From: Roseovarius confluentis
Lineage (GTDB): Bacteria; Pseudomonadota; Alphaproteobacteria; Rhodobacterales; Rhodobacteraceae
DNA: 64,000 nucleotides
Assembly: GCF_002917925.1 (NCBI RefSeq)
Contig: NZ_PPFE01000003.1
Location: 186,001 to 250,000, forward strand
Reading direction: 5' to 3'
The notes under the pieces were generated by a model. That model had not been told where the DNA came from. It saw only the letters and a program-made list of their open reading frames with translations, and did no database searches. The translations under genes and the position numbers were made by a program. Below are positions 1 through 64,000 of the stretch, in pieces (the stretch's first letter is position 1; every line of letters starts with the position of its first letter).

Positions 1-1
1 C

Positions 2-226
2 GGCCTTTTGGCCGCGGGCCATGTCGACCTGCTGTTCGAGATGGACTTGCACCCCTATGACTACATGGCGCTCATCCCGGTGATCGAAGGGGCGGGTGGT
101 GTGATCACCGACTGGCAAGGCGAGCCTCTCACATTGGCATCGGACGGCAAGGTTATCGCCGCCGCCAGCGCTCCCCTACACGCAGAGGCCCTGGCCGCTC
201 TGAGGACAACACCATCCTCCCCATGA
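2..226 (+). CDS. Inositol monophosphatase / histidinol-phosphatase family protein (3' end only)
   Basis: This is the C-terminal ~74 residues of an inositol-monophosphatase-superfamily enzyme; the 5' part lies outside the window and the reading frame is open to base 2. The visible motif L-x-P-Y-D-Y-M-A-L-I-P-V-I-E-G-A-G-G carries the metal-binding Asp of the family (the W/Y-D-x-x-A signature), followed by the usual G-V-I-T-D-W-x-G turn. In alphaproteobacteria this subgroup contains HisN-type histidinol-phosphatases as well as inositol and fructose bisphosphatases. The family call is secure; the choice between HisN and SuhB-type activity cannot be made from this fragment. The TTG at 8 is an internal codon, not a start. 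Confidence 0.85.
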   Translation, partial: GLLAAGHVDLLFEMDLHPYDYMALIPVIEGAGGVITDWQGEPLTLASDGKVIAAASAPLHAEALAALRTTPSSP

Positions 227-489
227 CCTGCGCAAGCAAGTTGGAATGTTATTGGCCGCAGAAGCCGCTTGCGGCAAAAGGCTGGTCCAAGCCCAAACTG
301 ACCCGGGCGTGTCTTGTCCACGTCGCGCGCGCAACGAGGTCCGCATCGACAAGGACGGCCCACAGCTGACCTTAGCCGGGATGGTCAACGCTGCGATGTG
401 GCTTCCCTGAAGCGGTCGTCCGTGACCTCGTGCAGGATGCACTGGAAGGCCAAGGTCCGCAGTGTGGGAAACAGCAAAGATCTGGACAA
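227..489. other. Intergenic stretch without a recognisable gene
   Basis: No open reading frame with a convincing family signature, ribosome binding site or start was seen between the phosphatase fragment and the end of the NTF2-like gene on the other strand. An open plus-strand frame from about 231 to 410 has no start codon context or recognised motif. It may be eroded coding sequence but nothing can be named. Confidence 0.4.
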
Positions 490-846
490 TCAATCATAGC
501 TTTTTACTCTCTCGACATGATTGGCTCGGAGGCTCGTGAACTCGAGTACGTGACAGAAGCGGGACGTCTCGCCATTCGCTCGGATCACCTCTCCGCTCGC
601 AGCGCCAACTCTACCGTGGGAGATTGCGTGTTCGACGATAACCTTCGCCGGAGCTCGTTCAGTTGGCAGGGCTTCCAAAACGGCTGTTCTCCCGACGATC
701 CGCCGGGTGGATGAGGTTTCCCATGTTACCGCGGGATCGAAGGCTTCTGGGTCGAATATGCCGGTTTCCAAGGCGATCGCGATATCTTCAACGAAGCGAT
801 TCTTCGGAGAGTTCCCGCAGTCCGGGCTGCGGATAATTCGGGGCAT
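490..846 (-). CDS. NTF2-like / SnoaL-like small protein
   Basis: A 118-residue protein with the pattern of the SnoaL/NTF2-like alpha+beta cone fold: an N-terminal helix segment with F-V-E-D-I-A-x-A-L-E-T-G, a central strand set, and a C-terminal H-V-L-E-F. The ATG at 846 was chosen over an upstream extension because a purine-rich AAAGAGG sequence precedes it by a few bases and because the upstream frame overlaps the preceding gene. It begins 14 bp after the stop of the PhnB-like VOC gene, so both are probably cotranscribed. Proteins of this fold range from isomerases and cyclases to non-enzymatic ligand binders. No catalytic assignment is possible here. Confidence 0.65.
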   Translation of the reverse strand: MPRIIRSPDCGNSPKNRFVEDIAIALETGIFDPEAFDPAVTWETSSTRRIVGRTAVLEALPTERAPAKVIVEHAISHGRVGAASGEVIRANGETSRFCHVLEFTSLRANHVERVKSYD

Positions 847-860
847 TGTGACCTCTTTTC

Positions 861-1349
861 TCAGTTCGCGCCCTGCAAGGCCGCTTTGATGCCCGCGATA
901 TCTATCTTTTGCATCTCCATCATCGCGGCCTGCGCCCGCGCCGAAGCGTCCCGGTCCTGATGCGACAGCGCCTCCATCAGGACTCTCGGAGTAATCTGCC
1001 AGCGATAGCCCCAGCGATCCTTGCACCAGCCGCACATGATGGGCTCTCCGCCATTGCCCACTATGGCATCCCAGAGCCGGTCCGTCTCGGCCTGGTCCTC
1101 GGTATAGACCTGCAGCGAATAGGCATCGTTGGGTTGCACATGCGGACCGGCATTAAGCAGCGCATAAGGCAGGCCGAGAAGGGTCATCTCGACTACCTGA
1201 ACGGTCCCGGCTGGCGCGCTCGGCGCTCCTTCGGGCACGCGGATCACGTTGTCCACATGGCTGTCCGGGAAGGTGGCGGCATAGAATTCCGCCGCCGCTT
1301 CAGCCTCGGTATCGAACCAGAGGAACACAGCCGCCTTTCGTTTCGTCAT
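861..1349 (-). CDS. PhnB-like VOC-superfamily protein (3-demethylubiquinone 3-methyltransferase-like family)
   Basis: A 162-residue glyoxalase/VOC-fold protein of the PhnB-like group. The sequence has the group's hallmarks: an early F-L-W-F-D-x-E-A-E-A-A-A-E-F-Y strand-helix, a central pairing module with W-D-A-I-V-G-N-G-G, and the closing C-G-W-C-K-D-R-W-G-Y-x-W-Q-I-T-P motif. Despite the old family name, these proteins are not methyltransferases; most have no known substrate. Length is normal for the group. It lies downstream of the DUF1428 gene after a 128-bp gap and directly upstream of the NTF2-like gene on the same strand. It may belong to the HxlR-linked cluster or start its own two-gene unit. 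Confidence 0.85.
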   Translation of the reverse strand: MTKRKAAVFLWFDTEAEAAAEFYAATFPDSHVDNVIRVPEGAPSAPAGTVQVVEMTLLGLPYALLNAGPHVQPNDAYSLQVYTEDQAETDRLWDAIVGNGGEPIMCGWCKDRWGYRWQITPRVLMEALSHQDRDASARAQAAMMEMQKIDIAGIKAALQGAN

Positions 1350-1477
1350 CGTCTTTCTCCTTTCAAGGGGCAGTTTCGACAGTGCATCGGAGCGTCACGC
1401 CGGTATCTGCGGGAGCCGTCCGACACCCGGTCAGAACTGCTGCCCGTCAATTAGCCAGACCTTGCATTTATCACAGT

Positions 1478-1831
1478 TCAGGCACTGTCCTCGAATATCG
1501 GGGTAAAGCCGCCCCACATCATGCGCTTGCCATCGAAGGGCATGTCCATGTCCTGCCAGCGCGGGTCGGTCTGCATGCTGGCGCCGCATTTGTCATGCGT
1601 TTCCTTGTCCGGCCAGATCATCCACGAAAAGCAGACGGACTCACCGTCCTCCAGGGCCACCGCGCGATTGAAATCGGTGTGTTTGCCTTCGGGAATCTGA
1701 TCGCCCCAAGTTTCCATGATCTGCAAGGCTCCGTACTCCCTGAAAAGCGGCCAGGCCTTGCGGGCGCTTGCGATATAAGCCTCCTTGTTCCCGTTCGGGA
1801 CGGGGGTGAGGAATCCAGCAATATAGGTCAT
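1478..1831 (-). CDS. DUF1428 family protein (dimeric alpha/beta-barrel fold)
   Basis: A 117-residue DUF1428 protein. Family signatures are the N-terminal M-T-Y-I-A-G-F, a helix with A-W-P-L-F-R-E-Y-G-A, then T-W-G-D, followed by a strand carrying C-F-S-W-M-I-W-P and the C-terminal K-R-M-M-W-G-G-F. The ATG at 1831 overlaps the stop codon of the GST gene (ATGA), so the two are translationally coupled. An in-frame upstream ATG lies inside the GST gene and was rejected. The function of the family is unknown; the fold suggests a small oxygenase or isomerase-like role. The context is a cluster of glutathione- and VOC-type detoxification enzymes. Confidence 0.85.
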   Translation of the reverse strand: MTYIAGFLTPVPNGNKEAYIASARKAWPLFREYGALQIMETWGDQIPEGKHTDFNRAVALEDGESVCFSWMIWPDKETHDKCGASMQTDPRWQDMDMPFDGKRMMWGGFTPIFEDSA

Positions 1832-2547
1832 GTCGACTCTCCTTGTATGGCTTGAAGCTCCGCCATCCATGCGTCGAAACCGGGCGGCGGATTACCCGTG
1901 AAATCGGCCATTTGCGCGGCCAGTGCTCTCTGAAAGGCGGGCCGTTCCGTGCCCCGCGCAACATAGTCGGCGAGATTGGGGAAGGTTTCGATCAAGCCTT
2001 CGCCTTCGATGATCCGAAGAACGCTGACCATCATCAGGTCACCCGCGCTGAAGCGGCCCGTGAACCACTCTGCCGCCCCGAGCCGATCCGACGCCCCCTG
2101 CAACCGTTCCGCGATCCTCGTGTCAATCCCCGGCAAACGCGGCGCCGACCAGGTTTCGGTGGCCTCGAAGATCGTCGCCATGGAGCGATCCATGATTGGC
2201 GGCTCCAGTGTGTTTAGCGCGGCGAAAAGCCATTCAAGCGCGCGCGCGCGCCCGGCGGGGTACTTGGGCATGAGGCCGGGAAACCGTTCGGCGATATGCC
2301 AGACGATGGCGCCGCTTTCAAACAGCGTCAGGTCGCCCTCTTCGTAGGTTGGCACCTGCCCGAACGGTTGCAGAGCACGGTGCGCGGCCTCCTTCTGCTG
2401 CCCCTGCGGAAGGCAGCGAACGGAATAATTCTGACCGACCTCTTCCAGCGCCCAGCGAACACGCAGGTCACGGACCTGCCCCTTGGCGAAATCCGGTACC
2501 CAATCGAAGGCGGTGATCGTGATCGGGGCGTCCGCCTTAATCGGCAT
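1828..2547 (-). CDS. Glutathione S-transferase family protein
   Basis: A 239-residue cytosolic GST-type protein. The N-terminal ~95 residues form a thioredoxin-like glutathione-binding domain, with the cis-proline element P-F-G-Q-V-P-T-Y and the glutathione gamma-glutamyl contact motif L-F-E-S-G-A-I. The all-helical C-terminal domain contains F-S-A-G-D-L-M-M-V near residue 170, matching the conserved N-capping S/T-x-x-D of GSTs. Its start overlaps the end of the upstream VOC gene by 11 bp and its stop overlaps the DUF1428 start, so it sits inside a tight operon. Substrate is unknown; conjugation or reduction of an electrophile is likely. Confidence 0.9.
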   Translation of the reverse strand: MPIKADAPITITAFDWVPDFAKGQVRDLRVRWALEEVGQNYSVRCLPQGQQKEAAHRALQPFGQVPTYEEGDLTLFESGAIVWHIAERFPGLMPKYPAGRARALEWLFAALNTLEPPIMDRSMATIFEATETWSAPRLPGIDTRIAERLQGASDRLGAAEWFTGRFSAGDLMMVSVLRIIEGEGLIETFPNLADYVARGTERPAFQRALAAQMADFTGNPPPGFDAWMAELQAIQGEST

Positions 2548-2971
2548 GGGACATCTCCGCCGGCCCCTTCTCGACCGCCTCAGCGCTCATCCACATGGGC
2601 TCCCAGATATGTCCGTCAGGATCGGCAAAGCTGCGGCCGTACATGAACCCGTGCTCCTGCACCGGACAAGGATCGCCCGCGCCGCCCGCAGCCACAGCTG
2701 CGTCGGTGATGGCATCCACCGCCTCACGGTCCGCACGGCTGATACACAGCAGCACCTGCGCTTCGGTCGCGGGGTCGACCCGGCGCCGGTCGGTGAAGCT
2801 CGACCAGAATTCATGGGTCAGCAACATCACCCGGATCTCGTCCGATAAGACCATGCTCGCAGCGAGGTGATTGGTAAATCTGGTATCCTTGGTGAAACCG
2901 ATCGCCTCGTAGAACGCCATGGAACGCTCGAGGTCTGCCACGGGCAGGTTTATGAAGATCATCTGTGACAT
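2537..2971 (-). CDS. VOC family (lactoylglutathione-lyase-like) protein
   Basis: A 144-residue glyoxalase/bleomycin-resistance-fold protein. It starts with the typical F-I-N-L-P-V-A-D-L-E-R-S-M-A-F-Y strand-helix and ends its second module with D-P-D-G-H-I-W-E-P-M-W, where the Glu is a probable metal ligand. The ATG at 2971 follows a strong AGGAGG-type ribosome binding site; the longer open frame reaches into the divergent HxlR gene and was rejected. It is the first gene of a minus-strand operon (VOC, GST, DUF1428, perhaps more) and is divergent from the HxlR regulator across 67 bp. That arrangement suggests control by that regulator. Confidence 0.88.
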   Translation of the reverse strand: MSQMIFINLPVADLERSMAFYEAIGFTKDTRFTNHLAASMVLSDEIRVMLLTHEFWSSFTDRRRVDPATEAQVLLCISRADREAVDAITDAAVAAGGAGDPCPVQEHGFMYGRSFADPDGHIWEPMWMSAEAVEKGPAEMSHAD

Positions 2972-3017
2972 CGCGTTACCTCCTGAGTCGCGTCGTCGAT
3001 ATGGACAGGGTACGAGA

Positions 3018-3059
3018 ATGAGATTATAAAAAGCAACCATGAAGTTACAAAAAGAAACC
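3018..3059. repeat. Tandem 21-bp direct repeat across the HxlR gene start
   Basis: Two adjacent 21-base copies, 3018-3038 and 3039-3059, match at 17 of 21 positions. Both begin ATGA and contain TTA, a run of AAAAAG and a terminal AACC. The second copy carries the HxlR start codon and its first seven codons. The first copy carries an ATG that runs into a stop after three codons, and a TATAA-like box. It may be a local duplication that now serves as a promoter or operator element for the divergent genes; no footprint can be inferred. Confidence 0.7.
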
Positions 3060-3728
3060 AAATCGGCAAAAAACCCCCATGGCCGCTGGTACGGCGATGC
3101 CTGCGGAACGGCTTTCGGCCTTGAGCTTCTGGGAGAACGCTGGTCGCTTCTGATCGTGCGCGAATTGATGTTCGGGCCGCGGCGCTTCAGCGACATTCGC
3201 ACAAACTTGCCAGGGATCAGTGCCAAGGTGTTGACCGAACGGCTCGCTGGGCTCGAAGCAAACGGCGTGGTCCTGCGCTCGACCGCGCCCGAACCTGCAC
3301 CTGCACAGCTCTACGGCCTGACCGAATGGGGCTACGCCGCGGAACCGATCATTCAGGAACTGGGCCGGTGGGCCGCCGCCTCACCGTTGCACGATCCAAC
3401 GCTTCCCCTGTCACCGGCTTCCTTCATGCTGTCGCTGCGAACGATGCTCGATGCCGAGGTGGCGCGAGACTTGGAAGCGGAAGTGCTCTTTACCATCGGG
3501 ACCGCGCAATTCACCGCCCGGCTTGCCAACGGTGCGATGCCCGTAACGCGTGGTGATGCGAGAGAACCCGACTTGCGGTTCGAAGCCCCCGCCGCTCCCT
3601 CCCTTGCGGCGGTCTTCTATGGTGGAGCGGCCCCCGAACCGGTTAGTGTGCAGATCACGGGCGCCCCGGACATGGTTCGCACGTTCATTTCATGCTTCAA
3701 TCTACCCCCCAAGCACGACCCCGCATAA
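3039..3728 (+). CDS. HxlR family transcriptional regulator with C-terminal SCP2-like domain
   Basis: A 229-residue regulator. Residues ~20-105 are an HxlR winged helix: F-G-L-E-L-L-G-E-R-W-S-L-L-I-V-R-E-L, then G-P-R-R-F-S-D-I and P-G-I-S-A-K-V-L-T-E-R-L, the recognition-helix region. The remainder resembles the SCP2-like sterol-carrier extension found in many alphaproteobacterial HxlR proteins, a likely ligand-binding part. Unlike classical HxlR, no redox cysteine pair is obvious at the N-terminus; a single Cys lies near residue 22. It is divergent from the VOC-GST-DUF1428 operon and most probably represses it, by analogy with other divergent HxlR pairs. Confidence 0.9.
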   Translation: MKLQKETKSAKNPHGRWYGDACGTAFGLELLGERWSLLIVRELMFGPRRFSDIRTNLPGISAKVLTERLAGLEANGVVLRSTAPEPAPAQLYGLTEWGYAAEPIIQELGRWAAASPLHDPTLPLSPASFMLSLRTMLDAEVARDLEAEVLFTIGTAQFTARLANGAMPVTRGDAREPDLRFEAPAAPSLAAVFYGGAAPEPVSVQITGAPDMVRTFISCFNLPPKHDPA

Positions 3729-3838
3729 ATGCCAAATGTGTAAGGTGCGGTTGCTCGCGGGACATCCCGTTCGTTAATTATAGCTTCTCTCTGAGCGCTT
3801 CGTAAGGCGTCTTGGGTGTGCTTTTTGTAAACTGGATT

Positions 3839-3937
3839 GGGCGTCCCACGATAAGTGTCGCCCTCGATGCCGCGTCGGGGGCCACACTGGGCTTGGGCAT
3901 CACACTTGATGGTCGATGTGCGCTACGACCTAACCGA
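3839..3937 (+). pseudogene. Possible remnant of a DDE integrase/transposase core
   Basis: A short open stretch reads G-R-P-T-I-S-V-A-L-D-A-A-S-G-A-T-L-G followed by a hydrophobic strand. This pattern (G-R-P, beta strand, catalytic-type Asp, A/S-S, L-G) is that of the first catalytic strand of rve/Mu-type DDE transposases. It has no start, no second or third acidic residue, and the frame ends soon after. The call is by pattern only; the fragment supports the idea that this junction has accumulated mobile elements. Confidence 0.35.
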
Positions 3938-4010
3938 TATACGGGCTATCGTTTTCCTGCATGACGTGGAAGGTGTCAAAAAACCCGCTGATTTTTCCGG
4001 CGAAGTCTGA

Positions 4011-4422
4011 ATGTATGCGGGGCGGGTCGAGGGTGGGACTGATGCGCTTGCCGACCGTTCTCCTCGGCCCGGGTCAATCCGGAGTCGCATACCAAATGAT
4101 GTCCGTGAAGCCATTTTAGAGTTCGCGCTCGACCACGAAGATCTGACGCCGTGCGAACTGGCGGTCAAATACACCGACGAAAAGCGGAATTTTGCCTCCG
4201 GGTCATCAGCATATCGTATCCTCAAAGCCGAAGGTCTGATCACGGCACCAGCCCATGTGGTGATCAAGGCGGCTGACGAGTTCCACGACAAGGCCAACCG
4301 CCCGAAGGAGCTCTACTCTCGGTAAATTGCTACGTAATGGCCTGTCGGGCAAAGGCCTGACCGATGTTACCTATTTCAAAGCCATCGCTGGGGTTGGCTC
4401 TGTCGCCTACGAAATCGCCTGA
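4011..4422 (+). pseudogene. Truncated, frameshifted IS3-family transposase (OrfB-type)
   Basis: An open frame of 104 codons closely follows the N-terminal half of IS3-family OrfB: D-A-L-A-D-R-S-P-R-P, then A-I-L-E-F-A-L-x-H-E-D-L-T-P, K-Y-T-D-E-K and Y-R-I-L-K-A-E-G-L-I-T. It ends at a stop at 4323-4325. In a shifted frame at 4360-4422 the sequence continues T-D-V-T-Y-F-K-A-I, which matches the start of the catalytic core, before another stop. The DDE domain is otherwise missing. A stop codon lies just before the 4011 ATG. This is a dead copy that marks the left edge of the STAND/SLOG island. Confidence 0.8.
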
Positions 4423-4510
4423 TCCGTTTTCTTACCTGACTCGCGGGCACAAGAAAGGAATCTGTCAAACAGCTCGACGAAGTGCAAGCGTGCCCCGGGG
4501 TCCTGTCAAC

Positions 4511-7500
4511 TTATCTCTGATCAAGCGTCGGCATCCGAAGCAGAAGCTGTCCCGTTGTTTGAGCGAACAACTTGGTGCCATCGTCCGCACACCGCACCAC
4601 CACGGCCCGCTCGCGTTGCATGAGTTGAACGTCGCCTACGGAGCCATCGCAAGCCTCGACAAGGCTAAATATCAGTGACCCGTTCTCGGTGTTTCGGCCC
4701 TGTACTGTGCCGGTGTCCTCACCGGTCAGGAACCAGCTGCCGTCGTCTGCGAAGGCCGCCGCTGTCACGATGCCCTTGCTCGTATTGATGGCACGGGTGC
4801 GGAGCACTTCGCCTTCGCCGCCGCTCTGCACCAATTTCGCGTGTCCGGTGGGGTCCCGCTCTATCCGGATCATCCCGTCACTGCTTTGGGCCAACAGCGT
4901 GGGGTCCTCCGAGGGCGTGAAATCAAGCATATCTTTCAAGCCGAGCCCGGACGTGATCGTATTGTCCCACACCCGCAGGACCCCGTCGCCCGAGGTGGTG
5001 ACACGCCAGCGACTGTCGCGCGCAGTGGCTAGTCGGCTCCAGCCCGTGGCGTGGCCGTAATAGGCGCCGGCCAGCGCGCCGCTGTCGCGGGCGTGAAGCA
5101 AGACGCCTTGCGTGGTGTCCCCGACAGCGGTCGCGACAAGGTCGCTGTCTTTCAGAAAGGTCTCGTCCACAGCGATGCGGCCCTTCAGCTCCGCACGGCT
5201 GCGCCAATCTTCGGTGCTGACGAGGAGCGTGGGCGCGGAAGAGCCCCAGAGTTCGATCGCGAGATCTTGGCCATCGGGAGAAAAGACCATCCGCAAGACC
5301 CTGTCCTCGACCTTGTGCAGCAGGGTTCCGTCCGTTGCCGCGTAAATGCCGGCGCTGTGCTCTGACCAGGCAACCGCCACCTGCGTGCCATCGGGCGAGA
5401 ACACGACAAGCTCTGCCCGCGCGGTGCCCGTCGGACCCTCCAGCCGGGTGATCGGGCTGCGCGTTATCGGGTCGATCAGGCTGACCGCGCCCGGGACGGG
5501 CTGGGCAACCGCTGAGAAATCCGGTGCGATGGCGTAGGCGTCGGAACGCGGGTCAGCATCGGGAAAGGAGGCCAGCACCTGGGCACTGTCGGCATCCAGC
5601 AGGGTGGGCGGGCCAAGCTCGGGAAAGAGCGCGAAGCGGGAGCCATCGGCGGACCATTGCACGTTCGCGACGTCGCCCTCATTTTCGAGCCGCGCGGTCC
5701 CTGTTTCGGCATCCAGTACGACCGCGCCGCCACCTTCCCGGGTGGCCAGGATTTCCGAGCCGTCGGGCCGGATCGCCAGGTGGCCCTTGAATCCATCTTC
5801 CAGACGGAAGCGTTCGGCCCAGCCGTCGGTGTCGGTGACCAACAGCATTCCCGTCCAGTCGACCGACACAAGGTAACTGGCATCGGGCGCAAAGCGTATC
5901 GTCTCGACCCGGTCGGCATGGGTGTCGATGGTGGTGTGCAAGCCTTCGAGGGCGGCCGCGTTCCAGCGTGCGGCCAACTGGTAGGCGGGCGGCAGCACGT
6001 CGGTCAGGTCGCGCCACGCGCGGTCGGCGGCCAGGGCGTCGCCGCGCGCACCGGCGATGCGGCCCAGTTCGATTCGCTGCCGCTCTTCGATGGACAATGC
6101 CTCGGGGCTGTCCTGACCGGCCCCGGACTGGTCCAGCAGCGCCTGGAAGGCGAGGGTTTGCCACTGTCCTTTCGGCAGGTCGCTTTCGGCGCCGGGGCCC
6201 CAGGGCGTCTCCGCTTCGATAGCGGCGATGACGGCGTCTTGGGGCACGTCGGGCTGGGGCACCTGCCAAAGGCGGGCCGGGCCGCGCCCCGAGGCGGTGG
6301 CGAACCATTGCCCGTCCGGCCCCGCGGCCATGCGGACACGCAGCCCGGCCGGGCCGTCGAAGGCCGCGATGGTGGCGCCGGTGGCGGGTTCCGACAGGTT
6401 GATCCGCCCGTCCCGCGACAGGGCCGCGACATGACCCGAGCCGGGTAGGAACGTCACCGCCTCGACCGGCGCGGCATGGGCGTCGAGCCGGGCCACAAGC
6501 TGGCCGGTCTGCGCGTTCCAGACCGACGCCGCGCCATTGCGGGCGCCGGTGGCCAGCAACGTGCCGGTCTCGTTCGTGGCGATGGCGGTGACCGGCGTGT
6601 CATGCGCCTGAAAGATCAGCAGGTCACTGCCGGTGTGACGCAGGACTTCGACCTCGCCCGTGGAAAGACCGACGAAGAAGCGGTCCCCCGAGGCAAGGTA
6701 GGCGATGGCGGGATCCTCGTCTGTGACGATCCGGTGGCGGCGCTCGCCGTTCCTGCGATACCACAGGCTCAACCCGGCCTCGTTCTCGCTGAGAAGATAT
6801 TCGGGGTTGGTGCTGAAATACGAGCGGGCCACCGAGGTTTTGTCGCTGTGGGCGCTTTTCTGAAGGGTTGCGCCGTCCGCCGGATCAAGGATCACCCAGG
6901 CGCCGTCAAAGGACTGGTTCAGCTCGCGCGAGCGCATCCCCGCTACCAGTTCGGCGCCGTCGGGCGAGAACCCGACGCTGGTGGCGAACATGCCTTGCCG
7001 GACGCTGTGCGACCAGAGCGTTTCGCCGCTTTGAATATCGAGCAGCACGACATCCGAGCCCCCGGCCACCGCGACGCTGCGGCTGTCGGGAGAAAAGGCG
7101 ATGGCTTGCACGCGCTCGCCGCGCGGGATGACGTCGTGGATTTGGTGTGGCGTGCAGCTTTCTGGGTCCATGAGATGGAGCGTGCCGTCCGCATCGCCCG
7201 CTGCAACCAACGCGCCGTCGCCCGAGAATGCGACCGCGTGGCCCGGCCCGTCGGTCAGGGTGCAGGGCTGGACGGTGGCTAGGTCCCAGAAGGTCACCGT
7301 GCCGTCGCGGGCGCCGGTGACCAGGCGCAGCGAGTCGGGACCGAAGGCCAGCGTGGTGCCGGCGGTGTCGTGCCCACTGATCGTGGCGATTATCCGTCCG
7401 CTGGCGGCATCGGAGATCGACACGTCCCCGGCATCGTCGAGCGCGGCGATCAGGGCGCCATCCGGCGACAGCGCGGTGCCGGTCAACCGCCGGCGGGGCA

Positions 7501-10500
7501 TTTCGGGTGCGGCTTGCAGAACCTGCCCGTCCTGCGGGGACAGCACGACCATGCCGTGATCGGTGCCCAGAAGCAGCGCCTGGCCGCTGTCATCCGACGA
7601 CACCGAACGTGCCGACCGCTCGGCCCGCCAGGCGATCTCGGGGTCGTCGTCCAGGCGCGCCACGATCACCTCGGCGGCGTCCGTGATAACCGCCAGCGCC
7701 CCAGTCGCGCCCAGAAGCGTCGCGCCGGTAACACGGCCCGCGTCACCCAGTTGCTGTCGGGCGGCGCGGGCGCCGGTGCTGTCATCCCACAGCGTCAGAT
7801 AGCCGTCGCGCGAGACCGTCACCACCTGGCCCCGGTCCGGCAGGAACCGCGCGAAAACCGGCGGCGCGGTGGGCTCGACCAGTTCCAGCACCGAGCTCTC
7901 GCTTGCAAGGTTCCAGATCCGCGTGGTGTTGTCGTCGGAGGTCGAAGCCAGCCGGGTGCCGTCGGGTGAATGGAGCAGCTGCGTCACGGCCTGGTAATGG
8001 CCCGTCAGCGTGCGTTCCTGGCCGGTTTCGATATCGTGCAGCAGGATCTCGCCGCTGTCGCCCGCGGCGGCCAACCCGGTTCCATTGGGCGACAACGCCA
8101 GTGCGCGCACCGCGGTGCCGGGCATGGCGGTGGTGGCGACCGGGGCGCCGGTGGCCTGGTCGCGCAGCGCGATTGTGCCGTCCGGCGCGGCCGAGGCCGT
8201 CAGCCCGTCGGAGCCGGTTACGATCACGCTGACCGCATCGGTATGGGCGGGCACCGAGCCCGCTCGCATCGAAGCCAGATTCCGCGCCTGCGAAAAGAGC
8301 GCGCCACTGCGGGCGTCGCCCGAGCGGGCATAGGCCGAACCGAGGATCAACATTGCGTCCTGCGGCGCGCCGCCCAGGATCGCCTGGCGGCCCCGTTCAA
8401 GGAAAAGCTCGTTCAGGCGGCTGTTCGCGGTGGCCTCGTTTTCGGTGGCGCGGGCGCGTTCGAGTTCCGCCGTGTTGCGTTCGGCCTCGGCGATATCGGC
8501 GTTGCGCATGGCCAGCGCGCGCTGGTCGTTGGCCACCCAGGCGGCGCCCATGGCAAGACAGGTCAGCACCGCGAGGCTGGCCATGGCAAGTTGCTTGACC
8601 CGGCGGGCGCGTTTCTGGCGGCGTCCCGAACGGACGATGAAGTCGCGCTCATCCTCTGTCAGGTCGAAGCCGCCCTCGGTTTGGAGCGACTGTGCCTCGT
8701 CCAGGGCCCGGCCGGGCGGCAGCAGAAGCTGCGTGTCCCGCGACGCCTCTTCCCAGCGGCGCGCGGCATAGGCGAGGCGCGCGCGCATCCGCAAGAGCTC
8801 GCGGTCCCGTTCCAGCCACTCGACCAGCCGTGGCCAGGAGCGCAACAGCGCCTCGTGCGACATGGCGACAACAGGCGTGCCCGCGTCATTGGTGCCCGCC
8901 ACGAAGAGCCGGGCGGCGGTGAAGGCATCGACGAATTCCCGCGCTGGCGTGTCCTCTGCAAAGCGGTCCAGCGCCGCCGGGCGCTTGGTGGCGGCGCGGC
9001 CATCCTGAAGGCCGGCATCGACCAACAGGCGCATCACGCGGGGCAGGGCGTCCTGTGCCGCCGGGCTAAGCGACTGAAAGATATCCTCGGCCCGGCGTCC
9101 CAGCGCCCCGGCCACGCCGCCGAGGCGGTCATAGGCCTCCCATGTCAGGGCGCCGTTCGGGGCGCGTTCGCGGTAGAGCTCTTCCAGCGTAAATTCCAGC
9201 AGTGGCAGGCTGTCGGGCTCTTCCGTGGCCACGTCGCGCAGCGTGTCGTCCAGCCGGGCGCCGGTGTCGGGATGTTCCTCGAAATGCAGCCCGGCGCGGC
9301 GGGCGGGCATGCGGATGATCTGGCCGATCTCGGCCGCCGTGGGCGCCGCGAGATCGTATTGGCCGGCCTCGCCCTTCAGCTCGGCCAGCGCGGGATAGGA
9401 CATGGCGTGGTGATAGAAATCGCTGCGCAGCGTGGCCAGCACGAAGACCCGACCGGTCCGCGCCAGCGCCGCCATGGAAACCAGGAATGCTGTGCGCTCG
9501 GCATCGCTGATGGCGCTGTCCGAAAAGAGCTCTTCCAGCTGGTCGGCAAGAAGGACGAGGCGGGCTTGGGGTGGGGCCGAGACGATGGCCTGACGCGCGG
9601 TGTCGCGTTCCTCTTGCGGGGCACCCTGCATCCCGTCCAGCACTGTCTGCGCGTCGTCATAGGCCGCCGCCTGCGCCGCCTGTGACAACGCCCCCTTGAT
9701 CAGCGGCGCGGTCGCGGACGGTGCATCGCGCAGCATCTGGCCCAGTTCCTTGACCGTTGTGCCGTCGCTGGTCAGTTCTGGCAGCGCATGGGGGGCGACA
9801 AGGGCTGTTGCGAAGGCGTCGAAGAGGTCGCCGCTGGCCGCACTGGGCCGAAAGATCGCGCGGCGCCAGAGGCCCACGCCCTCGATCACGCCCGGCTCGA
9901 CCAGCAGGGGCAGCACGCCCGCGCGCACCAGGCTGGACTTGCCGCCGCCGCTGCGCCCCAGCACCAGCGCGAAGGCCTGGCCGCTGGCCGATTGCCGGCG
10001 TAGGTTGGCCAGCACCTGCGAAATCGCTTGGGTACGGCCATAAAAGACCGGCGCATGTTCGAACTCGAAGGTTTCCAGGCCCCGGAAAGGCGAGCCTTCC
10101 CAATCCGGCGCGTCGCCGGTGCCCAGGTCGGCCGCCATCGCCGCGGCGGCGTCGGGGTCGAGCCCCATGTCGCGCAGGCGGCGCTGGATCAGCTTGTCGA
10201 GATGCATCTCGAACGCGTCCTCGAACTCGGCACTGTTGCCGAAGGAATGGAACGCGGCCATCAGCGAGCCATCCTGATCGTGGAACCACTTCTGGATGAA
10301 CCCGTCGAGTGCGCGCTTCTGGCGCAGGCGTTCCTCGGCCTCGACATCGTTGGCCAGGCTGATCAGCGGTTCGGACATCTTGCGATAGACCAGCAGGTCG
10401 GGCCGGCCCGTGCGCTTGAGGGCCTCGAAGGCGTCCTCGAACTCGAACTCGGTGCCGCTGTCGTACCGGGTGCCGTCGTCGCGGGTGATATGGGCGGGCA

Positions 10501-10762
10501 GGCGGGTGCCAAGCCGGGACCACAGCACACAGACCACGATATCGGTGGCCGACGGCTTTTCGATCTGGTCCTGAAAGGTGCTGGAGGCCAGTAGCGGCTC
10601 GTGTTCCCAGATCACCGGCGTGATCCGGGCCACCGGCGCGTAGCGGTCTGTCAGGCGCGCCAGCACCCTGTTGGCCAGCACGCGTTCCTCGTTGACGTCA
10701 CCGGGCGAGGACAGAAAGATTTTCAGTTCGGGCCGCGCCTCGGCGCTGGTCGTGTCTTGCAT
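4511..10762 (-). CDS. Giant STAND NTPase: DUF4062-like domain, nSTAND1-type NTPase, transmembrane segment, WD40 propellers
   Basis: A 2083-residue signalling ATPase. Residues ~12-130 resemble the DUF4062/TIR-like effector fold (K-I-F-L-S-S-P-G-D-V-N-E-E-R at 14-27, then D-I-V-V-C-V-L-W-S-R near 74-83). Residues ~225-660 are a STAND NTPase: Walker A G-R-S-G-G-G-K-S-S at 269-277, Walker B-like L-V-L-L-A-D-Q-L-E-E at 402-411, and the H-E-A-L-L-R-S-W-P-R-L motif near 636-646 that closes nSTAND1 domains. A hydrophobic segment at ~724-744 is preceded by many Arg/Lys and followed by a Glu/Ala-rich coiled coil (~750-790). From ~835 to the end WD40-like repeats form at least two blocks, separated by a non-repeat linker near 1520-1640. 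It starts 16 bp after the RHS gene, so the two are probably cotranscribed. Known relatives act as ligand-triggered oligomers in immunity or cell death. The ligand is unknown; the WD40 part is the likely sensor and the N-terminal domain the likely effector. Confidence 0.85.
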   Translation of the reverse strand: MQDTTSAEARPELKIFLSSPGDVNEERVLANRVLARLTDRYAPVARITPVIWEHEPLLASSTFQDQIEKPSATDIVVCVLWSRLGTRLPAHITRDDGTRYDSGTEFEFEDAFEALKRTGRPDLLVYRKMSEPLISLANDVEAEERLRQKRALDGFIQKWFHDQDGSLMAAFHSFGNSAEFEDAFEMHLDKLIQRRLRDMGLDPDAAAAMAADLGTGDAPDWEGSPFRGLETFEFEHAPVFYGRTQAISQVLANLRRQSASGQAFALVLGRSGGGKSSLVRAGVLPLLVEPGVIEGVGLWRRAIFRPSAASGDLFDAFATALVAPHALPELTSDGTTVKELGQMLRDAPSATAPLIKGALSQAAQAAAYDDAQTVLDGMQGAPQEERDTARQAIVSAPPQARLVLLADQLEELFSDSAISDAERTAFLVSMAALARTGRVFVLATLRSDFYHHAMSYPALAELKGEAGQYDLAAPTAAEIGQIIRMPARRAGLHFEEHPDTGARLDDTLRDVATEEPDSLPLLEFTLEELYRERAPNGALTWEAYDRLGGVAGALGRRAEDIFQSLSPAAQDALPRVMRLLVDAGLQDGRAATKRPAALDRFAEDTPAREFVDAFTAARLFVAGTNDAGTPVVAMSHEALLRSWPRLVEWLERDRELLRMRARLAYAARRWEEASRDTQLLLPPGRALDEAQSLQTEGGFDLTEDERDFIVRSGRRQKRARRVKQLAMASLAVLTCLAMGAAWVANDQRALAMRNADIAEAERNTAELERARATENEATANSRLNELFLERGRQAILGGAPQDAMLILGSAYARSGDARSGALFSQARNLASMRAGSVPAHTDAVSVIVTGSDGLTASAAPDGTIALRDQATGAPVATTAMPGTAVRALALSPNGTGLAAAGDSGEILLHDIETGQERTLTGHYQAVTQLLHSPDGTRLASTSDDNTTRIWNLASESSVLELVEPTAPPVFARFLPDRGQVVTVSRDGYLTLWDDSTGARAARQQLGDAGRVTGATLLGATGALAVITDAAEVIVARLDDDPEIAWRAERSARSVSSDDSGQALLLGTDHGMVVLSPQDGQVLQAAPEMPRRRLTGTALSPDGALIAALDDAGDVSISDAASGRIIATISGHDTAGTTLAFGPDSLRLVTGARDGTVTFWDLATVQPCTLTDGPGHAVAFSGDGALVAAGDADGTLHLMDPESCTPHQIHDVIPRGERVQAIAFSPDSRSVAVAGGSDVVLLDIQSGETLWSHSVRQGMFATSVGFSPDGAELVAGMRSRELNQSFDGAWVILDPADGATLQKSAHSDKTSVARSYFSTNPEYLLSENEAGLSLWYRRNGERRHRIVTDEDPAIAYLASGDRFFVGLSTGEVEVLRHTGSDLLIFQAHDTPVTAIATNETGTLLATGARNGAASVWNAQTGQLVARLDAHAAPVEAVTFLPGSGHVAALSRDGRINLSEPATGATIAAFDGPAGLRVRMAAGPDGQWFATASGRGPARLWQVPQPDVPQDAVIAAIEAETPWGPGAESDLPKGQWQTLAFQALLDQSGAGQDSPEALSIEERQRIELGRIAGARGDALAADRAWRDLTDVLPPAYQLAARWNAAALEGLHTTIDTHADRVETIRFAPDASYLVSVDWTGMLLVTDTDGWAERFRLEDGFKGHLAIRPDGSEILATREGGGAVVLDAETGTARLENEGDVANVQWSADGSRFALFPELGPPTLLDADSAQVLASFPDADPRSDAYAIAPDFSAVAQPVPGAVSLIDPITRSPITRLEGPTGTARAELVVFSPDGTQVAVAWSEHSAGIYAATDGTLLHKVEDRVLRMVFSPDGQDLAIELWGSSAPTLLVSTEDWRSRAELKGRIAVDETFLKDSDLVATAVGDTTQGVLLHARDSGALAGAYYGHATGWSRLATARDSRWRVTTSGDGVLRVWDNTITSGLGLKDMLDFTPSEDPTLLAQSSDGMIRIERDPTGHAKLVQSGGEGEVLRTRAINTSKGIVTAAAFADDGSWFLTGEDTGTVQGRNTENGSLIFSLVEACDGSVGDVQLMQRERAVVVRCADDGTKLFAQTTGQLLLRMPTLDQR

Positions 10763-10778
10763 GGTCCGTTTCCCGGGG

Positions 10779-12476
10779 TCAGAGGCTGAAGTCGATGCCG
10801 GCGGGCTGAACGAGCGACAGCAGCGCCTGGAAGGATTGCGTCACGCGCAGGGCCATGGCGTGGCCCGCGTCGCTTTCGACGTTCTCGATCTCGCCCGACG
10901 CGTCGTATTCCACGTCGATGGCACCAGTGCCCAGGATCTCGATCCGGATGGGCTTGCCCGTCGCGTTGTAGGTAAAGCGCATGACTTGGCCATCCTGGTC
11001 GATGATCCGGTCAATCCGGTCCTCGCGGGAATATTCCAGTTCGACGGTTCGCCCATTGTCGTCCGAAGCTTTGACGAGGTTGCCGCGGTAGTCATAGCTG
11101 TATTCCGAGCGGGTTGTGCGCTCGGTGCGCTCGTCAAAGGTTTCGACGGAGGCAATCTTGTCGCTGCGCGGATCGTAGGTCAGCCGGGTCTCGACGCCAT
11201 CCTGCCGCTTCATCGTCATCTGGCAGCGGTCGTTATAGTCGAACTCGGCCATCCGGTCGCCGCGCCGCTTCAGCGTGGGCTGGCCGCAGGCGTGATAGCG
11301 CCATTCGGACTCTACCCCGTTCTGCGCGATCAGCTGGCGGGAGGTGTATTGTTTGCCAAAGGCGTCGGCGCTGATCTCCCATTCCTCGCGGCGGGTGCGG
11401 GATGGGGTCTCGGCATCGCCGGAGGCGTAGGTCCGTGTTTCGGTGTAGTAGCTTTCCACGACATCGGAATCGCGGATGGGCAGGTCGCCGTAGTCGTAGC
11501 GCGTCATCGTGCCGTTACGCTCCACGGTGCGGGCGACGTGGCTGTCGTCCGTGTAGCCGATGCGATAGCTACTATCGTCGGTGTAGAGAATGGCCGTCAT
11601 GTTGTCGCGCTCATCGTAGTCGAAGCGATAGACGTTGCCTGCCATGTCCCGGCTGCGGATCAGCCGGCCATCGGTATCATAGTTGTATTCGGTGTAAGCT
11701 GCCTCGTCGCCTTTGCCCTGGCGCAGGGAAAGAATCCGGCCTTTGGAATCGGTTTCCGCCCGGAACGGGTCGAAACCAACGGGAATGATCTCGCGCAGGT
11801 GTCCCTTGGCGTCATAGCGAAGGCGGAAATGATAGGGCTCGCCGTCATTCGTGCTGGCCCGTTCCTCGATCAGGTTTCCCTGCAGGTCGAAGCGCATCAT
11901 CTTTCGGTTCGACCGATAGTAATAGCCGGCGGTTTCGCGGGTGATGACCGCGCCGGCCTCGCCCATGTCGCGCGAGCGCAGCTCGGTGCCGACGGGGATG
12001 TCGGCTGCGGGAACCAGCCCACGCTGCAGCAGGTCTCGGTAGCGCGTCCGGCGCGTTTCGGAATCGCGGGCCAGCATGCTGCGGGCGGCGCGGGCGGCAT
12101 TGTCCGAGGCAAAACGTCCGGTCCGCTCGTAGGCGGCGAGCATCGTGTCCAGCATCGCGTCGAGGTCGGTATTGGAGCGGTATGGCGACGAGAAGATCTT
12201 GGTTGAGCCAGACCCGATATAGGTCAACTCCACGCTGCCATCTCCGAGAATCTGCAACCGGGTCTCCAGTTCGGAGCCCCAGCCGGAGCCGAACCATCCG
12301 CTGCCCGAGGCGCGTGAATTGTAGGTTCGCGTCAAACTGTAGGCCCCGTCCCCGAGGTAAATATCGGTGTAGCTGATGTAGAAATTGCCGTTTTTCAGGT
12401 TCACTCCGGCTTGCGCCAGCGTGGCGCCAAGGGCGATCAGAAAGGAGGCGGCAAACGATAATAGTTTTAACTTCAT
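10779..12476 (-). CDS. Exported RHS/YD-repeat protein without toxin tail
   Basis: A 565-residue protein with a clear signal peptide (M-K-L-K-L-L-S-F-A-A-S, cleavage after A-L-A-Q-A-like end near residue 23). An N-terminal region follows the DUF6531-type pattern (G-N-F-Y-I-S-Y-T-D, then S-L-T-R-T-Y-N-S-R). From ~190 it carries many YD repeats, for example Y-N-Y-D-T-D-G-R-L and Y-S-Y-D-Y-R-G-N-L. The usual RHS hyperconserved core motif before the toxin and any C-terminal toxin domain are absent; the chain ends 45 residues after the last repeat. The ATG at 12476 was chosen because it opens the signal peptide and follows a GGGGAAAG sequence; an upstream frame extends it by 27 residues. It precedes the STAND gene by 16 bp. 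It may be a surface or periplasmic binding partner rather than a polymorphic toxin. Confidence 0.8.
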   Translation of the reverse strand: MKLKLLSFAASFLIALGATLAQAGVNLKNGNFYISYTDIYLGDGAYSLTRTYNSRASGSGWFGSGWGSELETRLQILGDGSVELTYIGSGSTKIFSSPYRSNTDLDAMLDTMLAAYERTGRFASDNAARAARSMLARDSETRRTRYRDLLQRGLVPAADIPVGTELRSRDMGEAGAVITRETAGYYYRSNRKMMRFDLQGNLIEERASTNDGEPYHFRLRYDAKGHLREIIPVGFDPFRAETDSKGRILSLRQGKGDEAAYTEYNYDTDGRLIRSRDMAGNVYRFDYDERDNMTAILYTDDSSYRIGYTDDSHVARTVERNGTMTRYDYGDLPIRDSDVVESYYTETRTYASGDAETPSRTRREEWEISADAFGKQYTSRQLIAQNGVESEWRYHACGQPTLKRRGDRMAEFDYNDRCQMTMKRQDGVETRLTYDPRSDKIASVETFDERTERTTRSEYSYDYRGNLVKASDDNGRTVELEYSREDRIDRIIDQDGQVMRFTYNATGKPIRIEILGTGAIDVEYDASGEIENVESDAGHAMALRVTQSFQALLSLVQPAGIDFSL

Positions 12477-12610
12477 ACTAACTTTCCCCGGCGAGAAAAC
12501 GATTTGCACCTTGGGGACCCCGACCGGAACTTGCATGGCAAATGCGGATCGTGTCAATGTCCGCTTCGATTTTTAACGAAAACGGTGCGGTGCGCACCGA
12601 TGCAGGAACG
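12477..12610. promoter_or_regulatory. Divergent promoter region between the RHS-STAND and SLOG-SLATT-patatin units
   Basis: These 134 bases separate the two halves of the island and must contain promoters for both directions. On the minus strand a TTGACA box (12552-12557) is a candidate -35 for the RHS gene, but no good -10 lies at the right spacing. No convincing inverted repeat was recognised. The shared region suggests that the two transcripts are co-regulated. Confidence 0.45.
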
Positions 12611-13243
12611 ATGACGGGCCAAGCCGCAGGGATCACGATCGGGGTGACCGGACACAGGCCGAACCGGCTGCCCGCGGGATGGGAGTCCGCGTTGGCGCCC
12701 GCACTCGGCGCATTGCTGGACCAGGTGCGGCCGCAGGGCGGATTCGAACTGCTGACCGGGCTTGCGGCCGGGACCGACAGCGCGGCCGCCCGCGCCGCAC
12801 GGGACCGGGTCGGGCGCGTGCATGCGGTGCTGCCGTTTCCGGCTGCCGTCTATGCCGAGGATTTCGCGCAAAGCGCGGAACGCGACACGTTCGACGCGCT
12901 GCTGGCAGAGGCCGACCGGGTGACCGAACTGCCCGGCACACGTGACCGCGCGCAGGCGGCTTATGCGGCGCTCGGTGCGTACCTGGTGCGCCATGCCGAT
13001 CTGCTGCTGGCGGTCTGGGACGGGCAGGCGGGCCGGGGCCCCGGCGGCACTGCGGACGTGATCGACCACATGCTCAAGGCCGGCCGTCCGGTCCTGCATC
13101 TGCGCCCCGGCGCGCCGGCCTCGGAGGCCACGCTGCTACACCTTGCGCCCGGGCAGACCCCGCCGCATGTCACCGAGCGGCCAGTCGCCAGCCTGTCGCC
13201 CGCCGATTTCCAGGCGCTGCTGTCCGCCTCCGCCGGGACCTGA
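12611..13243 (+). CDS. SLOG-superfamily nucleotide-sensing protein
   Basis: A 210-residue Rossmann-like protein of the SLOG superfamily. Visible motifs are the first strand and loop I-T-I-G-V-T-G-H-R-P at 8-17, the second element L-L-T-G-L-A-A-G-T-D-S near 47-57, and the LOG-type A-V-W-D-G-Q-A-G-x-G-P-G-G-T-A-D-V-I near 134-151. SLOG proteins bind nucleotides or nucleotide-derived ligands and are common in conflict systems next to SLATT proteins. The ATG at 12611 has an AGGA sequence five bases upstream and was preferred to 12542. The next gene follows after 34 bp. Either it senses a nucleotide signal or it processes one; the residues seen do not decide. Confidence 0.8.
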   Translation: MTGQAAGITIGVTGHRPNRLPAGWESALAPALGALLDQVRPQGGFELLTGLAAGTDSAAARAARDRVGRVHAVLPFPAAVYAEDFAQSAERDTFDALLAEADRVTELPGTRDRAQAAYAALGAYLVRHADLLLAVWDGQAGRGPGGTADVIDHMLKAGRPVLHLRPGAPASEATLLHLAPGQTPPHVTERPVASLSPADFQALLSASAGT

Positions 13244-13277
13244 ACGCTTCACCTCATTGCACCGACCAGAGCCGCCG

Positions 13278-14795
13278 ATGACCAACGCCAACGCTGTTTC
13301 CCTGTCCGCCAGAAACCTCGTCATCTGGGCCGTCGACACGTCCGATGACGACCCCATTCTGGCCTTTCTGCGCCAGGCCGTCGAAGGGCGGGGGTTCGTT
13401 GCCGTGGTGCGGTCCGCCTCCGCTGCCGAGGCAGGGAACGACCCGGCAGAGATGATCGCGCGGGCGGACTGCATCGTGGCGCCAAAGGGCTGGATGCCAG
13501 GCGAGGGCGGGTTGATGGATGCCGTGCCGACGCTGTTTCACGCGGCCCTTCATGCCGGGATCATGATGTTCGCCCGCGCGGGCGACGAGGACCCGGCGCA
13601 GATGCCCTGTTTCTGGCGCGGCATGATCGCCCAGAGCCGCCTGCCGCAATCCGATCCGCGCCAGTACCGCACCAACGCCGCCACCGGCATCGGCGCGCTG
13701 CTCGACAGCCTGACCGTCGTTACCGACGAGAAAGAGGCCGAGACCGGCTATGCCGCTTTCCAGACCTCGCGCGTGCCGGCTTTGATGCTGCGCCTCGAAT
13801 ACCAGTTGCTGATGTGGCTGACTGTCGGCCGAATTCCGCGCCGGTCCGAGCTGTTCCCGCGGGCGGGTGCCAGGAACCTCGCGCTGCAATCGGACAGCGA
13901 ACTTGGCGTGTTCGACGTGGCCGGAGCGGCGGCCAAGACCGACCTCATGGCGAATGTCTATGCCCAGAAATACCGCTCGTCCTCGGTGGGCCGCTTCCTT
14001 TTGTCGGCCTTTGCCGCCATCGGCGCCGCGCTGATCGCGCTGCTCTATCCAGTTGCCCAAAGCCTGGCGTACGTGATCGAGATCGCCGCGACGATTTCCA
14101 TCGTCGTCAGTTTCGTCATCGCCCGCAAGCAGGACTGGCAGGGCAACTGGCTACAACTGCGCTTTATCGCAGAGCGCCTGCGACTGGTGGACGGCCTGCC
14201 GCAGGTGTCGGGCGTTCTGCTGGCCGGCCGGCGCGACCGGATCGACGAGCAGACGGGCTGGCCCGAGCTGCTGATCGACCGGATCGCCCGGCAACGGCTG
14301 GATGTGGAAGCACTATGGGCACCGGGCTGGCAGGCGGAATTCCTGGAGCGGCTGAAGACGCTGACCCGCTCGCAGATCGACTATAACCGGGCCGTCGCCC
14401 ACCAGCTGTCGCGGATGGACACGCGGCTGGGTGCCGTTGGGATCGTGTTCTTCGTGATGTCGATGAGCCTCGCGGCCACGGCGCTGACGCTCAACTTCAC
14501 CGCGCCCGAACTGCTAGAGCAATTCCGCGTTCATATCGCCGCCGCGCTGGCGTTCTTCCCCGCCGCCGGTGCGGCACTTTTCGGCATCCGCGTGCAGCTG
14601 AACTTCAAGTTCGAGACAATCCGCGCGAAACAGGCATTGCAGCGGCTGGGCACGCTTGAGGACGATATGAAAGAGACCACCGACATCGCGCCGGTCGCGG
14701 CACTCGGCCTGTCCTGGCGCCTGGTCGATATTCTGAGCGGTGACCTGCAGGCTTGGAAAGGCGCCCAGACCGCGCGGGCCATGGACCTTCCCTGA
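13278..14795 (+). CDS. SLATT-like membrane protein with an additional N-terminal domain
   Basis: A 505-residue membrane protein. Residues ~12-150 form a soluble alpha/beta domain that begins L-V-I-W-A-V-D-T-S-D-D-D and contains A-D-C-I-V-A-P-K-G-W; it resembles a TIR- or SLOG-like fold but no family was recognised. Two membrane pairs follow: ~240-258 with 264-283, then ~384-405 with 419-437. Conserved helical segments after the first pair (F-I-A-E-R-L-R-L near 297) and after the second (K-F-E-T-I-R-A-K near 444) match the pattern of SLATT two-TM proteins, which are predicted pore-forming effectors in SMODS/SLOG systems. The start at 13278 gives the first residues after the SLOG gene. Confidence 0.75.
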   Translation: MTNANAVSLSARNLVIWAVDTSDDDPILAFLRQAVEGRGFVAVVRSASAAEAGNDPAEMIARADCIVAPKGWMPGEGGLMDAVPTLFHAALHAGIMMFARAGDEDPAQMPCFWRGMIAQSRLPQSDPRQYRTNAATGIGALLDSLTVVTDEKEAETGYAAFQTSRVPALMLRLEYQLLMWLTVGRIPRRSELFPRAGARNLALQSDSELGVFDVAGAAAKTDLMANVYAQKYRSSSVGRFLLSAFAAIGAALIALLYPVAQSLAYVIEIAATISIVVSFVIARKQDWQGNWLQLRFIAERLRLVDGLPQVSGVLLAGRRDRIDEQTGWPELLIDRIARQRLDVEALWAPGWQAEFLERLKTLTRSQIDYNRAVAHQLSRMDTRLGAVGIVFFVMSMSLAATALTLNFTAPELLEQFRVHIAAALAFFPAAGAALFGIRVQLNFKFETIRAKQALQRLGTLEDDMKETTDIAPVAALGLSWRLVDILSGDLQAWKGAQTARAMDLP

Positions 14796-14873
14796 CCGCT
14801 CGCGGCGCGCCTTTGCGTTGACACGGGCGGCGCGGTGCGGTCGAAATCAACCGGAGCAGTCCGAGGAGCAGGC

Positions 14874-16049
14874 ATGCAGACCACGAGCCAGACCGAGGCG
14901 GCCCCGGGCCGCGCCCGCGCGATCCTATCGCTGGACGGGGGCGGCGTGCGCGGCACCATATCCGTGGCGTTTCTCAAGCGCATCGAAGCGTTGCTGCGCG
15001 AGCGCGACGGCACGCCCGATGCCCGGCTGTGCGACTATTTCGATCTTGTCGGCGGCACCTCGACCGGCGCGATCATCGCCACGACGCTCAGCCTCGGCTA
15101 CGAAGTGCGCGACATCGAGATCTTCTATCACGAGCTCGCCCCGCGCGTTTTCCAGAAGTCGCGCTTCCGCCTGATCGGGCTGCAGGCGGTGTTCAACGAG
15201 CGCAATCTGAAACGCGAGATCGCCACGGTCTGCGGTGACCGCACGCTGGGCACCGAGGACCTGAAAACGCTGGTCGCCATCGTGATGAAACGCATGGATA
15301 CCGGCAGCGCGTGGATGTTGATGAACAACCCCGAAAGCGCGTTCTGGGAAACCCCCGCCGATGGCAGTTTCATCGGCAACAAGCATTATCGGCTGGGCGA
15401 TCTTGTCCGCGCCTCGACAGCAGCACCGCATTACTTCGCCCCCGAGGCGATCTCGATCATCGACGCGGAGCCGCCCGGGCTTTTCGTCGATGGCGGGGTG
15501 ACGCCGCACAACAATCCGGCGCTGGCGCTGATGCAGATGGCCTTCGTCAAGGGCTATGGCCTGAACTGGGCGCCGGGGACCGACAACCTTCTGATCGTGT
15601 CGGTGGGCACCGGCACGTTCCGCCCCACGCTCGATGCGGTGCGGGCTCGGCGTATGGCCGCGGCGGGGCTGGCGATCAAGGCGCTGGCCGGCATGATCTC
15701 GGACGCGGGCACGCACGTCATGACCCAGATGCAGATGCTCGGCTGCACTGACACACCATGGAAGATCAACTCGGAAATCGGCGACCTGCAGGACACGTCG
15801 CTGCTGCCCGAACCGCTGTTCACTTTCCAGCGTTACGACGCCCTGCTGGAGCATGACTGGCTTGAGCGCGAACTGGGCATCAAGCTTAGTGACCGGGCGC
15901 TTGAGACCGTGCGCAAGATGGAAGATCCAAGCGGAATTTCCCTGTGTCGCGAGATTGGTGAGGCTGCGGCTGAAAAGATGGTCAGTTCGGAGCATTTTCG
16001 TCTGCTCACAGGCAGGGCAAACGTCGAGACAAACACGGCGCGCACATAA
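14874..16049 (+). CDS. Patatin-like phospholipase
   Basis: A 391-residue patatin-domain protein with all catalytic elements: oxyanion-hole motif D-G-G-G-V-R-G at 21-27, nucleophile motif G-T-S-T-G at 61-65 (Ser63) and the dyad Asp in V-D-G-G at 205-208. This matches the CapV/CapE type of patatin effectors that hydrolyse membrane phospholipids in CBASS, though no cyclic-dinucleotide synthase is nearby. The start at 14874 follows a GAGGAG sequence by several bases; the open frame begins 39 bases earlier. A 78-bp gap separates it from the SLATT-like gene. It is likely a membrane-damaging effector of the island. Confidence 0.9.
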   Translation: MQTTSQTEAAPGRARAILSLDGGGVRGTISVAFLKRIEALLRERDGTPDARLCDYFDLVGGTSTGAIIATTLSLGYEVRDIEIFYHELAPRVFQKSRFRLIGLQAVFNERNLKREIATVCGDRTLGTEDLKTLVAIVMKRMDTGSAWMLMNNPESAFWETPADGSFIGNKHYRLGDLVRASTAAPHYFAPEAISIIDAEPPGLFVDGGVTPHNNPALALMQMAFVKGYGLNWAPGTDNLLIVSVGTGTFRPTLDAVRARRMAAAGLAIKALAGMISDAGTHVMTQMQMLGCTDTPWKINSEIGDLQDTSLLPEPLFTFQRYDALLEHDWLERELGIKLSDRALETVRKMEDPSGISLCREIGEAAAEKMVSSEHFRLLTGRANVETNTART

Positions 16050-16092
16050 AGCGATTGGAAGTCAAAGTCTGCCCAAAGGTGTCTCTTCATAA

Positions 16093-16426
16093 GGGACTTT
16101 TGCATTCATCCGGAGAGTGTAAGTAAAAGATCCGGTGTCACCAGAAGTTATGCCGCGGCGTTGAAGAGGCCGTCGATGAAGGCAATTTCGCTCATGACGC
16201 CTGGTTGCTTGTGATGGGCCCTTTGCATTGACCGTGATACCTCGCTCCGCAAGCATATCCCATATGTCCCGGTACGAAAACGGGTAGCGGCAGTACCAGC
16301 GCACCGCCCGCAGGACGACCTCGCGCAGAAACCTGTGCCGCTCGAACGGGTTACGCCGGATCATCGCTCCCTCCTTAGCTAGGGTAGAGAGTTCTCTGAT
16401 GTCCCAACGGTTGATGCAACGGCCCC
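16093..16426 (-). mobile_element. Internally deleted IS6-family element (copy A)
   Basis: A 334-bp relic with both ends recognisable. The left end G-G-G-A-C-T-T-T-T-G-C-A (16093-16104) and the inverted right end (16415-16426) match at 9 of 12 positions and resemble the terminal repeats of IS6/IS26-type elements (GGCACTGTTGCA). IS6 elements are usually near 0.8 kb, so more than half is gone. A matching left end in the same orientation lies at 32473, bracketing the catabolic island. Target-site duplication was not identified. Confidence 0.75.
16148..16364 (-). pseudogene. IS6-family transposase remnant (copy A)
   Basis: Starting with ATG at 16364 after an AAGGAGGG ribosome binding site, the frame reads the typical IS6 N-terminus: N-P-F-E-R-H-R-F, then A-V-R-W-Y-C-R-Y-P and S-Y-R-D-I-W-D-M-L-A-E-R-G-I. 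It then loses homology after about 42 residues. In another frame the C-terminal end of the transposase, F-I-D-G-L-F-N-A-A-A and stop, is found at 16148-16180. The whole DDE core is deleted, so the gene is inactive. Confidence 0.8.
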
Positions 16427-16642
16427 GCCTCATACGAAGCGAACGTGAATAAATCACGGCCTTGATTGCCCAATGTTTGAAAATCGCTAAGCGTGCCGGG
16501 AATTTCGGCAATACTGCCGAAGAATTAACACGTTGGCTTTGCCATTAAAGTACTTTTATATCATATGTTTATGAGGTGAAAATCTAACGCTGCCCAGCCA
16601 CTCTAGCTCTCCCGCTAAAGGGTGCCTCTATACTTGTCGAAT

Positions 16643-17431
16643 TCATGCGGTTCTGATTGCAAAGCCCAAATCCAGAACGCCTTCACCCATGGGCAAATAG
16701 AAATCCTGGTAATATATCGCCTCGCCAATCAGTGGGAATGACAGCACGTTCAGCACCGGAGAGATACCTCCGGCTGGAATGCCACAGCTCTGTGCTACGT
16801 GATCCGGAGTCGGCACAAAACTGAGTCGTTGGCGGACCTTTTGGGTCGGCGATTTGTATTTCGCCGCTATCAGTTTTTTGAAGTTGAGCCCATTCAACTT
16901 GTCCTGCGGCAATTCGAGAAACTCGGGGAATCTAGAAGTCAACGCGTAGAATTCCGAATAAACATTGATCCCGCCGCTTAGAGCGAAAATGCGGTCTATT
17001 TTTGTCACGCTACCGCCGGTCTCGCCTAGCTCTTCATTCCAAGGCCCCTGCTCGAAAATTTCTTTGCGCGATACGATCCGAGTGTGCAGTTCAAGATATT
17101 TGTCCGGGCTGTCCTGAGAGGCGACGTAGCGTATGTGCCATGGATCTGAGAGTCGACCATCGAGATCGACGACGACCGAACCGCTACCTCGACGGCGGTC
17201 GATAAGACCGTCGCTTGATAAACCGCGCAAAGCTCGCTGCACGGTGCCGAGACTGCACGGGGTATAACGCGCCAGTTCGGCCTCGGTAGGTAACCTCATG
17301 CCGGTCAGCCAAAAGCCTTCTGCAATGGCCAGAGTAAAGGCTTGTTTCAACCGCTCATGCTTGGGCTGATTGCTGTCATCGTTCCAGTATCGGTCAATGA
17401 AGTCTTCAGTATCATTTGGTTTCGATCGCAA
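16643..17431 (-). CDS. GntR family regulator (UTRA/HutC type), module 1
   Basis: A 262-residue regulator. Residues ~20-95 form the GntR winged helix, with L-P-T-E-A-E-L-A-R-Y and S-L-G-T-V-Q-R-A-L-R-G-L in the recognition helix and a wing with R-R-G-S-G-S. The C-terminal ~160 residues follow the UTRA ligand-binding fold (a chorismate-lyase-like fold that binds small effectors). It is divergent from TRAP module 1 across 145 bp and is its probable regulator. It is clearly related to the second GntR at 24738, sharing the S-L-G-T-x-Q-x-A-L-R-x-L and S-R-F-P-x-x-L patterns, so the two modules may have arisen by duplication. Confidence 0.88.
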   Translation of the reverse strand: MRSKPNDTEDFIDRYWNDDSNQPKHERLKQAFTLAIAEGFWLTGMRLPTEAELARYTPCSLGTVQRALRGLSSDGLIDRRRGSGSVVVDLDGRLSDPWHIRYVASQDSPDKYLELHTRIVSRKEIFEQGPWNEELGETGGSVTKIDRIFALSGGINVYSEFYALTSRFPEFLELPQDKLNGLNFKKLIAAKYKSPTQKVRQRLSFVPTPDHVAQSCGIPAGGISPVLNVLSFPLIGEAIYYQDFYLPMGEGVLDLGFAIRTA

Positions 17432-17576
17432 AAATGTCCCTTTCTTCAGTGGGTTGGATGAATCTCATCAAATTATGACAGAGAAACATTGACCAGGCAA
17501 GATTACTATGATGTTTTTACTATATAGCGCTTTCCTGAAAACTGGATGGCTGCATTAATTTCTGGGAGGAGAAATC

Positions 17577-18578
17577 ATGCTTAATAACTGGATCACTGCA
17601 GCGGCTACAGCTGCCGCAATTGCGGCGTGCGGCAGTGCCGTGTCGGCGTCGGAACGACTTTCCCTGTCCACCTGGGGCAGTCCGAAGCACTATCAGGTCG
17701 AACAATTCGTTCCCAAGTTCGAGGAACTGCTTGACGAAAAATCCGGCGGTGAATTTCGTCTTAAGACATTCGAGGCCGGCGAGATGCTGAAACAGCAATT
17801 TGTGGCCACGGCAATTCCGCAGGGGACAATGGATATCTCCCTGACCACTCTCGACAACTGGTCGGGCCGGATCTCGGACGTGGGCATCCTGACGACACCG
17901 CTGTGGGATCACTCGATGGAGTGGACGTTGGAGAACCTGAAGCCGGGCATGCCGGTCTTCGAGTACTTCAACGATCAACTGAAGGACGAGGGTGCTGTTC
18001 TTCTGGCTATGTTCGATATCGGCGCGCCGGTGGTCAGCACCAATTTCGCCATCGATGGGCCGGAAGCTCTAGAGGGTCGCTCGATCCGGGCCTATTCGAA
18101 GGGGTCTGCGGAACTTCTGCAATCCCTGGGTGCCGTGCCGACGATCTTGGGGGTAGGCGAGATTTATTCAGCTTTGCAGCGCGGTACGGTCGAGGGTGCA
18201 ATGGGCGGCCTTGGCGGTGCCGTTGGACTGAAGCACTACGAGGTGACGTCGAACATGTTTGTACCGAATGGCGTCATGGGCACCCTGATCCACGCCTACG
18301 TCATGAACCGCGATAAGTTTGAGTCCATGTCGCCCGAGAACCAGGAAATCGTGATGGAAGCGGCGACTGAGGCGCGCGACCACATGCAGCAATACGCGAT
18401 CGACGCGCTGGCGGATCTGCTGGACGAGGTGCGTGAGAACGGCAACGAAGTCACGGTCGTCGAGCCGGATAGCGAGATGTGGAACGCTTTCGCGGCACAG
18501 CTTGAATCACTGACGGACAAGGCGAAAGAGACCTATTCTCCCGAAGTGCAGGCAGTCGTTTCCGGCGCGGCAAACTGA
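17577..18578 (+). CDS. TRAP transporter substrate-binding protein (DctP family), module 1
   Basis: A 333-residue periplasmic binding protein with a signal peptide cleaved near residue 24 (S-A-V-S-A-S). The DctP pattern is present: V-P-K-F-E-E-L-L near 47, the G-T-M-D-I-S-L segment near 82, and R-S-I-R-A-Y followed by G-E-I-Y-S-A-L-Q-R-G-T-V-E-G-A near 200, where the conserved Arg normally binds a substrate carboxylate. A strong GGGAGGAG ribosome binding site precedes the ATG. It is the first gene of a dctPQM-AcnX operon. The ligand is unknown, most probably an organic acid. Confidence 0.92.
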   Translation: MLNNWITAAATAAAIAACGSAVSASERLSLSTWGSPKHYQVEQFVPKFEELLDEKSGGEFRLKTFEAGEMLKQQFVATAIPQGTMDISLTTLDNWSGRISDVGILTTPLWDHSMEWTLENLKPGMPVFEYFNDQLKDEGAVLLAMFDIGAPVVSTNFAIDGPEALEGRSIRAYSKGSAELLQSLGAVPTILGVGEIYSALQRGTVEGAMGGLGGAVGLKHYEVTSNMFVPNGVMGTLIHAYVMNRDKFESMSPENQEIVMEAATEARDHMQQYAIDALADLLDEVRENGNEVTVVEPDSEMWNAFAAQLESLTDKAKETYSPEVQAVVSGAAN

Positions 18579-18586
18579 ATACGCAA

Positions 18587-18609
18587 GGCGGGCTGCAGGG
18601 CGGCCCGCC
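18587..18609 (+). promoter_or_regulatory. Intercistronic hairpin between dctP and dctQ
   Basis: A GC-rich stem (GGCGGGC at 18587-18593 pairing with GCCCGCC at 18603-18609, 9-base loop) lies directly after the binding-protein stop codon. Such hairpins after the binding-protein gene usually protect the upstream mRNA or partly terminate, giving more binding protein than permease. A T-rich stretch follows about 30 bases later, so it is a partial terminator at most. Confidence 0.6.
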
Positions 18610-18662
18610 AACCCATCACCCAAGAATTTTACCCTTTTTGCGACCTTGCGGAGGTAAGGCCC

Positions 18663-19151
18663 ATGATAAGACTCGCCCAGATGATCGGCTTAGGCATGAC
18701 CTATGTCTCGCTGGCCCTGATGATATTGCTCAGCGTTCCAATTGCCTATGAAGCAATCGCGCGCGCCTTTGGCGCTCCAACGATTTGGGTCTTCGAAACC
18801 ACGCTCTACGCATTCATTTTCCTTGGTTTCATGGGAAATGCGTTGGCAGTGAAGTCCGGTGCGCATTTTCGCGTCACTCTGCTTAAAGACGCAATGCCGC
18901 ATCGTGCATGGCTCTTTAATCTGATCGCGGATCTTTCGACTTTGGCCTTTGCGCTGCTGATTATCGCCGCTGGAGCCTACTTCGTCGCCGACCTAGTCAA
19001 AAACGAAGTCGTCTCGGCCTCGCTTTTGGAGGTTCCGCTGTGGATTCCCGCGCTTGCGATCCCGCTCGGAGGCTTCGGTCTCTTCCTGCAAACTTTGGTG
19101 AAGGTCATGCAAGGCGACGGCGATCTCGACCTGCATCTGTCGGGGGACTGA
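18663..19151 (+). CDS. TRAP transporter small permease (DctQ family), module 1
   Basis: A 162-residue membrane protein with four hydrophobic segments (about 5-28, 46-66, 83-108 and 123-145), the DctQ topology. A typical element is F-L-G-F-M-G-N-A-L-A-V-K-S-G-A-H-F-R-V after the second segment, where DctQ proteins carry a basic, histidine-containing motif. It precedes dctM by 3 bp. It forms the membrane complex with DctM and accepts ligand from DctP. Confidence 0.9.
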   Translation: MIRLAQMIGLGMTYVSLALMILLSVPIAYEAIARAFGAPTIWVFETTLYAFIFLGFMGNALAVKSGAHFRVTLLKDAMPHRAWLFNLIADLSTLAFALLIIAAGAYFVADLVKNEVVSASLLEVPLWIPALAIPLGGFGLFLQTLVKVMQGDGDLDLHLSGD

Positions 19152-19154
19152 ACA

Positions 19155-20450
19155 ATGCTTCAAGACTTCTTTTACGATTATGCCGGCTATATAGCGATCT
19201 TCCTGCTGTTCTCTTGCATGCTGCTGACCATCCCGGTCTTTGTGTCTATGGGGTTGGCGGCATTTGGCGCAGCCTTGCTGATTGAAGACCCGTTCCTGGC
19301 TTTCAAAACGCTGATCAACACGGCGTGGCAGGGGGCGTCGATCTTCGAACTCATTGCTCTGCCGCTGTTCATCTTTACCGGGACGATCATGCAGAGAACT
19401 GACGCAGGGCGCGACTTGTTCGAGGTGACGAAGGCCTGGGCCGGGTCGATCCCGAACTCGCTGGGCGTGGCGACGATCATCGCCTGCGGTATCTTCGCTG
19501 CAATCTCCGGCTCTTCCGTGGCAACTGCAGCCACCGTCGGACTGGTCGCCATACCGCTCTTGATCGAGGAGAAATATGGTGAGGCCCGCGCCGGCGGTTT
19601 CGTTGCCGGAGGCGGCACATTGGGCATCATTATCCCGCCGTCGATCCCGCTGATCCTTTACGGTGTTATCACCGAGACCTCGATCGGTCAGCTGTTCATC
19701 GGCGGCGTGATCCCCGGCATGATCATGATGACGCTGTTCATGGCCTACGTGTTCCTGTCGCGTCCCTCGGTTCGCATTGTGCACGACATTCCGTTCGAGG
19801 AACGAGTGAAGACGACCTTCAGTTCGCTGGGCGTGGTCATTCTGCCCGTGGTCATCATCGTGGCGATCTACACCGGCCTCTTCACCCCGACCGAGGTGGG
19901 CGCACTTAGCGTGATCTACGTGACCGTTCTGGGACTATTTCAGGGACGTCTGAACCTGAGAAAGCTCAAGGACGCGGCCTTGGCAGCTACCGCGACGACC
20001 TCGATGTTGTTCATGCTGATCGTCTTCGGCCAATACTTTGCGCACTTTCTGACGTTCGAACAGGTACCGCAATCGATAGCGTCGGCCATCATCGACAATG
20101 CAAGTGGTGTATGGGCGATTACTCTGATCATCCTGGCCTACATCGTTCTGGGCATGTTTCTAGAGAGCGCGGCGATGCTGCTTATCTCCATCCCGATCTT
20201 TTTTCCGGTCGCGATGGAGCTGGGCATGGACCCGGTAGCTTTCGGTATCTTTGCTGCCATTGCGATGGAGATCGCGCAGATATCGCCACCGATCGGCGTC
20301 AATCTTTTCACGATCCACGGCATTTCGAAGATCAACCTGTGGAAGCTGGCACGCGGTGCATTTCCGTTTCTCCTGATCCAGGTCGCGATGCTCTACCTCG
20401 TCTATTTTTTCCCGGAGGTTGTCACCTGGTTGCCGGGGCAGATGAAATAA
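19155..20450 (+). CDS. TRAP transporter large permease (DctM family), module 1
   Basis: A 431-residue polytopic protein with ~11-12 hydrophobic segments. Signature stretches include A-A-I-S-G-S-S-V-A-T-A-A-T-V-G (~114-128) and G-G-G-T-L-G-I-I-I-P-P-S-I-P-L-I-L-Y-G (~151-169), which is the substrate- and sodium-binding hairpin region of DctM. A matching second half with Q-I-S-P-P-I-G-V-N-L-F follows near 375-385. It catalyses sodium-driven import. It lies between dctQ (3 bp) and the aconitase-X large-subunit gene (25 bp), so the imported substrate is probably handled by that enzyme. Confidence 0.93.
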   Translation: MLQDFFYDYAGYIAIFLLFSCMLLTIPVFVSMGLAAFGAALLIEDPFLAFKTLINTAWQGASIFELIALPLFIFTGTIMQRTDAGRDLFEVTKAWAGSIPNSLGVATIIACGIFAAISGSSVATAATVGLVAIPLLIEEKYGEARAGGFVAGGGTLGIIIPPSIPLILYGVITETSIGQLFIGGVIPGMIMMTLFMAYVFLSRPSVRIVHDIPFEERVKTTFSSLGVVILPVVIIVAIYTGLFTPTEVGALSVIYVTVLGLFQGRLNLRKLKDAALAATATTSMLFMLIVFGQYFAHFLTFEQVPQSIASAIIDNASGVWAITLIILAYIVLGMFLESAAMLLISIPIFFPVAMELGMDPVAFGIFAAIAMEIAQISPPIGVNLFTIHGISKINLWKLARGAFPFLLIQVAMLYLVYFFPEVVTWLPGQMK

Positions 20451-20475
20451 CAAACAGAACTAAAGGAGTGCAGTG

Positions 20476-21702
20476 ATGCGCCTAACAGACGAAGAACAGG
20501 CCATGTTGGCCGGGGAGATGGGAAAGGCCCAGCAGTGGGCTATTGACCATCAGATCAAGGTAGGCGGGATGTTCGATGCCAAAGATCTGGTTCCCGTCAG
20601 CCAAGCCCATATGATGGGCGACCCCGAAGCGGTCGGTGAGGCCGGGGCGGATTTCCTCGAGGGGCTGGCCCGAGACGGTGCCAAAGCGAAAATTCCGACG
20701 ATCACGGATCCGCGCGGCGTCGACCTGAGCTATTACGAGCCAATGGGTCAGACCGAAGAGATGGCCAGCCTTGAGCGCCGGATCATCGGTGCGCTGGAAA
20801 AGATGGGCGTGATGATGACCAACACGTGCATCAACTACCAGACGATCATGCCGCCGATCCGTGGCGATCACGTCGCCTTTGGCGATACTGGAGTGGTGAT
20901 CTATGCCAATTCTGCCTGCGGAGCCCGGTCAAACTTCGAGGGCGGTCCTTCGGCGCTGGCCGCCGGCCTTACGGGTCGCACACCGCGCTACGGTCTACAC
21001 CTCGATGAAAAGCGCCAAGCGACGCGCCGTCTGCGCGTCAGCGAACAGCCAAAGGGGCTGACCGATTGGGGTATCCTTGGCGCGGTCGCAGGCAAAACCG
21101 TCGGTTCCTACTGGGAAGTGCCGGTGATCGAGGGATTGGAAGTCGTGCCGACCTCGGACGAGATGAAGCACCTTGGCGCGGCGATGGCCAGCTATGGTTC
21201 AACTCCACTATTCCACTTGGCTGGGATAACGCCGGAGGCACCGACCCTTGAAGCGGTCGGCGGAGAAAAACTTACAACCGAGGTTCTGGACGCCGATGCC
21301 ATGAACGCGATGCGCTCGCGCTTTGGAGGCAAGGGTGACAAGCTGGACGTGGTGGTATTCGCGGCACCGCAGCTGTCGCTCGTCGAGATGGAGCAGGTGG
21401 CCTCGCTTTGCAACGGCAAGAAGATGAAGGTTCCGCTGTTCGCTTGCGCCGCTCCGCAGGTCTATCCTGACGCACAGCGCATGGGCTTCGTGGAAAAGAT
21501 TGAGAACGCGGGCGGCAAGGTTCTTGTCGGCACATGTTTCTACAACGGTTTCGCGCGCGAAGTGGGCGAGGCCAATGGCTGGAAGCGGCTGTTGAGTAAC
21601 TCGGCCAAGATCGTGAACATTCTGGGCGGCTACGGCTACGAGCCGGCGCTCGCAAGCATGGAAGATTGCGTATCTTCCGCAATCGCAGGGGAGATCGTCT
21701 AA
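20476..21702 (+). CDS. Aconitase X, catalytic (large) subunit
   Basis: A 408-residue member of the AcnX catalytic family (DUF521). The N-terminus L-T-D-E-E-Q-A-M-L-A-G-E-M-G is characteristic. Conserved cysteines that can hold the iron-sulfur cluster are seen at 118 (N-T-C-I-N-Y) and 148 (S-A-C-G-A-R-S-N-F-E-G-G-P), with further Cys in F-A-C-A-A-P and G-T-C-F-Y. AcnX enzymes are hydro-lyases: the split bacterial form includes cis-3-hydroxy-L-proline dehydratases, and archaeal forms dehydrate phosphomevalonate. The ATG at 20476 has an AAGGAG site 7 bases upstream; a GTG lies one codon before. It is cotranscribed with TRAP module 1 and with the swivel subunit, whose start overlaps its stop. No pyrroline-2-carboxylate reductase is nearby, so the hydroxyproline role is only one option. 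Confidence 0.88.
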   Translation: MRLTDEEQAMLAGEMGKAQQWAIDHQIKVGGMFDAKDLVPVSQAHMMGDPEAVGEAGADFLEGLARDGAKAKIPTITDPRGVDLSYYEPMGQTEEMASLERRIIGALEKMGVMMTNTCINYQTIMPPIRGDHVAFGDTGVVIYANSACGARSNFEGGPSALAAGLTGRTPRYGLHLDEKRQATRRLRVSEQPKGLTDWGILGAVAGKTVGSYWEVPVIEGLEVVPTSDEMKHLGAAMASYGSTPLFHLAGITPEAPTLEAVGGEKLTTEVLDADAMNAMRSRFGGKGDKLDVVVFAAPQLSLVEMEQVASLCNGKKMKVPLFACAAPQVYPDAQRMGFVEKIENAGGKVLVGTCFYNGFAREVGEANGWKRLLSNSAKIVNILGGYGYEPALASMEDCVSSAIAGEIV

Positions 21703-22115
21703 TGATCGTGCTGAATTGCCATAAGGGTATCGGAGAGAGCGTGCAGGGCGAGGCGCTTGTTGCAAAGGATAATTTCTCGGCGCGCTATGATCTGGATAGG
21801 ATCAAGGGTGTTTTCTCGCGGCCGGACCACGCGCTTGCCGGGCAGAGCTATGACGGCAAAATCCTTGTCATGAACACGTCGAAGGGCGGCGTCGCCTCGG
21901 CCTGGATGCTGCACGAGATGAAGGCCCGAGGGGTCACGCCCAAGGCGATCCTGTTCAACACCGCCAACACGATCCTCGCTCAGGGCGCGGCGCTGGCCGG
22001 GTTGACCATGTGTGACCGGTTCGAGAGAGGCGACGTCACGGATTTGATTCAGAACGGTGATGTGCTGGAAATTGATCCCGAGGCCGGAACGGTGACGATT
22101 ACCAACAGGGATTGA
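21702..22115 (+). CDS. Aconitase X, swivel (small) subunit
   Basis: A 137-residue DUF126-type swivel domain. The hallmark is a strand and turn with I-L-V-M-N-T-S-K-G-G-V-A-S-A-W (~52-66), whose Ser residues are conserved in AcnX and bind substrate. The segment I-L-F-N-T-A-N-T-I-L-A-Q-G near 80 is also typical. The start codon shares one base with the stop of the large-subunit gene (TAATG), a sign of translational coupling and 1:1 assembly. In fused AcnX proteins this domain is joined to the catalytic part; here the enzyme is split. Confidence 0.88.
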   Translation: MIVLNCHKGIGESVQGEALVAKDNFSARYDLDRIKGVFSRPDHALAGQSYDGKILVMNTSKGGVASAWMLHEMKARGVTPKAILFNTANTILAQGAALAGLTMCDRFERGDVTDLIQNGDVLEIDPEAGTVTITNRD

Positions 22116-22324
22116 ATTCTCCCGACACCCGTGGCTGGGGAATCCGAAGTGACATCACGTTACGTTTCGGTCCTCGCCACGGGATTGTTTCTGGCCGGCG
22201 AATAGCATCCGTCGCGGTGAGATGGGGCGGATATGCCTCGGTTGTATTCCGAGTCGTTCAGACATCTCGAAACGCCACGCTCGAACCGTGGCCGACAGAC
22301 CTTTGAGGTCCGACGATTGACCCT
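22116..22324. other. Intergenic region before the SulP gene
   Basis: No gene is supported here. A 64-codon open frame at 22112-22306 lacks a ribosome binding site and resembles no family. The 209-bp gap suggests that the SulP gene has its own promoter or a long leader rather than tight coupling with the AcnX genes. No terminator-like stem with a T-run was recognised. Confidence 0.4.
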
Positions 22325-24073
22325 ATGAAGAGACTTTCCGTTCTACCCGCTGTGGAGTGGCTGCGTGCCAGCACTCGGTCTACTGTAAAGTCCGACATTC
22401 TGGCCGGGCTCACCAATGCGGCGATTGTTCTGCCGCAGGGCGTGGCCTTTGCCACGATTGCCGGGCTGCCGCCGGAATACGGACTTTATACTGCGATGGT
22501 GACCGCAGTTGTCGCGGCTCTATTCGGGTCTTCAATGGTGATGGTCTCGGGCCCGACGACCGCGATTTCCGCGCTGTTGTTCGCGACGCTGGACGGAATG
22601 GCAGAACCAGGCAGTGCGCGGTTCGTAGAACTCGCCCTGCTGCTGACCCTGCTCGTCGGAATCTTCCAAATCATGGCCGGTCTGGCGAGGCTCGGCGGGC
22701 TAGTGTCCTTCGTGTCTCATTCCGTGATCGTTGCTTTCACTGCCGCCGCTGCACTTTTGATCGGCGTGAGTCAGCTTGCGGGTGCTCTGGGCGTGTCGAT
22801 CCAGAGTGGCGGCAACGTCGTCGAGCGGCTGGTGCGCTTGGCCGAGTCGACGCACGAGATGAACATTGTGGCGTTGTTGATTTCCGGCGCGACCTTCGTG
22901 ACGGTCGCCGTTTTCCAGACTTTTCTGCCGCGCGCGCCAGGGTTCCTTATCGCGCTGTTTGTGGGTGCCGGTCTGGCTGCGACGATAGGTGCCGAGGAAA
23001 AGGGGGTCGAGATGCTGTCGGCAATCCCCGCTGCGCTGCCGAGTTTTTCGGCGCCGCATATCACTTGGGCGGACGTGGTGCTGCTGGCGCCCGGTGCCGC
23101 GGCCGTGGCGCTGGTAGGCTTGCTTGAGGCCATCTCGATAGGACGCACCTTTGCACTACGGCGGAGAGAGAGCTTCGCTCCGAACCAGGAGATCGTGGCG
23201 CAGGGACTGTCAAACACTGTTGGAAGCCTATTCCAGTGCTATGCGGGGTCGGGTTCCTTCACGCGTTCGGGTGTGAATGCGGAGGCCGGAGCGAAAACGC
23301 CGCTGTCGGCGATATCAGCGAGCCTGTTTTTGGCAGCAATCCTCGTAGCTTTCGGAGGCTACATGACGGTCATTCCGAAACCGGCGATGTCAGGTTTGAT
23401 CCTGTATGTCGCGTGGCGGTTGATAGATCGCAAGGAGGTCCGCCATATCGTAACGAAATCACGGCCCGAAGCGGTAATCCTGGTGTTGACGCTGGCTTCG
23501 GGGCTGTTCCTGGAACTGGATTATGCGATCTATGTCGGAGTCATCGCTTCGCTTTCGGTGTTTATTTACGAGAGCGCGCATCCTTCGCTTCTGGTCAGCG
23601 CGCCGGTTGAGGCGGCCAACGGGCGCAGGAAGTTTCGAAATGCGGTTTTGCTGGGGTTGCCTGAATGCCCTCAGGTCGTGACCGTCCGGCTGGACGGTCC
23701 TCTTTATTTCGGATCGGTCGAGCATGTTAAGGCTGAGTGGAAAGCCATTCGCACACAACGCCCGGAGCAGAAGCACGTCATTTTTTACTTGAAGGGGGTC
23801 GGCAAGATAGACCTAGCAGGGGCGGATTTTCTGATACACGCGATCCGTGATACCCGCGGCCAGGGCGGTACGTTCCATATAGTTGCAATGTTTCCGCCCT
23901 TATTGGAATGCCTGCGTCGCTTTCACGTTATCGAGGAGATCGGCGAGGACCATCTACATATTTCCAAGGGGGATGCCCTGTCATCGGTTATAGTAGAGAT
24001 ATCTCCGTCAATCTGTGCTGTCTGCACCAAGCGGGTGTTTTCGGAATGTGACTACCTCCCGGGCGCAGAGTGA
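22325..24073 (+). CDS. SulP family inorganic/organic anion transporter with STAS domain
   Basis: A 582-residue SLC26/SulP protein. The membrane part (~25-420) starts with the typical D-I-L-A-G-L-T-N-A-A-I-V-L-P-Q-G-V-A-F and G-L-P-P-E-Y-G-L-Y motifs. The C-terminal STAS domain (~445-560) includes V-T-V-R-L-D-G-P-L-Y-F-G and the switch-type D-L-A-G-A-D-F-L. The last ~25 residues hold three cysteines (C-A-V-C near 565 and F-S-E-C), an unusual short tail. SulP proteins carry sulfate, bicarbonate or dicarboxylates. Its position after AcnX suggests import or export of a related anion, perhaps sulfate or bicarbonate released or needed during catabolism; this is inference. Confidence 0.9.
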   Translation: MKRLSVLPAVEWLRASTRSTVKSDILAGLTNAAIVLPQGVAFATIAGLPPEYGLYTAMVTAVVAALFGSSMVMVSGPTTAISALLFATLDGMAEPGSARFVELALLLTLLVGIFQIMAGLARLGGLVSFVSHSVIVAFTAAAALLIGVSQLAGALGVSIQSGGNVVERLVRLAESTHEMNIVALLISGATFVTVAVFQTFLPRAPGFLIALFVGAGLAATIGAEEKGVEMLSAIPAALPSFSAPHITWADVVLLAPGAAAVALVGLLEAISIGRTFALRRRESFAPNQEIVAQGLSNTVGSLFQCYAGSGSFTRSGVNAEAGAKTPLSAISASLFLAAILVAFGGYMTVIPKPAMSGLILYVAWRLIDRKEVRHIVTKSRPEAVILVLTLASGLFLELDYAIYVGVIASLSVFIYESAHPSLLVSAPVEAANGRRKFRNAVLLGLPECPQVVTVRLDGPLYFGSVEHVKAEWKAIRTQRPEQKHVIFYLKGVGKIDLAGADFLIHAIRDTRGQGGTFHIVAMFPPLLECLRRFHVIEEIGEDHLHISKGDALSSVIVEISPSICAVCTKRVFSECDYLPGAE

Positions 24074-24737
24074 ACTGTCACTGGGGAGTGAAAGAACTTG
24101 GGGGGCGCATGAAGGTGAAATCTCTCCGGATCAAGCCATGCCAAGTTCACGCTGTGCTGAACCCCAAAGCTCTCCACCGTCGCCGCTAAATCACCTTCTG
24201 CCGGATCGTGCGACGCCGGAAATGCAAAAGCTATAGGCCGAACTTGGAGCGCGTCACTCGTTTCGGGAGGCCGCTCTTATTATGGCGCAACTGCCCTTTG
24301 TCGCGCGACAGTGCTGTCTTGATACCTGGAAGCTGATCGCGGAATTCTTCACGTACGTTCCAGTGCACGCAGGCCGGACGTGCCTTCATCAGTCCTGCGC
24401 GCGCGATGCCGAAGGTAGGCGGAGCGCACCAAAGGCAAGATCCGAGTCAGATCGTAAAGTTATATATAGGTATCAAGGGAGGCTGGCCGATTCGCTCTGG
24501 TATATTCTCTGAAATTACGAATTTTCGTCTATTTAAGCTACATCAAGGAGCTTTTTCGAGGGGGGGCGTGGCCGGAGTTTGTCAGTTTGCACGCACGAGT
24601 ATCGCTTTAAAAAATTGCATATAACTTAAATTCTGCACAAATTTTGCCAGGCTTTGAGTTGGAAGGTGGTCGAAACCTATAAGAGTTTTGTGGGAATCGA
24701 ATAATACTATATAGAAGAAGGAAAAGGAGACGATCGT
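24074..24737. other. 664-bp intergenic region between modules 1 and 2
   Basis: No supported gene. A 76-codon frame (24282-24512) matches nothing recognised and has no ribosome binding site. The last 250 bp are AT-rich compared with the surroundings and must contain the promoter of the second GntR gene. It may be an old junction where two catabolic modules were joined. Confidence 0.45.
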
Positions 24738-25499
24738 ATGCAGGAAGCTGAAGTGCGGGGGCGTCGCAAGGCCAAGTATAAACTGGCAAGTGAAATCCTT
24801 CTTGATCAGATCGAAAAAGGAGATCTGCGGCCGGGCGATCAGCTTCCGTCCGAAGGTCAGCTGGTGGCGCAGCTTGGATACAGTCTCGGTACTATACAGC
24901 ACGCGTTGAGGCATTTGTCGGCAATGGGTGCCGTAGTGCGCGTGCATGGGTCCGGAACCTTCGTGTCTGGCGTCCGTCCTCCGGATGAACATCTGCGTCA
25001 CTTCCGATTCAGGTCGGAAGAAAATGGCGACCTGTTGCCGGTTTTCTTCGAAACCGAGAGCATCGAGCACACAGAGGCGCAAGGCCCGTGGTCCCGTTTT
25101 CTGCAGAGCGAGTCAAAAGGATACGTCAAAATCCAGAGGCTGATAAGCGTCAACCGTGAGTTTGAAATTTTCAGTGAGCTTTACCTGCCTGCCTCGCGGT
25201 TTCCTGATCTTCTGGCGATGGAGCCGTCAGATCTCGATGGGGTCTCAGTGCGCGACTTGCTTGCCGACAAGCTGAATACGCCCACGGTGCATACTGAGCA
25301 AACGATGCTTTGCGGCACATTTCCCCCAAGGGTCACACGACGGATCAACATGCCTTTCGGTGTGACCGGTCTGACTCTGACGATCCGCAGCGAAACGTTT
25401 CGTCAGACGCCAGTTATCTGGCAGCGCGCCTTTGTTCCCCCGAGCGACCGAGAGATGGAATTTCTAGACACCGCGCCCAACCCGGCGCGGCGGAAGTAA
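24738..25499 (+). CDS. GntR family regulator (UTRA/HutC type), module 2
   Basis: A 253-residue regulator. The winged helix (~12-80) shows G-D-L-R-P-G-D-Q-L-P-S-E-G-Q-L-V-A-Q-L-G and S-L-G-T-I-Q-H-A-L-R-H-L, then a wing with V-H-G-S-G-T-F-V. The remaining ~170 residues are a UTRA effector-binding domain. An AAGGAGA sequence precedes the ATG. It reads in the same direction as TRAP module 2, 61 bp upstream of it, unlike the divergent GntR of module 1. Sequence patterns shared with that protein suggest they are paralogues that may respond to related effectors. Confidence 0.9.
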   Translation: MQEAEVRGRRKAKYKLASEILLDQIEKGDLRPGDQLPSEGQLVAQLGYSLGTIQHALRHLSAMGAVVRVHGSGTFVSGVRPPDEHLRHFRFRSEENGDLLPVFFETESIEHTEAQGPWSRFLQSESKGYVKIQRLISVNREFEIFSELYLPASRFPDLLAMEPSDLDGVSVRDLLADKLNTPTVHTEQTMLCGTFPPRVTRRINMPFGVTGLTLTIRSETFRQTPVIWQRAFVPPSDREMEFLDTAPNPARRK

Positions 25500-25560
25500 C
25501 CGCCGTGGACAAGGCGGGATTGAATAAAAGAAACGAATGTACACAACAGGGAGCTTTCCA

Positions 25561-26604
25561 ATGTACTATCCTCCTCAAGAACGCCATCCCGCAGCATTGC
25601 GCACTTTCCGCCAGATGATCCGATCTGCCGTGGCGGTGGTCGCGACGAGCCTTGCGCTGAACGGTCCGGCCATAGCTGCCGACTTCCCGGAAATGACACT
25701 TAAGTTCGGCCATCCCTACAACGAGACGCATCCTCTGGCGCAGGGCGCTCAGCGTTTTGCCGATACGGTACAAGAGCGTAGCAATGGCAACATTACCGTT
25801 CAGGTGTTCCCGAATTCGACCATCGGGTCGTCCAAGGAGTTGGTCGAGGCGATGCGCGTCAACGTGGTAGACATCGCGCTGGTGCCGACGACCAACGTCG
25901 CCAGCTTCTACCCCAAACTCGACGTGTTTTATCTGCCCTTTGTGTTCCGCGATCGCGAGCATGCCTATGCTGTGTCGGACGGCGAGGTCGGCCAATCCAT
26001 GTTCGAGGACATGAGAGAGAAGATCGGCATTCGAACCCTTGCCATGTACGAAAGCGGGTTTCGTACAATCACCACGCGCGACACCAAGGTCGAAGCACCT
26101 GAAGATATGCAGGGCATCAAGTTTCGTGTGATCAACAACCCGCTAAACGTCGCGACGTTCGATGCACTGGGCGCGAATTCAACCCCGATGCCGATATCGG
26201 AGGTTTTCACCGGCCTTCAACAGGGCACCGTGGATGGTCAGGACAATCCCGTCGGCAATGTCCGCGCTTTCGGCTTTGACAAGGTGCAGGGCAACATCAC
26301 CCTTTCGAACCACCAGTGGGCCGGGATCATGTTCCTGATCAATGACGGCAAGTTTGCGGGCTTCGACGAAGCGACGCAGGAGCTGATCGCCAGCGTCGCC
26401 AAGGAGACCGAGGCCTGGGAGCGCGAAGAGATCAATCGTGTCGAGGGCGAGTTGCTTTCAGAAATGGAAGCGGACGGTATGGTCGTGACCCGTCTGACCC
26501 AAGAGCAGTCCCAAGCCTTTCAGGACAAGATGTCGGCTGTCTGGGAAGAGTACAGCGATCGCCTGGGCCAAGACCTGATCGACGCTGTGGTGAACGCAGA
26601 GTAA
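25561..26604 (+). CDS. TRAP transporter substrate-binding protein (DctP family), module 2
   Basis: A 347-residue periplasmic binding protein. The mature part begins near D-F-P-E-M-T-L-K-F-G-H after an export signal ending A-I-A-A. DctP landmarks are K-E-L-V-E-A-M-R-V-N-V-V-D-I-A-L near 94, the substrate-binding Arg in G-I-K-F-R-V near 185 and E-V-F-T-G-L-Q-Q-G-T-V-D-G-Q-D-N-P near 212. The ATG at 25561 was chosen for an AGGGAG site 7 bases upstream; ATGs at 25537 and 25615 are alternatives, the last giving a more ordinary signal length. The ligand is probably a carboxylate; the protein is not a close copy of the module 1 binder. Confidence 0.9.
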   Translation: MYYPPQERHPAALRTFRQMIRSAVAVVATSLALNGPAIAADFPEMTLKFGHPYNETHPLAQGAQRFADTVQERSNGNITVQVFPNSTIGSSKELVEAMRVNVVDIALVPTTNVASFYPKLDVFYLPFVFRDREHAYAVSDGEVGQSMFEDMREKIGIRTLAMYESGFRTITTRDTKVEAPEDMQGIKFRVINNPLNVATFDALGANSTPMPISEVFTGLQQGTVDGQDNPVGNVRAFGFDKVQGNITLSNHQWAGIMFLINDGKFAGFDEATQELIASVAKETEAWEREEINRVEGELLSEMEADGMVVTRLTQEQSQAFQDKMSAVWEEYSDRLGQDLIDAVVNAE

Positions 26605-26643
26605 GCCGGTCCGCCGCTGGAAACACAGGAAGGATTGATTGAG

Positions 26644-27144
26644 ATGAGCGGTCTGAAAACTCTCATGGACTCGACTGAAAAACTTCTGGCGGCGGCCTGC
26701 GTCCTGGCCTTTGCGGTAATGCTGGGGCTGGGGGTGCTGACTGTGTGGTACCGGTTCGTCATTCAGGACTCGCTTTCTTTTCCTGACGAGCTGATCCGGT
26801 ATCTGTTCGTCTGGCTGGTCGCGTTGGGCACGGCCATCGGGTTGCGACGCAATATACACGCGGCCATCGGGGTGTTTGTGCAGCGCCTTCCGGCGCCCTT
26901 GATGCGCGGTGCACTTGTGTTCTCGTCGCTATGTGTGATCGGTTTCCTTGCGGTTGTTTTTTACACCGGCTGGCATGCGGCAGAGAGCGCCGCGAGCCAG
27001 ATATCACCGGCGATGCAGATCCCGCTGATCTGGCTTTTCGCCGCGGCCCCGGCAGGAGCGGCCTTCGGCATCCTGTTCACGCTCGAACAGCTTGTAAAAC
27101 AGGCAACCCTGCCCTTGGCCGACCTGTCGGCCGACGATCACTGA
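26644..27144 (+). CDS. TRAP transporter small permease (DctQ family), module 2
   Basis: A 166-residue four-TM protein. The DctQ motif follows the first membrane helix: W-Y-R-F-V and then F-P-D-E-L-I-R-Y-L-F-V-W-L-V, with a basic R-R-N-I-H-A-A-I loop after the second helix. An AGGAAGGA sequence lies upstream of the ATG at 26644; a TTG three codons earlier is open too. It is 39 bp after the binding-protein stop and 37 bp before dctM. Confidence 0.9.
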   Translation: MSGLKTLMDSTEKLLAAACVLAFAVMLGLGVLTVWYRFVIQDSLSFPDELIRYLFVWLVALGTAIGLRRNIHAAIGVFVQRLPAPLMRGALVFSSLCVIGFLAVVFYTGWHAAESAASQISPAMQIPLIWLFAAAPAGAAFGILFTLEQLVKQATLPLADLSADDH

Positions 27145-27181
27145 CGCCGTCCCGCGGACGATCCAGGTAAAGGACCAGATC

Positions 27182-28456
27182 ATGATTATCGCATCCATAT
27201 TCGTAACGCTGGTCGTGTTGATGGTGCTGCGGGTGCCGATCGCGGTGGCACTCGGTCTGGCGACCGTGGCGGGCCTTCTGGTCAGCGGCATCAACCTAGA
27301 GATCGTCGCGCTCAAGATCGTGGGATCGAACGACTCTTTCCCCTTGCTGGCGATTCCCTTCTTCATCCTTGCCGGCGAGGTCATGTCCACCGGGGGCATG
27401 TCGCGGAGGCTGGTGAATTTTGCGCAGTCGCTGGTCGGTCACATGAGCGGCGGGCTGGGCGCGGTAGCGATCTTGGCATCGAGCTTCTTTGCTGCGCTGT
27501 CGGGCTCGAACGCGGCTACGGTCGCGGCCATCGGGGGCGTAATGAACGACCCGATGACGGAGAAAGGCTATCGCCCTGCCTTCATCGCGGCAACGATTGC
27601 CGCAGCGGGCGTGACGGGGATGATTATTCCACCGTCGATCCTGCTGATCCTTTACGGTGTGGTCACGGGCGTATCGATTTCCGACCTGTTCCTGGCCGGA
27701 TTCCTGCCGGGGGTGCTGATCTGTATCAGCATGCTGATCCTGAACTACCTGATGACCAAGCGCGAACCGCAGATCGAGAAGGTTCCTTTCGAGGGCGGCG
27801 GGGCAGTGCTGGCGTCGTTCAAATCCGCCTTCTGGCCATTGATGATGCCGGTCATCATCCTGACCGGGATCTACGGCGGCGTTTTTACCCCGACCGAAGC
27901 CGCCATCGTGGCAGTGGCCTATGGGCTTGTCGTTGGCCTGGCCTTTCGCGAGCTGAAGGTGAAGGCGCTTTACAACGCGTTCTTCAAGGCGGTGCTGTCG
28001 TCGTCGGTCGTGATGTTCATCATGAACAGCGCGCATGTCTTTGCATGGTTGCTGACCATTAACCAGATCCCGCAGGGGATATCGCAGTACCTTGCGGAGA
28101 CCGCGAGCACACAAGTCATCTATATCCTGTTCGTCAATATCTTCCTGCTGGTGGTGGGTTGCATGATGAACGCCGCCGCGGCGATCGTGATATTTACCTC
28201 AATTCTTTACCCGGCTGCGATGACCTTCGGGATCGATCCGCTGGTGTTCGGCATCATCATGGTGGTGAACCTGTCCATCGGGACCGTCACGCCGCCGTTG
28301 GGTGTCGACCTTTTCATAGCCTCGGCGATAACCGACGTGAAGATCGAGGATATCGTCCGCAATGTCTGGCCATTCATTTTGGTGCTGACCTTCGACTTGA
28401 TGTTGATCAGCTATTACCCCCCCCTCTCGACCTTCCTTGTCGAGACCTTCGGCTAG
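27182..28456 (+). CDS. TRAP transporter large permease (DctM family), module 2
   Basis: A 424-residue DctM permease with ~12 hydrophobic segments. Hallmarks are F-F-A-A-L-S-G-S-N-A-A-T-V-A-A-I-G (~101-117), G-V-T-G-M-I-I-P-P-S-I-L-L-I-L-Y-G (~142-158), and the second-half motif G-T-V-T-P-P-L-G-V-D-L-F near 370. It imports the ligand of the module 2 binder by sodium symport. The DUF3604 gene follows after 48 bp on the same strand and is probably in the same operon. Confidence 0.93.
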   Translation: MIIASIFVTLVVLMVLRVPIAVALGLATVAGLLVSGINLEIVALKIVGSNDSFPLLAIPFFILAGEVMSTGGMSRRLVNFAQSLVGHMSGGLGAVAILASSFFAALSGSNAATVAAIGGVMNDPMTEKGYRPAFIAATIAAAGVTGMIIPPSILLILYGVVTGVSISDLFLAGFLPGVLICISMLILNYLMTKREPQIEKVPFEGGGAVLASFKSAFWPLMMPVIILTGIYGGVFTPTEAAIVAVAYGLVVGLAFRELKVKALYNAFFKAVLSSSVVMFIMNSAHVFAWLLTINQIPQGISQYLAETASTQVIYILFVNIFLLVVGCMMNAAAAIVIFTSILYPAAMTFGIDPLVFGIIMVVNLSIGTVTPPLGVDLFIASAITDVKIEDIVRNVWPFILVLTFDLMLISYYPPLSTFLVETFG

Positions 28457-28504
28457 ATCGACGCCTCCCAAGCTCAACAGAACAAAAAGCAAAGGACGTA
28501 ATCC

Positions 28505-30814
28505 ATGTCTGCGACTGACTCTGCCACACCCTGGACCGACATGAACAGCGGGGTCGTGCGCGACGCGATTCCCCTCGATCAGCTCGGCGCCGCGTCAATC
28601 ACACCTGACGGAGATTTCGAAGCAGGCTCCTACGCGTCCTTTACCCTGACTTACACGGCCGGGCTCTACGGTATCGACGACTCCGGCAGTCTGCGAATCT
28701 GTTTCCGGTTTGCATCGGACCAGAGCAATCCGCAGTTCGACGACCCGAAGGGGGCGAACTACACTGTGGTCGAGGCGTCGAATGGCGCTGTGCTGCAGGT
28801 CAGATGGGACCCCAAGGCCAATGTGCGTCCGTGGGACCGCACGCTCTGGATCAAGGTGGTCAAGGGGTACCTGACCGAAGGCGAAACCATTACCGTGCGG
28901 TTTGGTGTGACCGATCACGGTGGCCCGGGGATGCGGTTGCAGACATTCTGCGAGGACACGTTCGAGTTTCGCGTGTTGGCCGACCCGATCGCGACGTTCA
29001 ATTTCCAGCCTCTACCGGTGCAGCCGATGATCGCGATCGTGCCCGGTGCGCCGGAACGGTATGTCGCCGTGCTTCCGACCCGGCGGCGCGTGGGGCAGGC
29101 ATTTGCGTTGAAAATGAAGGGCGAGGATGCATGGGGCAACCCGTCCGACAAGTGCGATACGACGCTGACCATCGAGGCGGACGGCCAGATAGAAGGCCTG
29201 CCCGAAACGGTCAAAATGGCACGTGGCCAGCGGGCGACAGTGATCGACGGGCTGTCGGTAACAAATCCGGGCCGTGTTTCGGTCCGCCTGAAGGACGCGG
29301 AAGGCTCGGTGGTGGCCGAGACGAACCCCCTGCTGATCGAGGACACCGACCTGATCCATTTCTGGGGCGACATGCACGGCCAATCCGAGGAAACCATCGG
29401 CACGGGTTCGGCCGACCAGTATTTCAGCTTTGCCCGCGACTTGGCCTTTGTCGATGCCTGCGGGCATCAGGGCAACGACTTCCAGATCACGGATGCGTTC
29501 TGGTCTGAGCTTAATCGCCTAACCGCTACCTATGATCAGCCCGGCACCTACGTGGCGCTGCCGGGATACGAGTGGTCGGGGAACACGTCGCTCGGAGGGG
29601 ACCGCAACGTCTATTTTCCGACTGACAACCGGACGATCCGACGCTCGTCCCACGCCCTGATCGAGGGCGGCGACGTAAACGGTTCGGACGCACTTACCTG
29701 CGAAGCACTGTTCGCGGACCTTGCCGACGCCGGTGAGTGGGACGTGGTGATGTATGCCCATTGTGGCGGCCGTTACGCGGACATCTCTGTTGCGCATGAC
29801 GGGCGTTTCGAGCGGTCGGTCGAGGTGCATTCGTCGTGGGGTACGTTCGAGTGGATTCTGCATGACGCCTTCCGGCTGGGATATCGCGTGGGGGTCGTCA
29901 CCAATTCTGACGGACACAAAGGAAGGCCGGGCGCCTCTTATCCCGGTGCCGGCAAGTTTGGAGCGATTGGCGGGTTGTCCTGTTTTCTGATGGACAAACT
30001 GGACCGCGAGACTTTGTTGGACTGCCAGCGCAAGCGTCATCACTACGGAACGACAGGTGGCGCAAACGGGCGAATGATTGTGGATCTTGAAGGCCGATTC
30101 ACGGAAAATGGTCTGCTCTATCACGATGATCCATCGCTGTTTGAGAATGCTGAAGGGACCGTAGCGGATCGCGCGATGATGGGTGATATCGTGCACCTGC
30201 CTTCGGGCGAGATGGAACTGTTCGTTTCAATCGAAACAACGGCGCCAATTGAACGGGTCGACATCTTCAACGGTCTGGAACTCGCTGAGACGGTCCGGCC
30301 TTATGGCAAAGACGACCTAGGCCGTCGTATCCGGGTTCATTGGGAAGGGGCAGAGTATCGCGGGCGTTTCCGCGAGGTTATCTGGGATGGTTCAGCCGAT
30401 GTCTCCGGCAACGCGGTCACCGATGCAACGCCACTAAATTTCCTGAACCGGGACAAGTCATTGGGAGTCGATGGAAATAGCTTGTCCTGGAAGGCTCTGA
30501 CCACGGGGAACTACGGCGGATTTGACATATCGCTCGCCGACGAGGATTCGGGCAGCCTGAAGTTGCAGACGCCGCTGGTGTCCTTCGAACAGAAGATTGC
30601 CGAGATCGGATTGGAAGACACGATATATGACGTATCGGGCGAACTTCCGCGCTTCGTGAAAGTGTTCCGCCTGCCGGATGAAAGTTCCCACCGCGCGCTG
30701 AGCTTCGCCCGCAAGATCATGCTGAAAGACGATGGGGACAATCCAATCTATATCCGTCTCACGCAGGAAGACGGCACCCGTGCCTGGACCAGTCCAATCT
30801 ATGTTTACAGGTAG
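28505..30814 (+). CDS. DUF3604 protein (PHP-like metallohydrolase)
   Basis: A 769-residue DUF3604 protein. An N-terminal beta-rich part (~1-280, Ig-like, with the family opening G-S-L-R-I-C-F-R-F-A-S-D) precedes a PHP-like metal site: H-F-W-G-D-M-H-G-Q-S near 282-291, F-V-D-A-C-G-H-Q-G-N-D-F near 316, A-L-P-G-Y-E-W-S-G-N near 349, M-Y-A-H-C-G-G-R near 418 and N-S-D-G-H-K-G-R-P near 469. The His and Asp pattern implies two or three bound metals and a hydrolase. No signal peptide is visible, so it is probably cytoplasmic. The substrate is unknown; linkage to a TRAP importer suggests it acts on the imported molecule, for example as a lactonase or esterase (inference). Confidence 0.85.
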   Translation: MSATDSATPWTDMNSGVVRDAIPLDQLGAASITPDGDFEAGSYASFTLTYTAGLYGIDDSGSLRICFRFASDQSNPQFDDPKGANYTVVEASNGAVLQVRWDPKANVRPWDRTLWIKVVKGYLTEGETITVRFGVTDHGGPGMRLQTFCEDTFEFRVLADPIATFNFQPLPVQPMIAIVPGAPERYVAVLPTRRRVGQAFALKMKGEDAWGNPSDKCDTTLTIEADGQIEGLPETVKMARGQRATVIDGLSVTNPGRVSVRLKDAEGSVVAETNPLLIEDTDLIHFWGDMHGQSEETIGTGSADQYFSFARDLAFVDACGHQGNDFQITDAFWSELNRLTATYDQPGTYVALPGYEWSGNTSLGGDRNVYFPTDNRTIRRSSHALIEGGDVNGSDALTCEALFADLADAGEWDVVMYAHCGGRYADISVAHDGRFERSVEVHSSWGTFEWILHDAFRLGYRVGVVTNSDGHKGRPGASYPGAGKFGAIGGLSCFLMDKLDRETLLDCQRKRHHYGTTGGANGRMIVDLEGRFTENGLLYHDDPSLFENAEGTVADRAMMGDIVHLPSGEMELFVSIETTAPIERVDIFNGLELAETVRPYGKDDLGRRIRVHWEGAEYRGRFREVIWDGSADVSGNAVTDATPLNFLNRDKSLGVDGNSLSWKALTTGNYGGFDISLADEDSGSLKLQTPLVSFEQKIAEIGLEDTIYDVSGELPRFVKVFRLPDESSHRALSFARKIMLKDDGDNPIYIRLTQEDGTRAWTSPIYVYR

Positions 30815-31040
30815 TTGGCGGATTGCAGGTGAGATCGATGCCACAAGGCGCAGCAGACCGGAAGCAAGAAATCAGCCAAGTTTGGCGGCGGAAAATCTTG
30901 TCCAGCGTTCTCATCCCGCCTGCGAAGATCTGTGCATGGACATCGCATACCAAAAGTAAACGCAAACAGCCTGAAAGGTGCGGAGACTACAACGCAAAGC
31001 TTATTGTTTTGGCCAATGGCAAACTCCACGGGGCGCAATC
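30815..31040. other. Intergenic region between DUF3604 and MmgE/PrpD genes
   Basis: No supported gene in these 226 bases; small frames present in several phases lack a ribosome binding site. The gap is long enough for a separate promoter for the MmgE/PrpD gene. No hairpin with a T-run was recognised. Confidence 0.4.
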
Positions 31041-32471
31041 ATGAAATCGGCATCGGCGCGCGATAAAGACTCTATCCTTCCTCTCATCGAGTATGCAGCA
31101 ACGTTTGAAAGCAGAAATGTACCCGAAGCCGTTTTGAAACATACGGCGGACCTCTTTACCGACACCATGGGGTGCATTCTTGCAGGCAGTAGCGCCAGAG
31201 GGATCAATGAATTACGGGAAACATTGGCCTTCTGGGGAGGAAGTGGCCACGCCACCGTTTTTTCGTTCGGGGAAAAAACCAGCCCTCTCTCTGCAGCGCT
31301 GATCAACTCGGCAATGGGTCACGCCAACGATTTCGATGATACACACGATGATGCTGTGAACCACGGCTGTGTCACCCTGGTTCCCGCACTTCTGGCTACG
31401 TGTGAAGTTTTGAAACCTCCAGAAAGCTTCGGCAAGCCGAGCTGGGTTCGTTCCAGAAAAATCAGCGGCCGAGAGTTTATTGCAGCGCTGGCCATAGGCT
31501 TGGATATCTCCAATCGGCTAGGCATGGCCTTTATCCGCCACCTTCATGTGGGCTGGCTTCCGACAACCCTATGGGGGCCATTCGCCTGCGCCGGTGCATG
31601 TGGACGATTGTTGAAACTTGACCGAGATTCAATGTCGAACGCGTTCGGCTTGGCGTACTCTCAAATTCATGCAAACAGACAGGGTTTGGTTGACGGAGTT
31701 CTGGCCAAGAGAATCCAACCCGGCTTCAGCTCTTCGGCCGGTGTTCAATCAGCATTCCTTGCTGCCGGTGGCATCACAGGAGCGAAGAATATCGTAGACG
31801 GTCAGTTTGGATTGCGAGAATTGTATGCGAACGGCCAATGTGACCCGACGCACTTGCTCGACCGCATAGGTCTCGATTTTGAGACCGCGAATGTCAGTGT
31901 GAAGCCATACCCCTGCTGCCGTTGCTCCCATCCAGTTATCGATGCGGCCCTCCATCTGAGCGCCAAGCATGGCTTCAAATGGCAAGATATCGAAAGTGGG
32001 ACGATTTTCTTACCGCCTCAATCGATGGGCCAGATCGGTCACACCTTCGTCATTCGAGATAACCCCACAGTAGATGCTCAGTTCAGTGCGCAATACACGG
32101 CTGCACTGGCTTTCACGAAGGGTTGGCCGAAAATTGATGATTTCGAAAAGATTAAAATACTGGAAAGAAAAGATGTTATCGGTCTGGCCAAAAGGTTTTC
32201 CGTGGAAGAGTTTGAAATGGACGCCGCCAGCGTTGTTCCCGTTGAAATGGAAATCGTGCTTAAAAACGGAAGTAGTTTCCAAACGCGGATTGCAGAGACA
32301 AAAGGCAGTCCGGGCAACCCTCTCACGGAAGAAGAGCTGAACTTCAAGTTTCGCGACTGTCTATTTCAGTCTGCAAAAAGTTTTTCCAGTGCGGATTGCG
32401 ATAGGATTCTGAGCTGTCTCAACAAAATCCTCGAATTCGACGACATCACTGATGTAATCGAGTTGTTTTGA
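31041..32471 (+). CDS. MmgE/PrpD family protein
   Basis: A 476-residue member of the 2-methylcitrate dehydratase (PrpD)/MmgE/cis-aconitate decarboxylase family. Typical elements are the N-terminal helix bundle with D-L-F-T-D-T-M-G-C-I-L-A-G, the active-site stretch A-L-I-N-S-A-M-G-H-A-N-D-F-D-D-T-H near residue 85-101, and K-P-Y-P-C-C-R-C-S-H-P near 292-302, which replaces the usual K-x-Y-x-x-C-x-x-x-H. These enzymes are cofactor-free dehydratases, isomerases or decarboxylases acting on tricarboxylic or hydroxy acids. The ATG at 31041 is preferred to a frame opening 63 bases upstream. It is the last intact gene before the right IS6 relic. Its base composition is lower in G+C than its neighbours, suggesting separate origin. 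Confidence 0.88.
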   Translation: MKSASARDKDSILPLIEYAATFESRNVPEAVLKHTADLFTDTMGCILAGSSARGINELRETLAFWGGSGHATVFSFGEKTSPLSAALINSAMGHANDFDDTHDDAVNHGCVTLVPALLATCEVLKPPESFGKPSWVRSRKISGREFIAALAIGLDISNRLGMAFIRHLHVGWLPTTLWGPFACAGACGRLLKLDRDSMSNAFGLAYSQIHANRQGLVDGVLAKRIQPGFSSSAGVQSAFLAAGGITGAKNIVDGQFGLRELYANGQCDPTHLLDRIGLDFETANVSVKPYPCCRCSHPVIDAALHLSAKHGFKWQDIESGTIFLPPQSMGQIGHTFVIRDNPTVDAQFSAQYTAALAFTKGWPKIDDFEKIKILERKDVIGLAKRFSVEEFEMDAASVVPVEMEIVLKNGSSFQTRIAETKGSPGNPLTEEELNFKFRDCLFQSAKSFSSADCDRILSCLNKILEFDDITDVIELF

Positions 32472-32472
32472 C

Positions 32473-32716
32473 GGGACTTTTGCATTCGCCCGAAGAGTGT
32501 AAGTGCAGGCCCTCGTGTCACCAGAAGTTATGCGGCGGCGTTGAAGAAGCCGCCGATGAAGGCGACTTCGCCAATACCGCCTGTTTGCTTGTGATGGATT
32601 TAGCCAAGTTTGATGGTCCGGATTGTTGCTATTTCGCTTAGCGTCGCTTTGTCAGCTCAGGCCCGAACTTCTGAACCCAGCGATACACTTTCGATCGATC
32701 AACTGTGATGCCGCAT
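32473..32716 (-). mobile_element. IS6-family element relic (copy B)
   Basis: The left 125 bases (32473-32597) align without gaps to the left 125 bases of the relic at 16093 and match at roughly 105 positions by eye; both start with the same 12-base IS6-type terminal repeat. The right boundary is uncertain: transposase-like sequence continues to about 32716 but no right inverted repeat was found. The orientation is the same as that of copy A. Confidence 0.75.
32528..32716 (-). pseudogene. IS6-family transposase remnant (copy B)
   Basis: Two disconnected pieces of an IS6 transposase are visible on the minus strand. Codons at 32638-32716 read G-I-T-V-D-R-S-K-V-Y-R-W-V-Q-K-F-G-P-E-L-T-K-R, typed here as a motif: the conserved segment that follows the N-terminal helix-turn-helix. 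It ends in a stop at 32638. The C-terminal end F-I-G-G-F-F-N-A-A-A and stop lie at 32528-32557. The N-terminus and DDE core are missing. Confidence 0.8.
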
Positions 32717-32820
32717 GCTCAACCTCAAAAGTCTGAGCTTGGTAAAACCGTTTTTTTATGCATCACTTCCCATAACTGGTCGGCTTGTCAAAATCCGGAT
32801 CTCAGTTTCCTCGCCAGGTT
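32717..32820. other. Junction between the IS6 relic and the core genome
   Basis: About 100 bp between the last transposase-like codons and the stop of the M16 gene. No gene or repeat was recognised. From here to the right the gene order is that of ordinary Rhodobacteraceae chromosome, so this is a likely island border. Confidence 0.4.
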
Positions 32821-34143
32821 TTAGTTACTCGTGCCGGTCAATCCTTCTGGTTGACCTGTAACAACGAACGTTAACCTGTTGGGATTAAGACGTTCACGGG
32901 CGACCCGATTGATCTCCTCCAATGTGACCGCGTTCAACTTGTCATTGCGGTTGGCGATGTATTCCGTGCCAAGGCCGTCCATCTGCATTCCAACGGCTAT
33001 GTTGGCTATTGTTCCGTTCCCATCAAACCGAAGGGGATAGGCGCCCGTGAGATAGGTCTTGGCGTCTTCAAGTTCCTCTTCAGTGACGCCGTTCTCGCGC
33101 AAGCGCTTCCATTCGGCGGTGATAACTTCAACCGCCTCGGCCACACGGTCATTGGCGGACGCGACGCTGCCCATCCAGACCTGGGCATCATCCCGATCTG
33201 CGAGATAGGAATAGACGCCATAGGTCAGCCCCCTTTTTTCCCGGACTTCGGTCATCAGCCGGCTTTCAAAACCGCCGCCACCAAGAATGTGATTCAGGAT
33301 GAAAGCCGCAAAGAAATCGGGGTCTTCCCGTTCCAGGCCGGGTTGGCCAAAGAGAGCGATAGACTGCGGGGTATCGTAATCCACCACCTTTATGCCACCT
33401 GGCAGGTTGAGCGTGGCGTCGTCGGGCAGCGGCGCGCCGGTTTCGGGCAGATCCGACAAGAGCTTATCGAGCAGCGCCGACAGTTCCTCGCTGGTGATGT
33501 CGCCCACGGCACTGACATAGAGCCGATCGCGTGCCATGGTTGCCGCGTGTGCTTCAACAATGTCGCTACGGGTCAGTGCAGATACGGTTTCAACAGTTCC
33601 ATTTTCATCGCTGCCATAAGGATGGTCGCCGTAGACGAGTGAGGAAAAACTGTTGCCAGCAATTTCCTGAGGGTCCTTCGCATCCGACTGGATAATCGAG
33701 ATGATCTGCGCGCGAACCCGCTCTATCGCTTCCTCGTCGAAGCGCGGATTGATGAGGGTATCGCGCAAAAGCGCCATCGAGGCTTCGCGATTTTCGGTCA
33801 GAAACCGGACTGACACCCCTAGCGAGTCGGGTCCCGCGTCATAGGAAAACGAGGTGGCCAACGTTTCGGTTGCACGGGAGAACGCCCGAGCGTCCAGGTC
33901 TCCGGCACCTTCCTCGAGAAGACCGGTCATCAGGTTGACGGCGCCACGTTTACCCGGCGCATCCAGCGACGTACCCCCGCGAAAGCGCAATTCGAGAGCG
34001 ACGAAGGGAATCGAATGATCTTCGACCAACCACGCGTCGATACCGCCCGGTGTGGTAATCTCCTTGATATCTACTTCGGCGCTGGCCGGGAGCCCGGCCA
34101 GCAGAACGACAGCAGACAAGATGATTGCGGCAAGGCGGTTCAT
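32821..34143 (-). CDS. M16 family peptidase-like protein, non-catalytic partner
   Basis: A 440-residue protein of the M16 (insulinase/MPP) family with a signal peptide ending at A-S-A near residue 22. In place of the zinc-binding H-x-x-E-H it has A-V-N-L-M-T-G-L-L-E-E-G near residue 68-79, so it lacks the two metal His residues. The overall two-lobe M16 pattern is retained, including the C-terminal G-L-T-Y-G-V-Y near 310. Its ATG overlaps the stop of the catalytic M16 gene (ATGA), so the pair is translationally coupled and likely forms a heterodimer, as for MPP alpha/beta. It is periplasmic by prediction. Confidence 0.88.
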   Translation of the reverse strand: MNRLAAIILSAVVLLAGLPASAEVDIKEITTPGGIDAWLVEDHSIPFVALELRFRGGTSLDAPGKRGAVNLMTGLLEEGAGDLDARAFSRATETLATSFSYDAGPDSLGVSVRFLTENREASMALLRDTLINPRFDEEAIERVRAQIISIIQSDAKDPQEIAGNSFSSLVYGDHPYGSDENGTVETVSALTRSDIVEAHAATMARDRLYVSAVGDITSEELSALLDKLLSDLPETGAPLPDDATLNLPGGIKVVDYDTPQSIALFGQPGLEREDPDFFAAFILNHILGGGGFESRLMTEVREKRGLTYGVYSYLADRDDAQVWMGSVASANDRVAEAVEVITAEWKRLRENGVTEEELEDAKTYLTGAYPLRFDGNGTIANIAVGMQMDGLGTEYIANRNDKLNAVTLEEINRVARERLNPNRLTFVVTGQPEGLTGTSN

Positions 34144-35474
34144 TGGGTCACCTCCTCTGCAGAAATGTAGCCGGTGACGGAATTGTTGTCCTGAGCGAAC
34201 AGGTCACGTGCGGCTTTCATCACGTCCTCTTCCGTTACGGCCTGAAGGATATCGGGCCAAGACTGAATATCTTCGACCGTCAGCCCCTGAGTCAGGCCGC
34301 GACCATAGAGGTTGGCCAAGGAGCCGACATCGTCGCGCGCATAGATTTGCGCTGCGCGGATGCTGGTCTTGATCCGCTCGAGGCGTTCCGCGTTGAAGCC
34401 GTCTTCAAGAAAGGTGGTGATCACATCATCCATCGCCTGCTCGGCTTGTTCGAGGGTGAAGCCGGGTGCGGGTACGACCGTAAGATTGAACGTCGTGTCA
34501 TCCAGCGCCGTGCCGCCGTAGTACGCTCCGGTATAGACAGCCGTGCGTGTGTCGAATTGGAGCTTCTCGTTAAGGATCGAGGTGGTGCCGTCGCCCAATA
34601 CGTCGGCCAGGATGGTCAGGGCCGCCGCGGTCTTTTGGTCGCCAGAATCCCGCTCGGGAGCCAAGTAGGACCGTTGAAGGTATGGTTGCGCAACGCGAGC
34701 GTCCTGAAAGAGTATCCGTCGCTCGGCCAATTGGCGCGGCTCCTGCGGGCGGTTTCGTTCGGGCAGCGTCGGATTGGCCGGGATGGGTTCATAGTATTCC
34801 TGGGCAAGGTCGCGCACTTCGTCGGGCGTTACGTCTCCTGCAACAACAAGGATGGCGTTGTTGGGGGCGTAGTAGGTCTTGTAATAGTCCAGCGCGTCGG
34901 CAAGCGACAGATCAACCATCTCGTGCTGCCAGCCGATAATCGGAACGCCATAGCGGTGGTTGAGGTACTGTGCTGCGCCTTGCTGCTCACGGAACAGGGC
35001 GGATGGATTGTTTTCGATCCGTTGGTTGCGCTCTTCGATGATGACATCGCGCTCTGTCAGGATGTCTTCCTCGTCGAGCTGGAGGTTGACCATGCGGTCA
35101 CTTTCCATCTTCATCATAAGCTCAAGCCGGTCGGCGGCCACGCGCTGAAAATAGGCGGTATAGTCATAGCTCGTAAACGCGTTGTCGGAACCCCCGTTGC
35201 GGGCAACGGTGGAAGAGAACTCTCCCGGTGCCATGTTCTTGGTTCCCTTGAACAGGAGATGCTCGAGAAAATGCGCCACGCCCGAGACCCCCGGGTTCTC
35301 ATCAGCGGAGCCTGCGCGGTACCAAACCATGTGCATCACGACAGGTGCGCGGTGGTCCTCGATGACGACGACATCCATGCCGTTTTTCAGTGAAAACGTG
35401 GTGACCATGTCATCAGCTGCGGCCGATGCGGCAGACATAACGAAAAGGCACACGCCGGATAGCCAATTGCGCAT
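34140..35474 (-). CDS. M16 family zinc peptidase, catalytic subunit
   Basis: A 444-residue periplasmic zinc protease. The signal peptide ends near A-A-S-A-A-A-D. The inverted zinc motif H-F-L-E-H is at ~72-76, preceded by G-V-S-G-V-A, and the downstream Glu of the family is in D-V-I-I-E-E near 146-151. The ATG at 35474 follows a GGGAGT site; an upstream in-frame ATG extends it by 10 residues with no signal-peptide benefit. First gene of a two-gene operon with its non-catalytic homologue. The substrates of such bacterial pairs are mostly peptides; none is known here. Confidence 0.92.
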   Translation of the reverse strand: MRNWLSGVCLFVMSAASAAADDMVTTFSLKNGMDVVVIEDHRAPVVMHMVWYRAGSADENPGVSGVAHFLEHLLFKGTKNMAPGEFSSTVARNGGSDNAFTSYDYTAYFQRVAADRLELMMKMESDRMVNLQLDEEDILTERDVIIEERNQRIENNPSALFREQQGAAQYLNHRYGVPIIGWQHEMVDLSLADALDYYKTYYAPNNAILVVAGDVTPDEVRDLAQEYYEPIPANPTLPERNRPQEPRQLAERRILFQDARVAQPYLQRSYLAPERDSGDQKTAAALTILADVLGDGTTSILNEKLQFDTRTAVYTGAYYGGTALDDTTFNLTVVPAPGFTLEQAEQAMDDVITTFLEDGFNAERLERIKTSIRAAQIYARDDVGSLANLYGRGLTQGLTVEDIQSWPDILQAVTEEDVMKAARDLFAQDNNSVTGYISAEEVTQ

Positions 35475-35573
35475 GGGGGACTCCCTTAAAGAATGCGAAC
35501 ACATTGCAGGGTAGATACGCCGCCCACGAGACGATTCAACAGTTCTGACCTTGTTGTGAGCGGTCGGCTGGTG

Positions 35574-36104
35574 TCAGCGCCTTGTACCAGCCGGCGGATA
35601 TGAGGGTGTGGGAACCCCGATCCGGCGCAAGCGAGTCGCCTCGGCGCTCGAATCCAGCCACTGGCGCTTATACGCGAGGTTATAGTCATCATTCCTGCCG
35701 ATATTCAGGATGTTGACACGGCCGCGCTGGCGGCGGATCTCGACATCCTCGCGCGCGAGGGTCTGGCGGATGCCCGGCACGACGCCGAATCGGTTGGCAT
35801 AGTTCACGAGGCCACCGTCGGCGCGTCCGATCCCGGTGTTGGCCAGCGCAGCGGGATTGCCACCAAGCGCGGCCACGCTGTCACCGCGCGGTGTGGGGTC
35901 GGTGATGTTGGTGCCGCCAGGCGTGGGTGCGGGCAAGGCGCGATAGCTATCAGGAGCCTGGAGAGGCTTTCCGGGGACGATGTTGAACTCTTCGGGTCCG
36001 TTGCCCGTGTTCTTGATCCGCGAAAGCGTGATGTCCCTGTCACGACCACCACAGGCGGAGACCGCCATCGCGAGGGTCAAGACCAAAATCGCCGGAAGTT
36101 TCAT
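35574..36104 (-). CDS. DUF3035 lipoprotein
   Basis: A 176-residue lipoprotein with a lipobox A-V-S-A-C at 14-18, so Cys18 is the probable lipidated residue. The mature part has N-I-V-P-G-K-P-L-Q-A-P and L-P-A-P-T-P-G-G-T-N near 43-70, the family signature of DUF3035. It is rich in Arg, Pro and Gly and probably extended. It is located just downstream of lspA, the signal peptidase that processes lipoproteins; the two are 50 bp apart and on the same strand. Its function is unknown. Confidence 0.88.
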   Translation of the reverse strand: MKLPAILVLTLAMAVSACGGRDRDITLSRIKNTGNGPEEFNIVPGKPLQAPDSYRALPAPTPGGTNITDPTPRGDSVAALGGNPAALANTGIGRADGGLVNYANRFGVVPGIRQTLAREDVEIRRQRGRVNILNIGRNDDYNLAYKRQWLDSSAEATRLRRIGVPTPSYPPAGTRR

Positions 36105-36154
36105 TGCCCACTCCTGCTCCGTTCCGTCAGACTTACCCTATTCGCTCCGGAACG

Positions 36155-36619
36155 TCACGCCGCCTTTTTACTGTCCGAGCTGAAGATTACCATGCCAAAG
36201 GCACCAATGAAAACCGCGATATCGGCTACGTTGAACGAGGTCGGGTTAGTGAAGCCGCAACATGACATGTTCAGGAAGTCCGCAACGGCGCCGTAGATAA
36301 GGCGGTCGATGACGTTGCCGAGAGCCCCCCCCACCAAAAGACCTGCCGAAATCTGCTGCCAGCGGCCATGCGGGTCGGTCCAGACCCACCACAAAACCGC
36401 CCCTACAATCACCAGAGCGACCACAATCCAGATCCAGGGGCTGGCCCCGGCGAAGGCGCCGAAGTTGATGCCGGTGTTCCAGGCCATTTCGAGGTTCAGA
36501 TAGGGCGGCAGGACCTCGATCGAGCGCACTGTCTTGAGGTCCAGGATCTGGACGATCCAGTATTTAGTGATCTGATCGAGTACGAAAATGATACCCGCGA
36601 CCCACGCAAGCGTGCGCAT
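36155..36619 (-). CDS. lspA: Lipoprotein signal peptidase (signal peptidase II)
   Basis: A 154-residue inner-membrane aspartic protease that removes signal peptides from prolipoproteins. Four hydrophobic segments are present. The catalytic motifs are G-N-V-I-D-R-L near 107-113 and F-N-V-A-D-I-A-V-F near 131-139, whose Asp residues form the dyad; the N-terminal D-Q-I-T-K-Y and N-x-G-x-x-F (N-T-G-I-N-F-G-A-F) motifs are also conserved. The ATG at 36619 has an AAGGAG site 6 bases upstream; a TTG five codons earlier was rejected. It lies downstream of purH. Confidence 0.96.
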   Translation of the reverse strand: MRTLAWVAGIIFVLDQITKYWIVQILDLKTVRSIEVLPPYLNLEMAWNTGINFGAFAGASPWIWIVVALVIVGAVLWWVWTDPHGRWQQISAGLLVGGALGNVIDRLIYGAVADFLNMSCCGFTNPTSFNVADIAVFIGAFGMVIFSSDSKKAA

Positions 36620-36673
36620 ACTGCTCTCCTTCAAGGCCCGCTTGCATGTGCCGGCCGCTTATCGTTTCGGTTC

Positions 36674-38263
36674 TTAGTGCCGGAAATGGCGCATGCCGGT
36701 CAAGACCATGGCGAGCCCGGCCTCGTCGGCGGCGGCGATCACCTCGTCGTCACGCATAGAACCGCCCGGTTGGATTACTGCGGTCGCGCCGGCCTCGGCG
36801 GCTGTCAGCAAGCCGTCGGGAAAGGGAAAGAACGCGTCGGACGCCACCACGCTGCCCTGGGTGAGCGGCGCGGAGAGACCCAGCTCCGCAGCCATATCCT
36901 GCGATTTGCGGGCGGCGATGCGGCAACTGTCGACGCGGCTCATCTGGCCCGCGCCGACGCCCACGGTCGCGCCATCCTTGACGTAGACGATGGCGTTGGA
37001 TTTCACGTGCTTGGCGACCTTCCAGGCGAACAGCATGTCAGCCATTTCCTGGTCCGACGGCGCGCGCTTGGTCACAACCTTGAGGTCGTCCGCCGACACC
37101 TGCCCGCTGTCCTTGTCCTGCATGAGGTAGCCGCCCGAGACCTGCTTGAGCATCAACGCGGCCTGGGCCGGGTCGGCAAGGCCATCGGTGGTGAGCAGGC
37201 GTAGGTTTTTCTTCGTGGCGAAAACAGCCCTGGCGTCGTCGTCGGCGCCAGGCGCGATCACCACTTCGGTGAAGATGCCGGCAATCTCTTCAGCGGTTGC
37301 GCCATCAAGCGGCTGGTTCAGCGCGATGATGCCGCCGAAGGCTGAAGTACGGTCGCAGTCAAAGGCGCGCATGTAAGCCTCTTTCAGCGTGCTGGCGCGG
37401 GCCACGCCGCAGGGGTTGGCGTGTTTGATGATGGCGCAGGCGGGGCCGTCGACGGGGGCGAACTCGCTGACCAGCTCAAACGCTGCGTCGGTGTCGTTGA
37501 TGTTGTTGTAGCTGAGTTCCTTGCCCTGCACCTGTTGTGCCGTCGCGACGCCGGGACGGGCGGAGCCGTCGGTGTAGAACGCCGCACTTTGATGCGGGTT
37601 CTCGCCATAGCGCAGGGTTTGCGCCAGCTGTCCGGCCACGGCGCGGCGGCGCGGAGCGGTCTCGTTCAGGGCTCCGGCCATCCAGCCCGAGACGGCGGCA
37701 TCATACGCGCCGGTGCGCGCATAGGCGTTGAGCGCCAGTTTTTGGCGGAAAGCATAGGTTGTCTGACCATCATGGGTGTCCAGCTCGGCCAGCAGGGCCT
37801 TGTAATCCTGAACATCCACGACGACGTTGACGAAGGCGTGGTTCTTGGCCGCCGCGCGGATCATGGCCGGGCCACCGATGTCGATATTCTCGATGCAGGT
37901 GTCATAGTCGGCGCCCTTGGCGACGGTTTCCTCGAACGGGTAGAGGTTCACCACCAGCAGGTCGATGGGGCCGATGCCGTGCTCGTCCATCGATGCCCGG
38001 TGGTCGTCATTGTCGCGCAGCGCCAGAAGCCCGCCATGCACCATCGGGTGGAGCGTCTTGACGCGTCCGTCCATCATTTCTGGAAAGCCCGTCACTTCGG
38101 CCACATCTTTTACGTCGAGTCCCGCGTCGCGCAGCGTTTTGGCGCTGCCGCCGGTGGACAGCAACTCCACATCGCGTTTGGCTAGCGCATGGCCCAAATC
38201 GACCAGACCGGTCTTGTCGGAAACGGAAAGCAGCGCGCGGCGCAGGGGGGCGAGATCGGTCAT
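36674..38263 (-). CDS. purH: Bifunctional AICAR formyltransferase / IMP cyclohydrolase
   Basis: A 529-residue cytosolic enzyme of normal length that carries out the last two steps of de novo IMP synthesis. The N-terminal ~200 residues form the MGS-like IMP cyclohydrolase ([11 protein letters not shown] near 9 and S-T-G-G-S-A-K near 36). The remainder is the AICAR transformylase domain, with [10 protein letters not shown] near 273 (Lys and His of the active site) and C-D-R-T-S-A-F-G-G near 296. It uses 10-formyl-tetrahydrofolate. It precedes lspA and follows the heparinase-like gene on the same strand. Confidence 0.97.
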
Positions 38264-38300
38264 TGGGCAACCTGTCCTTGTGGCAGTCTATGGGTATCGT

Positions 38301-40043
38301 TCAACTGAGCGCCACTGGTTTTCGTCCGTCTTCTGCCAGATCGCGCACGCCGATCGGAGAGTCCTGCGGTTTGGCCAGTGACCACCTTGTGCGCGTCGCA
38401 TACTCCATTGCGCGGCCGGATAGAACGATTTGTTTGGTCGCACGTGGCTTCAGCCTGCCGGATTCCAGATAAACGCTTGATTCTACGGACAGGCTGGTGC
38501 TGCCATCACCTCGGAAGATCCATATTTCACCGCTTTTCAACGCCATCGAGACGGCAGTTCCACCCATATCGACAGAGACATCGACATCGGGATGCAGGTG
38601 AAACCGGATGTCAAACGGAACGCCCCTTAGCTTCATCGCATCGATGGCACGATCAAAAAGCTTTTTGTCTGAGTCCTCCAAGGCAAGAAGCATATCCTCG
38701 CCCGCGATGCCGCGTCCGTCAAACGTCATTTCCAGCTTGCGCACGTGTGTAAGTCCGTATCCCCGGACATAACCGTCGTGACCGCCTTCGAATGTCAGGC
38801 CATCCGGCGCGTGGTTCACCCTGATCGGAACGTCCCGGGGGCCTTCGACCAGATAGTCCTGCTTTTGCGGTCCCTTCCCGAGGCGGCTGCTGGATTGGCC
38901 GTTAAGCACAAGGGTCGAATGTGACGGCGTGGCCCGTCCGGCGCGACGCCAGGCAGTACCGAAAGTGGCACCGCTACCGCAATTCACGATCAACGGCCGC
39001 CGCCCTGCCGTCAATTCAAACGCGAGTGTGGAGGCATGCGCGCTGGCAGACGCCTTCGCTTGGGGTGGAACGGCGGCGTCGATGATCAGGGAGCTGCGCC
39101 CCGCGCTGAGCCGAGCAAACCCCATGGACAGGCCGTTTGCATGGCGCCCTTTTATCTGGCTTGCCGCAAGCGCGGCATCGAGCCGACCGTCAATTCCCCG
39201 CCCTCCGCCGTGAAAGCAGGCAAGCCCGCCGTCGGCATGGCGAAGGGTGCGCAGCGTGGGGCTGATGCGTTCGATGGCCGTCCAGTGCGCGGGCAAGGGG
39301 TTTTGCCCGGCCTCGGTCAAGGTTTCGGCGGCCCAGGTCAGCAGCGTGAAGACTTCTAGCAGTTCTTCAGGGTTTCGGGTAGGCAGACCACCCTGTTCAT
39401 CAATCTGACGCGCGCACTCACGGGCCAAGGCGACCGACGCCGGGACTACATTCGCCGATAACCCCTCAAGGGAAAGGCCGGCGTAGACAAGGCCGGTCAG
39501 AGCCTCGAACCGGGGAAGCCCGGGTGCGGTTGCACGCCAACGCCGCGAAAGGAACTGCGTTTGCTGCGAGAGCGATCGCAAAAATAGATCGGATTGCGCC
39601 TGTGTTCGACCCGACAGCAAAAAGATCGCATGATTGATCCAGCGGATGACGCGCCGCCCTGCAAGATCAGGTGTCCAGCCGGGGCCACGCCCGCGCCCAT
39701 AAAGTTCGATCCAGCGCCAGAGCCAGTCTTGCGCACAGGAACGTGCCTTGGCATCCCCGGCCGCCGCAAGGTCGTCCAGCCATGTAAATCCATGTACTTC
39801 TCGGGAAAAGGCAGTGTCCGGAGGGTGGATATCCCACGGCGACTTTTCGGAGTCCCGCACAAGGGTGCCCGCAAACAGGAAGTTCCCGGCGCAAAGCTGC
39901 CGGCCCCGGGCGAAGCTGCCGATGGTACGTGGGTCGGGCTGTGACAGGAATGCAGTTATTCGGCCGCCGAACGTTGCCCGGCGAGCCGCCAGACGATTGA
40001 GCAGCCGCGTTACGCGCGGTATATCTTGATCGGGTGTCGACAT
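38301..40043 (-). CDS. Heparinase II/III family protein
   Basis: A 580-residue protein. The N-terminal ~300 residues are an alpha/alpha toroid-type helical region (W-D-I-H-P-P-D near 70; R-V-I-R-W-I-N-H near 131). The C-terminal half carries the heparinase II/III beta-sandwich core (H-A-N-G-L-S-M-G-F near 300 and N-C-G-S-G near 350). No signal peptide is visible. In alphaproteobacteria a protein of this kind is regularly encoded between purH and rsmB. Its role may be in polysaccharide handling or cell-envelope metabolism rather than heparin degradation. The ATG at 40043 was chosen over a frame opening 66 bases upstream. Confidence 0.85.
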   Translation of the reverse strand: MSTPDQDIPRVTRLLNRLAARRATFGGRITAFLSQPDPRTIGSFARGRQLCAGNFLFAGTLVRDSEKSPWDIHPPDTAFSREVHGFTWLDDLAAAGDAKARSCAQDWLWRWIELYGRGRGPGWTPDLAGRRVIRWINHAIFLLSGRTQAQSDLFLRSLSQQTQFLSRRWRATAPGLPRFEALTGLVYAGLSLEGLSANVVPASVALARECARQIDEQGGLPTRNPEELLEVFTLLTWAAETLTEAGQNPLPAHWTAIERISPTLRTLRHADGGLACFHGGGRGIDGRLDAALAASQIKGRHANGLSMGFARLSAGRSSLIIDAAVPPQAKASASAHASTLAFELTAGRRPLIVNCGSGATFGTAWRRAGRATPSHSTLVLNGQSSSRLGKGPQKQDYLVEGPRDVPIRVNHAPDGLTFEGGHDGYVRGYGLTHVRKLEMTFDGRGIAGEDMLLALEDSDKKLFDRAIDAMKLRGVPFDIRFHLHPDVDVSVDMGGTAVSMALKSGEIWIFRGDGSTSLSVESSVYLESGRLKPRATKQIVLSGRAMEYATRTRWSLAKPQDSPIGVRDLAEDGRKPVALS

Positions 40044-40135
40044 CGGTTCCCAGCCTCGGCACGCTCTTTTTGGCGCTGTTTGGCAAGTATACTCTGCCCA
40101 GCAGCTCAAGTCACGGAGGAACGCGACAGGCTTGC

Positions 40136-41401
40136 CTAGTCCCGGTGCAGTACCGCGACATAAAACCCGTCCATTCCGCCAAGATCGGGCCAGTAGTCCG
40201 GTCGTAGGCGAAGGCCGCCTTCCTCGGTACGCCAGTCAGTCTCGATGCCGGGCAAGTCGAGCGCCGAGCGGTCTGTCTGCAGGCCGGAATGACGGGCAAG
40301 CGCGTCCTCGATCTGGACCTCACCTTCGTCCGGCAGAAGCGAGCAGGTGCAGAAGACCAGCCGGCCACCGGGCTTCAGAAGGGTAAGCGCGTGATCGATC
40401 ATTTTCGCCTGCAATTCGATCAGCGCGCCGAACTCCGAGCCGTCCTTGGCGTAGGGCAGATCGGGATGGCGGCGGATCGTGCCTGTAGCGGAACACGGCG
40501 CATCGACAAGGATGGCGTCAAAAGGAGCCTGTTGGTACTCAAGAGCATCGCCAACGACCAGATCGGCGACAAGCTGGGTTCTGCTGAGATTTTCAGACAC
40601 GCGTTCCATCCGCTTTTCCGAAATATCCAGCGCAGTGACTTGCGCGCCTGCCGCAGCGAGTTGCAGCGTCTTGCCGCCAGGTGCGGCACAGAGATCGAGA
40701 ACGCGCTCACCCGCCTTTGGCGTGAGAATACGCGCGGGCATGGCGGCTGCAACGTCCTGCACCCACCAGGCGCCATCCGCAAAACCGGGAAGGGCAGAGA
40801 CCTGACCCGGGTCCGTCAGTCGCAGTGAACCGCTCGGCAAAACCGCCGCGCCCAGTCGCTCGGCCCATTCGTGAGGGTCTTCGTCTGGTTTCAGTGTCAG
40901 GTCGACGGGGGCACCTGCAAACTGCGCATTTTCCATCGCCGCGACCGCACCGTTGCCCCACGCTTGGACGAGTGGCTCGCGCAACCAACCGGGCATGCGA
41001 GGGATGCGCAGGTCTTTCCAAGGCTTGCCGGCGTCGCCCGCCATCTGTCGCAGAATTGCATTTACCAGCCCGCGCAAGCGCTTGTAGCGTGGATGCGTTC
41101 CAACGAGCGAGACCAGTTCGTCCACCACGCCGTGTGCGTCCCCGCCCATGCAAAGTTCGACCGTGCCGAGGCGGAGGATGTTCATTACGTGCAGTTGCGG
41201 TGTCTTGCGCAACTGGCGGGCCAACAGACGGTCGGCCCGGTCGATACCGCGCAGCGTGTCGCTGGCCAGACGTAATGCGCGCGCGCGATCCGCAGGTGAA
41301 AGGCGCGAGAGCGGAGCGTTGAGCTCAGCCAGAAGGCGGCCTTCCCCCATGACCTTATCAAGCAGGGCCACGGCGGTACTGCGGGGGGTGGGCGAGGGCA
41401 T
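40136..41401 (-). CDS. rsmB: RsmB-family 16S rRNA (cytosine-C5) methyltransferase
   Basis: A 421-residue RNA methyltransferase. Residues ~1-130 are a NusB-like RNA-binding domain. The Rossmann methyltransferase domain contains the SAM motif V-L-D-L-C-A-A-P-G-G-K-T (~240-251), motif IV D-A-P-C-S-A-T-G near 308 with the release Cys, and motif VI C-T-C-S-L-L near 361 with the catalytic Cys. E. coli RsmB modifies C967 of 16S rRNA. It shares a strand with the heparinase-like gene that follows 92 bp later. Confidence 0.93.
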   Translation of the reverse strand: MPSPTPRSTAVALLDKVMGEGRLLAELNAPLSRLSPADRARALRLASDTLRGIDRADRLLARQLRKTPQLHVMNILRLGTVELCMGGDAHGVVDELVSLVGTHPRYKRLRGLVNAILRQMAGDAGKPWKDLRIPRMPGWLREPLVQAWGNGAVAAMENAQFAGAPVDLTLKPDEDPHEWAERLGAAVLPSGSLRLTDPGQVSALPGFADGAWWVQDVAAAMPARILTPKAGERVLDLCAAPGGKTLQLAAAGAQVTALDISEKRMERVSENLSRTQLVADLVVGDALEYQQAPFDAILVDAPCSATGTIRRHPDLPYAKDGSEFGALIELQAKMIDHALTLLKPGGRLVFCTCSLLPDEGEVQIEDALARHSGLQTDRSALDLPGIETDWRTEEGGLRLRPDYWPDLGGMDGFYVAVLHRD

Positions 41402-41468
41402 GTCAGTTCCTTGGCCTTTGAACAGAACGCGCCTATATCAGGCGTACCCAGAGGAAGGAAGCCCGGCC

Positions 41469-41645
41469 ATGACAGACGAAAGCAAGGACCTGCCCCCCGA
41501 AGCGAAACGCGCCTTGGCAGAGGCCGAGGAACGTCGCAAGGCGGCTGAAGAAATCAATATGCCGACCGAGTTGGGCGGGCGGAAAGGCCCCGAACCAGTG
41601 CGCTTCGGGGACTGGGAGAAGAAGGGCATTGCCATCGACTTCTGA
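41469..41645 (+). CDS. DUF1674 protein (SdhAF4-like succinate dehydrogenase assembly factor)
   Basis: A 58-residue protein ending with the family signature G-G-R-K-G-P-E-P-V-R-F-G-D-W-E followed by a basic, hydrophobic tail (G-I-A-I-D-F). In eukaryotes SDHAF4 binds flavinylated SdhA and aids complex II assembly; bacterial members are thought to act similarly. The ATG at 41469 follows a GAGGAAGG site. It is divergent from rsmB (67 bp), which probably shares the promoter region. Confidence 0.92.
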   Translation: MTDESKDLPPEAKRALAEAEERRKAAEEINMPTELGGRKGPEPVRFGDWEKKGIAIDF

Positions 41646-41665
41646 GCAATACCCCGCCTAACACA

Positions 41666-42019
41666 CTAACGCAGGTTTAGATCTGCATACTCTCCGGCGC
41701 CTTGGTCAGAGATGAAACGGACCGTGGAACCCTGAACCTTTACCGCCTGGCAGTTTGGACCAAGATTTCTCTGACCCCAGTATAGATCGCGACAGAAATA
41801 GCCCGATTTCCATTGCCAAGCACCTGTAACCGGGCGACCAAAAGCCTTTCCCTTGATTTGGCCGGAAGGCGTCACAGTAAGGTTGATACCAAGCCGGGTG
41901 AGGTTCCGATCAGCAACGACCGACAAGAATTCAGACTTATTGTCGATCTGGTCGAACTCCTCCGCGATGGCTGGTCCGCTGGCAAACGCAGCGATTAACG
42001 CAATAACAGTCAGGCGCAT
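41666..42019 (-). CDS. Small secreted protein of unknown function
   Basis: A 117-residue protein with a clear signal peptide (M-R-L-T-V-I-A-L-I-A-A-F, cleavage after A-I-A near residue 19). The mature part is beta-rich, with T-V-T-P-S-G-Q-I-K-G and G-A-W-Q-W-K-S-G-Y-F-C-R, and two Cys ~15 residues apart that could form a disulfide. The pattern resembles small roseobacter periplasmic proteins but no family was recognised. The ATG at 42019 opens the signal peptide and follows a GGGAGCC site. It lies downstream of dapB by 53 bp. Confidence 0.7.
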   Translation of the reverse strand: MRLTVIALIAAFASGPAIAEEFDQIDNKSEFLSVVADRNLTRLGINLTVTPSGQIKGKAFGRPVTGAWQWKSGYFCRDLYWGQRNLGPNCQAVKVQGSTVRFISDQGAGEYADLNLR

Positions 42020-42072
42020 TTTCTGGCTCCCGTAACAAACAATATCTAATACGGGGCACTGGCGGGTCTGGA

Positions 42073-42891
42073 TTAGTTTTCGTTCAACCCCAGTACGTCC
42101 AACATGTCGTATTCGCCTGGTTTGCGTCCCTGACCCCACAAAGCGGCCTTCAAGGCACCTCGGGCGAAGACAGCGCGGTCAGAAGCAACGTGACGCAGAA
42201 TGATGCGTTCGCCCTCTGTCGCGAACATCACGTCATGCTCACCCACGATATCGCCGCCCCGAATGGCGGTGAAGCCGATATGACCAGGCTTGCGAGCGCC
42301 CGTAATGCCGTCGCGGCCCCGGTCGGCATTCTGTTCCAGCAATATTCCGCGCCCGTCGGCGGCCGCCTGTCCGAGCATGAGTGCGGTGCCAGAAGGCGCA
42401 TCGACCTTCTTGTTGTGATGTGCCTCGATCACTTCGATATCGTAATCCTCGTCCAGGGCGGCGGCGACTTTCTTTGTCAGTTGAACGAGCAGGTTGACGC
42501 CAAGGCTCATGTTGCCAGCACGGATGATGGTCGCGTGCCGGCCGGCCGCGGAAATCTTTGAAAGATCGTCATTGGCAAGGCCGGTGGTGCCAATGACGTG
42601 AACGCATCGTGCCTGCGCTGCCAATGCTGCGAACTCGACCGTGGCTGTAGGCGCCGTGAAATCCAGCACGGCATGTGCTTTCGAAATTGTTTCCAGTGGA
42701 TCGTCTGACACAAAAATGCCCACAGGCGCACCGCCCATCGCTTCGCCTATGTCTTTACCAATCCAGGCGTGACCGCTTCGTTCCAGCACGCCGATAAGTC
42801 GCGCGCGTTCCGAGGCTTGCACCGTCTCGATCAGCATTTGGCCCATGCGACCGGAGGCGCCCGTCACTACGATACCTGGCAGGTCGGTCAT
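42073..42891 (-). CDS. dapB: 4-hydroxy-tetrahydrodipicolinate reductase
   Basis: A 272-residue enzyme of the lysine/diaminopimelate pathway that reduces 4-hydroxy-tetrahydrodipicolinate with NAD(P)H. The Rossmann motif is [11 protein letters not shown] near 8-18. The catalytic element [15 protein letters not shown] near 159-173 has the general-acid His and the Lys of the active site. The ATG at 42891 follows an ACGGAGA site; the longer frame overlaps rbfA. It is divergent from rbfA across 84 bp. Confidence 0.96.
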
Positions 42892-42975
42892 GTCATTCTC
42901 CGTCTTACTGTTTGCATTCCTTAACTCGGTGATCATCGCTTGGCAAAGCCATGCACAAGGCTTAGATGCATTCTT

Positions 42976-43371
42976 ATGGCAAAGAACAAGTTCCATGATG
43001 GGCCCGGACCGTCGCAGCGGCAATTACGGGTTGGAGAGTTGATACGCCGGACGCTGGCCGATGTGCTTGCGCGCGGTGATATCCATGACCCCGACCTGAA
43101 CCGTCTCTCGGTTACGGTGGGCGAGGTGCGCACATCGCCCGATCTGAAGGTGGCGACGGCATATGTTCTGCCTCTTGGCGGTCATGGCAAGTCCGACGTG
43201 CTGGAGCTTTTGGGTCGCAACAAGGGCGAGTTGCGCCGAATCATCGGCAAAAAGGTTGGTCTGAAATTCGCACCGGAATTGCGGTTCCGGCTGGATGAAA
43301 CGTTCGACCAGCTTGATGAGACGCGGCGACTGTTCGCGCAGGACGCCGTACGGCGCGACGTCGAGAACTGA
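42976..43371 (+). CDS. rbfA: 30S ribosome-binding factor
   Basis: A 131-residue KH-fold protein needed for 30S maturation and cold adaptation. The family pattern is seen in [16 protein letters not shown], then [25 protein letters not shown] (read as motif), and [10 protein letters not shown] near the end. The ATG at 42976 was chosen because the upstream extension of 12 codons is not conserved in RbfA proteins. The next gene starts 4 bp after its stop, and truB follows that. Confidence 0.93.
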
Positions 43372-43375
43372 GCCA

Positions 43376-44107
43376 ATGTGGCGCGTGGTGCTTTTGGGGA
43401 TGACGCTGATGGCCGGGCCGGCTTCGGCCGTCGAGTGCCAGCAGATCAGCTATGACGGTGCGCGTTTTACCACCTGCAAGGTCGACGTGGGCAAAGACAA
43501 TTTGCGCCTTTTTCTGAATGACCCGATGTCCGGTGACCCGTTAGGCAGCTTTTCCAGCGTGGAGCGCAATGTGCGCGGAGAGGGCGGCGAGCTTTTGTTC
43601 GCGATGAACGCGGGAATGTACCATCAGGACCGAAGCCCGGTCGGGTACTATGTCGAGAACGGTAAAGAAACGAAGCCATTGGTGATGCGGGACGGACCAG
43701 GGAACTTTGGTCTGTTGCCGAACGGGGTCTTCTGCATCCGGCCAAATCGCACGGACGTGTTCGAAACGCGACGCTTCGACCGGGACAAGCCCGACTGTAG
43801 TTTCGCAAGCCAGTCGGGGCCGATGCTGGTGATCGATGGCAAGCTGCATCCACGTTTTCTCAAAAACAGCGACAGCCTTTATGTGCGCAATGGCGTGGGC
43901 TCTTCTGCCGACGGACGCACGGTATGGTTCGTCATTTCCGAGGACAGGGTGAACTTTCATACCTTTGCCAAGGTTTTTCGTGATCTTCTGAAGACGCCGC
44001 AGGCGCTGTATTTTGATGGCAACATCTCGCGGCTATTTGCGCCTCAACTGGGGCGGCATGACGGCGGTTTCCCGATGGGGCCTATCGTAGGCGTTGTCGC
44101 CGATTGA
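43376..44107 (+). CDS. Phosphodiester glycosidase family protein (DUF2233/NAGPA-like)
   Basis: A 243-residue secreted or periplasmic protein with a signal peptide (cleavage near G-P-A-S-A at ~18). The NAGPA-type core is visible: L-L-F-A-M-N-A-G-M-Y near 73-82, F-C-I-R-P near 119, S-G-P-M-L-V-I-D-G near 147 and Y-F-D-G near 213. Relatives cleave the phosphodiester bond between sugar phosphate and a second sugar. The gene lies between rbfA and truB, 4 bp after rbfA, so it is cotranscribed with translation-related genes, a common roseobacter arrangement with no obvious functional link. Confidence 0.88.
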   Translation: MWRVVLLGMTLMAGPASAVECQQISYDGARFTTCKVDVGKDNLRLFLNDPMSGDPLGSFSSVERNVRGEGGELLFAMNAGMYHQDRSPVGYYVENGKETKPLVMRDGPGNFGLLPNGVFCIRPNRTDVFETRRFDRDKPDCSFASQSGPMLVIDGKLHPRFLKNSDSLYVRNGVGSSADGRTVWFVISEDRVNFHTFAKVFRDLLKTPQALYFDGNISRLFAPQLGRHDGGFPMGPIVGVVAD

Positions 44108-44183
44108 GCGCCGCTTGACGAATTGACTTGCACGGGGTGCTGCGATACGCGGCGATCTTTACACAGGCTAAGGCAGGAAGGTC

Positions 44184-45104
44184 ATGGGGCGCAAACGCAA
44201 GGGACGTGATATTTCGGGCTGGTTGATCGTGGACAAGCCGTCAGGCGTTACTTCGACCGCAGTGGTCAACAAGGTACGATGGGCGCTTCAGGCCAAAAAG
44301 GCTGGCCATGCAGGAACACTGGATCCCGATGCGACAGGTGTGCTTGCGGTGGCGCTGGGCGAGGCGACAAAAACCGTGCCGTTCATCACCGATGCGTTGA
44401 AAGCTTATCGATTTCTCGTGCGTTTGGGGCAGGCGACCAACACCGATGATGCGGAGGGTGAGGTTGTGGCCGAAAGCAGCGAACGGCCGAGCGATGAAGA
44501 TATTAAGAGCGCGCTTTCCCGGTTCGTTGGTGACATCCAGCAGGTGCCGCCAAAATTCTCGGCGGTGAAGATCGATGGTGAAAGGGCCTACAAGCGCGCC
44601 CGGGAAGGTGAAGAGTTCGAAGTCTCGGCGCGACCGCTTTGGGTGGAGGAATTACTGCTGACCGACCGGCCGGATGCCGATACGGTCGAGCTGGAAATGA
44701 TCTGTGGCAAAGGCGGCTACGTGCGGTCCATTGCGCGCGACCTTGGCGAGGCGCTGGGGTGCTACGGGCATGTCGCTAGCCTGCGGCGAATTTGGTCCGG
44801 CCCTTTCTGTACTGCGGATGGCGTGACGATGGAACAGGTTGAAGCGATGGCACACGATCCTGCGCTGGACGCCTATTTGCGGCCTTTGGAAGAAGGCCTG
44901 AGCGAGCTGCCGCGAGTCAGTTGCAATGAGATGAGCGCAGCCCGGCTAAGGCATGGCAATCCTGCTCCGGTGATTGGTGGCGATGTCGAATATGGTGGTG
45001 AATGCTGGGCCGCGCTGAAGGGCCAAGCCGTGGCGGTGGGGCACTTCAAGGGCGGTGACCTGTATCCCAGCCGGGTGTTCAACGTCGCCCCGATGGCGCA
45101 ATGA
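44184..45104 (+). CDS. truB: tRNA pseudouridine(55) synthase
   Basis: A 306-residue enzyme that makes pseudouridine 55 in the T-loop of tRNAs. The catalytic motif [14 protein letters not shown] lies at ~40-53, its Asp being the nucleophile. Other family motifs are K-P-S-G-V-T-S near 17 and [14 protein letters not shown] near 173. An AGGAAGG-type site precedes the ATG. Its stop overlaps the start of the DUF1643 gene by 4 bases. Confidence 0.96.
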
Positions 45105-45658
45105 AGCAAGCTGCTCACGATCCTGGTGGCAAGGTGCGCCTTCGCTTGCCAGACGGTGTTGTCGGTGAGGCGCAGTTTTCGGATTGCGGGCGATACCGGC
45201 AGTCCCTGACGCGAGACTGGACGCCGAAAGACGCAGACCCTCGCGCGGTGCTGTTTATCGGTATGAATCCATCGGTTGCAGATGAGTCTACCTCGGATCC
45301 TACATGTCATCGGGAACTGATGTTCGCACGCGATTGGGGGTTCACCCGCTACCTCAAAGGGAACGTGCTTGACTGGCGGGCAACCTCACCAAAGGATATT
45401 CCACACGATCCCGGTCTCGCGTGCAGCACGGACAACATTCCCGCGCTGGTCGAAATGGCTATGGATGCAGAGATGATTGTTCTGGCCTACGGCAAGCTGC
45501 ACAATCGGTTTGCGCCGTTGGTGCACGAAGCGCTGTCTGCTGTTGCAGCAACGGGACAGCCGTTGAAATGCTTAGGATTGAACAAGGATGGCTCAGCCAA
45601 GCATCCGCTTTACCTGCGGAAGGATACGGCTCTGCAAGAGTTCCCGACGCCGTTTTGA
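45101..45658 (+). CDS. DUF1643 family protein
   Basis: A 185-residue protein with the DUF1643 pattern: C-G-R-Y-R near 29-33, [12 protein letters not shown] near 50-61, and L-A-Y-G-K-L near 128. The fold is related to uracil-DNA glycosylases, suggesting a nucleotide- or nucleic-acid-related role, but no activity is known. It is translationally coupled to truB by an ATGA overlap and ends before a bidirectional terminator. Confidence 0.88.
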
Positions 45659-45679
45659 ATGGTGGTCGCTTCGAAACGA

Positions 45680-45708
45680 AAACGGGCGCTTTTTAAAAGC
45701 GCCCGTTT
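45680..45708. terminator. Bidirectional rho-independent terminator
   Basis: A near-perfect inverted repeat, AAACGGGCGC at the left and GCGCCCGTTT at the right with TTTTTAAAA between, lies between the convergent DUF1643 (plus) and degP (minus) genes. The GC stem is flanked by A and T runs on both sides, so it can terminate transcription from both directions. Confidence 0.85.
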
Positions 45709-45731
45709 CCCGTTCTGACTAAATAGCGTCT

Positions 45732-47213
45732 TTACTGAGGCTCATCTTCCGGTGCATCCAGCGACAGCGCTACAAAGCGCGGTTCGCCAGCGCGACGCAC
45801 CAAGAGGAGGATCGACTTGCGGCCCGCTTCGCGTGCATCATCGATTCGGGCTTCCAGGTCGGATATGCTGGACAGCTTTTGTTGGCCGGCCTCGGTGATG
45901 ACATCACCGGCGCGCATGCCTTTCTCGTAGGCTTCCGACAGGTTGTCGATGTCCGACACGACGAGGCCGTTGGCGTTGTCGTCCAGCTCCAGTTGGCTGC
46001 GCAGTTCGTCGTCGAGCTGCGACAGTGTGAGGCCAAGAATTTCGGCTTCGGACGGCGCTTCGGTCTCGCCCGGCTGGGCCGCGGGAACGACGCCTTCAGC
46101 CGCTTCGCGGCGGCCAAGCGTGACGCGCAGGGTCTGGGTCTTGCCTTCGCGGAAGACCACGACGCGCACAGTCTTGCCCACGGCGGTGTTCCCGACCCGG
46201 CGGACCAGCCCGCGGGTATCCTCGACCTCGTAGCCGTCGAACTGCATGATCACGTCGCCCGCTTTCATACCGGCTTCTCCGGCAGGGCCTTCGGGAACGT
46301 CCGTCACCAACGCACCGGCGACCTCTTCGAGGCCCATCGCCTCGGCGACGTCGTCGGTGACGTCCTGAATGCGGACGCCGAGCCAGCCGCGGCGGGTTTC
46401 ACCGAATTCCTGCAGTTGGTCGACCACGCGGGTCACGACGTTGGAGGCCATCGAGAAGCCGATGCCGATCGAGCCACCGTTGGGTGACAGGATCGCGGTA
46501 TTGACGCCGACGACCTGGCCGTCGAGGTTGAAAAGCGGTCCACCCGAGTTGCCGCGGTTGATGGCGGCGTCGGTCTGGATGTAGTCGTCGTAGGTGCCCG
46601 AAAGTTCGCGGTTGCGGGCCGACACGATCCCGGCGGAAACCGAGAAGCCCTGACCGAGGGGGTTGCCCATGGCGATCACCCAATCGCCCACGCGGGCGGT
46701 GTCGCTGTCGGCAAAGCTGACGAAGGGCAGCGGTTCGTCCGCATCGACCTTGAGCAGGGCGATGTCGGTCTTGGGGTCGGTTCCGATCACCTCGGCTTCG
46801 AGCTCGCGACCCGAGAAGAACTCGATGATGATCTCGTCCGCGGTTTCGATCACGTGGTTGTTGGTGACGATGTAGCCGTCTTCGGAGATGACGAAGCCCG
46901 AGCCGAGCGCGGACGTGCGCCGGGGGCGGTTGCCCTCGCCGTTGTTCCGGTCTTGGAAATCGCGGAAGAAGTCCTCGAAGGGCGAGCCTTCGGGAACAAT
47001 TGGTGACGGGCCGGTGCCCTGGGCTACGACGGTCGAGGTCGTGATGTTCACGACTGCGGGGCTAACCTCCTGCGCGAGGTCGGCAAAACTTTCGGGACGG
47101 GCATTGGCGCTGATCGCCTGTGCGATGATCAGGGCCGTTGCCAGCGCCGTGAGCCAGATCGCGCGGATCGCTCCAGGCGGCGTCATGGGTTGAGAGAGAG
47201 TTTGTGCTTTCAC
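45732..47213 (-). CDS. Do/DegP family serine protease
   Basis: A 493-residue periplasmic trypsin-like protease and chaperone. The signal sequence ends near S-A-N-A-R at ~37. The catalytic triad is in T-N-N-H-V-I (~120), K-T-D-I-A-L-L-K (~150) and G-N-S-G-G-P-L-F (~226, Ser in G-N-S-G-G). Two PDZ domains follow, with R-G-W-L-G-V near 275 and the second near 390-480. The start is a GTG with an AAGGAG site nine bases upstream; ATG 27 bases inside is an alternative. It follows DUF2065 in the hflK-hflC-DUF2065-degP cluster, with 165 bp between. Confidence 0.95.
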   Translation of the reverse strand: MKAQTLSQPMTPPGAIRAIWLTALATALIIAQAISANARPESFADLAQEVSPAVVNITTSTVVAQGTGPSPIVPEGSPFEDFFRDFQDRNNGEGNRPRRTSALGSGFVISEDGYIVTNNHVIETADEIIIEFFSGRELEAEVIGTDPKTDIALLKVDADEPLPFVSFADSDTARVGDWVIAMGNPLGQGFSVSAGIVSARNRELSGTYDDYIQTDAAINRGNSGGPLFNLDGQVVGVNTAILSPNGGSIGIGFSMASNVVTRVVDQLQEFGETRRGWLGVRIQDVTDDVAEAMGLEEVAGALVTDVPEGPAGEAGMKAGDVIMQFDGYEVEDTRGLVRRVGNTAVGKTVRVVVFREGKTQTLRVTLGRREAAEGVVPAAQPGETEAPSEAEILGLTLSQLDDELRSQLELDDNANGLVVSDIDNLSEAYEKGMRAGDVITEAGQQKLSSISDLEARIDDAREAGRKSILLLVRRAGEPRFVALSLDAPEDEPQ

Positions 47214-47378
47214 GCGGGACCACTCCTTGATCAGTATTTGGAATTCCGGGGCCTACCGCGTGCGCGCGCGCAGACCGCTCTGGACCTTATTTAGGCACGC
47301 TCAACGAGAACGCAAAATTCACAACACGATGTCACGCCCATGTGAACGCTTTGTCAACGGTGGTGCAAGCACCTTGCG

Positions 47379-47576
47379 TCACGCGCCCACCATTTTGGCG
47401 CACCAGACCAGGATTATGCCGAAGGCAAGTGCCGCGAGGCCGACCAGCCGCCTGTGTTCGTCCGGCAGGGTGCGCAGGGCCGCCAGCATCTGTTCCACAA
47501 GCGAAGGGGCCAGTGCGTACACCAGCCCCTCGACAATCAGCACGAGCCCGAAGGCCAGAAAGATCGTTCCGATCAA
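47379..47576 (-). CDS. DUF2065 small membrane protein
   Basis: A 65-residue protein with two hydrophobic helices (about 3-24 and 42-61). DUF2065 features are G-L-V-L-I-V-E-G-L-V-Y-A-L-A-P near 10-24 and R-R-L-V-G-L-A-A-L near 42. It starts inside the hflC stop codon (ATGA overlap), so it is translationally coupled to hflC and probably acts with the HflKC membrane complex. Its function is not known. Confidence 0.92.
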   Translation of the reverse strand: MIGTIFLAFGLVLIVEGLVYALAPSLVEQMLAALRTLPDEHRRLVGLAALAFGIILVWCAKMVGA

Positions 47577-48673
47577 TTTGTGACGTCCTCGTCGCCCGCG
47601 TTGTCTTCCGCGGCCTCCTCGGCGGCGCCTTCCCTTTCGGCTTCCGCCTCCTCGGCCTCTTCCGCCTCTTGCTGGGCGGCGTCCTCTTCAAGGCGCTGGC
47701 GTTCGCTTTCAGGCAGGTCGGGTGAAATCTCTGTCTCCGGTGCCATATCGCGGAGACGGTCGATGTCGATATCCTCGAGCGCAACCTGGCCCAAGCCATC
47801 GGCGCGCACAGCGTCGAACATCTGGCCCAAGAACTCGCTGTTCGGCGAAAAGACCAGCGTGGAGTTTTCCTCGTTCATTGAGCGTTCAAGCGCGGCGAGC
47901 GAGCGGTAGAAAGCGAAGAAGTCGGGATTGTTGCCGAAGGCTTCGGCATAGATCCGGTTCCGCTCGGCGTCGGCTTCACCGCGGGTGATCTCGGCCTCGC
48001 GTTCGGCGTTCGACACGGTTTCCACCACCGTCCGGTCGGCGGCGGCGCGGACGCGCTGGGCGGCCTCGTTACCGCGGGCGATCTCGTCGGCAGCCTCGCG
48101 TTCACGTTCGGCCCGCATCCGGGCGAAGGTGGCTTCGAGGTTTTGCTGCGGCAGATTGGTCTGCTTCAGTCGGACGTCGACGATTTCGAGCCCCAACCCG
48201 GCCGCGCTGGCGCGGGCCTGTTCAAGAATACGCACGGCAAGTTCGCGCCGTTGCGGCGACAGGATCGTGTCGGATGTCACCTGATCAGCGCCGAGAACCT
48301 CGCGGATTTGGGCGTTCAGAACAGAAGCGAGCCGATCTTCGGCAACGCGGGTACCGCCGATGCCGACGGCTTGCCGGAACTGAACCACATCTGCGATCCG
48401 GTAGCGGGTGAAGGCGTCGACCACGAGGCGGCGATCATCAGATGGCGTGACCTCGATCGCGTCGGTATCCAGCGACAGGATGCGGCGGTCATAGCGCACG
48501 ACCTCTTGGATCACCGGGATCTTTATACCGATGCCCGGCTCTTCGACGACCTTTTTGATCTGGCCGAATTGCAGCACGAGCGCTTTTTCACGTTCGTCCA
48601 CGATGTAGAGCGAGGACAGGATACCGATGATCGCAACGGCGAGGACGGGAAGTAGCAGAGCGGATTTACGCAT
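47573..48673 (-). CDS. hflC: HflC, SPFH-domain regulator of FtsH
   Basis: A 366-residue protein with one N-terminal membrane helix (~6-25) and an SPFH/band-7 domain (~25-220; G-I-G-I-K-I-P near 47, Y-D-R-R-I-L-S-L-D near 61), then a long coiled coil (~210-260). HflC and HflK form a large cage around FtsH in the periplasm. The C-terminal ~50 residues are a Glu/Ala-rich tail longer than in E. coli HflC, typical of roseobacters. Its ATG overlaps the hflK stop. Confidence 0.95.
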   Translation of the reverse strand: MRKSALLLPVLAVAIIGILSSLYIVDEREKALVLQFGQIKKVVEEPGIGIKIPVIQEVVRYDRRILSLDTDAIEVTPSDDRRLVVDAFTRYRIADVVQFRQAVGIGGTRVAEDRLASVLNAQIREVLGADQVTSDTILSPQRRELAVRILEQARASAAGLGLEIVDVRLKQTNLPQQNLEATFARMRAEREREAADEIARGNEAAQRVRAAADRTVVETVSNAEREAEITRGEADAERNRIYAEAFGNNPDFFAFYRSLAALERSMNEENSTLVFSPNSEFLGQMFDAVRADGLGQVALEDIDIDRLRDMAPETEISPDLPESERQRLEEDAAQQEAEEAEEAEAEREGAAEEAAEDNAGDEDVTN

Positions 48674-49851
48674 CAGTTCGATCCTCCGTTGCCGGTCTGG
48701 TTGGAGCGGCGTAACTGGTCAAGGGGCAGGTAGGGCAATACGCCCTCGCCCGAGGCCCCGGTGGATTCGTCGAGCAGGATCTTGTCCATCCTGCCCAGCG
48801 TGCGTTCAACGGTTTCGAGGTAGAGGCGGCGCTGCGTCACTTCGGGTGCCTCGTTGAATTCCTGCGCCACGGCGATGAAGCGGCTGGCCTCACCGATGGC
48901 TTCGTTCACCACGCGGGCGCGGTAGCCCTCGGCCTGTTCGAGGATCTGCGCGGCCTCACCGCGAGCCTCGGCCAGAACGCGGTTGGCGTAGGCGTCTGCC
49001 AGACGTTGTAGGCGGTCACGTTCCTGTTCGGCGGCCTGAACCTCGCGGAAGGCGTCGATCACGTCACTCGGCGGATCGGCGGTGTCGAGGTTGACCCGGA
49101 CGATGTTGATACCGCTTTCGTACTCGTCGAGCGTCGCTTGGATATTCTCCCGCGCGGTGTCGGCGATGAGACCCCGGTCACGGTTGAGAATCGGCGCCAG
49201 GTTGGTGGCCGCGATGATCTCGCGCATTACGGCCTCGGACACGGCCTGTACGGTCAATTGCGGATCGCGGATGTTGAACAGCAGCTTGGCTGGCTCATTG
49301 ATGTTCCAAACGACTTGGAAGTCGATGTCGACAATATTGGCGTCGGTGGTCAGCATAAGGCCGTCACCGCCCGCGGAGCTGCCGCGTCTGCTGCCGATGT
49401 TCTCGGTCCGCTCGGAGGTGACATTGACCACTTCCGCGGTGACCAGCGGCCACGGCGCAAAGTTCAGACCGGGATCGCCGGTGGAGTAGTACTTGCCCAA
49501 AAAGAGTTCGACCGACTGTTCCTCGGGCTTGACGGTGTAGAAGCTGGCCGCACCCCAGAGCGCCACCGCGATCAGGGCGCCGATCACTATGGTGCCGCGC
49601 CCAAAGCCGGGGCCGCCGCCATCGCCGCCGCCGGCACCGTTGCCACGGCCCTTGCCGCCGCGCCCGCCCATCAGCACGCGCAGCTGATCCTGTCCGCGAC
49701 GGACCAGTTCGTCGATCTCGGGAATCTGCGACCCGCCTTCGGGGGGGCGCCGGTTGTCATTGCCGCGGTTGCCGCGATCGTCGTCGTCGCTCCCGCCGCG
49801 GTTGCCACCATTGCCGCCGCCGCCCCAAGGACCGCCAGAATGTCCAGCCAT
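48673..49851 (-). CDS. hflK: HflK, SPFH-domain regulator of FtsH
   Basis: A 392-residue partner of HflC. The N-terminal ~90 residues are Gly/Asn/Arg-rich (G-G-P-W-G-G-G-G-N-G-G and similar), as in HflK proteins. A membrane helix follows (~90-108), then the SPFH domain with Y-T-V-K-P-E-E-Q-S-V near 108 and a coiled coil (~260-320). It leads the hflK-hflC-DUF2065-degP cluster. An upstream TTGACT near 49912-49917 on the minus strand is a possible -35 box, but no good -10 was seen. Confidence 0.95.
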   Translation of the reverse strand: MAGHSGGPWGGGGNGGNRGGSDDDDRGNRGNDNRRPPEGGSQIPEIDELVRRGQDQLRVLMGGRGGKGRGNGAGGGDGGGPGFGRGTIVIGALIAVALWGAASFYTVKPEEQSVELFLGKYYSTGDPGLNFAPWPLVTAEVVNVTSERTENIGSRRGSSAGGDGLMLTTDANIVDIDFQVVWNINEPAKLLFNIRDPQLTVQAVSEAVMREIIAATNLAPILNRDRGLIADTARENIQATLDEYESGINIVRVNLDTADPPSDVIDAFREVQAAEQERDRLQRLADAYANRVLAEARGEAAQILEQAEGYRARVVNEAIGEASRFIAVAQEFNEAPEVTQRRLYLETVERTLGRMDKILLDESTGASGEGVLPYLPLDQLRRSNQTGNGGSN

Positions 49852-49923
49852 ATAATCTCTTCCCTCTATCCTAACGCGCAGAGCGCCATCCCTGTGTCAT
49901 AACTGTGCACAACAGTCAAAAAT

Positions 49924-51378
49924 TCAACCAGTGCGCATCGGGTCGCGCATCGTCACGATCTCTTCCGACATGGTCGGGTGCACGGCGACAGTGCGGTCGA
50001 AATCCGCTTTTGTCGCGCCCATCTTGATCGCGACGCCGGCCAACTGGATCATTTCGCCCGCGCCCGGTGCGACGATGTGGCAGCCCAATACCGTGTCAGT
50101 CTCCCTGGATACGACGAGTTTCATCAGAACGCGGTAGGGTTGATCCGCGAAGGCCGTGCGCATGGGGCGAAACGAGGTGCAGTAGACATGCACCGGCTCC
50201 TGCTCGCGGGCTTCGTCCTCGGTCATGCCGACGGTGCCGAATTCGGGCTGGGTGAACACCGCCGACGGGATCAGCTTGTGATCGACCGGCGTGGGGTTGT
50301 TGTTGAACACGGTCTCGACGAAAGCCATTCCCTCGCGGATGGCGACGGGGGTCAGGTTGACGCGGTTGGTCACATCGCCAATGGCATAGACCGAGGGCAC
50401 GGCAGTCTGGCTGTATTCATCGACGACGATCTCGCCGCCGCGGCCGAGTTCGACGCCGATCTCCTCAAGCCCCATGTCTTTCGTGTTGGGGGCCCGGCCG
50501 GTGGCGAAGAGAACCTTGTCGAAGACCGCTTCCTTGCCGTTGGTCGCCTTGACCCAGATCGGGCCGTCGTGGTCCTCGGCAATGTCGTGGGCCTCGGGCT
50601 CGTTCGCGGGGGCACCCATGGACGCGTCGGACGAGGTGAGCGCGCCGCTGACGCTGTGATCTTCGGAGGCGGGGGCCATATCGACGATATTGGTGCCGAA
50701 ATGCAGGTCGATGCCTTTTTCGCTCATGCCTTCAGCGATGATGCCGCGTGCCTCTTCGTCGAAGCCGCGCAGGATCTGGGCGCCGCGATAGTAAAGCGTC
50801 ACGTCAACGCCAAGGCCCGCCAGAACGCAGGCGAATTCACACGCGATATAGCCGCCGCCGACGATCAGGATGGATTTGGGCAGGGTATCCATGTGGAAAA
50901 GGTCATCCGACACGATGCCGAGTTTGGCATTCGGCACTTCGGGCCGGACGGGGTGGCCGCCCGTGGCGATGAGGATGTGTTTCGCGGTGACGTTCTCCCC
51001 CGTGGACAGGGTGACGGTGTTGGCGTCCTTGAGGCGGGCGCGGGCATCATAGGTGGTGACGCCGGAATTGCTGAGCAAGCTACGGTAGACACCTTCGAGG
51101 CGGTCCAGTTCCCCGTGCAAACGGTCGCGGAAGCCGCACCAGTCGAAGTCGCCCAGCGACATGTCCCAGCCATAGGCGCGTGCTTCGTCGGGCAGGTTGG
51201 AAAATTCCGACGCGAAGACCATCAGCTTCTTTGGTACGCAGCCCCGGATGACGCAGGTGCCGCCATAGCGGTCGTCCTCGGCCAGGGCGACTTTGGCGCC
51301 GGTGGCGCTGGTCACCCGGGCCGCGCGGACACCGCCGGACCCGCCGCCAATCACGAAAAGGTCGTAGTCATACGGCAT
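49924..51378 (-). CDS. gor: Glutathione-disulfide reductase
   Basis: A 484-residue flavoprotein that reduces glutathione disulfide with NADPH. FAD motif G-G-G-S-G-G near 11-16, redox disulfide in G-G-T-C-V-I-R-G-C-V-P (Cys42 and Cys47), NADPH-binding V-G-G-G-Y-I-A near 173-179 and the C-terminal His-Glu pair in H-P-T-M-S-E-E near the end. A low-complexity insertion of roughly 35 residues (~236-272, Ser/Asp/Glu/Ala-rich) lengthens it relative to ordinary GORs of ~450 residues. The ATG at 51378 lies 13 bp after rpiA, so the two are cotranscribed. Confidence 0.94.
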   Translation of the reverse strand: MPYDYDLFVIGGGSGGVRAARVTSATGAKVALAEDDRYGGTCVIRGCVPKKLMVFASEFSNLPDEARAYGWDMSLGDFDWCGFRDRLHGELDRLEGVYRSLLSNSGVTTYDARARLKDANTVTLSTGENVTAKHILIATGGHPVRPEVPNAKLGIVSDDLFHMDTLPKSILIVGGGYIACEFACVLAGLGVDVTLYYRGAQILRGFDEEARGIIAEGMSEKGIDLHFGTNIVDMAPASEDHSVSGALTSSDASMGAPANEPEAHDIAEDHDGPIWVKATNGKEAVFDKVLFATGRAPNTKDMGLEEIGVELGRGGEIVVDEYSQTAVPSVYAIGDVTNRVNLTPVAIREGMAFVETVFNNNPTPVDHKLIPSAVFTQPEFGTVGMTEDEAREQEPVHVYCTSFRPMRTAFADQPYRVLMKLVVSRETDTVLGCHIVAPGAGEMIQLAGVAIKMGATKADFDRTVAVHPTMSEEIVTMRDPMRTG

Positions 51379-51391
51379 GTCGGTCGCCCTT

Positions 51392-52180
51392 TCAGTCCTG
51401 CAGGTCAGTGAAGAGGTTGTCCGTTTCGACGAAATCGAGTCGATCCTCGGCGACCGTGCCTTCGTTGATGTCTCGCGTCTCGACCCGGCCATCGCCGTAG
51501 CCGAGGATGACGACATCGCAGATGTCTATGAAAAGACCGTTCTCCACCACGCCGGGCATTTGGTTGAGAACCATTGAAAGCTGATGCGCATTGCCGATGC
51601 GGCCCAGATGCAGGTCGAGGATGTAATTGCCCTCGTCGGTGACGAAGGGGCTGTCGCCGTTCATACGCAGGGTGGCGTCTCGGCCCAAAACGTCCATCGA
51701 GATAAGCAATTCCTCGATCAGCGACTTCGTGGTCTGCCAACCAAACGGGATGACCTCGACCGGCAACGGAAAGGCACCGAGTTTCTCGACTTCCTTGCCG
51801 ACATCGGCGATCACGATCATCTGGTCGGAGGCTGTGGCGACGATTTTTTCCTGTAGAAGAGCGCCGCCGCCACCCTTTATAAGATTGAGGTTGCCGTCGA
51901 ATTCGTCTGCGCCATCGATGGTCACGTCTATCCACCTTGCCTCGTCAAGGCTGATAACCTCGATGCCGACTTCGCGCGCAAGCTCCGCGGTTCGTGTGGA
52001 CGTAGGCACGCCCCGGATCTTGAGCCCGTCTTCACGCACGAGCTCTCCAAGGCAACGGACCATCCAAGCGGCTGTAGAGCCGGTTCCAAGACCAACGCGC
52101 ATGCCGTCTTCCACATAGTCGACGGAGCGCTTTGCAGCTACAAACTTGGCCTTGTCGATCGGTGACAACTCTCCGGTCAT
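51392..52180 (-). CDS. rpiA: Ribose-5-phosphate isomerase A
   Basis: A 262-residue enzyme interconverting ribose 5-phosphate and ribulose 5-phosphate in the pentose phosphate pathway. Family motifs are G-L-G-T-G-S-T-A-A near 30, T-I-D-G-A-D-E-F-D near 87-95 with a catalytic Asp, and K-G-G-G-G-A-L-L-Q-E-K near 101-111 with the catalytic Glu. The ATG at 52180 has an AGGAGA site 8 bases upstream; a TTG two codons earlier was rejected. First gene of an rpiA-gor pair, supplying pentoses and NADPH-linked redox defence. Confidence 0.96.
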   Translation of the reverse strand: MTGELSPIDKAKFVAAKRSVDYVEDGMRVGLGTGSTAAWMVRCLGELVREDGLKIRGVPTSTRTAELAREVGIEVISLDEARWIDVTIDGADEFDGNLNLIKGGGGALLQEKIVATASDQMIVIADVGKEVEKLGAFPLPVEVIPFGWQTTKSLIEELLISMDVLGRDATLRMNGDSPFVTDEGNYILDLHLGRIGNAHQLSMVLNQMPGVVENGLFIDICDVVILGYGDGRVETRDINEGTVAEDRLDFVETDNLFTDLQD

Positions 52181-52276
52181 GCGCAATTCTCCTGCAGGCG
52201 TGCATCTTTGCCCGCGTTATAGGGAGTTTGCGCGTCAGGGGCGAGGGGTCATTTCAAGACCCAGGAAGTACGCTTC

Positions 52277-52405
52277 TTACTGCGCGCGTATTGCGGCCAG
52301 ATCGGGCGAGATGGTGGACGGCAAGGTCTTCGTGCCGGTAGATTCACCGCCGAAGATTACAATGACACCGGCAGCGAGGAGGAGGATGAACCCTGTTGTC
52401 TGCAT
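52277..52405 (-). CDS. Possible 42-residue membrane peptide
   Basis: A short frame too small for usual gene calling encodes M-Q-T-T-G-F-I-L-L-L-A-A-G-V-I-V-I-F-G-G followed by a polar Ser/Thr/Pro segment and a stop. It has one hydrophobic helix near residues 5-19. A GGAGA ribosome binding site lies 6 bases before the ATG. The location, 96 bp upstream of rpiA on the same strand, fits a small cotranscribed gene. It resembles single-TM small proteins but no family was recognised; chance cannot be excluded. Confidence 0.45.
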   Translation of the reverse strand: MQTTGFILLLAAGVIVIFGGESTGTKTLPSTISPDLAAIRAQ

Positions 52406-52604
52406 TTCAATTCTCCATGTTCAAAGAGAACGTTTGAGGCCGTTTCCGGTTCCACATTGACGTGAGTCGGTTAACCTTAGATGAACGCCTGTAAACCTTT
52501 GGCGAATATCTGCGCGTCGACGTCGGTTTTGTGCGACACCAAGAGCACGGCGCAGCATAGTGATGGCTTGGGTAACAGCCCCGAATGCGCTAGGTATTGA
52601 GCTC

Positions 52605-53978
52605 ATGTTTCTGTCTGTCTTCGATATGTTCAAGATCGGCATCGGTCCGTCCTCTTCACACACGATGGGGCCGATGGTGGCTGCCGCCAGATTTCTTGAT
52701 CTGATGCGAGCGTCACCGTTCGAATTTCAAGGTCTGCGCGCCAGTTTGCACGGATCTCTGGCCTTCACCGGCGTCGGGCACGCGACGGACCGCGCGACGA
52801 TCCTCGGCCTTGCCGGGTTTCGTCCCGAGAATTACGATAATGACAAGGCAGAGGCGGTTCTGGCGGATATCCGCGAGACCCACAGGGTGACACCGCCCGA
52901 GCTGCCTGCGCTTCATTTCTACCCCAAGGAAGACTTGAAATTCGACTTCGGACCCAATTTGCCGGGCCATGCCAACGGGATGATCCTGATGGCTACCGAC
53001 AAACAGGGCGACGTGATTTTGCAAGAGACTTACTATTCGGTTGGCGGCGGATTTGTTCTTACCGCGGATGAACTGGCCGCCGGGCAGGACACCGACGATG
53101 GCCCACCTGTGCCCTATCCGTTCAAAAGTGCGGCCGAAATGCTGGAGATGGCCGAGACCAGCGGCAAGTCCATTGCCGAAATGAAAAAGGCAAACGAGAT
53201 CTCGCGCGGAGGCTCTGAAAACCTGCGCAGCGGCGTGTCGCGCGTCTGGCAGGTCATGAACGATTGCATCGAGCGCGGGCTTGCGAATGACGGTATCCTG
53301 CCGGGCGGTTTGCAGGTGCGTCGCCGGTCCAAGGCAATACATCAGGCTCTGCTGGCAGAGCGCGGCACGAACCTGAACGCTCCGCACAAAATCAACGATT
53401 GGATCAGCATCTACGCGATGTCCGTCAATGAGGAAAATGCCGCCGGCGGTCAGGTCGTCACTGCGCCCACCAACGGGGCAGCGGGTGTGGTTCCTGCGGT
53501 GATCAAGTATTGGCTGGAACATGTGCCGGGCGCCAACGAGCGCGAAATCGAGACATTTCTTCTGACAGCCGCAGCGATTGGCGGACTCGTCAAGTTCAAC
53601 GCGTCGATCAGCGGCGCGGAGGCAGGATGCCAGGCCGAAGTTGGTAGCGCGTCTGCCATGGGGGCTGCTGGGCTGGCCGCGGTTCTGGGTGGGACGCCCG
53701 CGCAGATAGAGAACGCCGCAGAGATCGCGCTTGAACATCACCTTGGCATGACATGCGACCCGGTGAAGGGGCTCGTCCAAGTGCCCTGCATTGAACGAAA
53801 CGGGCTGGGTGCGATCAAGGCGGTGAGTGCCGCGAGTCTCGCACTGCGGGGCGACGGGGTGCATCTCGTGCCTCTGGATGCCTGTATTGAAACAATGCGC
53901 CAGACAGGTGCGGATATGAGCGAACGCTACAAAGAAACCTCATTGGGTGGCCTTGCCGTCAACGTACCGAACTGCTGA
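52605..53978 (+). CDS. sdaA: L-serine ammonia-lyase (iron-sulfur type)
   Basis: A 457-residue iron-sulfur enzyme that deaminates L-serine to pyruvate and ammonia. The N-terminal beta domain opens F-D-M-F-K-I-G-I-G-P-S-S-S-H-T-M-G-P, the family signature. The C-terminal alpha domain carries cluster cysteines in G-A-E-A-G-C-Q-A-E-V-G (~340), M-T-C-D-P-V-K-G near 382 and V-P-C-I-E-R near 393. The start at 52605 reproduces the usual N-terminus; an in-frame ATG lies 42 bases upstream. The ribosome binding site is weak. It is divergent from rpiA and the 42-residue frame. Confidence 0.94.
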   Translation: MFLSVFDMFKIGIGPSSSHTMGPMVAAARFLDLMRASPFEFQGLRASLHGSLAFTGVGHATDRATILGLAGFRPENYDNDKAEAVLADIRETHRVTPPELPALHFYPKEDLKFDFGPNLPGHANGMILMATDKQGDVILQETYYSVGGGFVLTADELAAGQDTDDGPPVPYPFKSAAEMLEMAETSGKSIAEMKKANEISRGGSENLRSGVSRVWQVMNDCIERGLANDGILPGGLQVRRRSKAIHQALLAERGTNLNAPHKINDWISIYAMSVNEENAAGGQVVTAPTNGAAGVVPAVIKYWLEHVPGANEREIETFLLTAAAIGGLVKFNASISGAEAGCQAEVGSASAMGAAGLAAVLGGTPAQIENAAEIALEHHLGMTCDPVKGLVQVPCIERNGLGAIKAVSAASLALRGDGVHLVPLDACIETMRQTGADMSERYKETSLGGLAVNVPNC

Positions 53979-54004
53979 TCGGAAACGGCGAGCGAAGTAG
54001 CGAA

Positions 54005-54021
54005 CTTCTAGAAACTAGAAG
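54005..54021. terminator. Possible hairpin terminator between sdaA and the TPK gene
   Basis: A 7-bp stem CTTCTAG/CTAGAAG with a 3-base loop lies between the convergent sdaA and thiamine pyrophosphokinase genes. It is AU-rich in the stem and has no strong T-run, so its function as a terminator is uncertain. Confidence 0.4.
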
Positions 54022-54110
54022 CAGCTTCGTTTCTGACGCACAGTTAGCGTGATCCGCATGACGGAGACAGGTCAAATACTAAAAGGTGTCCTTGCCCGCG
54101 CCGCAATCTG

Positions 54111-54788
54111 TTAGGCCGACGGCGGCCATGTGGCGGCGCTCCGCATCAGAACCTCCGCCGTCGCTTCAAAAGCTGACGCGGGCAGGATCAAGAGCATCTT
54201 TGGCGCTGTAAACTGGAGCGAAATGGGGCCGGTCGCCTTGTTCGAGGTTCCGATCCGGCCGTCCGGAGTGAAGGTCAGACCGGCGATCGGCCACTCAAGC
54301 CCATCCGACAAGCCCTCGACAATACCCAAGGGAAAAAGCGAAACTGGTGTTTCCGGCGCAAGATCCAATGCAAAAGAAGGCGGGGCGACGAAGATGATAT
54401 TGTTGCTACCCAGAAGTATGCAGCGGCGATGGGGATATCGAACCAGCGTATTGAGATTGGCCAAGTGGTGATCGATCCGCTGCCCAGTGAATCCCACTCC
54501 CAGGATCAACGGTGCATCGACATTACGGAGGCATTTTTCGAAGTCGGTGCTATCTTGCTCAGAGATGTGATGCAGGCGGTCATGTGGCAACGCCGCGCGC
54601 GTGTCATCACCTAGTGAATCGAAATCACCGATCACGGCAGAAGAAACCAGCCCAGCGGAACGTACGGCATCCGCACCGCCATCTGCGGCGACGATGTGGT
54701 CACCGATGGCCAAAGCCCGGATAAAGTCTGTTTCACCAAGCTGGCCGCCACCGACCAGTGTGACTGGGTGAGAATGCTCAACAATCAA
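54111..54788 (-). CDS. Thiamine pyrophosphokinase
   Basis: A 225-residue enzyme converting thiamine to thiamine diphosphate. The TPK pattern is clear: A-A-D-G-G-A-D near 34-40, V-I-G-D-F-D-S-L near 52-59, S-E-Q-D-S-T-D-F-E-K near 75-84, and G-x-x-G-x-R-x-D-H (G-F-T-G-Q-R-I-D-H-H) near 98-107. The C-terminal thiamin-binding beta domain follows. It is divergent from the 989-residue acidic protein across 148 bp. Confidence 0.92.
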   Translation of the reverse strand: MIVEHSHPVTLVGGGQLGETDFIRALAIGDHIVAADGGADAVRSAGLVSSAVIGDFDSLGDDTRAALPHDRLHHISEQDSTDFEKCLRNVDAPLILGVGFTGQRIDHHLANLNTLVRYPHRRCILLGSNNIIFVAPPSFALDLAPETPVSLFPLGIVEGLSDGLEWPIAGLTFTPDGRIGTSNKATGPISLQFTAPKMLLILPASAFEATAEVLMRSAATWPPSA

Positions 54789-54936
54789 GGTGAATTTCCA
54801 TCATTAACCACTATTTTGGAAACAGGACACATTCTCGCCTCGAAATGATACGGTAAAATTCTAAGAATCGGGCCGCTTTCGACGCTGCCATCATGGTAAA
54901 AAATATGATTGCAGGCAAAGTAGAGCGAGCGAAAAA

Positions 54937-57906
54937 ATGGTAAGCACAAGCAAAATTCTGACCGTATCCTACGGCACGTTTTCGTGCACTTTGGAAGGTT
55001 TCGACGATTCGTTCGAAACAATGAAGGCCATTGCAGAGTATTTTCGCGACTTGGCTGCCGACGACAGGTATTTCGGTGCGGAACCACCGAGCCCGGACGC
55101 CGAGATGCTTGCCCGCATTGCCGAGCGCGAGATTTCCCGCCGCGTCGAAGCACGCGAAGAGCAAGGAAAAATCCACCTCCGGGCCGATGAGGGACATGGC
55201 GTTGCCGAGGCTCTTACACATGCCGCGCCGGTCGCGGCACCTGCCGCCGCCGACGAAGCGCCCGAAACCAAGCCTGAACCGGCGAAGGAAAATGTAGGCT
55301 CCGAAACTGAGCTTGAAGCTCAGCAGCCAACCGAAGCATCCGAGACGACAGCTGACACTGTGGCCGAATCCGCGCCCAAATCCCCGGTGGAAGCGTCGGA
55401 GCTCGATACGCTGCCAGCGCGACTGCCTGAAGATGATGCCAAGGTGGCTCCCGCAGAACCCGACGCGTTCGAATTGGCCGCTGAAGCGCCAGAGCAGATA
55501 GAGTCCGAATCAAAAACATCAGGCGATGTCGAAACGGCCGGAAACGAACCAGTTCCTGAAGCCGAAGACGTAATGGCCGGAATCGAGATCAAAGACGAAG
55601 CAATCGCCGATGAGGAGATTGCGAATGCCGGGACCACCTGTTCCGCCCCCGACGTTACGCGAGACGTAGATCCGTCTTTGGAAAGTGTGGTCGGGAGTGA
55701 AGCTTCGCCGGAGTCTGAGACCAAAGGCGATGCATACGACGCGGACGTCGAGGCGTTCATCGCCGACGCGGCGGCGGACGAAGCCAGTTCTTCTGCGCCG
55801 GACCAACGTGAAGCCGGAACCAGCGCTGCGGGTGATTATGACCCCGAACCCGCAGAGGCCGAGGTCACGGGGTATGGAGCACTCTCCCCAAGAGCCGAAG
55901 AAACTGAGGCGACTGTTGAAATTGTTACCGGTCCGCGAGACGAGCCTACGGCACGCGACGATGACGCCGATAGCGTCGCGGAAAAACTTCGTCGCATAAG
56001 GTCGGTCGTTTCGCAAAGTCATCTTGACTACGAAGTGTCAGATTACAGCGAAGATGAGCATGCCTACGGCACGATGAGCAACGCCTCGGAAGAGTTGGAC
56101 GCACTGCTTAACGAATCTTATGCTGATAACGATGAAACGGCACACCATGCCGCACATACGGATGAAGCTTCGTCGGAAGACATCTTTACCGAAGAGCTGT
56201 CTGAGCTTGAGGGCGAACCGGAGCCGAAAGTCACCACCGCAGCAGAAGACGACGATGCAGAACAGACTCAAAGCATTCCGTCCGACGAGGATACGCTTGA
56301 TGCGCTCATGGCCGACTTGGACGCGGATGCAGAAGAACAGTCCCAGAGCGCTGCTGAAGACACTACCGATGCGGATCTCGATGCTGAAACGTTAGAACGT
56401 GACAACAATGCCCAATCCGCACCGTCACTGGACCATGACACGGCCGCAAGAATAGACCAAGATACGCTGTCGCAACTTCTCGCGGATGCGGAGCCTGTTC
56501 AGGGCGCCGGTGCAGATGTGCCGGCGATTGCTGATAACCTGGATGATTTGGCAGAGGACGATCTGGGTGAAGACGAGGCCCCCGAGTCGCTTTTTGCCGA
56601 TCTCGACGACGCTCTCGACGCAGGCGAAGAAGACTTGGATGACGAAGGTCAGTCGCCATTCGTACTGGGCGAGGAAGCGCGCATATCAGAGCACCACGAG
56701 AGCGCTACTTCGCGTCCTCTGAACGCTCGTGTACTCAAGATGAAACGTTCCGAATTCGAGACCGCGTTCGCGCAGGGCATGATCAAGGAGGAAGCCGAGG
56801 CGAACGCGTATATGGGCGACGGCGCGTACCTTGGCGATGAGGCGATCCTCAGCCCCGAAGAAGAAGCCGATCTGCAGCGCGAGCTAGCCGAAGTCGAGGC
56901 GGAACTGGCCGATAGTGGCTTTGAAAAGAGCATGGCTAGCGAAGCGGATAGGGCCCAATTCGACACCGAAGACGATAACTGGGAAGAAGAGGCTGACTTC
57001 GAGGATGCGGCCATTGCCGAGGCAAGCTCTCAGAATAGTGCGCTTGTGCAAGACAATCGTCAGCACGCCACAACAGAGTTTGAGGACGAGGATGAAGACG
57101 AGTCTCAGTCCGAAGCCCGGGATCGTGAGTTAAAGGCCTCGATTGACGAAGCCGCTTCCGCCAATGACGCTGCCCGGACCGAAGACGAGCACACAGCAGG
57201 TCAGGTGGCCAAACCTCGCAGCGGCCTCTCGCGACTGCTCGGTATGGGAAAACGCGCTCCCGAAGATGAAAAACGTATTTTCGAGGAAGCTGACAGCCAG
57301 ATGGACGACAAGGACGCTAGTATGCGGCGCACGGCAATTCAGCATCTGCGTGCCGCCGTTGCCGCAACAAAAGCCGAGAAGAGTGCCGGTGTTGACGTGA
57401 ACCAGGGGGTTGATGAAACCCCTTATCGCTCTGACTTAGCCGAAGTGGTGCGCCCGCGGCGCCCCAGCGCCCCGGCCTCGACAAGCCGTTCGGTACGGCC
57501 GAACGAACAACGTCCAGCGCCGCTCAAATTAGTGGCCGAGCAACGGGTTGATACTGAGCGTGCACCGGTGCGCCCGCGCCGCGTCACTTCGGTGCCGGCG
57601 CCGGTGCCGAAGTCAAACGACGGTGGCTTCACGGCCTTTGCCGAAGAGATGGGGGCGACCGACCTCTCAGACCTGCTTGAGGCCGCAGCTGCCTACATGT
57701 CGGATGTCGAGGGTCACTCGGAATTCACGCGTCCGATGCTTATGGGTAAGCTGAAAGAAGTAAACAGTGGAAACTACAGCCGCGAAGACGGCCTTCGCTC
57801 TTTCGGGCAGCTTCTGCGGCAAGGAAAATTGCGCAAAGTCCAAGGCGGACGTTTCTCGGCTACCGACGAAACCGAGTTCCGGGCCGAGGCGCGAAACGCC
57901 GGCTGA
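54937..57906 (+). CDS. Large, very acidic protein with conserved ends
   Basis: A 989-residue protein. The N-terminal ~70 residues are compact and look conserved ([16 protein letters not shown] and Y-F-R-D-L-A-A-D-D near 40). Residues ~80-800 are rich in Glu, Asp, Ala and Ser and probably disordered. The last ~85 residues form a second ordered segment (D-L-L-E-A-A-A-A-Y near 915, [11 protein letters not shown] near 955). Proteins with the same ends and variable middles are known to me from roseobacter genomes only as hypotheticals. No TM or signal is seen. A terminator follows. It may be a cytoplasmic scaffold; this is inference. Confidence 0.8.
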
Positions 57907-57927
57907 TCTGGGCCAGGTTCGTCATGA

Positions 57928-57955
57928 AAACCCCCGGTCCACCTGCCGGGGGTTT
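57928..57955 (+). terminator. Rho-independent terminator
   Basis: A GC stem AACCCCCGG/CCGGGGGTT with an 8-base loop lies about 20 bp after the acidic-protein stop codon, flanked by A and T residues. It sits between that gene and the convergent AraC regulator, so it may act in both directions. Confidence 0.8.
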
Positions 57956-57961
57956 CTGGTT

Positions 57962-58954
57962 TCAGTGAATGCCGTTGAAGGCCTGTCGTCGTACACTACA
58001 GGGAGTCTCGCCGTATTTTTTCTGAAACCAGCGCTTCATAAGCGTGACGTTTGAAAATCCGCAGGCAATGGCGACTTCGCCGACCGGTAGAGAAGTCTGT
58101 GTCATCAGGTCATGGGCGCGGTCGAGGCGCAGGTCGCGATAAACTTTCAGGGGGGAGCTCCCCAACTTTTCGGCAAAACCACGCTCAAGCTTTCGCGCCG
58201 AAATTCCTATGATTTCAGAAACTTGAGATACGCTCAAAGTGTCCTCAATATGGTCTTCCATGATCTGGAGCGCATCTGAAATCATTTCGCAACCCTGCGC
58301 CCGCCGGTGCAAACGCCAGCGCTCGCCAGCCCCGTTGCCGCTCCGAGACTCGGGTCCTTCCAGACCGAGATCACGCGCCAGTGCGGCTTCGGTAAAATTG
58401 CCTTCGCGGGCACCGATGAGTTCGACTATCATCTGCATTGCGGCGGCCGGACCGGTGGCGCTGCTGAAGGCTTTATAGTGACAAGTGGCCTCGTCTTGCA
58501 TTTCCACGGTCGAGCAGGTTTCCCGCACACCGGCATGGAATGCCGAGTGCACGGACAAGCGCTTTGCCCCGAGCACGCCTGTCGCCAATGGCACGAATAC
58601 TGCTCCCCCGACGACGCACACCCGCGCGGCGTTGCGTATTGCGGACCGCAGCGGAGATACCTCTGACCCAGTCGGTCGCCAAGGCGTTTCGACGCCGCCA
58701 ATCAGCACCAGTATCTGATCCGGTGCACAGCTTAGTGTTTCGCTGCAAGAGTTCGCTGCTTCAACGCAGGTCCAGTCGTAGATATCGTGGGCCAAAATCT
58801 TGTTGGCGCGTCGCAGCACATGAATACAAGTTTCTGCGACAAATGCACTGTCTCTGTTTTGAACGAAGAAAACGAACTTATTCGAAAGGCTGCGCTGGTC
58901 TCGCAGCGGGCGCGGGTCGGGCGTGCCGACGGGATCTAGGTTTGAGAGGTACAT
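57962..58954 (-). CDS. GlxA-type AraC family regulator (GbdR-like)
   Basis: A 330-residue regulator. The N-terminal ~190 residues are a DJ-1/PfpI (GATase1)-like domain: I-L-V-L-I-G-G-V-E near 80 and a strand with V-C-V-V-G-G-A-V-F. The C-terminal ~100 residues form a double helix-turn-helix (S-V-S-Q-V-S-E-I-I-G-I-S-A-R-K-L-E-R near 245; P-V-G-E-V-A-I-A-C-G-F-S-N near 292). GATase1-like AraC proteins such as GbdR of Pseudomonas respond to glycine betaine and dimethylglycine and activate sarcosine oxidase. It lies immediately downstream of the sox operon on the same strand, which fits such a role. Its effector is inferred, not seen. Confidence 0.85.
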   Translation of the reverse strand: MYLSNLDPVGTPDPRPLRDQRSLSNKFVFFVQNRDSAFVAETCIHVLRRANKILAHDIYDWTCVEAANSCSETLSCAPDQILVLIGGVETPWRPTGSEVSPLRSAIRNAARVCVVGGAVFVPLATGVLGAKRLSVHSAFHAGVRETCSTVEMQDEATCHYKAFSSATGPAAAMQMIVELIGAREGNFTEAALARDLGLEGPESRSGNGAGERWRLHRRAQGCEMISDALQIMEDHIEDTLSVSQVSEIIGISARKLERGFAEKLGSSPLKVYRDLRLDRAHDLMTQTSLPVGEVAIACGFSNVTLMKRWFQKKYGETPCSVRRQAFNGIH

Positions 58955-59016
58955 GTCGTTTGTGACTTTCCCTGTTGTGAAACGGATCCCTGAATTCCGT
59001 GCTTGATGAATTGCCT

Positions 59017-59583
59017 TTAGGTTACGTTGACGAGAGAGGTCTCGACCGCATGCAGGAAGGACCCTGCCGAGGAGGATGCGGAGAGCAGAAGAAAGGCGTC
59101 GGGGCCAGTGCGAATAATCAGCACCCCAAGATGTTCCATGACCGTGCGAGCGGCGGCACCTTCGGCAAAGGCGTCGGGATGCAGATCGATCGGGCAGATG
59201 CGTTCCAGCGCGGTTCGGGCCAGCGGCCCGTCGAGCATCAGACCTGTCCAGACATCGGTCTGGTCGGTGGTATAAGCCGCGCCTTTCAGCAGGCTCTGCA
59301 CATGTGGTTCTGCATCGGGCGTTGCGCGCGTGAAAATCGCGAAGGCCTGGTCGGGGCCAAGGCGCACAAGGCGGGTATCGTCATTGCCCATGACCGACTG
59401 TCCCGGCGCGGGCAAGTCGGCGCCAAAGCCCGATTTGACCGCTTGAAGCGTCGCATCCTCGGCACCGAGCGGTAAAGCGATGGACACGATCGCCAGGTCG
59501 TCGGGCGCGTAAAGCCGCGTGTCGCCGAAGTTGTGGTCGACGCCCTTGAGGGGTGGTTCGGCAATGAGGGTGAAATCAGCCAC
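59017..59583 (-). CDS. soxG: Sarcosine oxidase gamma subunit
   Basis: A 188-residue subunit of heterotetrameric sarcosine oxidase. The family pattern is seen in L-V-R-L-G-P-D-Q-A-F-A-I-F near 72, D-V-W-T-G-L-M-L-D-G-P near 110, and C-P-I-D-L-H-P near 129, as in SoxG proteins, with the C-terminal strand G-S-F-L-H-A-V. The gamma subunit helps to assemble the catalytic complex. Its start overlaps the soxA stop by 8 bp. Last gene of the soxBDAG operon. Confidence 0.93.
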   Translation of the reverse strand: MADFTLIAEPPLKGVDHNFGDTRLYAPDDLAIVSIALPLGAEDATLQAVKSGFGADLPAPGQSVMGNDDTRLVRLGPDQAFAIFTRATPDAEPHVQSLLKGAAYTTDQTDVWTGLMLDGPLARTALERICPIDLHPDAFAEGAAARTVMEHLGVLIIRTGPDAFLLLSASSSAGSFLHAVETSLVNVT

Positions 59584-62524
59584 GCAGACGCTCTCCTTCC
59601 GGGTCGACGAAATGGGCCGAGACGATCTCGACCTCCATTTCGGTGCCGTGCACGGGGCTGACCGCGCGGACGATCTCGCCCATGCGCTCGTGCCCGCTCT
59701 TGATGAAGCCCAGGCCGATATGGTGGCCGAGGTTGGGCGAATAGGCGGCCGAGGTCATCCATCCCTGGTCATGCTCCATGTCGGCGGGGGCCTGTTTGTT
59801 CAGGAAATGCGAGCCGGCGATCAGCTTCTTGTCGCGGTCGACGGGGCGGAAGCCGACTAGCCGGACGGCGTCCTCGCGCACCATCTCGGGGCGTTGCGCC
59901 AGGACCTGGCCGATGCATTCCTTCTTCTGGCTGACCATCTTTCCCAGCCGGATATTGTGGGCGGTCGTCTGGCCGTTCAGCTCGTTGCCGGTGCAGTGGC
60001 CTTTTTCGATCCGCATGACGCCAAGCGCCTCGGTTCCATACGGTGCCGCATCGAATTCTGCGCCCGCCTCGTTCAGCACCGCCATCATCGAGTTGCCGAA
60101 CCGCGCGGGCACGGCAATTTCATAGGCCATCTCGCCCGAGAACGAGATCCGGAACAATCGCGCGGGCTTGCCGCCGCAGACGGTTACGTGACCGCAGGCC
60201 ATGAAGGGAAACGCCTCGTTCGACAGGTCGTGTTCCGCGTCGATCACCTTGCGCAACAGGTCGCGCGATTTTGGCCCAGCGACGGCGAACTGCGCCCAGC
60301 CGTCGGTGGTGGAAATCAGGTGAACGTCCATGTCGGGCCAAAGGCACTGGCGTGCGAATTCCAACCGGCGAAAAACCGTGACGGCGTTGGCGGTAGTCGT
60401 GGTCATCACGAAGTGGTTTTCATCCAGCCTTGCGGTGGTGCCATCGTCGTAGCAGATGCCATCCTCGCGCAGCATTAGGCCATAGCGGACCCGGCCGACC
60501 TTAAGGGTCGAGAAGGTGTTGGCATAGACCTTGTCGAGGAAGGCGCCGGCATCCTTGCCCTGGATGTCGATCTTGCCCAGCGTTGTGACGTCGCAGATGC
60601 CGACGCTAGTGCGGGCTGTCAGGGCCTCGCGGTCGACGGAATCGCGCCAGCCTTGCTCGCCCGGACGCGTGTACCATTCAGCCCGCAGCCAGTTACCCAC
60701 GGTGACGAAGCTGGCGCCGTTCTGCTCGGCCCATTTGTGGCTGGGGGTCAGGCGGTAGGGGCGGAAATCCTTGCCGCGCGCGCGACCGGCCAGCGCGCCG
60801 ATGGGCACGGGTGTATAAGGCGGGCGGAAGATGGTTGTGCCGACCTCGGGAATGGTCTTGCCGCGTTCCTCGGCCAGGATAGCGAGCCCCGCGATGTTCG
60901 AGGTCTTGCCCTGGTCGGTTGCCATGCCCATCGTCGTGTACCGCTTTAGCAGTTCGACCGAGCGGAAACCCTCGGTGTTGGCCAGCTTGATATCCTTGAC
61001 GGTGACGTCGTTCTGCAGGTCAACCCAGGCCCGATGCTTGCTTTGCTTGACGTGCCAGAAGGCGGCGGCCCCGCGCGGTTCATCCTCGGCCTGCGGCAGG
61101 TCGGTGGCCTTGGCCTTGATGCCGAGCGCGTCGAGTTGCGCGGTGGCTTGGGCCTGGCCTTCGGCCAGTGCGGCAGCGAGGGTCATCGCCCCGTTCGCGG
61201 CCCCGGCGACGGCCATGCCCACCGGCAGGTCGCCGCCCGGAACGAATGCGCACAAGTCGTCGCGCCATGTAGGACGGCCGCGCTGGTGGCAGGTGAGGTG
61301 CACGTTTGGGTTCCAGCCGCCTGACACGGCCAGCGCGTCGACGGGAATGACCTTGCCATTGGTCAGGGTGATCGACTTTACGCCCTTGCGACCGATGGTG
61401 TTCATAACCGCCTCGCCCGCGACATGCCGAACGCCTGGCAGGTCAATGGGGGCGGGCGTGTCACGGCTGTCGACCACGACGGGAACCTCGATGCCCTTGG
61501 CCACAAGATCGGCGGCGGTGCGCCAGCCGTCGTCGTTGTTGGTGAAGACGGCGACGTGCTTGCCCGGGGTGGCGGCATAGCGGTTGGCATAGCTGCGCAC
61601 GGCGCCGGCCAGCATGATGCCGGGGCGGTCGTTGTTGCCGAAGGCGATGGGGCGCTCGGTGGCGCCTGCCGCCAGAACGGCCCGCCTGGAATAGATGCGC
61701 CACAGGATCTGGCGCGGCTTGTCGCCGCCATCCGCAAGGTGATCGGTGCAGCGTTCGAGCGCGCCGTAGATGCCGTGATCGTAAGCGCCGTAGACGGTGG
61801 TGCGGGGCATTAGACGGACGTTATCCATCGACGCCAATTCGTCCGCGGTTTGCGCCGCCCAGTCGGTGCCGGACATGCCGCCCAGCTCCAGCGTCTCGCA
61901 GTTGAGGCGACCGCCGGGGCGGAAATCCTCATCCGCGAGGATCACTCTGGCACCTGAGCGCGCGGCGGTCAGTGCCGCCATCAGGCCCGAGGGACCCGCG
62001 CCGATGACCAGCAGGTCGCAATGCAGGAAGCCCTTGTCGTACGTGTCGGGATCGTCCTTCATCGACAGGCGCCCAAGTCCGGCGGCGGAGCGGATCACTG
62101 GCTCGTAGAGCTTTTCCCAGAACGCCTTGGGCCACATGAAGGTCTTGTAGTAGAAACCCGCCGACAGGAAGGGCGAGAAGAAATCGTTGACCGCTAGCAG
62201 GTCGTATTCCAGCGTGCCGCGATGGTTCTGCGAGGTAGCGTTCAGCCCCTCGAAGAGTTCGACCATCGTGGCGCGTGTGTTCGGCTCCTGATAGGCGCCG
62301 TCGCGCAGATGGACCAGCGCGTTGGGTTCCTCGGAGCCGTCGGTAAACACGCCGCGCGGGCGGTGATACTTGAAGGAGCGGCCCATCAGAAGCTGGCCAT
62401 TGGCGAGAAGCGCCGAGGCGAGCGTGTCGCCGGGATGGCCGCGGAACCACTTGTCGTTAAAGCGGAACTTGATCTCTTTCGAGCGGTCGATCAGGCCGCC
62501 CTTGATACGGTTTTTCTGGGTCAT
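59576..62524 (-). CDS. soxA: Sarcosine oxidase alpha subunit
   Basis: A 982-residue subunit. The N-terminal 2Fe-2S-like-fold region (~25-110, R-G-H-P-G-D-T-L-A-S-A-L) lacks obvious cluster cysteines. The NAD-binding region follows with V-I-G-A-G-P-S-G-L-M-A-A near 171-182. The C-terminal ~380 residues are a GcvT-type folate-binding domain (T-T-L-G-K-I-D-I-Q-G-K-D-A near 646). Together with the beta subunit it oxidises sarcosine to glycine and passes the C1 unit to tetrahydrofolate. Start overlaps soxD by 4 bp. Confidence 0.95.
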   Translation of the reverse strand: MTQKNRIKGGLIDRSKEIKFRFNDKWFRGHPGDTLASALLANGQLLMGRSFKYHRPRGVFTDGSEEPNALVHLRDGAYQEPNTRATMVELFEGLNATSQNHRGTLEYDLLAVNDFFSPFLSAGFYYKTFMWPKAFWEKLYEPVIRSAAGLGRLSMKDDPDTYDKGFLHCDLLVIGAGPSGLMAALTAARSGARVILADEDFRPGGRLNCETLELGGMSGTDWAAQTADELASMDNVRLMPRTTVYGAYDHGIYGALERCTDHLADGGDKPRQILWRIYSRRAVLAAGATERPIAFGNNDRPGIMLAGAVRSYANRYAATPGKHVAVFTNNDDGWRTAADLVAKGIEVPVVVDSRDTPAPIDLPGVRHVAGEAVMNTIGRKGVKSITLTNGKVIPVDALAVSGGWNPNVHLTCHQRGRPTWRDDLCAFVPGGDLPVGMAVAGAANGAMTLAAALAEGQAQATAQLDALGIKAKATDLPQAEDEPRGAAAFWHVKQSKHRAWVDLQNDVTVKDIKLANTEGFRSVELLKRYTTMGMATDQGKTSNIAGLAILAEERGKTIPEVGTTIFRPPYTPVPIGALAGRARGKDFRPYRLTPSHKWAEQNGASFVTVGNWLRAEWYTRPGEQGWRDSVDREALTARTSVGICDVTTLGKIDIQGKDAGAFLDKVYANTFSTLKVGRVRYGLMLREDGICYDDGTTARLDENHFVMTTTTANAVTVFRRLEFARQCLWPDMDVHLISTTDGWAQFAVAGPKSRDLLRKVIDAEHDLSNEAFPFMACGHVTVCGGKPARLFRISFSGEMAYEIAVPARFGNSMMAVLNEAGAEFDAAPYGTEALGVMRIEKGHCTGNELNGQTTAHNIRLGKMVSQKKECIGQVLAQRPEMVREDAVRLVGFRPVDRDKKLIAGSHFLNKQAPADMEHDQGWMTSAAYSPNLGHHIGLGFIKSGHERMGEIVRAVSPVHGTEMEVEIVSAHFVDPEGERLRG

Positions 62525-62808
62525 TTGCCGCGCCCCCGTTTGCGTGCCACGTCACGGGCCAGTTCGACCGCCGTGATCTCGTGGGTCAGGGTGTTGCGCG
62601 TGACCACCAGCCAGGAGCGGTCGCCTTGTTCGTGGTACCAAAGCTCCTGGTGCTGGCCTGCGGGGTTGTCGCGCAGATAGCCGTAGCTGTGGAACTGTTC
62701 CATCGCGTCGGCGGCCTGCCAGTCGGGCCGGTCGATGAGGGCGGCATCGCCGAGATAGACGAATTCGGCGGCGTCTCGCGGGCCCAGAAGGGGATGGTCG
62801 ATAATCAT
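62521..62808 (-). CDS. soxD: Sarcosine oxidase delta subunit (cysteine-free variant)
   Basis: A 95-residue subunit with the SoxD pattern: G-P-R-D-A-A-E-F-V-Y-L-G-D-A near 9-22, Y-L-R-D-N-P-A-G near 45-52 and E-L-W-Y-H-E-Q-G-D-R-S-W near 55-66. Classical SoxD proteins bind zinc with cysteines near the N-terminus (C-P-x-C-G). Here that place reads H-P-L-L-G and the protein has no cysteine at all, so the zinc site is absent or uses other ligands. It lies between soxB (13 bp) and soxA (4-bp overlap). Confidence 0.9.
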   Translation of the reverse strand: MIIDHPLLGPRDAAEFVYLGDAALIDRPDWQAADAMEQFHSYGYLRDNPAGQHQELWYHEQGDRSWLVVTRNTLTHEITAVELARDVARKRGRGK

Positions 62809-62821
62809 GTCTGTGCGCCCC

Positions 62822-64000
62822 TCAGTGCAGGTTGGGCTGGTTGCCCATGCCTTTTTCGTCGATCAGGTTGCCGGTCATGAACCGGTCCAGCCGCATTTCC
62901 GTCGCGGTGGGGTGCGGCTCGTCCTTGGCCAGCAGGTGGGCATAGCAGAAGCCGGAGGCGGGCGTGGCCTTGAACCCGCCATAGCACCAGCCGCCGTTGA
63001 AATAGAGCCCGTCGATATGTGTCTTGTCGATGAAGGGCGAGCCGTCCATCGACATGTCCATGACGCCACCCCAGGACCGCAGCAGGCGGGCGCGGCCGAT
63101 CATCGGCATGATCGCCATGCCGCCCTCGCAGACGTCCTCGACGACCGGAAGGTTGCCGCGCTGGGCGTAAGTGTTGTAGCCGTCGATGTCGCCGCCGAAG
63201 ACCAGCCCGCCCTTGTCGGACTGGCTGACGTAGAAATGGCCGGCGCCGAAGGTGATCACGCCGGGAAGAGTCGGTTTGAGACCTTCAGAGACGAACGCTT
63301 GCAACACGTGCGATTCAATGGGTAAGCGCATGCCAGCCATCGCGGCGACGCGGCCGGAGGACCCGGCAACGCACATTGCCACTTTCTTGGCGCGGATGGG
63401 GCCGCGCGAGGTTTCGACCCCGAGGCAGCTGCCATTCTCGATCTGAAAGCCAGTGACCTCGCAATTCTGGATGATATCAACGCCGCGGCTGTCGGCGCCG
63501 CGGGCATAGCCCCAGGCGACGGCGTCGTGCCGCGCGGTACCGCCGCGGCGTTGAAAGAGGCCGCCCTTGATGGGAAAGCGGGCGTTGTCGTAATCGAGGA
63601 ACGGCAGTTCCTTTTTCAGCTGGGCGGCATCGACCAGTTCGGCATCGGCGCCAGCGAGGAACATCGAGTTCGCGCGCCGCACGAAGGCATCGCGCTGGCC
63701 GTCGGTGTGGATGAGGTTGAGGATCGAGCGCTGCGAGACCATCGAGTTGTAATTCGTGTCCTGCTCGAGGTTTTCCCACAGCTTCATCGAGAATTCGTAG
63801 AACGGCTCGTTGCCGGGCAGCAGGTAGTTGGAGCGGATGATGGTGGTGTTGCGACCGATATTGCCCGAGCCGAGCCAGCCTTTTTCAAGAACGGCGACGT
63901 TGGTCAGGCCGAATTCCTTGGCGAGGTAGTAGGCGGTCGACAGGCCATGCCCACCGCCGCCAATGATGACGATGTCATATTCCGCCTTGGGCTCGGGTTC
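62822..64000 (-). CDS. soxB: Sarcosine oxidase beta subunit (5' end missing)
   Basis: The C-terminal ~392 residues of the FAD-containing catalytic subunit; the frame is open to base 64000 and the N-terminal ~20-25 residues lie outside the window. Visible are the FAD motif I-I-G-G-G-G-H-G-L-S-T-A near the start of the fragment, N-T-T-I-I-R-S-N-Y-L near the covalent flavin site, and the C-terminal G-W-C-Y-G-G-F-K-A-T-P. An internal ATG at 63787 is not the true start. First gene of the soxBDAG operon, which converts sarcosine to glycine. Confidence 0.94.
   Translation of the reverse strand, partial: EPEPKAEYDIVIIGGGGHGLSTAYYLAKEFGLTNVAVLEKGWLGSGNIGRNTTIIRSNYLLPGNEPFYEFSMKLWENLEQDTNYNSMVSQRSILNLIHTDGQRDAFVRRANSMFLAGADAELVDAAQLKKELPFLDYDNARFPIKGGLFQRRGGTARHDAVAWGYARGADSRGVDIIQNCEVTGFQIENGSCLGVETSRGPIRAKKVAMCVAGSSGRVAAMAGMRLPIESHVLQAFVSEGLKPTLPGVITFGAGHFYVSQSDKGGLVFGGDIDGYNTYAQRGNLPVVEDVCEGGMAIMPMIGRARLLRSWGGVMDMSMDGSPFIDKTHIDGLYFNGGWCYGGFKATPASGFCYAHLLAKDEPHPTATEMRLDRFMTGNLIDEKGMGNQPNLH

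Follow-up and report, generated by a model that had tools for sequence, protein, structure and literature searches.

A split aconitase X lineage with a rewritten active site is encoded with a candidate dedicated TRAP importer in Roseovarius confluentis

Analysis of a 64,000-nucleotide stretch of the Roseovarius confluentis genome (assembly GCF_002917925.1, contig NZ_PPFE01000003.1, positions 186,001 to 250,000; hereafter the window) revealed what is probably a catabolic operon with a dedicated TRAP importer and a split aconitase X (AcnX) of an uncharacterised subclass. The initial annotation had described a split AcnX with dctPQM and a SulP carrier at 17577-24073, and all of the named genes were found there. 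The whole unit, however, covers 16643-24073, running past that interval on the 5' side, where the gene of GntR-family regulator 1 (GntR1; 16643-17431, minus strand; PF00392, 40 bits) is divergent from the TRAP-AcnX operon. On the plus strand lie the genes of the TRAP solute-binding protein DctP1 (17577-18578; PF03480, 131.7 bits), the small permease DctQ1 (18663-19151; PF04290, 74.6 bits) and the large permease DctM1 (19155-20450; PF06808, 302.9 bits), which together place the three profiles of a DctP-type TRAP transporter within one operon. They are followed, after a gap of 22 bp, by the AcnX large subunit with a GTG start (20473-21702), the AcnX small (swivel) subunit (21702-22115) and, 209 bp further on, a SulP/SLC26 anion carrier with a STAS domain (22325-24073; PF00916, 297.1 bits). 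The swivel reading frame as listed opens with TTG at 21666, but the ATG at 21702, overlapping the large-subunit stop by one base, is the likelier start. Since the order TRAP-AcnX recurs in 4 further loci, whose adjoining DctP proteins are 59-75% identical to DctP1, the pairing is not due to chance. A second operon at 24738-32471 probably belongs to the unit as well.

Membership of the aconitase X family was indicated by PF04412 (397.5 bits, cut-off 31.5) for the large subunit and PF01989 (83.0 bits, cut-off 27) for the swivel, and the 4.46-Mb genome holds a single AcnX match above the cut-off, with another (22.6 bits) below it. The AF2 model of the large subunit (pLDDT 92.5) matched AcnX of T. 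kodakarensis (TkAcnX; 7CNR) both in Foldseek (E 2.5e-40, TM 0.88) and in VIA (Z 50.7, 383 residues, 35% identity); its predicted fold is that of AcnX. In the phylogenetic tree, the window's AcnX belongs to a monophyletic clade of 100 rows, set apart from 31 other AcnX with a support of 100 and a long stem. Its hosts are alpha-, beta- and gammaproteobacteria, SAR116-type marine bacteria among them.

We then compared active-site residues between the clade rows and the 31 other AcnX, using the numbering of A. tumefaciens AcnX (AtAcnX); the mapping was checked on locus L140, a fused AcnX in a hydroxyproline cluster, in which the published AtAcnX residues are present. The swivel's catalytic serine (Ser70) is glycine in 95/95 clade rows and serine in 31/31 others; its equivalent in the window is Gly75 (counted in the frame from 21666), aligned with fused and split controls. 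Glu292 and Ser293, present in 31/31 others, are Asp and Thr, respectively, in 102/102 clade rows, and Tyr534 is Ile in 98/98 (Tyr in 30/31 others). The amine-binding Asp203 is replaced by Met in 102/102 (Asp in 21/31 others), and Trp35 by Arg in 94/94 (Trp in 25/31 others), which is Arg40 in the window's swivel. Cys71, Thr72 and Cys510 are likewise changed in the window's AcnX. On the other hand, Cys273 and Lys530 are retained in every aligned row, clade and others, and Cys508 in 98/98 clade rows and 30/31 others; the window's large subunit has the cluster cysteines Cys119 and Cys355 and also Lys379, along with the clade-specific residues Met48, Asp50, Glu52, Asp138-Thr139-Gly140 and Ile383.

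Because active-site residues are replaced throughout the clade, this AcnX is very unlikely to be a dehydratase of cis-3-hydroxy-L-proline (C3LHyp) or of phosphomevalonate (MVA5P), as far as its sequence tells. Type IIa enzymes (A. tumefaciens 7CNP, P. aeruginosa LhpI) share with it the fold (VIA Z 37.5), the swivel and catalytic parts, and Cys273, Cys508 and Lys530, whereas the clade is without Ser70, Asp203, Trp35, Glu292, Ser293 and Tyr534, and no hydroxyproline genes are found among the annotated neighbours. The only NCBIfam match of the large subunit is the C3LHyp dehydratase LhpI at 205.4 bits, well below the cut-off of 700, which a split type IIa enzyme would probably miss too since the model covers both parts, swivel and catalytic, of a fused enzyme. 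Genes of the OCD, Ldh_2 and proline-racemase families elsewhere in the genome would fit C3LHyp breakdown. Nevertheless, that activity is scarcely credible here: the residues named for it in the passages of PMC8184944 covered are all replaced clade-wide, the same passages report that alanine mutants of AtAcnX at Ser70, Cys71, Asp203, Cys510 and Tyr534 are almost inactive, and the window's AcnX groups apart from the rows with a C3LHyp signature in the tree. The earlier doubt about cis-3-hydroxyproline as substrate is thus borne out by the replaced binding residues and serine, but not by the argument then given, that the reductase is missing at the locus; this absence shows little because two Ldh_2-family and four OCD-family genes lie elsewhere in the genome.

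Type IIb phosphomevalonate dehydratase, represented by TkAcnX, is the nearest solved structure, and its small and large subunits are likewise separate. However, the position of its Cys283 is Ala in 102/102 clade rows and that of its Ser62 base is Gly in 95/95; the phosphate-site stretch differs in the window's AcnX, which sits in a bacterial transport operon. The type IIb set of three cluster cysteines (Cys110, Cys283 and Cys342 of TkAcnX), Ser62 base and phosphate site was accordingly found incomplete. On the active-site residue counts, both the C3LHyp and the phosphomevalonate assignments were discarded. AcnX types IIc-IIf, whose function is given as unknown in published work, carry the landmark residues of neither known activity according to the passages of PMC8184944 covered; our protein resembles them, by description only, as a split bacterial AcnX without these residues, and the covered passages of the main text of Watanabe et al. 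2021 on these types report no serine loss. Aconitase, homoaconitase and isopropylmalate isomerase share the superfamily fold (Z about 16-21 for most) and the character of Fe-S hydro-lyases, but identity is about 12-15% and the cluster ligands differ. The serine base kept in all 31 other AcnX corresponds to Ser642 of mitochondrial aconitase, and the change of this aconitase-type serine to glycine in all members examined poses a clear mechanistic question.

Loss of the serine base in 95/95 rows, and the presence of two cluster cysteines in the clade against three in the solved enzymes, would suit an AcnX that is catalytically dead or has been repurposed, perhaps as a sensor of metals or metabolites. 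We consider this quite improbable: a swivel subunit was located for 95/102 clade loci, many residues are invariant in an alignment of 42 large subunits, the neighbours are often catabolic, and the clade keeps the lysine, two cysteines and, where the Fe-water ligand sits, an acidic residue (Asp). Moreover, the passages of PMC8184944 covered describe activity for type IIa enzymes that potentially have just two cysteines. AcnX is judged very likely to be an active hydro-lyase; its substrate may be a β-hydroxy acid, or the unsaturated partner of such an acid, and its base may be a residue different from the swivel serine.

Relatives of DctP1 at E<=1e-40 occurred in 2/190 genomes of the class, its own included. 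DctP1 is thus nearly exclusive, by sequence comparison, to AcnX loci of this kind, which supports a dedicated importer, and the first TRAP system likely imports the AcnX substrate or its precursor. The initial annotation had the imported molecule dehydrated by AcnX; the link to import is strengthened by this near exclusivity, while the dehydration itself stays conjectural. A search of PDB neighbours for the DctP1 ligand matched 78 sequences, the best at 71 bits, and gave no usable specificity. The best by E-value, 2vpn, which we take to be the ectoine-binding TeaA, would suggest a hydroxy acid that is cationic or zwitterionic (hydroxyectoine, carnitine or another betaine), as would the clade-wide acids Asp50 and Glu52 and, close to some relatives, genes of HODM-like, FMN-oxidoreductase and Rieske type. 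But 2vpn leads 4p47 (69 bits) by about 2 bits only, and the clade has lost the amine-binding Asp203 and gained an Arg, so that such a substrate has little probability. As a near-exclusive solute-binding protein with a screenable ligand, DctP1 offers a testable handle on one AcnX lineage.

A further handle may be the possibly co-regulated second operon, all on the plus strand: GntR/UTRA regulator 2 (GntR2; 24738-25499; PF00392, PF07702), DctP2 (25537-26604; PF03480, 289.5 bits), DctQ2 (26635-27144; PF04290), DctM2 (27182-28456; assigned by its 28-41% identity to DctM-like reading frames of 13 loci), a DUF3604 protein (28505-30814; PF12228, 21.5 bits, cut-off 20.4) and an MmgE/PrpD-family protein (30978-32471; PF03972, 190.5 bits), whose nearest PDB sequences are IRG1 and IDS-epimerase. 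The 10-bp operator-like word TACTATATAG lies upstream of dctP1 (17518-17527, plus strand) and, as a second exact copy, upstream of the GntR2 gene (24705-24714, plus strand), against 0.01 copies expected in the window, and similar words precede some related AcnX clusters. Genome-wide, with one mismatch allowed, it was not rarer than its reversed control (8 places vs 10). A scan over the word in the window gave no perfect palindrome, and a promoter/terminator scan gave no more sites than shuffled sequences. Relatives of GntR1 (45-54% identical) stand beside AcnX in loci L004, L006, L031 and L077. We infer that GntR proteins binding predicted TACTATATAG-like sites co-control the second operon.

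DUF3604 is a recurrent, statistically supported partner of this AcnX clade, occurring in 12/17 genomes with the clade vs 4/22 with other AcnX types, figures that are post hoc and drawn from loci that are not independent. In locus L131, an operon TauE-DUF3604-AcnX-L-AcnX-S shares one stretch with SdhB-like and fumarase genes. The AF2 model (pLDDT 83.3) has a predicted PHP-type metallohydrolase domain flanked by β-sandwich domains, and its VIA match to 2anu (Z 18.2 over 194 residues, rmsd 2.8) indicates a PHP-type fold. A plain Foldseek search had no PHP match among its best 50 rows, which were mostly β-sandwich proteins, the sequence had no match in the PDB, and among 8 of 19 papers listed for the PHP relative PsfC none was recognised as treating its enzyme mechanism.

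The SulP protein carries Sulfate_transp and STAS domains, and scored 345 bits against TIGR00815 sulP, below the cut-off of 380. It had been read as taking the place of the reductase; a SulP gene lies within 7 kb of AcnX in 6/102 clade loci, which makes it a recurrent partner and no stand-in. Counting SulP, TauE or sulfatase together, the figure is 17/102, and near the window's AcnX neither sulfatase nor TauE was found. Sulfatase and clade AcnX co-occur in 2 genomes (p 0.06, not significant), and a literature search on sulfosuccinate-type compounds gave two papers, neither of which mentions sulfosuccinate.

DctPQM1 would import an organic acid, which, or a near product of which, the split AcnX would dehydrate or hydrate. 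A substituted C4-type acid, of the di- or tri-acid class, has slightly less than an even chance as substrate; the guess follows from the Sdh-like (8/102) and fumarase-like genes (6/102, both within 7 kb) and the TTT, TRAP and MatC carriers beside relatives. An organosulfur substrate is possible, at somewhat longer odds. More speculatively, sulfite or sulfate released from it might be handled by SulP, TauE or sulfatase. The full proposal is an organosulfur pathway, so far undescribed, in which the serine-less lineage would carry out another kind of elimination on a C4-type acid bearing a sulfo or sulfate group, alongside the PHP-type hydrolase DUF3604 and TauE/SulP anion exporters. It is tentative and rather doubtful; if true, marine carbon and sulfur cycling would gain one more pathway. 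Diverse contexts, a serine loss that could mean activity loss, the two cluster cysteines and a pointer to glycolate/glyoxylate in Pseudorhizobium NT-26 count against the main reading, a catabolic operon with a dedicated TRAP importer and an active AcnX.

In NT-26, one stretch holds TRAP, SulP, AcnX, malate synthase G, a heme-binding protein (presumably GlcG), glycolate-oxidase-type genes and acetate-CoA ligase. In NT-25, a succinate-semialdehyde-type dehydrogenase comes after AcnX and glycolate oxidase genes lie close by, and E1/lipoyl and ThDP enzymes adjoin some relatives. AcnX might then form an unsaturated or 2-oxo acid, whose cleavage would give glycolate and a C2 unit. This is unlikely for the locus, for among the loci compared malate synthase occurs in NT-26 alone and GlcF is confined to two plasmids, those of NT-26 and NT-25, and neither was seen around the window's AcnX. 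Contexts of clade loci are very diverse (TRAP in only 10/102, TTT in 12/102, opp-type ABC in 14/102), with no shared downstream enzyme family of more than 4 members in a Pfam scan of 127/258 neighbour representatives, and a group of SAR116 loci has a different, mostly unannotated neighbourhood common to its own members.

All the genes named in the initial annotation lie where it had placed them. The genes for the TRAP transporter of the AcnX operon (TRAP1), dctP (17577-18578, encoding DctP1), dctQ (18663-19151) and dctM (19155-20450), precede that of the AcnX large subunit (20473-21702); for the swivel-subunit gene the likeliest start is ATG 21702, with a 1-base overlap with the large-subunit stop, and SulP (22325-24073) follows. 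A divergent GntR gene (GntR1, 16643-17431) stands upstream, and a second operon, GntR2-dctPQM2-DUF3604-MmgE/PrpD (24738-32471), downstream. The host genome (4.46 Mb, 99.96% complete) holds a single AcnX above the cut-off, that of the window. The large subunit matched Pfam AcnX with 397.5 bits, and its AlphaFold2 model (pLDDT 92.5) matched T. kodakarensis AcnX in both Foldseek (E 2.5e-40, TM 0.88) and VIA (Z 50.7, rmsd 1.8, 383 residues).

As described in the accessible parts of earlier reports (PMC8184944, PMC10040528, PMC5144071), AcnX types I and IIa are cis-3-hydroxy-L-proline (C3LHyp) dehydratases, type IIb is a phosphomevalonate dehydratase, and the function of types IIc-IIf is given as unknown. 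We compared 134 large subunits: 102 from the monophyletic group containing the window enzyme (the clade: the window, 80 loci kept from 84, 5 plasmid loci and 16 loci of alphaproteobacterial genomes), 31 of other types, and the own-genome copy of the window (L001), which was excluded from the residue counts. The residue mapping was controlled with L140, a fused AcnX within a 4-hydroxyproline-epimerase cluster, which shows Asp203, Cys273, Glu292, Ser293, Asn294, Ser449, Cys508, Cys510, Lys530 and Tyr534 of A. tumefaciens AcnX. At the Glu292 and Ser293 positions the clade carries Asp and Thr (each 102/102), whereas the others carry Glu and Ser (each 31/31). Tyr534 is replaced by Ile in 98/98 clade rows (4 rows end earlier) against Tyr in 30/31 others, Asp203 by Met (102/102; Asp in 21/31 others) and T. 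kodakarensis Cys283 by Ala (102/102; Cys in 7/31 others). Cys273 was retained in every row of both sets, Cys508 in 98/98 clade and 30/31 other rows, and Lys530 in 98/98 and 31/31. Across the 126 swivel-subunit rows, the position of the putative general-base serine is occupied by Gly in 95/95 clade members and by Ser in 31/31 others, and that of Trp35 by Arg in 94/94 and by Trp in 25/31. At the level of sequence, these counts mean that clade AcnX is without the C3LHyp and phosphomevalonate signatures and without the common serine; swivel Tyr41, Lys73 and His55, each invariant in the clade, could by inference be candidate replacement bases. The novelty is a functional variant inside AcnX, an enzyme family already known, and not a new kind of enzyme.

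The tree, built by a quick method, agreed with this division. With a filter of 330 residues 132 of the 134 sequences passed, and removal of L001 left 131 rows; a branch of length 2.56 and support 100 sets the 100 clade rows apart from the rest. Among the other types, several rows are very long and their joins possibly false, as the tool warned; the division between clade and others is founded on the residue counts as well as on the tree. Limibaculum, Maritimibacter, Pararhizobium and the NT-25/NT-26 plasmids share a 6-row group with the window (support 99). These plasmids of arsenite oxidisers (L083 and L142), which carry clade AcnX, were typed as conjugative; the NT-26 and NT-25 large subunits are identical in the tree, and the surroundings are rearranged, and IS-rich in NT-25. 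Elsewhere, Paroceanicella has an AcnX of a different lineage (L139, 5001-6688), with IlvD, an FAD oxidoreductase and a TRAP transporter as neighbours. Serine and Glu are retained in it but the C3LHyp residue pattern is not, and on these residues it may represent a further lineage without a known function.

AcnX over the cut-off was present in 40 of 385 sampled alphaproteobacterial genomes, and 43 of 44 such places were examined (17 clade, 26 other). Since only 1 of 4 other genomes of the window's family has AcnX, and of another type, the window operon is sporadic and was perhaps acquired. A 149-aa ORF (16062-16511, minus strand) adjoining GntR1, which looks by eye like the N-terminal portion of a transposase of the IS6 type, is perhaps a remnant at the margin of an acquired island.

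The case for a single pathway shared by TRAP1 and AcnX rests most strongly on the DctP1-AcnX pairing. DctP1 relatives at E<=1e-40 occur in 2 of 190 alphaproteobacterial genomes (the own genome and one 32% identical), yet relatives with 59-75% identity, accompanied by DctQ and DctM, immediately precede AcnX in L004, L006, L076 and L077. No ligand could be assigned to DctP1 from PDB relatives, which are too distant.

Neighbours within 7 kb of AcnX were tallied by tblastn with chosen queries at 102 clade loci, 78 of which are at least 9 kb. Transport and regulator genes comprised TRAP 10, TTT 12, opp-type ABC 14, GntR 11 and MatC 2; enzymes comprised Sdh-like 8, fumarase-like 6, aldehyde dehydrogenase 8, ThDP enzyme 5, E1 4, GMC 4 and MmgE/PrpD 1, the window's own MmgE/PrpD being farther off. 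SulP was found at 6 loci, TauE at 5 and sulfatase at 8 (any of the three at 17); the L077 SulP is weak (24-26% identical, both Pfam domains present), the sulfatases at L032 and L085 are fragmentary, and the L049 sulfatase and TauE are both ~29% identical. The 31 other-type loci gave TRAP 1, TTT 1, ABC 3, sulfatase 1, ThDP 1, MmgE/PrpD 1 and none of the remaining tallied families, a weak control with ~0.21 Mb of DNA against 1.24 Mb for the clade. The clade-neighbour sulfatase is a choline sulfatase relative that bears a C-[VI]-P-A-R motif and, judged by eye, lacks a signal peptide. In L129 and L134 the gene immediately before AcnX is TauE, in L185 TauE is followed by DUF3604, and L131 reads SdhB-like, TauE, DUF3604, AcnX large and swivel subunits, an unassigned gene, ABC ATPase and fumarase. 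Post hoc Poisson estimates, good to orders of magnitude only as 3.6-Mb genomes and alphaproteobacterial frequencies were assumed, gave 5 seen against 0.03 expected for DUF3604 near AcnX, 7 (without L049; ~5 independent) against 0.05 for sulfatase and 5 against 0.004 for DctP1. In several gammaproteobacterial loci (L053-L063, L081), the surroundings of clade AcnX include a TauD-like dioxygenase, an aldo/keto reductase or a protein that combines guanylate-cyclase and 2Fe-2S domains.

DUF3604 lies near AcnX in the window, L003, L028, L125 and L131. Its relatives at E<=1e-60 occur in 16 of 190 alphaproteobacterial genomes, and it is carried by 12/17 genomes with clade AcnX (G000, G011, G080, G087, G122, G195, G292, G303, G357, G366, G370, G381; absent from G109, G140, G200, G226, G307) against 4/22 with other types only (G034 in part, G178, G274, G351; Fisher p 0.0013). 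Counted by family the figures were 7/9 and 2/17 (p 0.0016), and in the 190-genome sample 5/7 and 11/183 (p 4e-5, assuming that G140 belongs to the sample). Of the 12 genomes whose sulfatase reached at least 38% identity, 7 also had DUF3604 (p 5e-6), 4 weaker sulfatases being left out. The model (pLDDT 83.3) has a predicted PHP-type metallohydrolase domain at ~283-520, matched in VIA by 2anu (Z 18.2), 3e38 (Z 17.1) and 7rty (Z 15.1). A second DUF3604 gene of the own genome (G000:C12:135838-138018) is 43% identical to the window's. A search of the accessible literature, which took in few subscription journals and no supplements, found among the papers listed no description of the clade's function, no report pairing AcnX with a TRAP transporter or combining at least three of TauE, DUF3604, organosulfate, TRAP, sulfatase and dehydratase, and mention of DUF3604 solely in Chlamydia mutagenesis work.

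The window has two exact copies of the word TACTATATAG, one at 17518 upstream of dctP1 and one at 24705 upstream of GntR2 (0.01 expected; 0 of 100 shuffles had two); in the whole genome three places carry the exact 10-mer, these two included. At one mismatch, the 11-base form matched 8 places genome-wide and its reversed control 10, which means that words of this kind are not rare there. As the shared word stands upstream of both, the AcnX operon is linked to the second operon, and from these sites we infer joint regulation through a putative operator. Of the AcnX loci scanned, nine contained at least one of six related words: in NT-26 ATATAGCTCTAT precedes both dctP and AcnX, and such words lie near GntR genes in L031, L036, L039, L042 and L069. 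Stretches before dctP in L004, L006 and L077 are similar, not identical, and in L076 no such stretch was recognised.

Most likely, TRAP1 would import an organic acid, and an AcnX heterodimer with an Fe-S cluster held by Cys119 and Cys355 would carry out an elimination or addition in which another base takes the place of the usual serine, with Asp138 and Lys379 placed around the leaving or added water; the product would enter central metabolism via a variable enzyme set. The Sdh-like and fumarase-like paralogues, the dicarboxylate/tricarboxylate carriers and the arginine gained by the clade hint that the substrate is a substituted di- or tri-acid of C4 type. A glyoxylate-linked pathway would be a different reading of the clade's role, for which the main evidence is the NT-26 plasmid, where AcnX has genes for malate synthase and glycolate oxidase as neighbours. 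Judging from the anion exporters and sulfatases nearby, some forms of the C4-type acid may contain sulfur; TauE is described, in the accessible parts of two reports, as a sulfite exporter of organosulfur catabolism (PMC12421959, PMC5373536).

Other minus-strand features of the window are a 2083-aa ORF (4511-10762) adjoining a 592-aa ORF (10779-12557) that is RHS/YD-repeat-like by eye, an adjacent M16 peptidase gene pair (32821-35504), and a heparinase II/III C-terminal domain protein (PF07940, 38301-40109) flanked by AICARFT/IMPCHase and RsmB/F-type genes.
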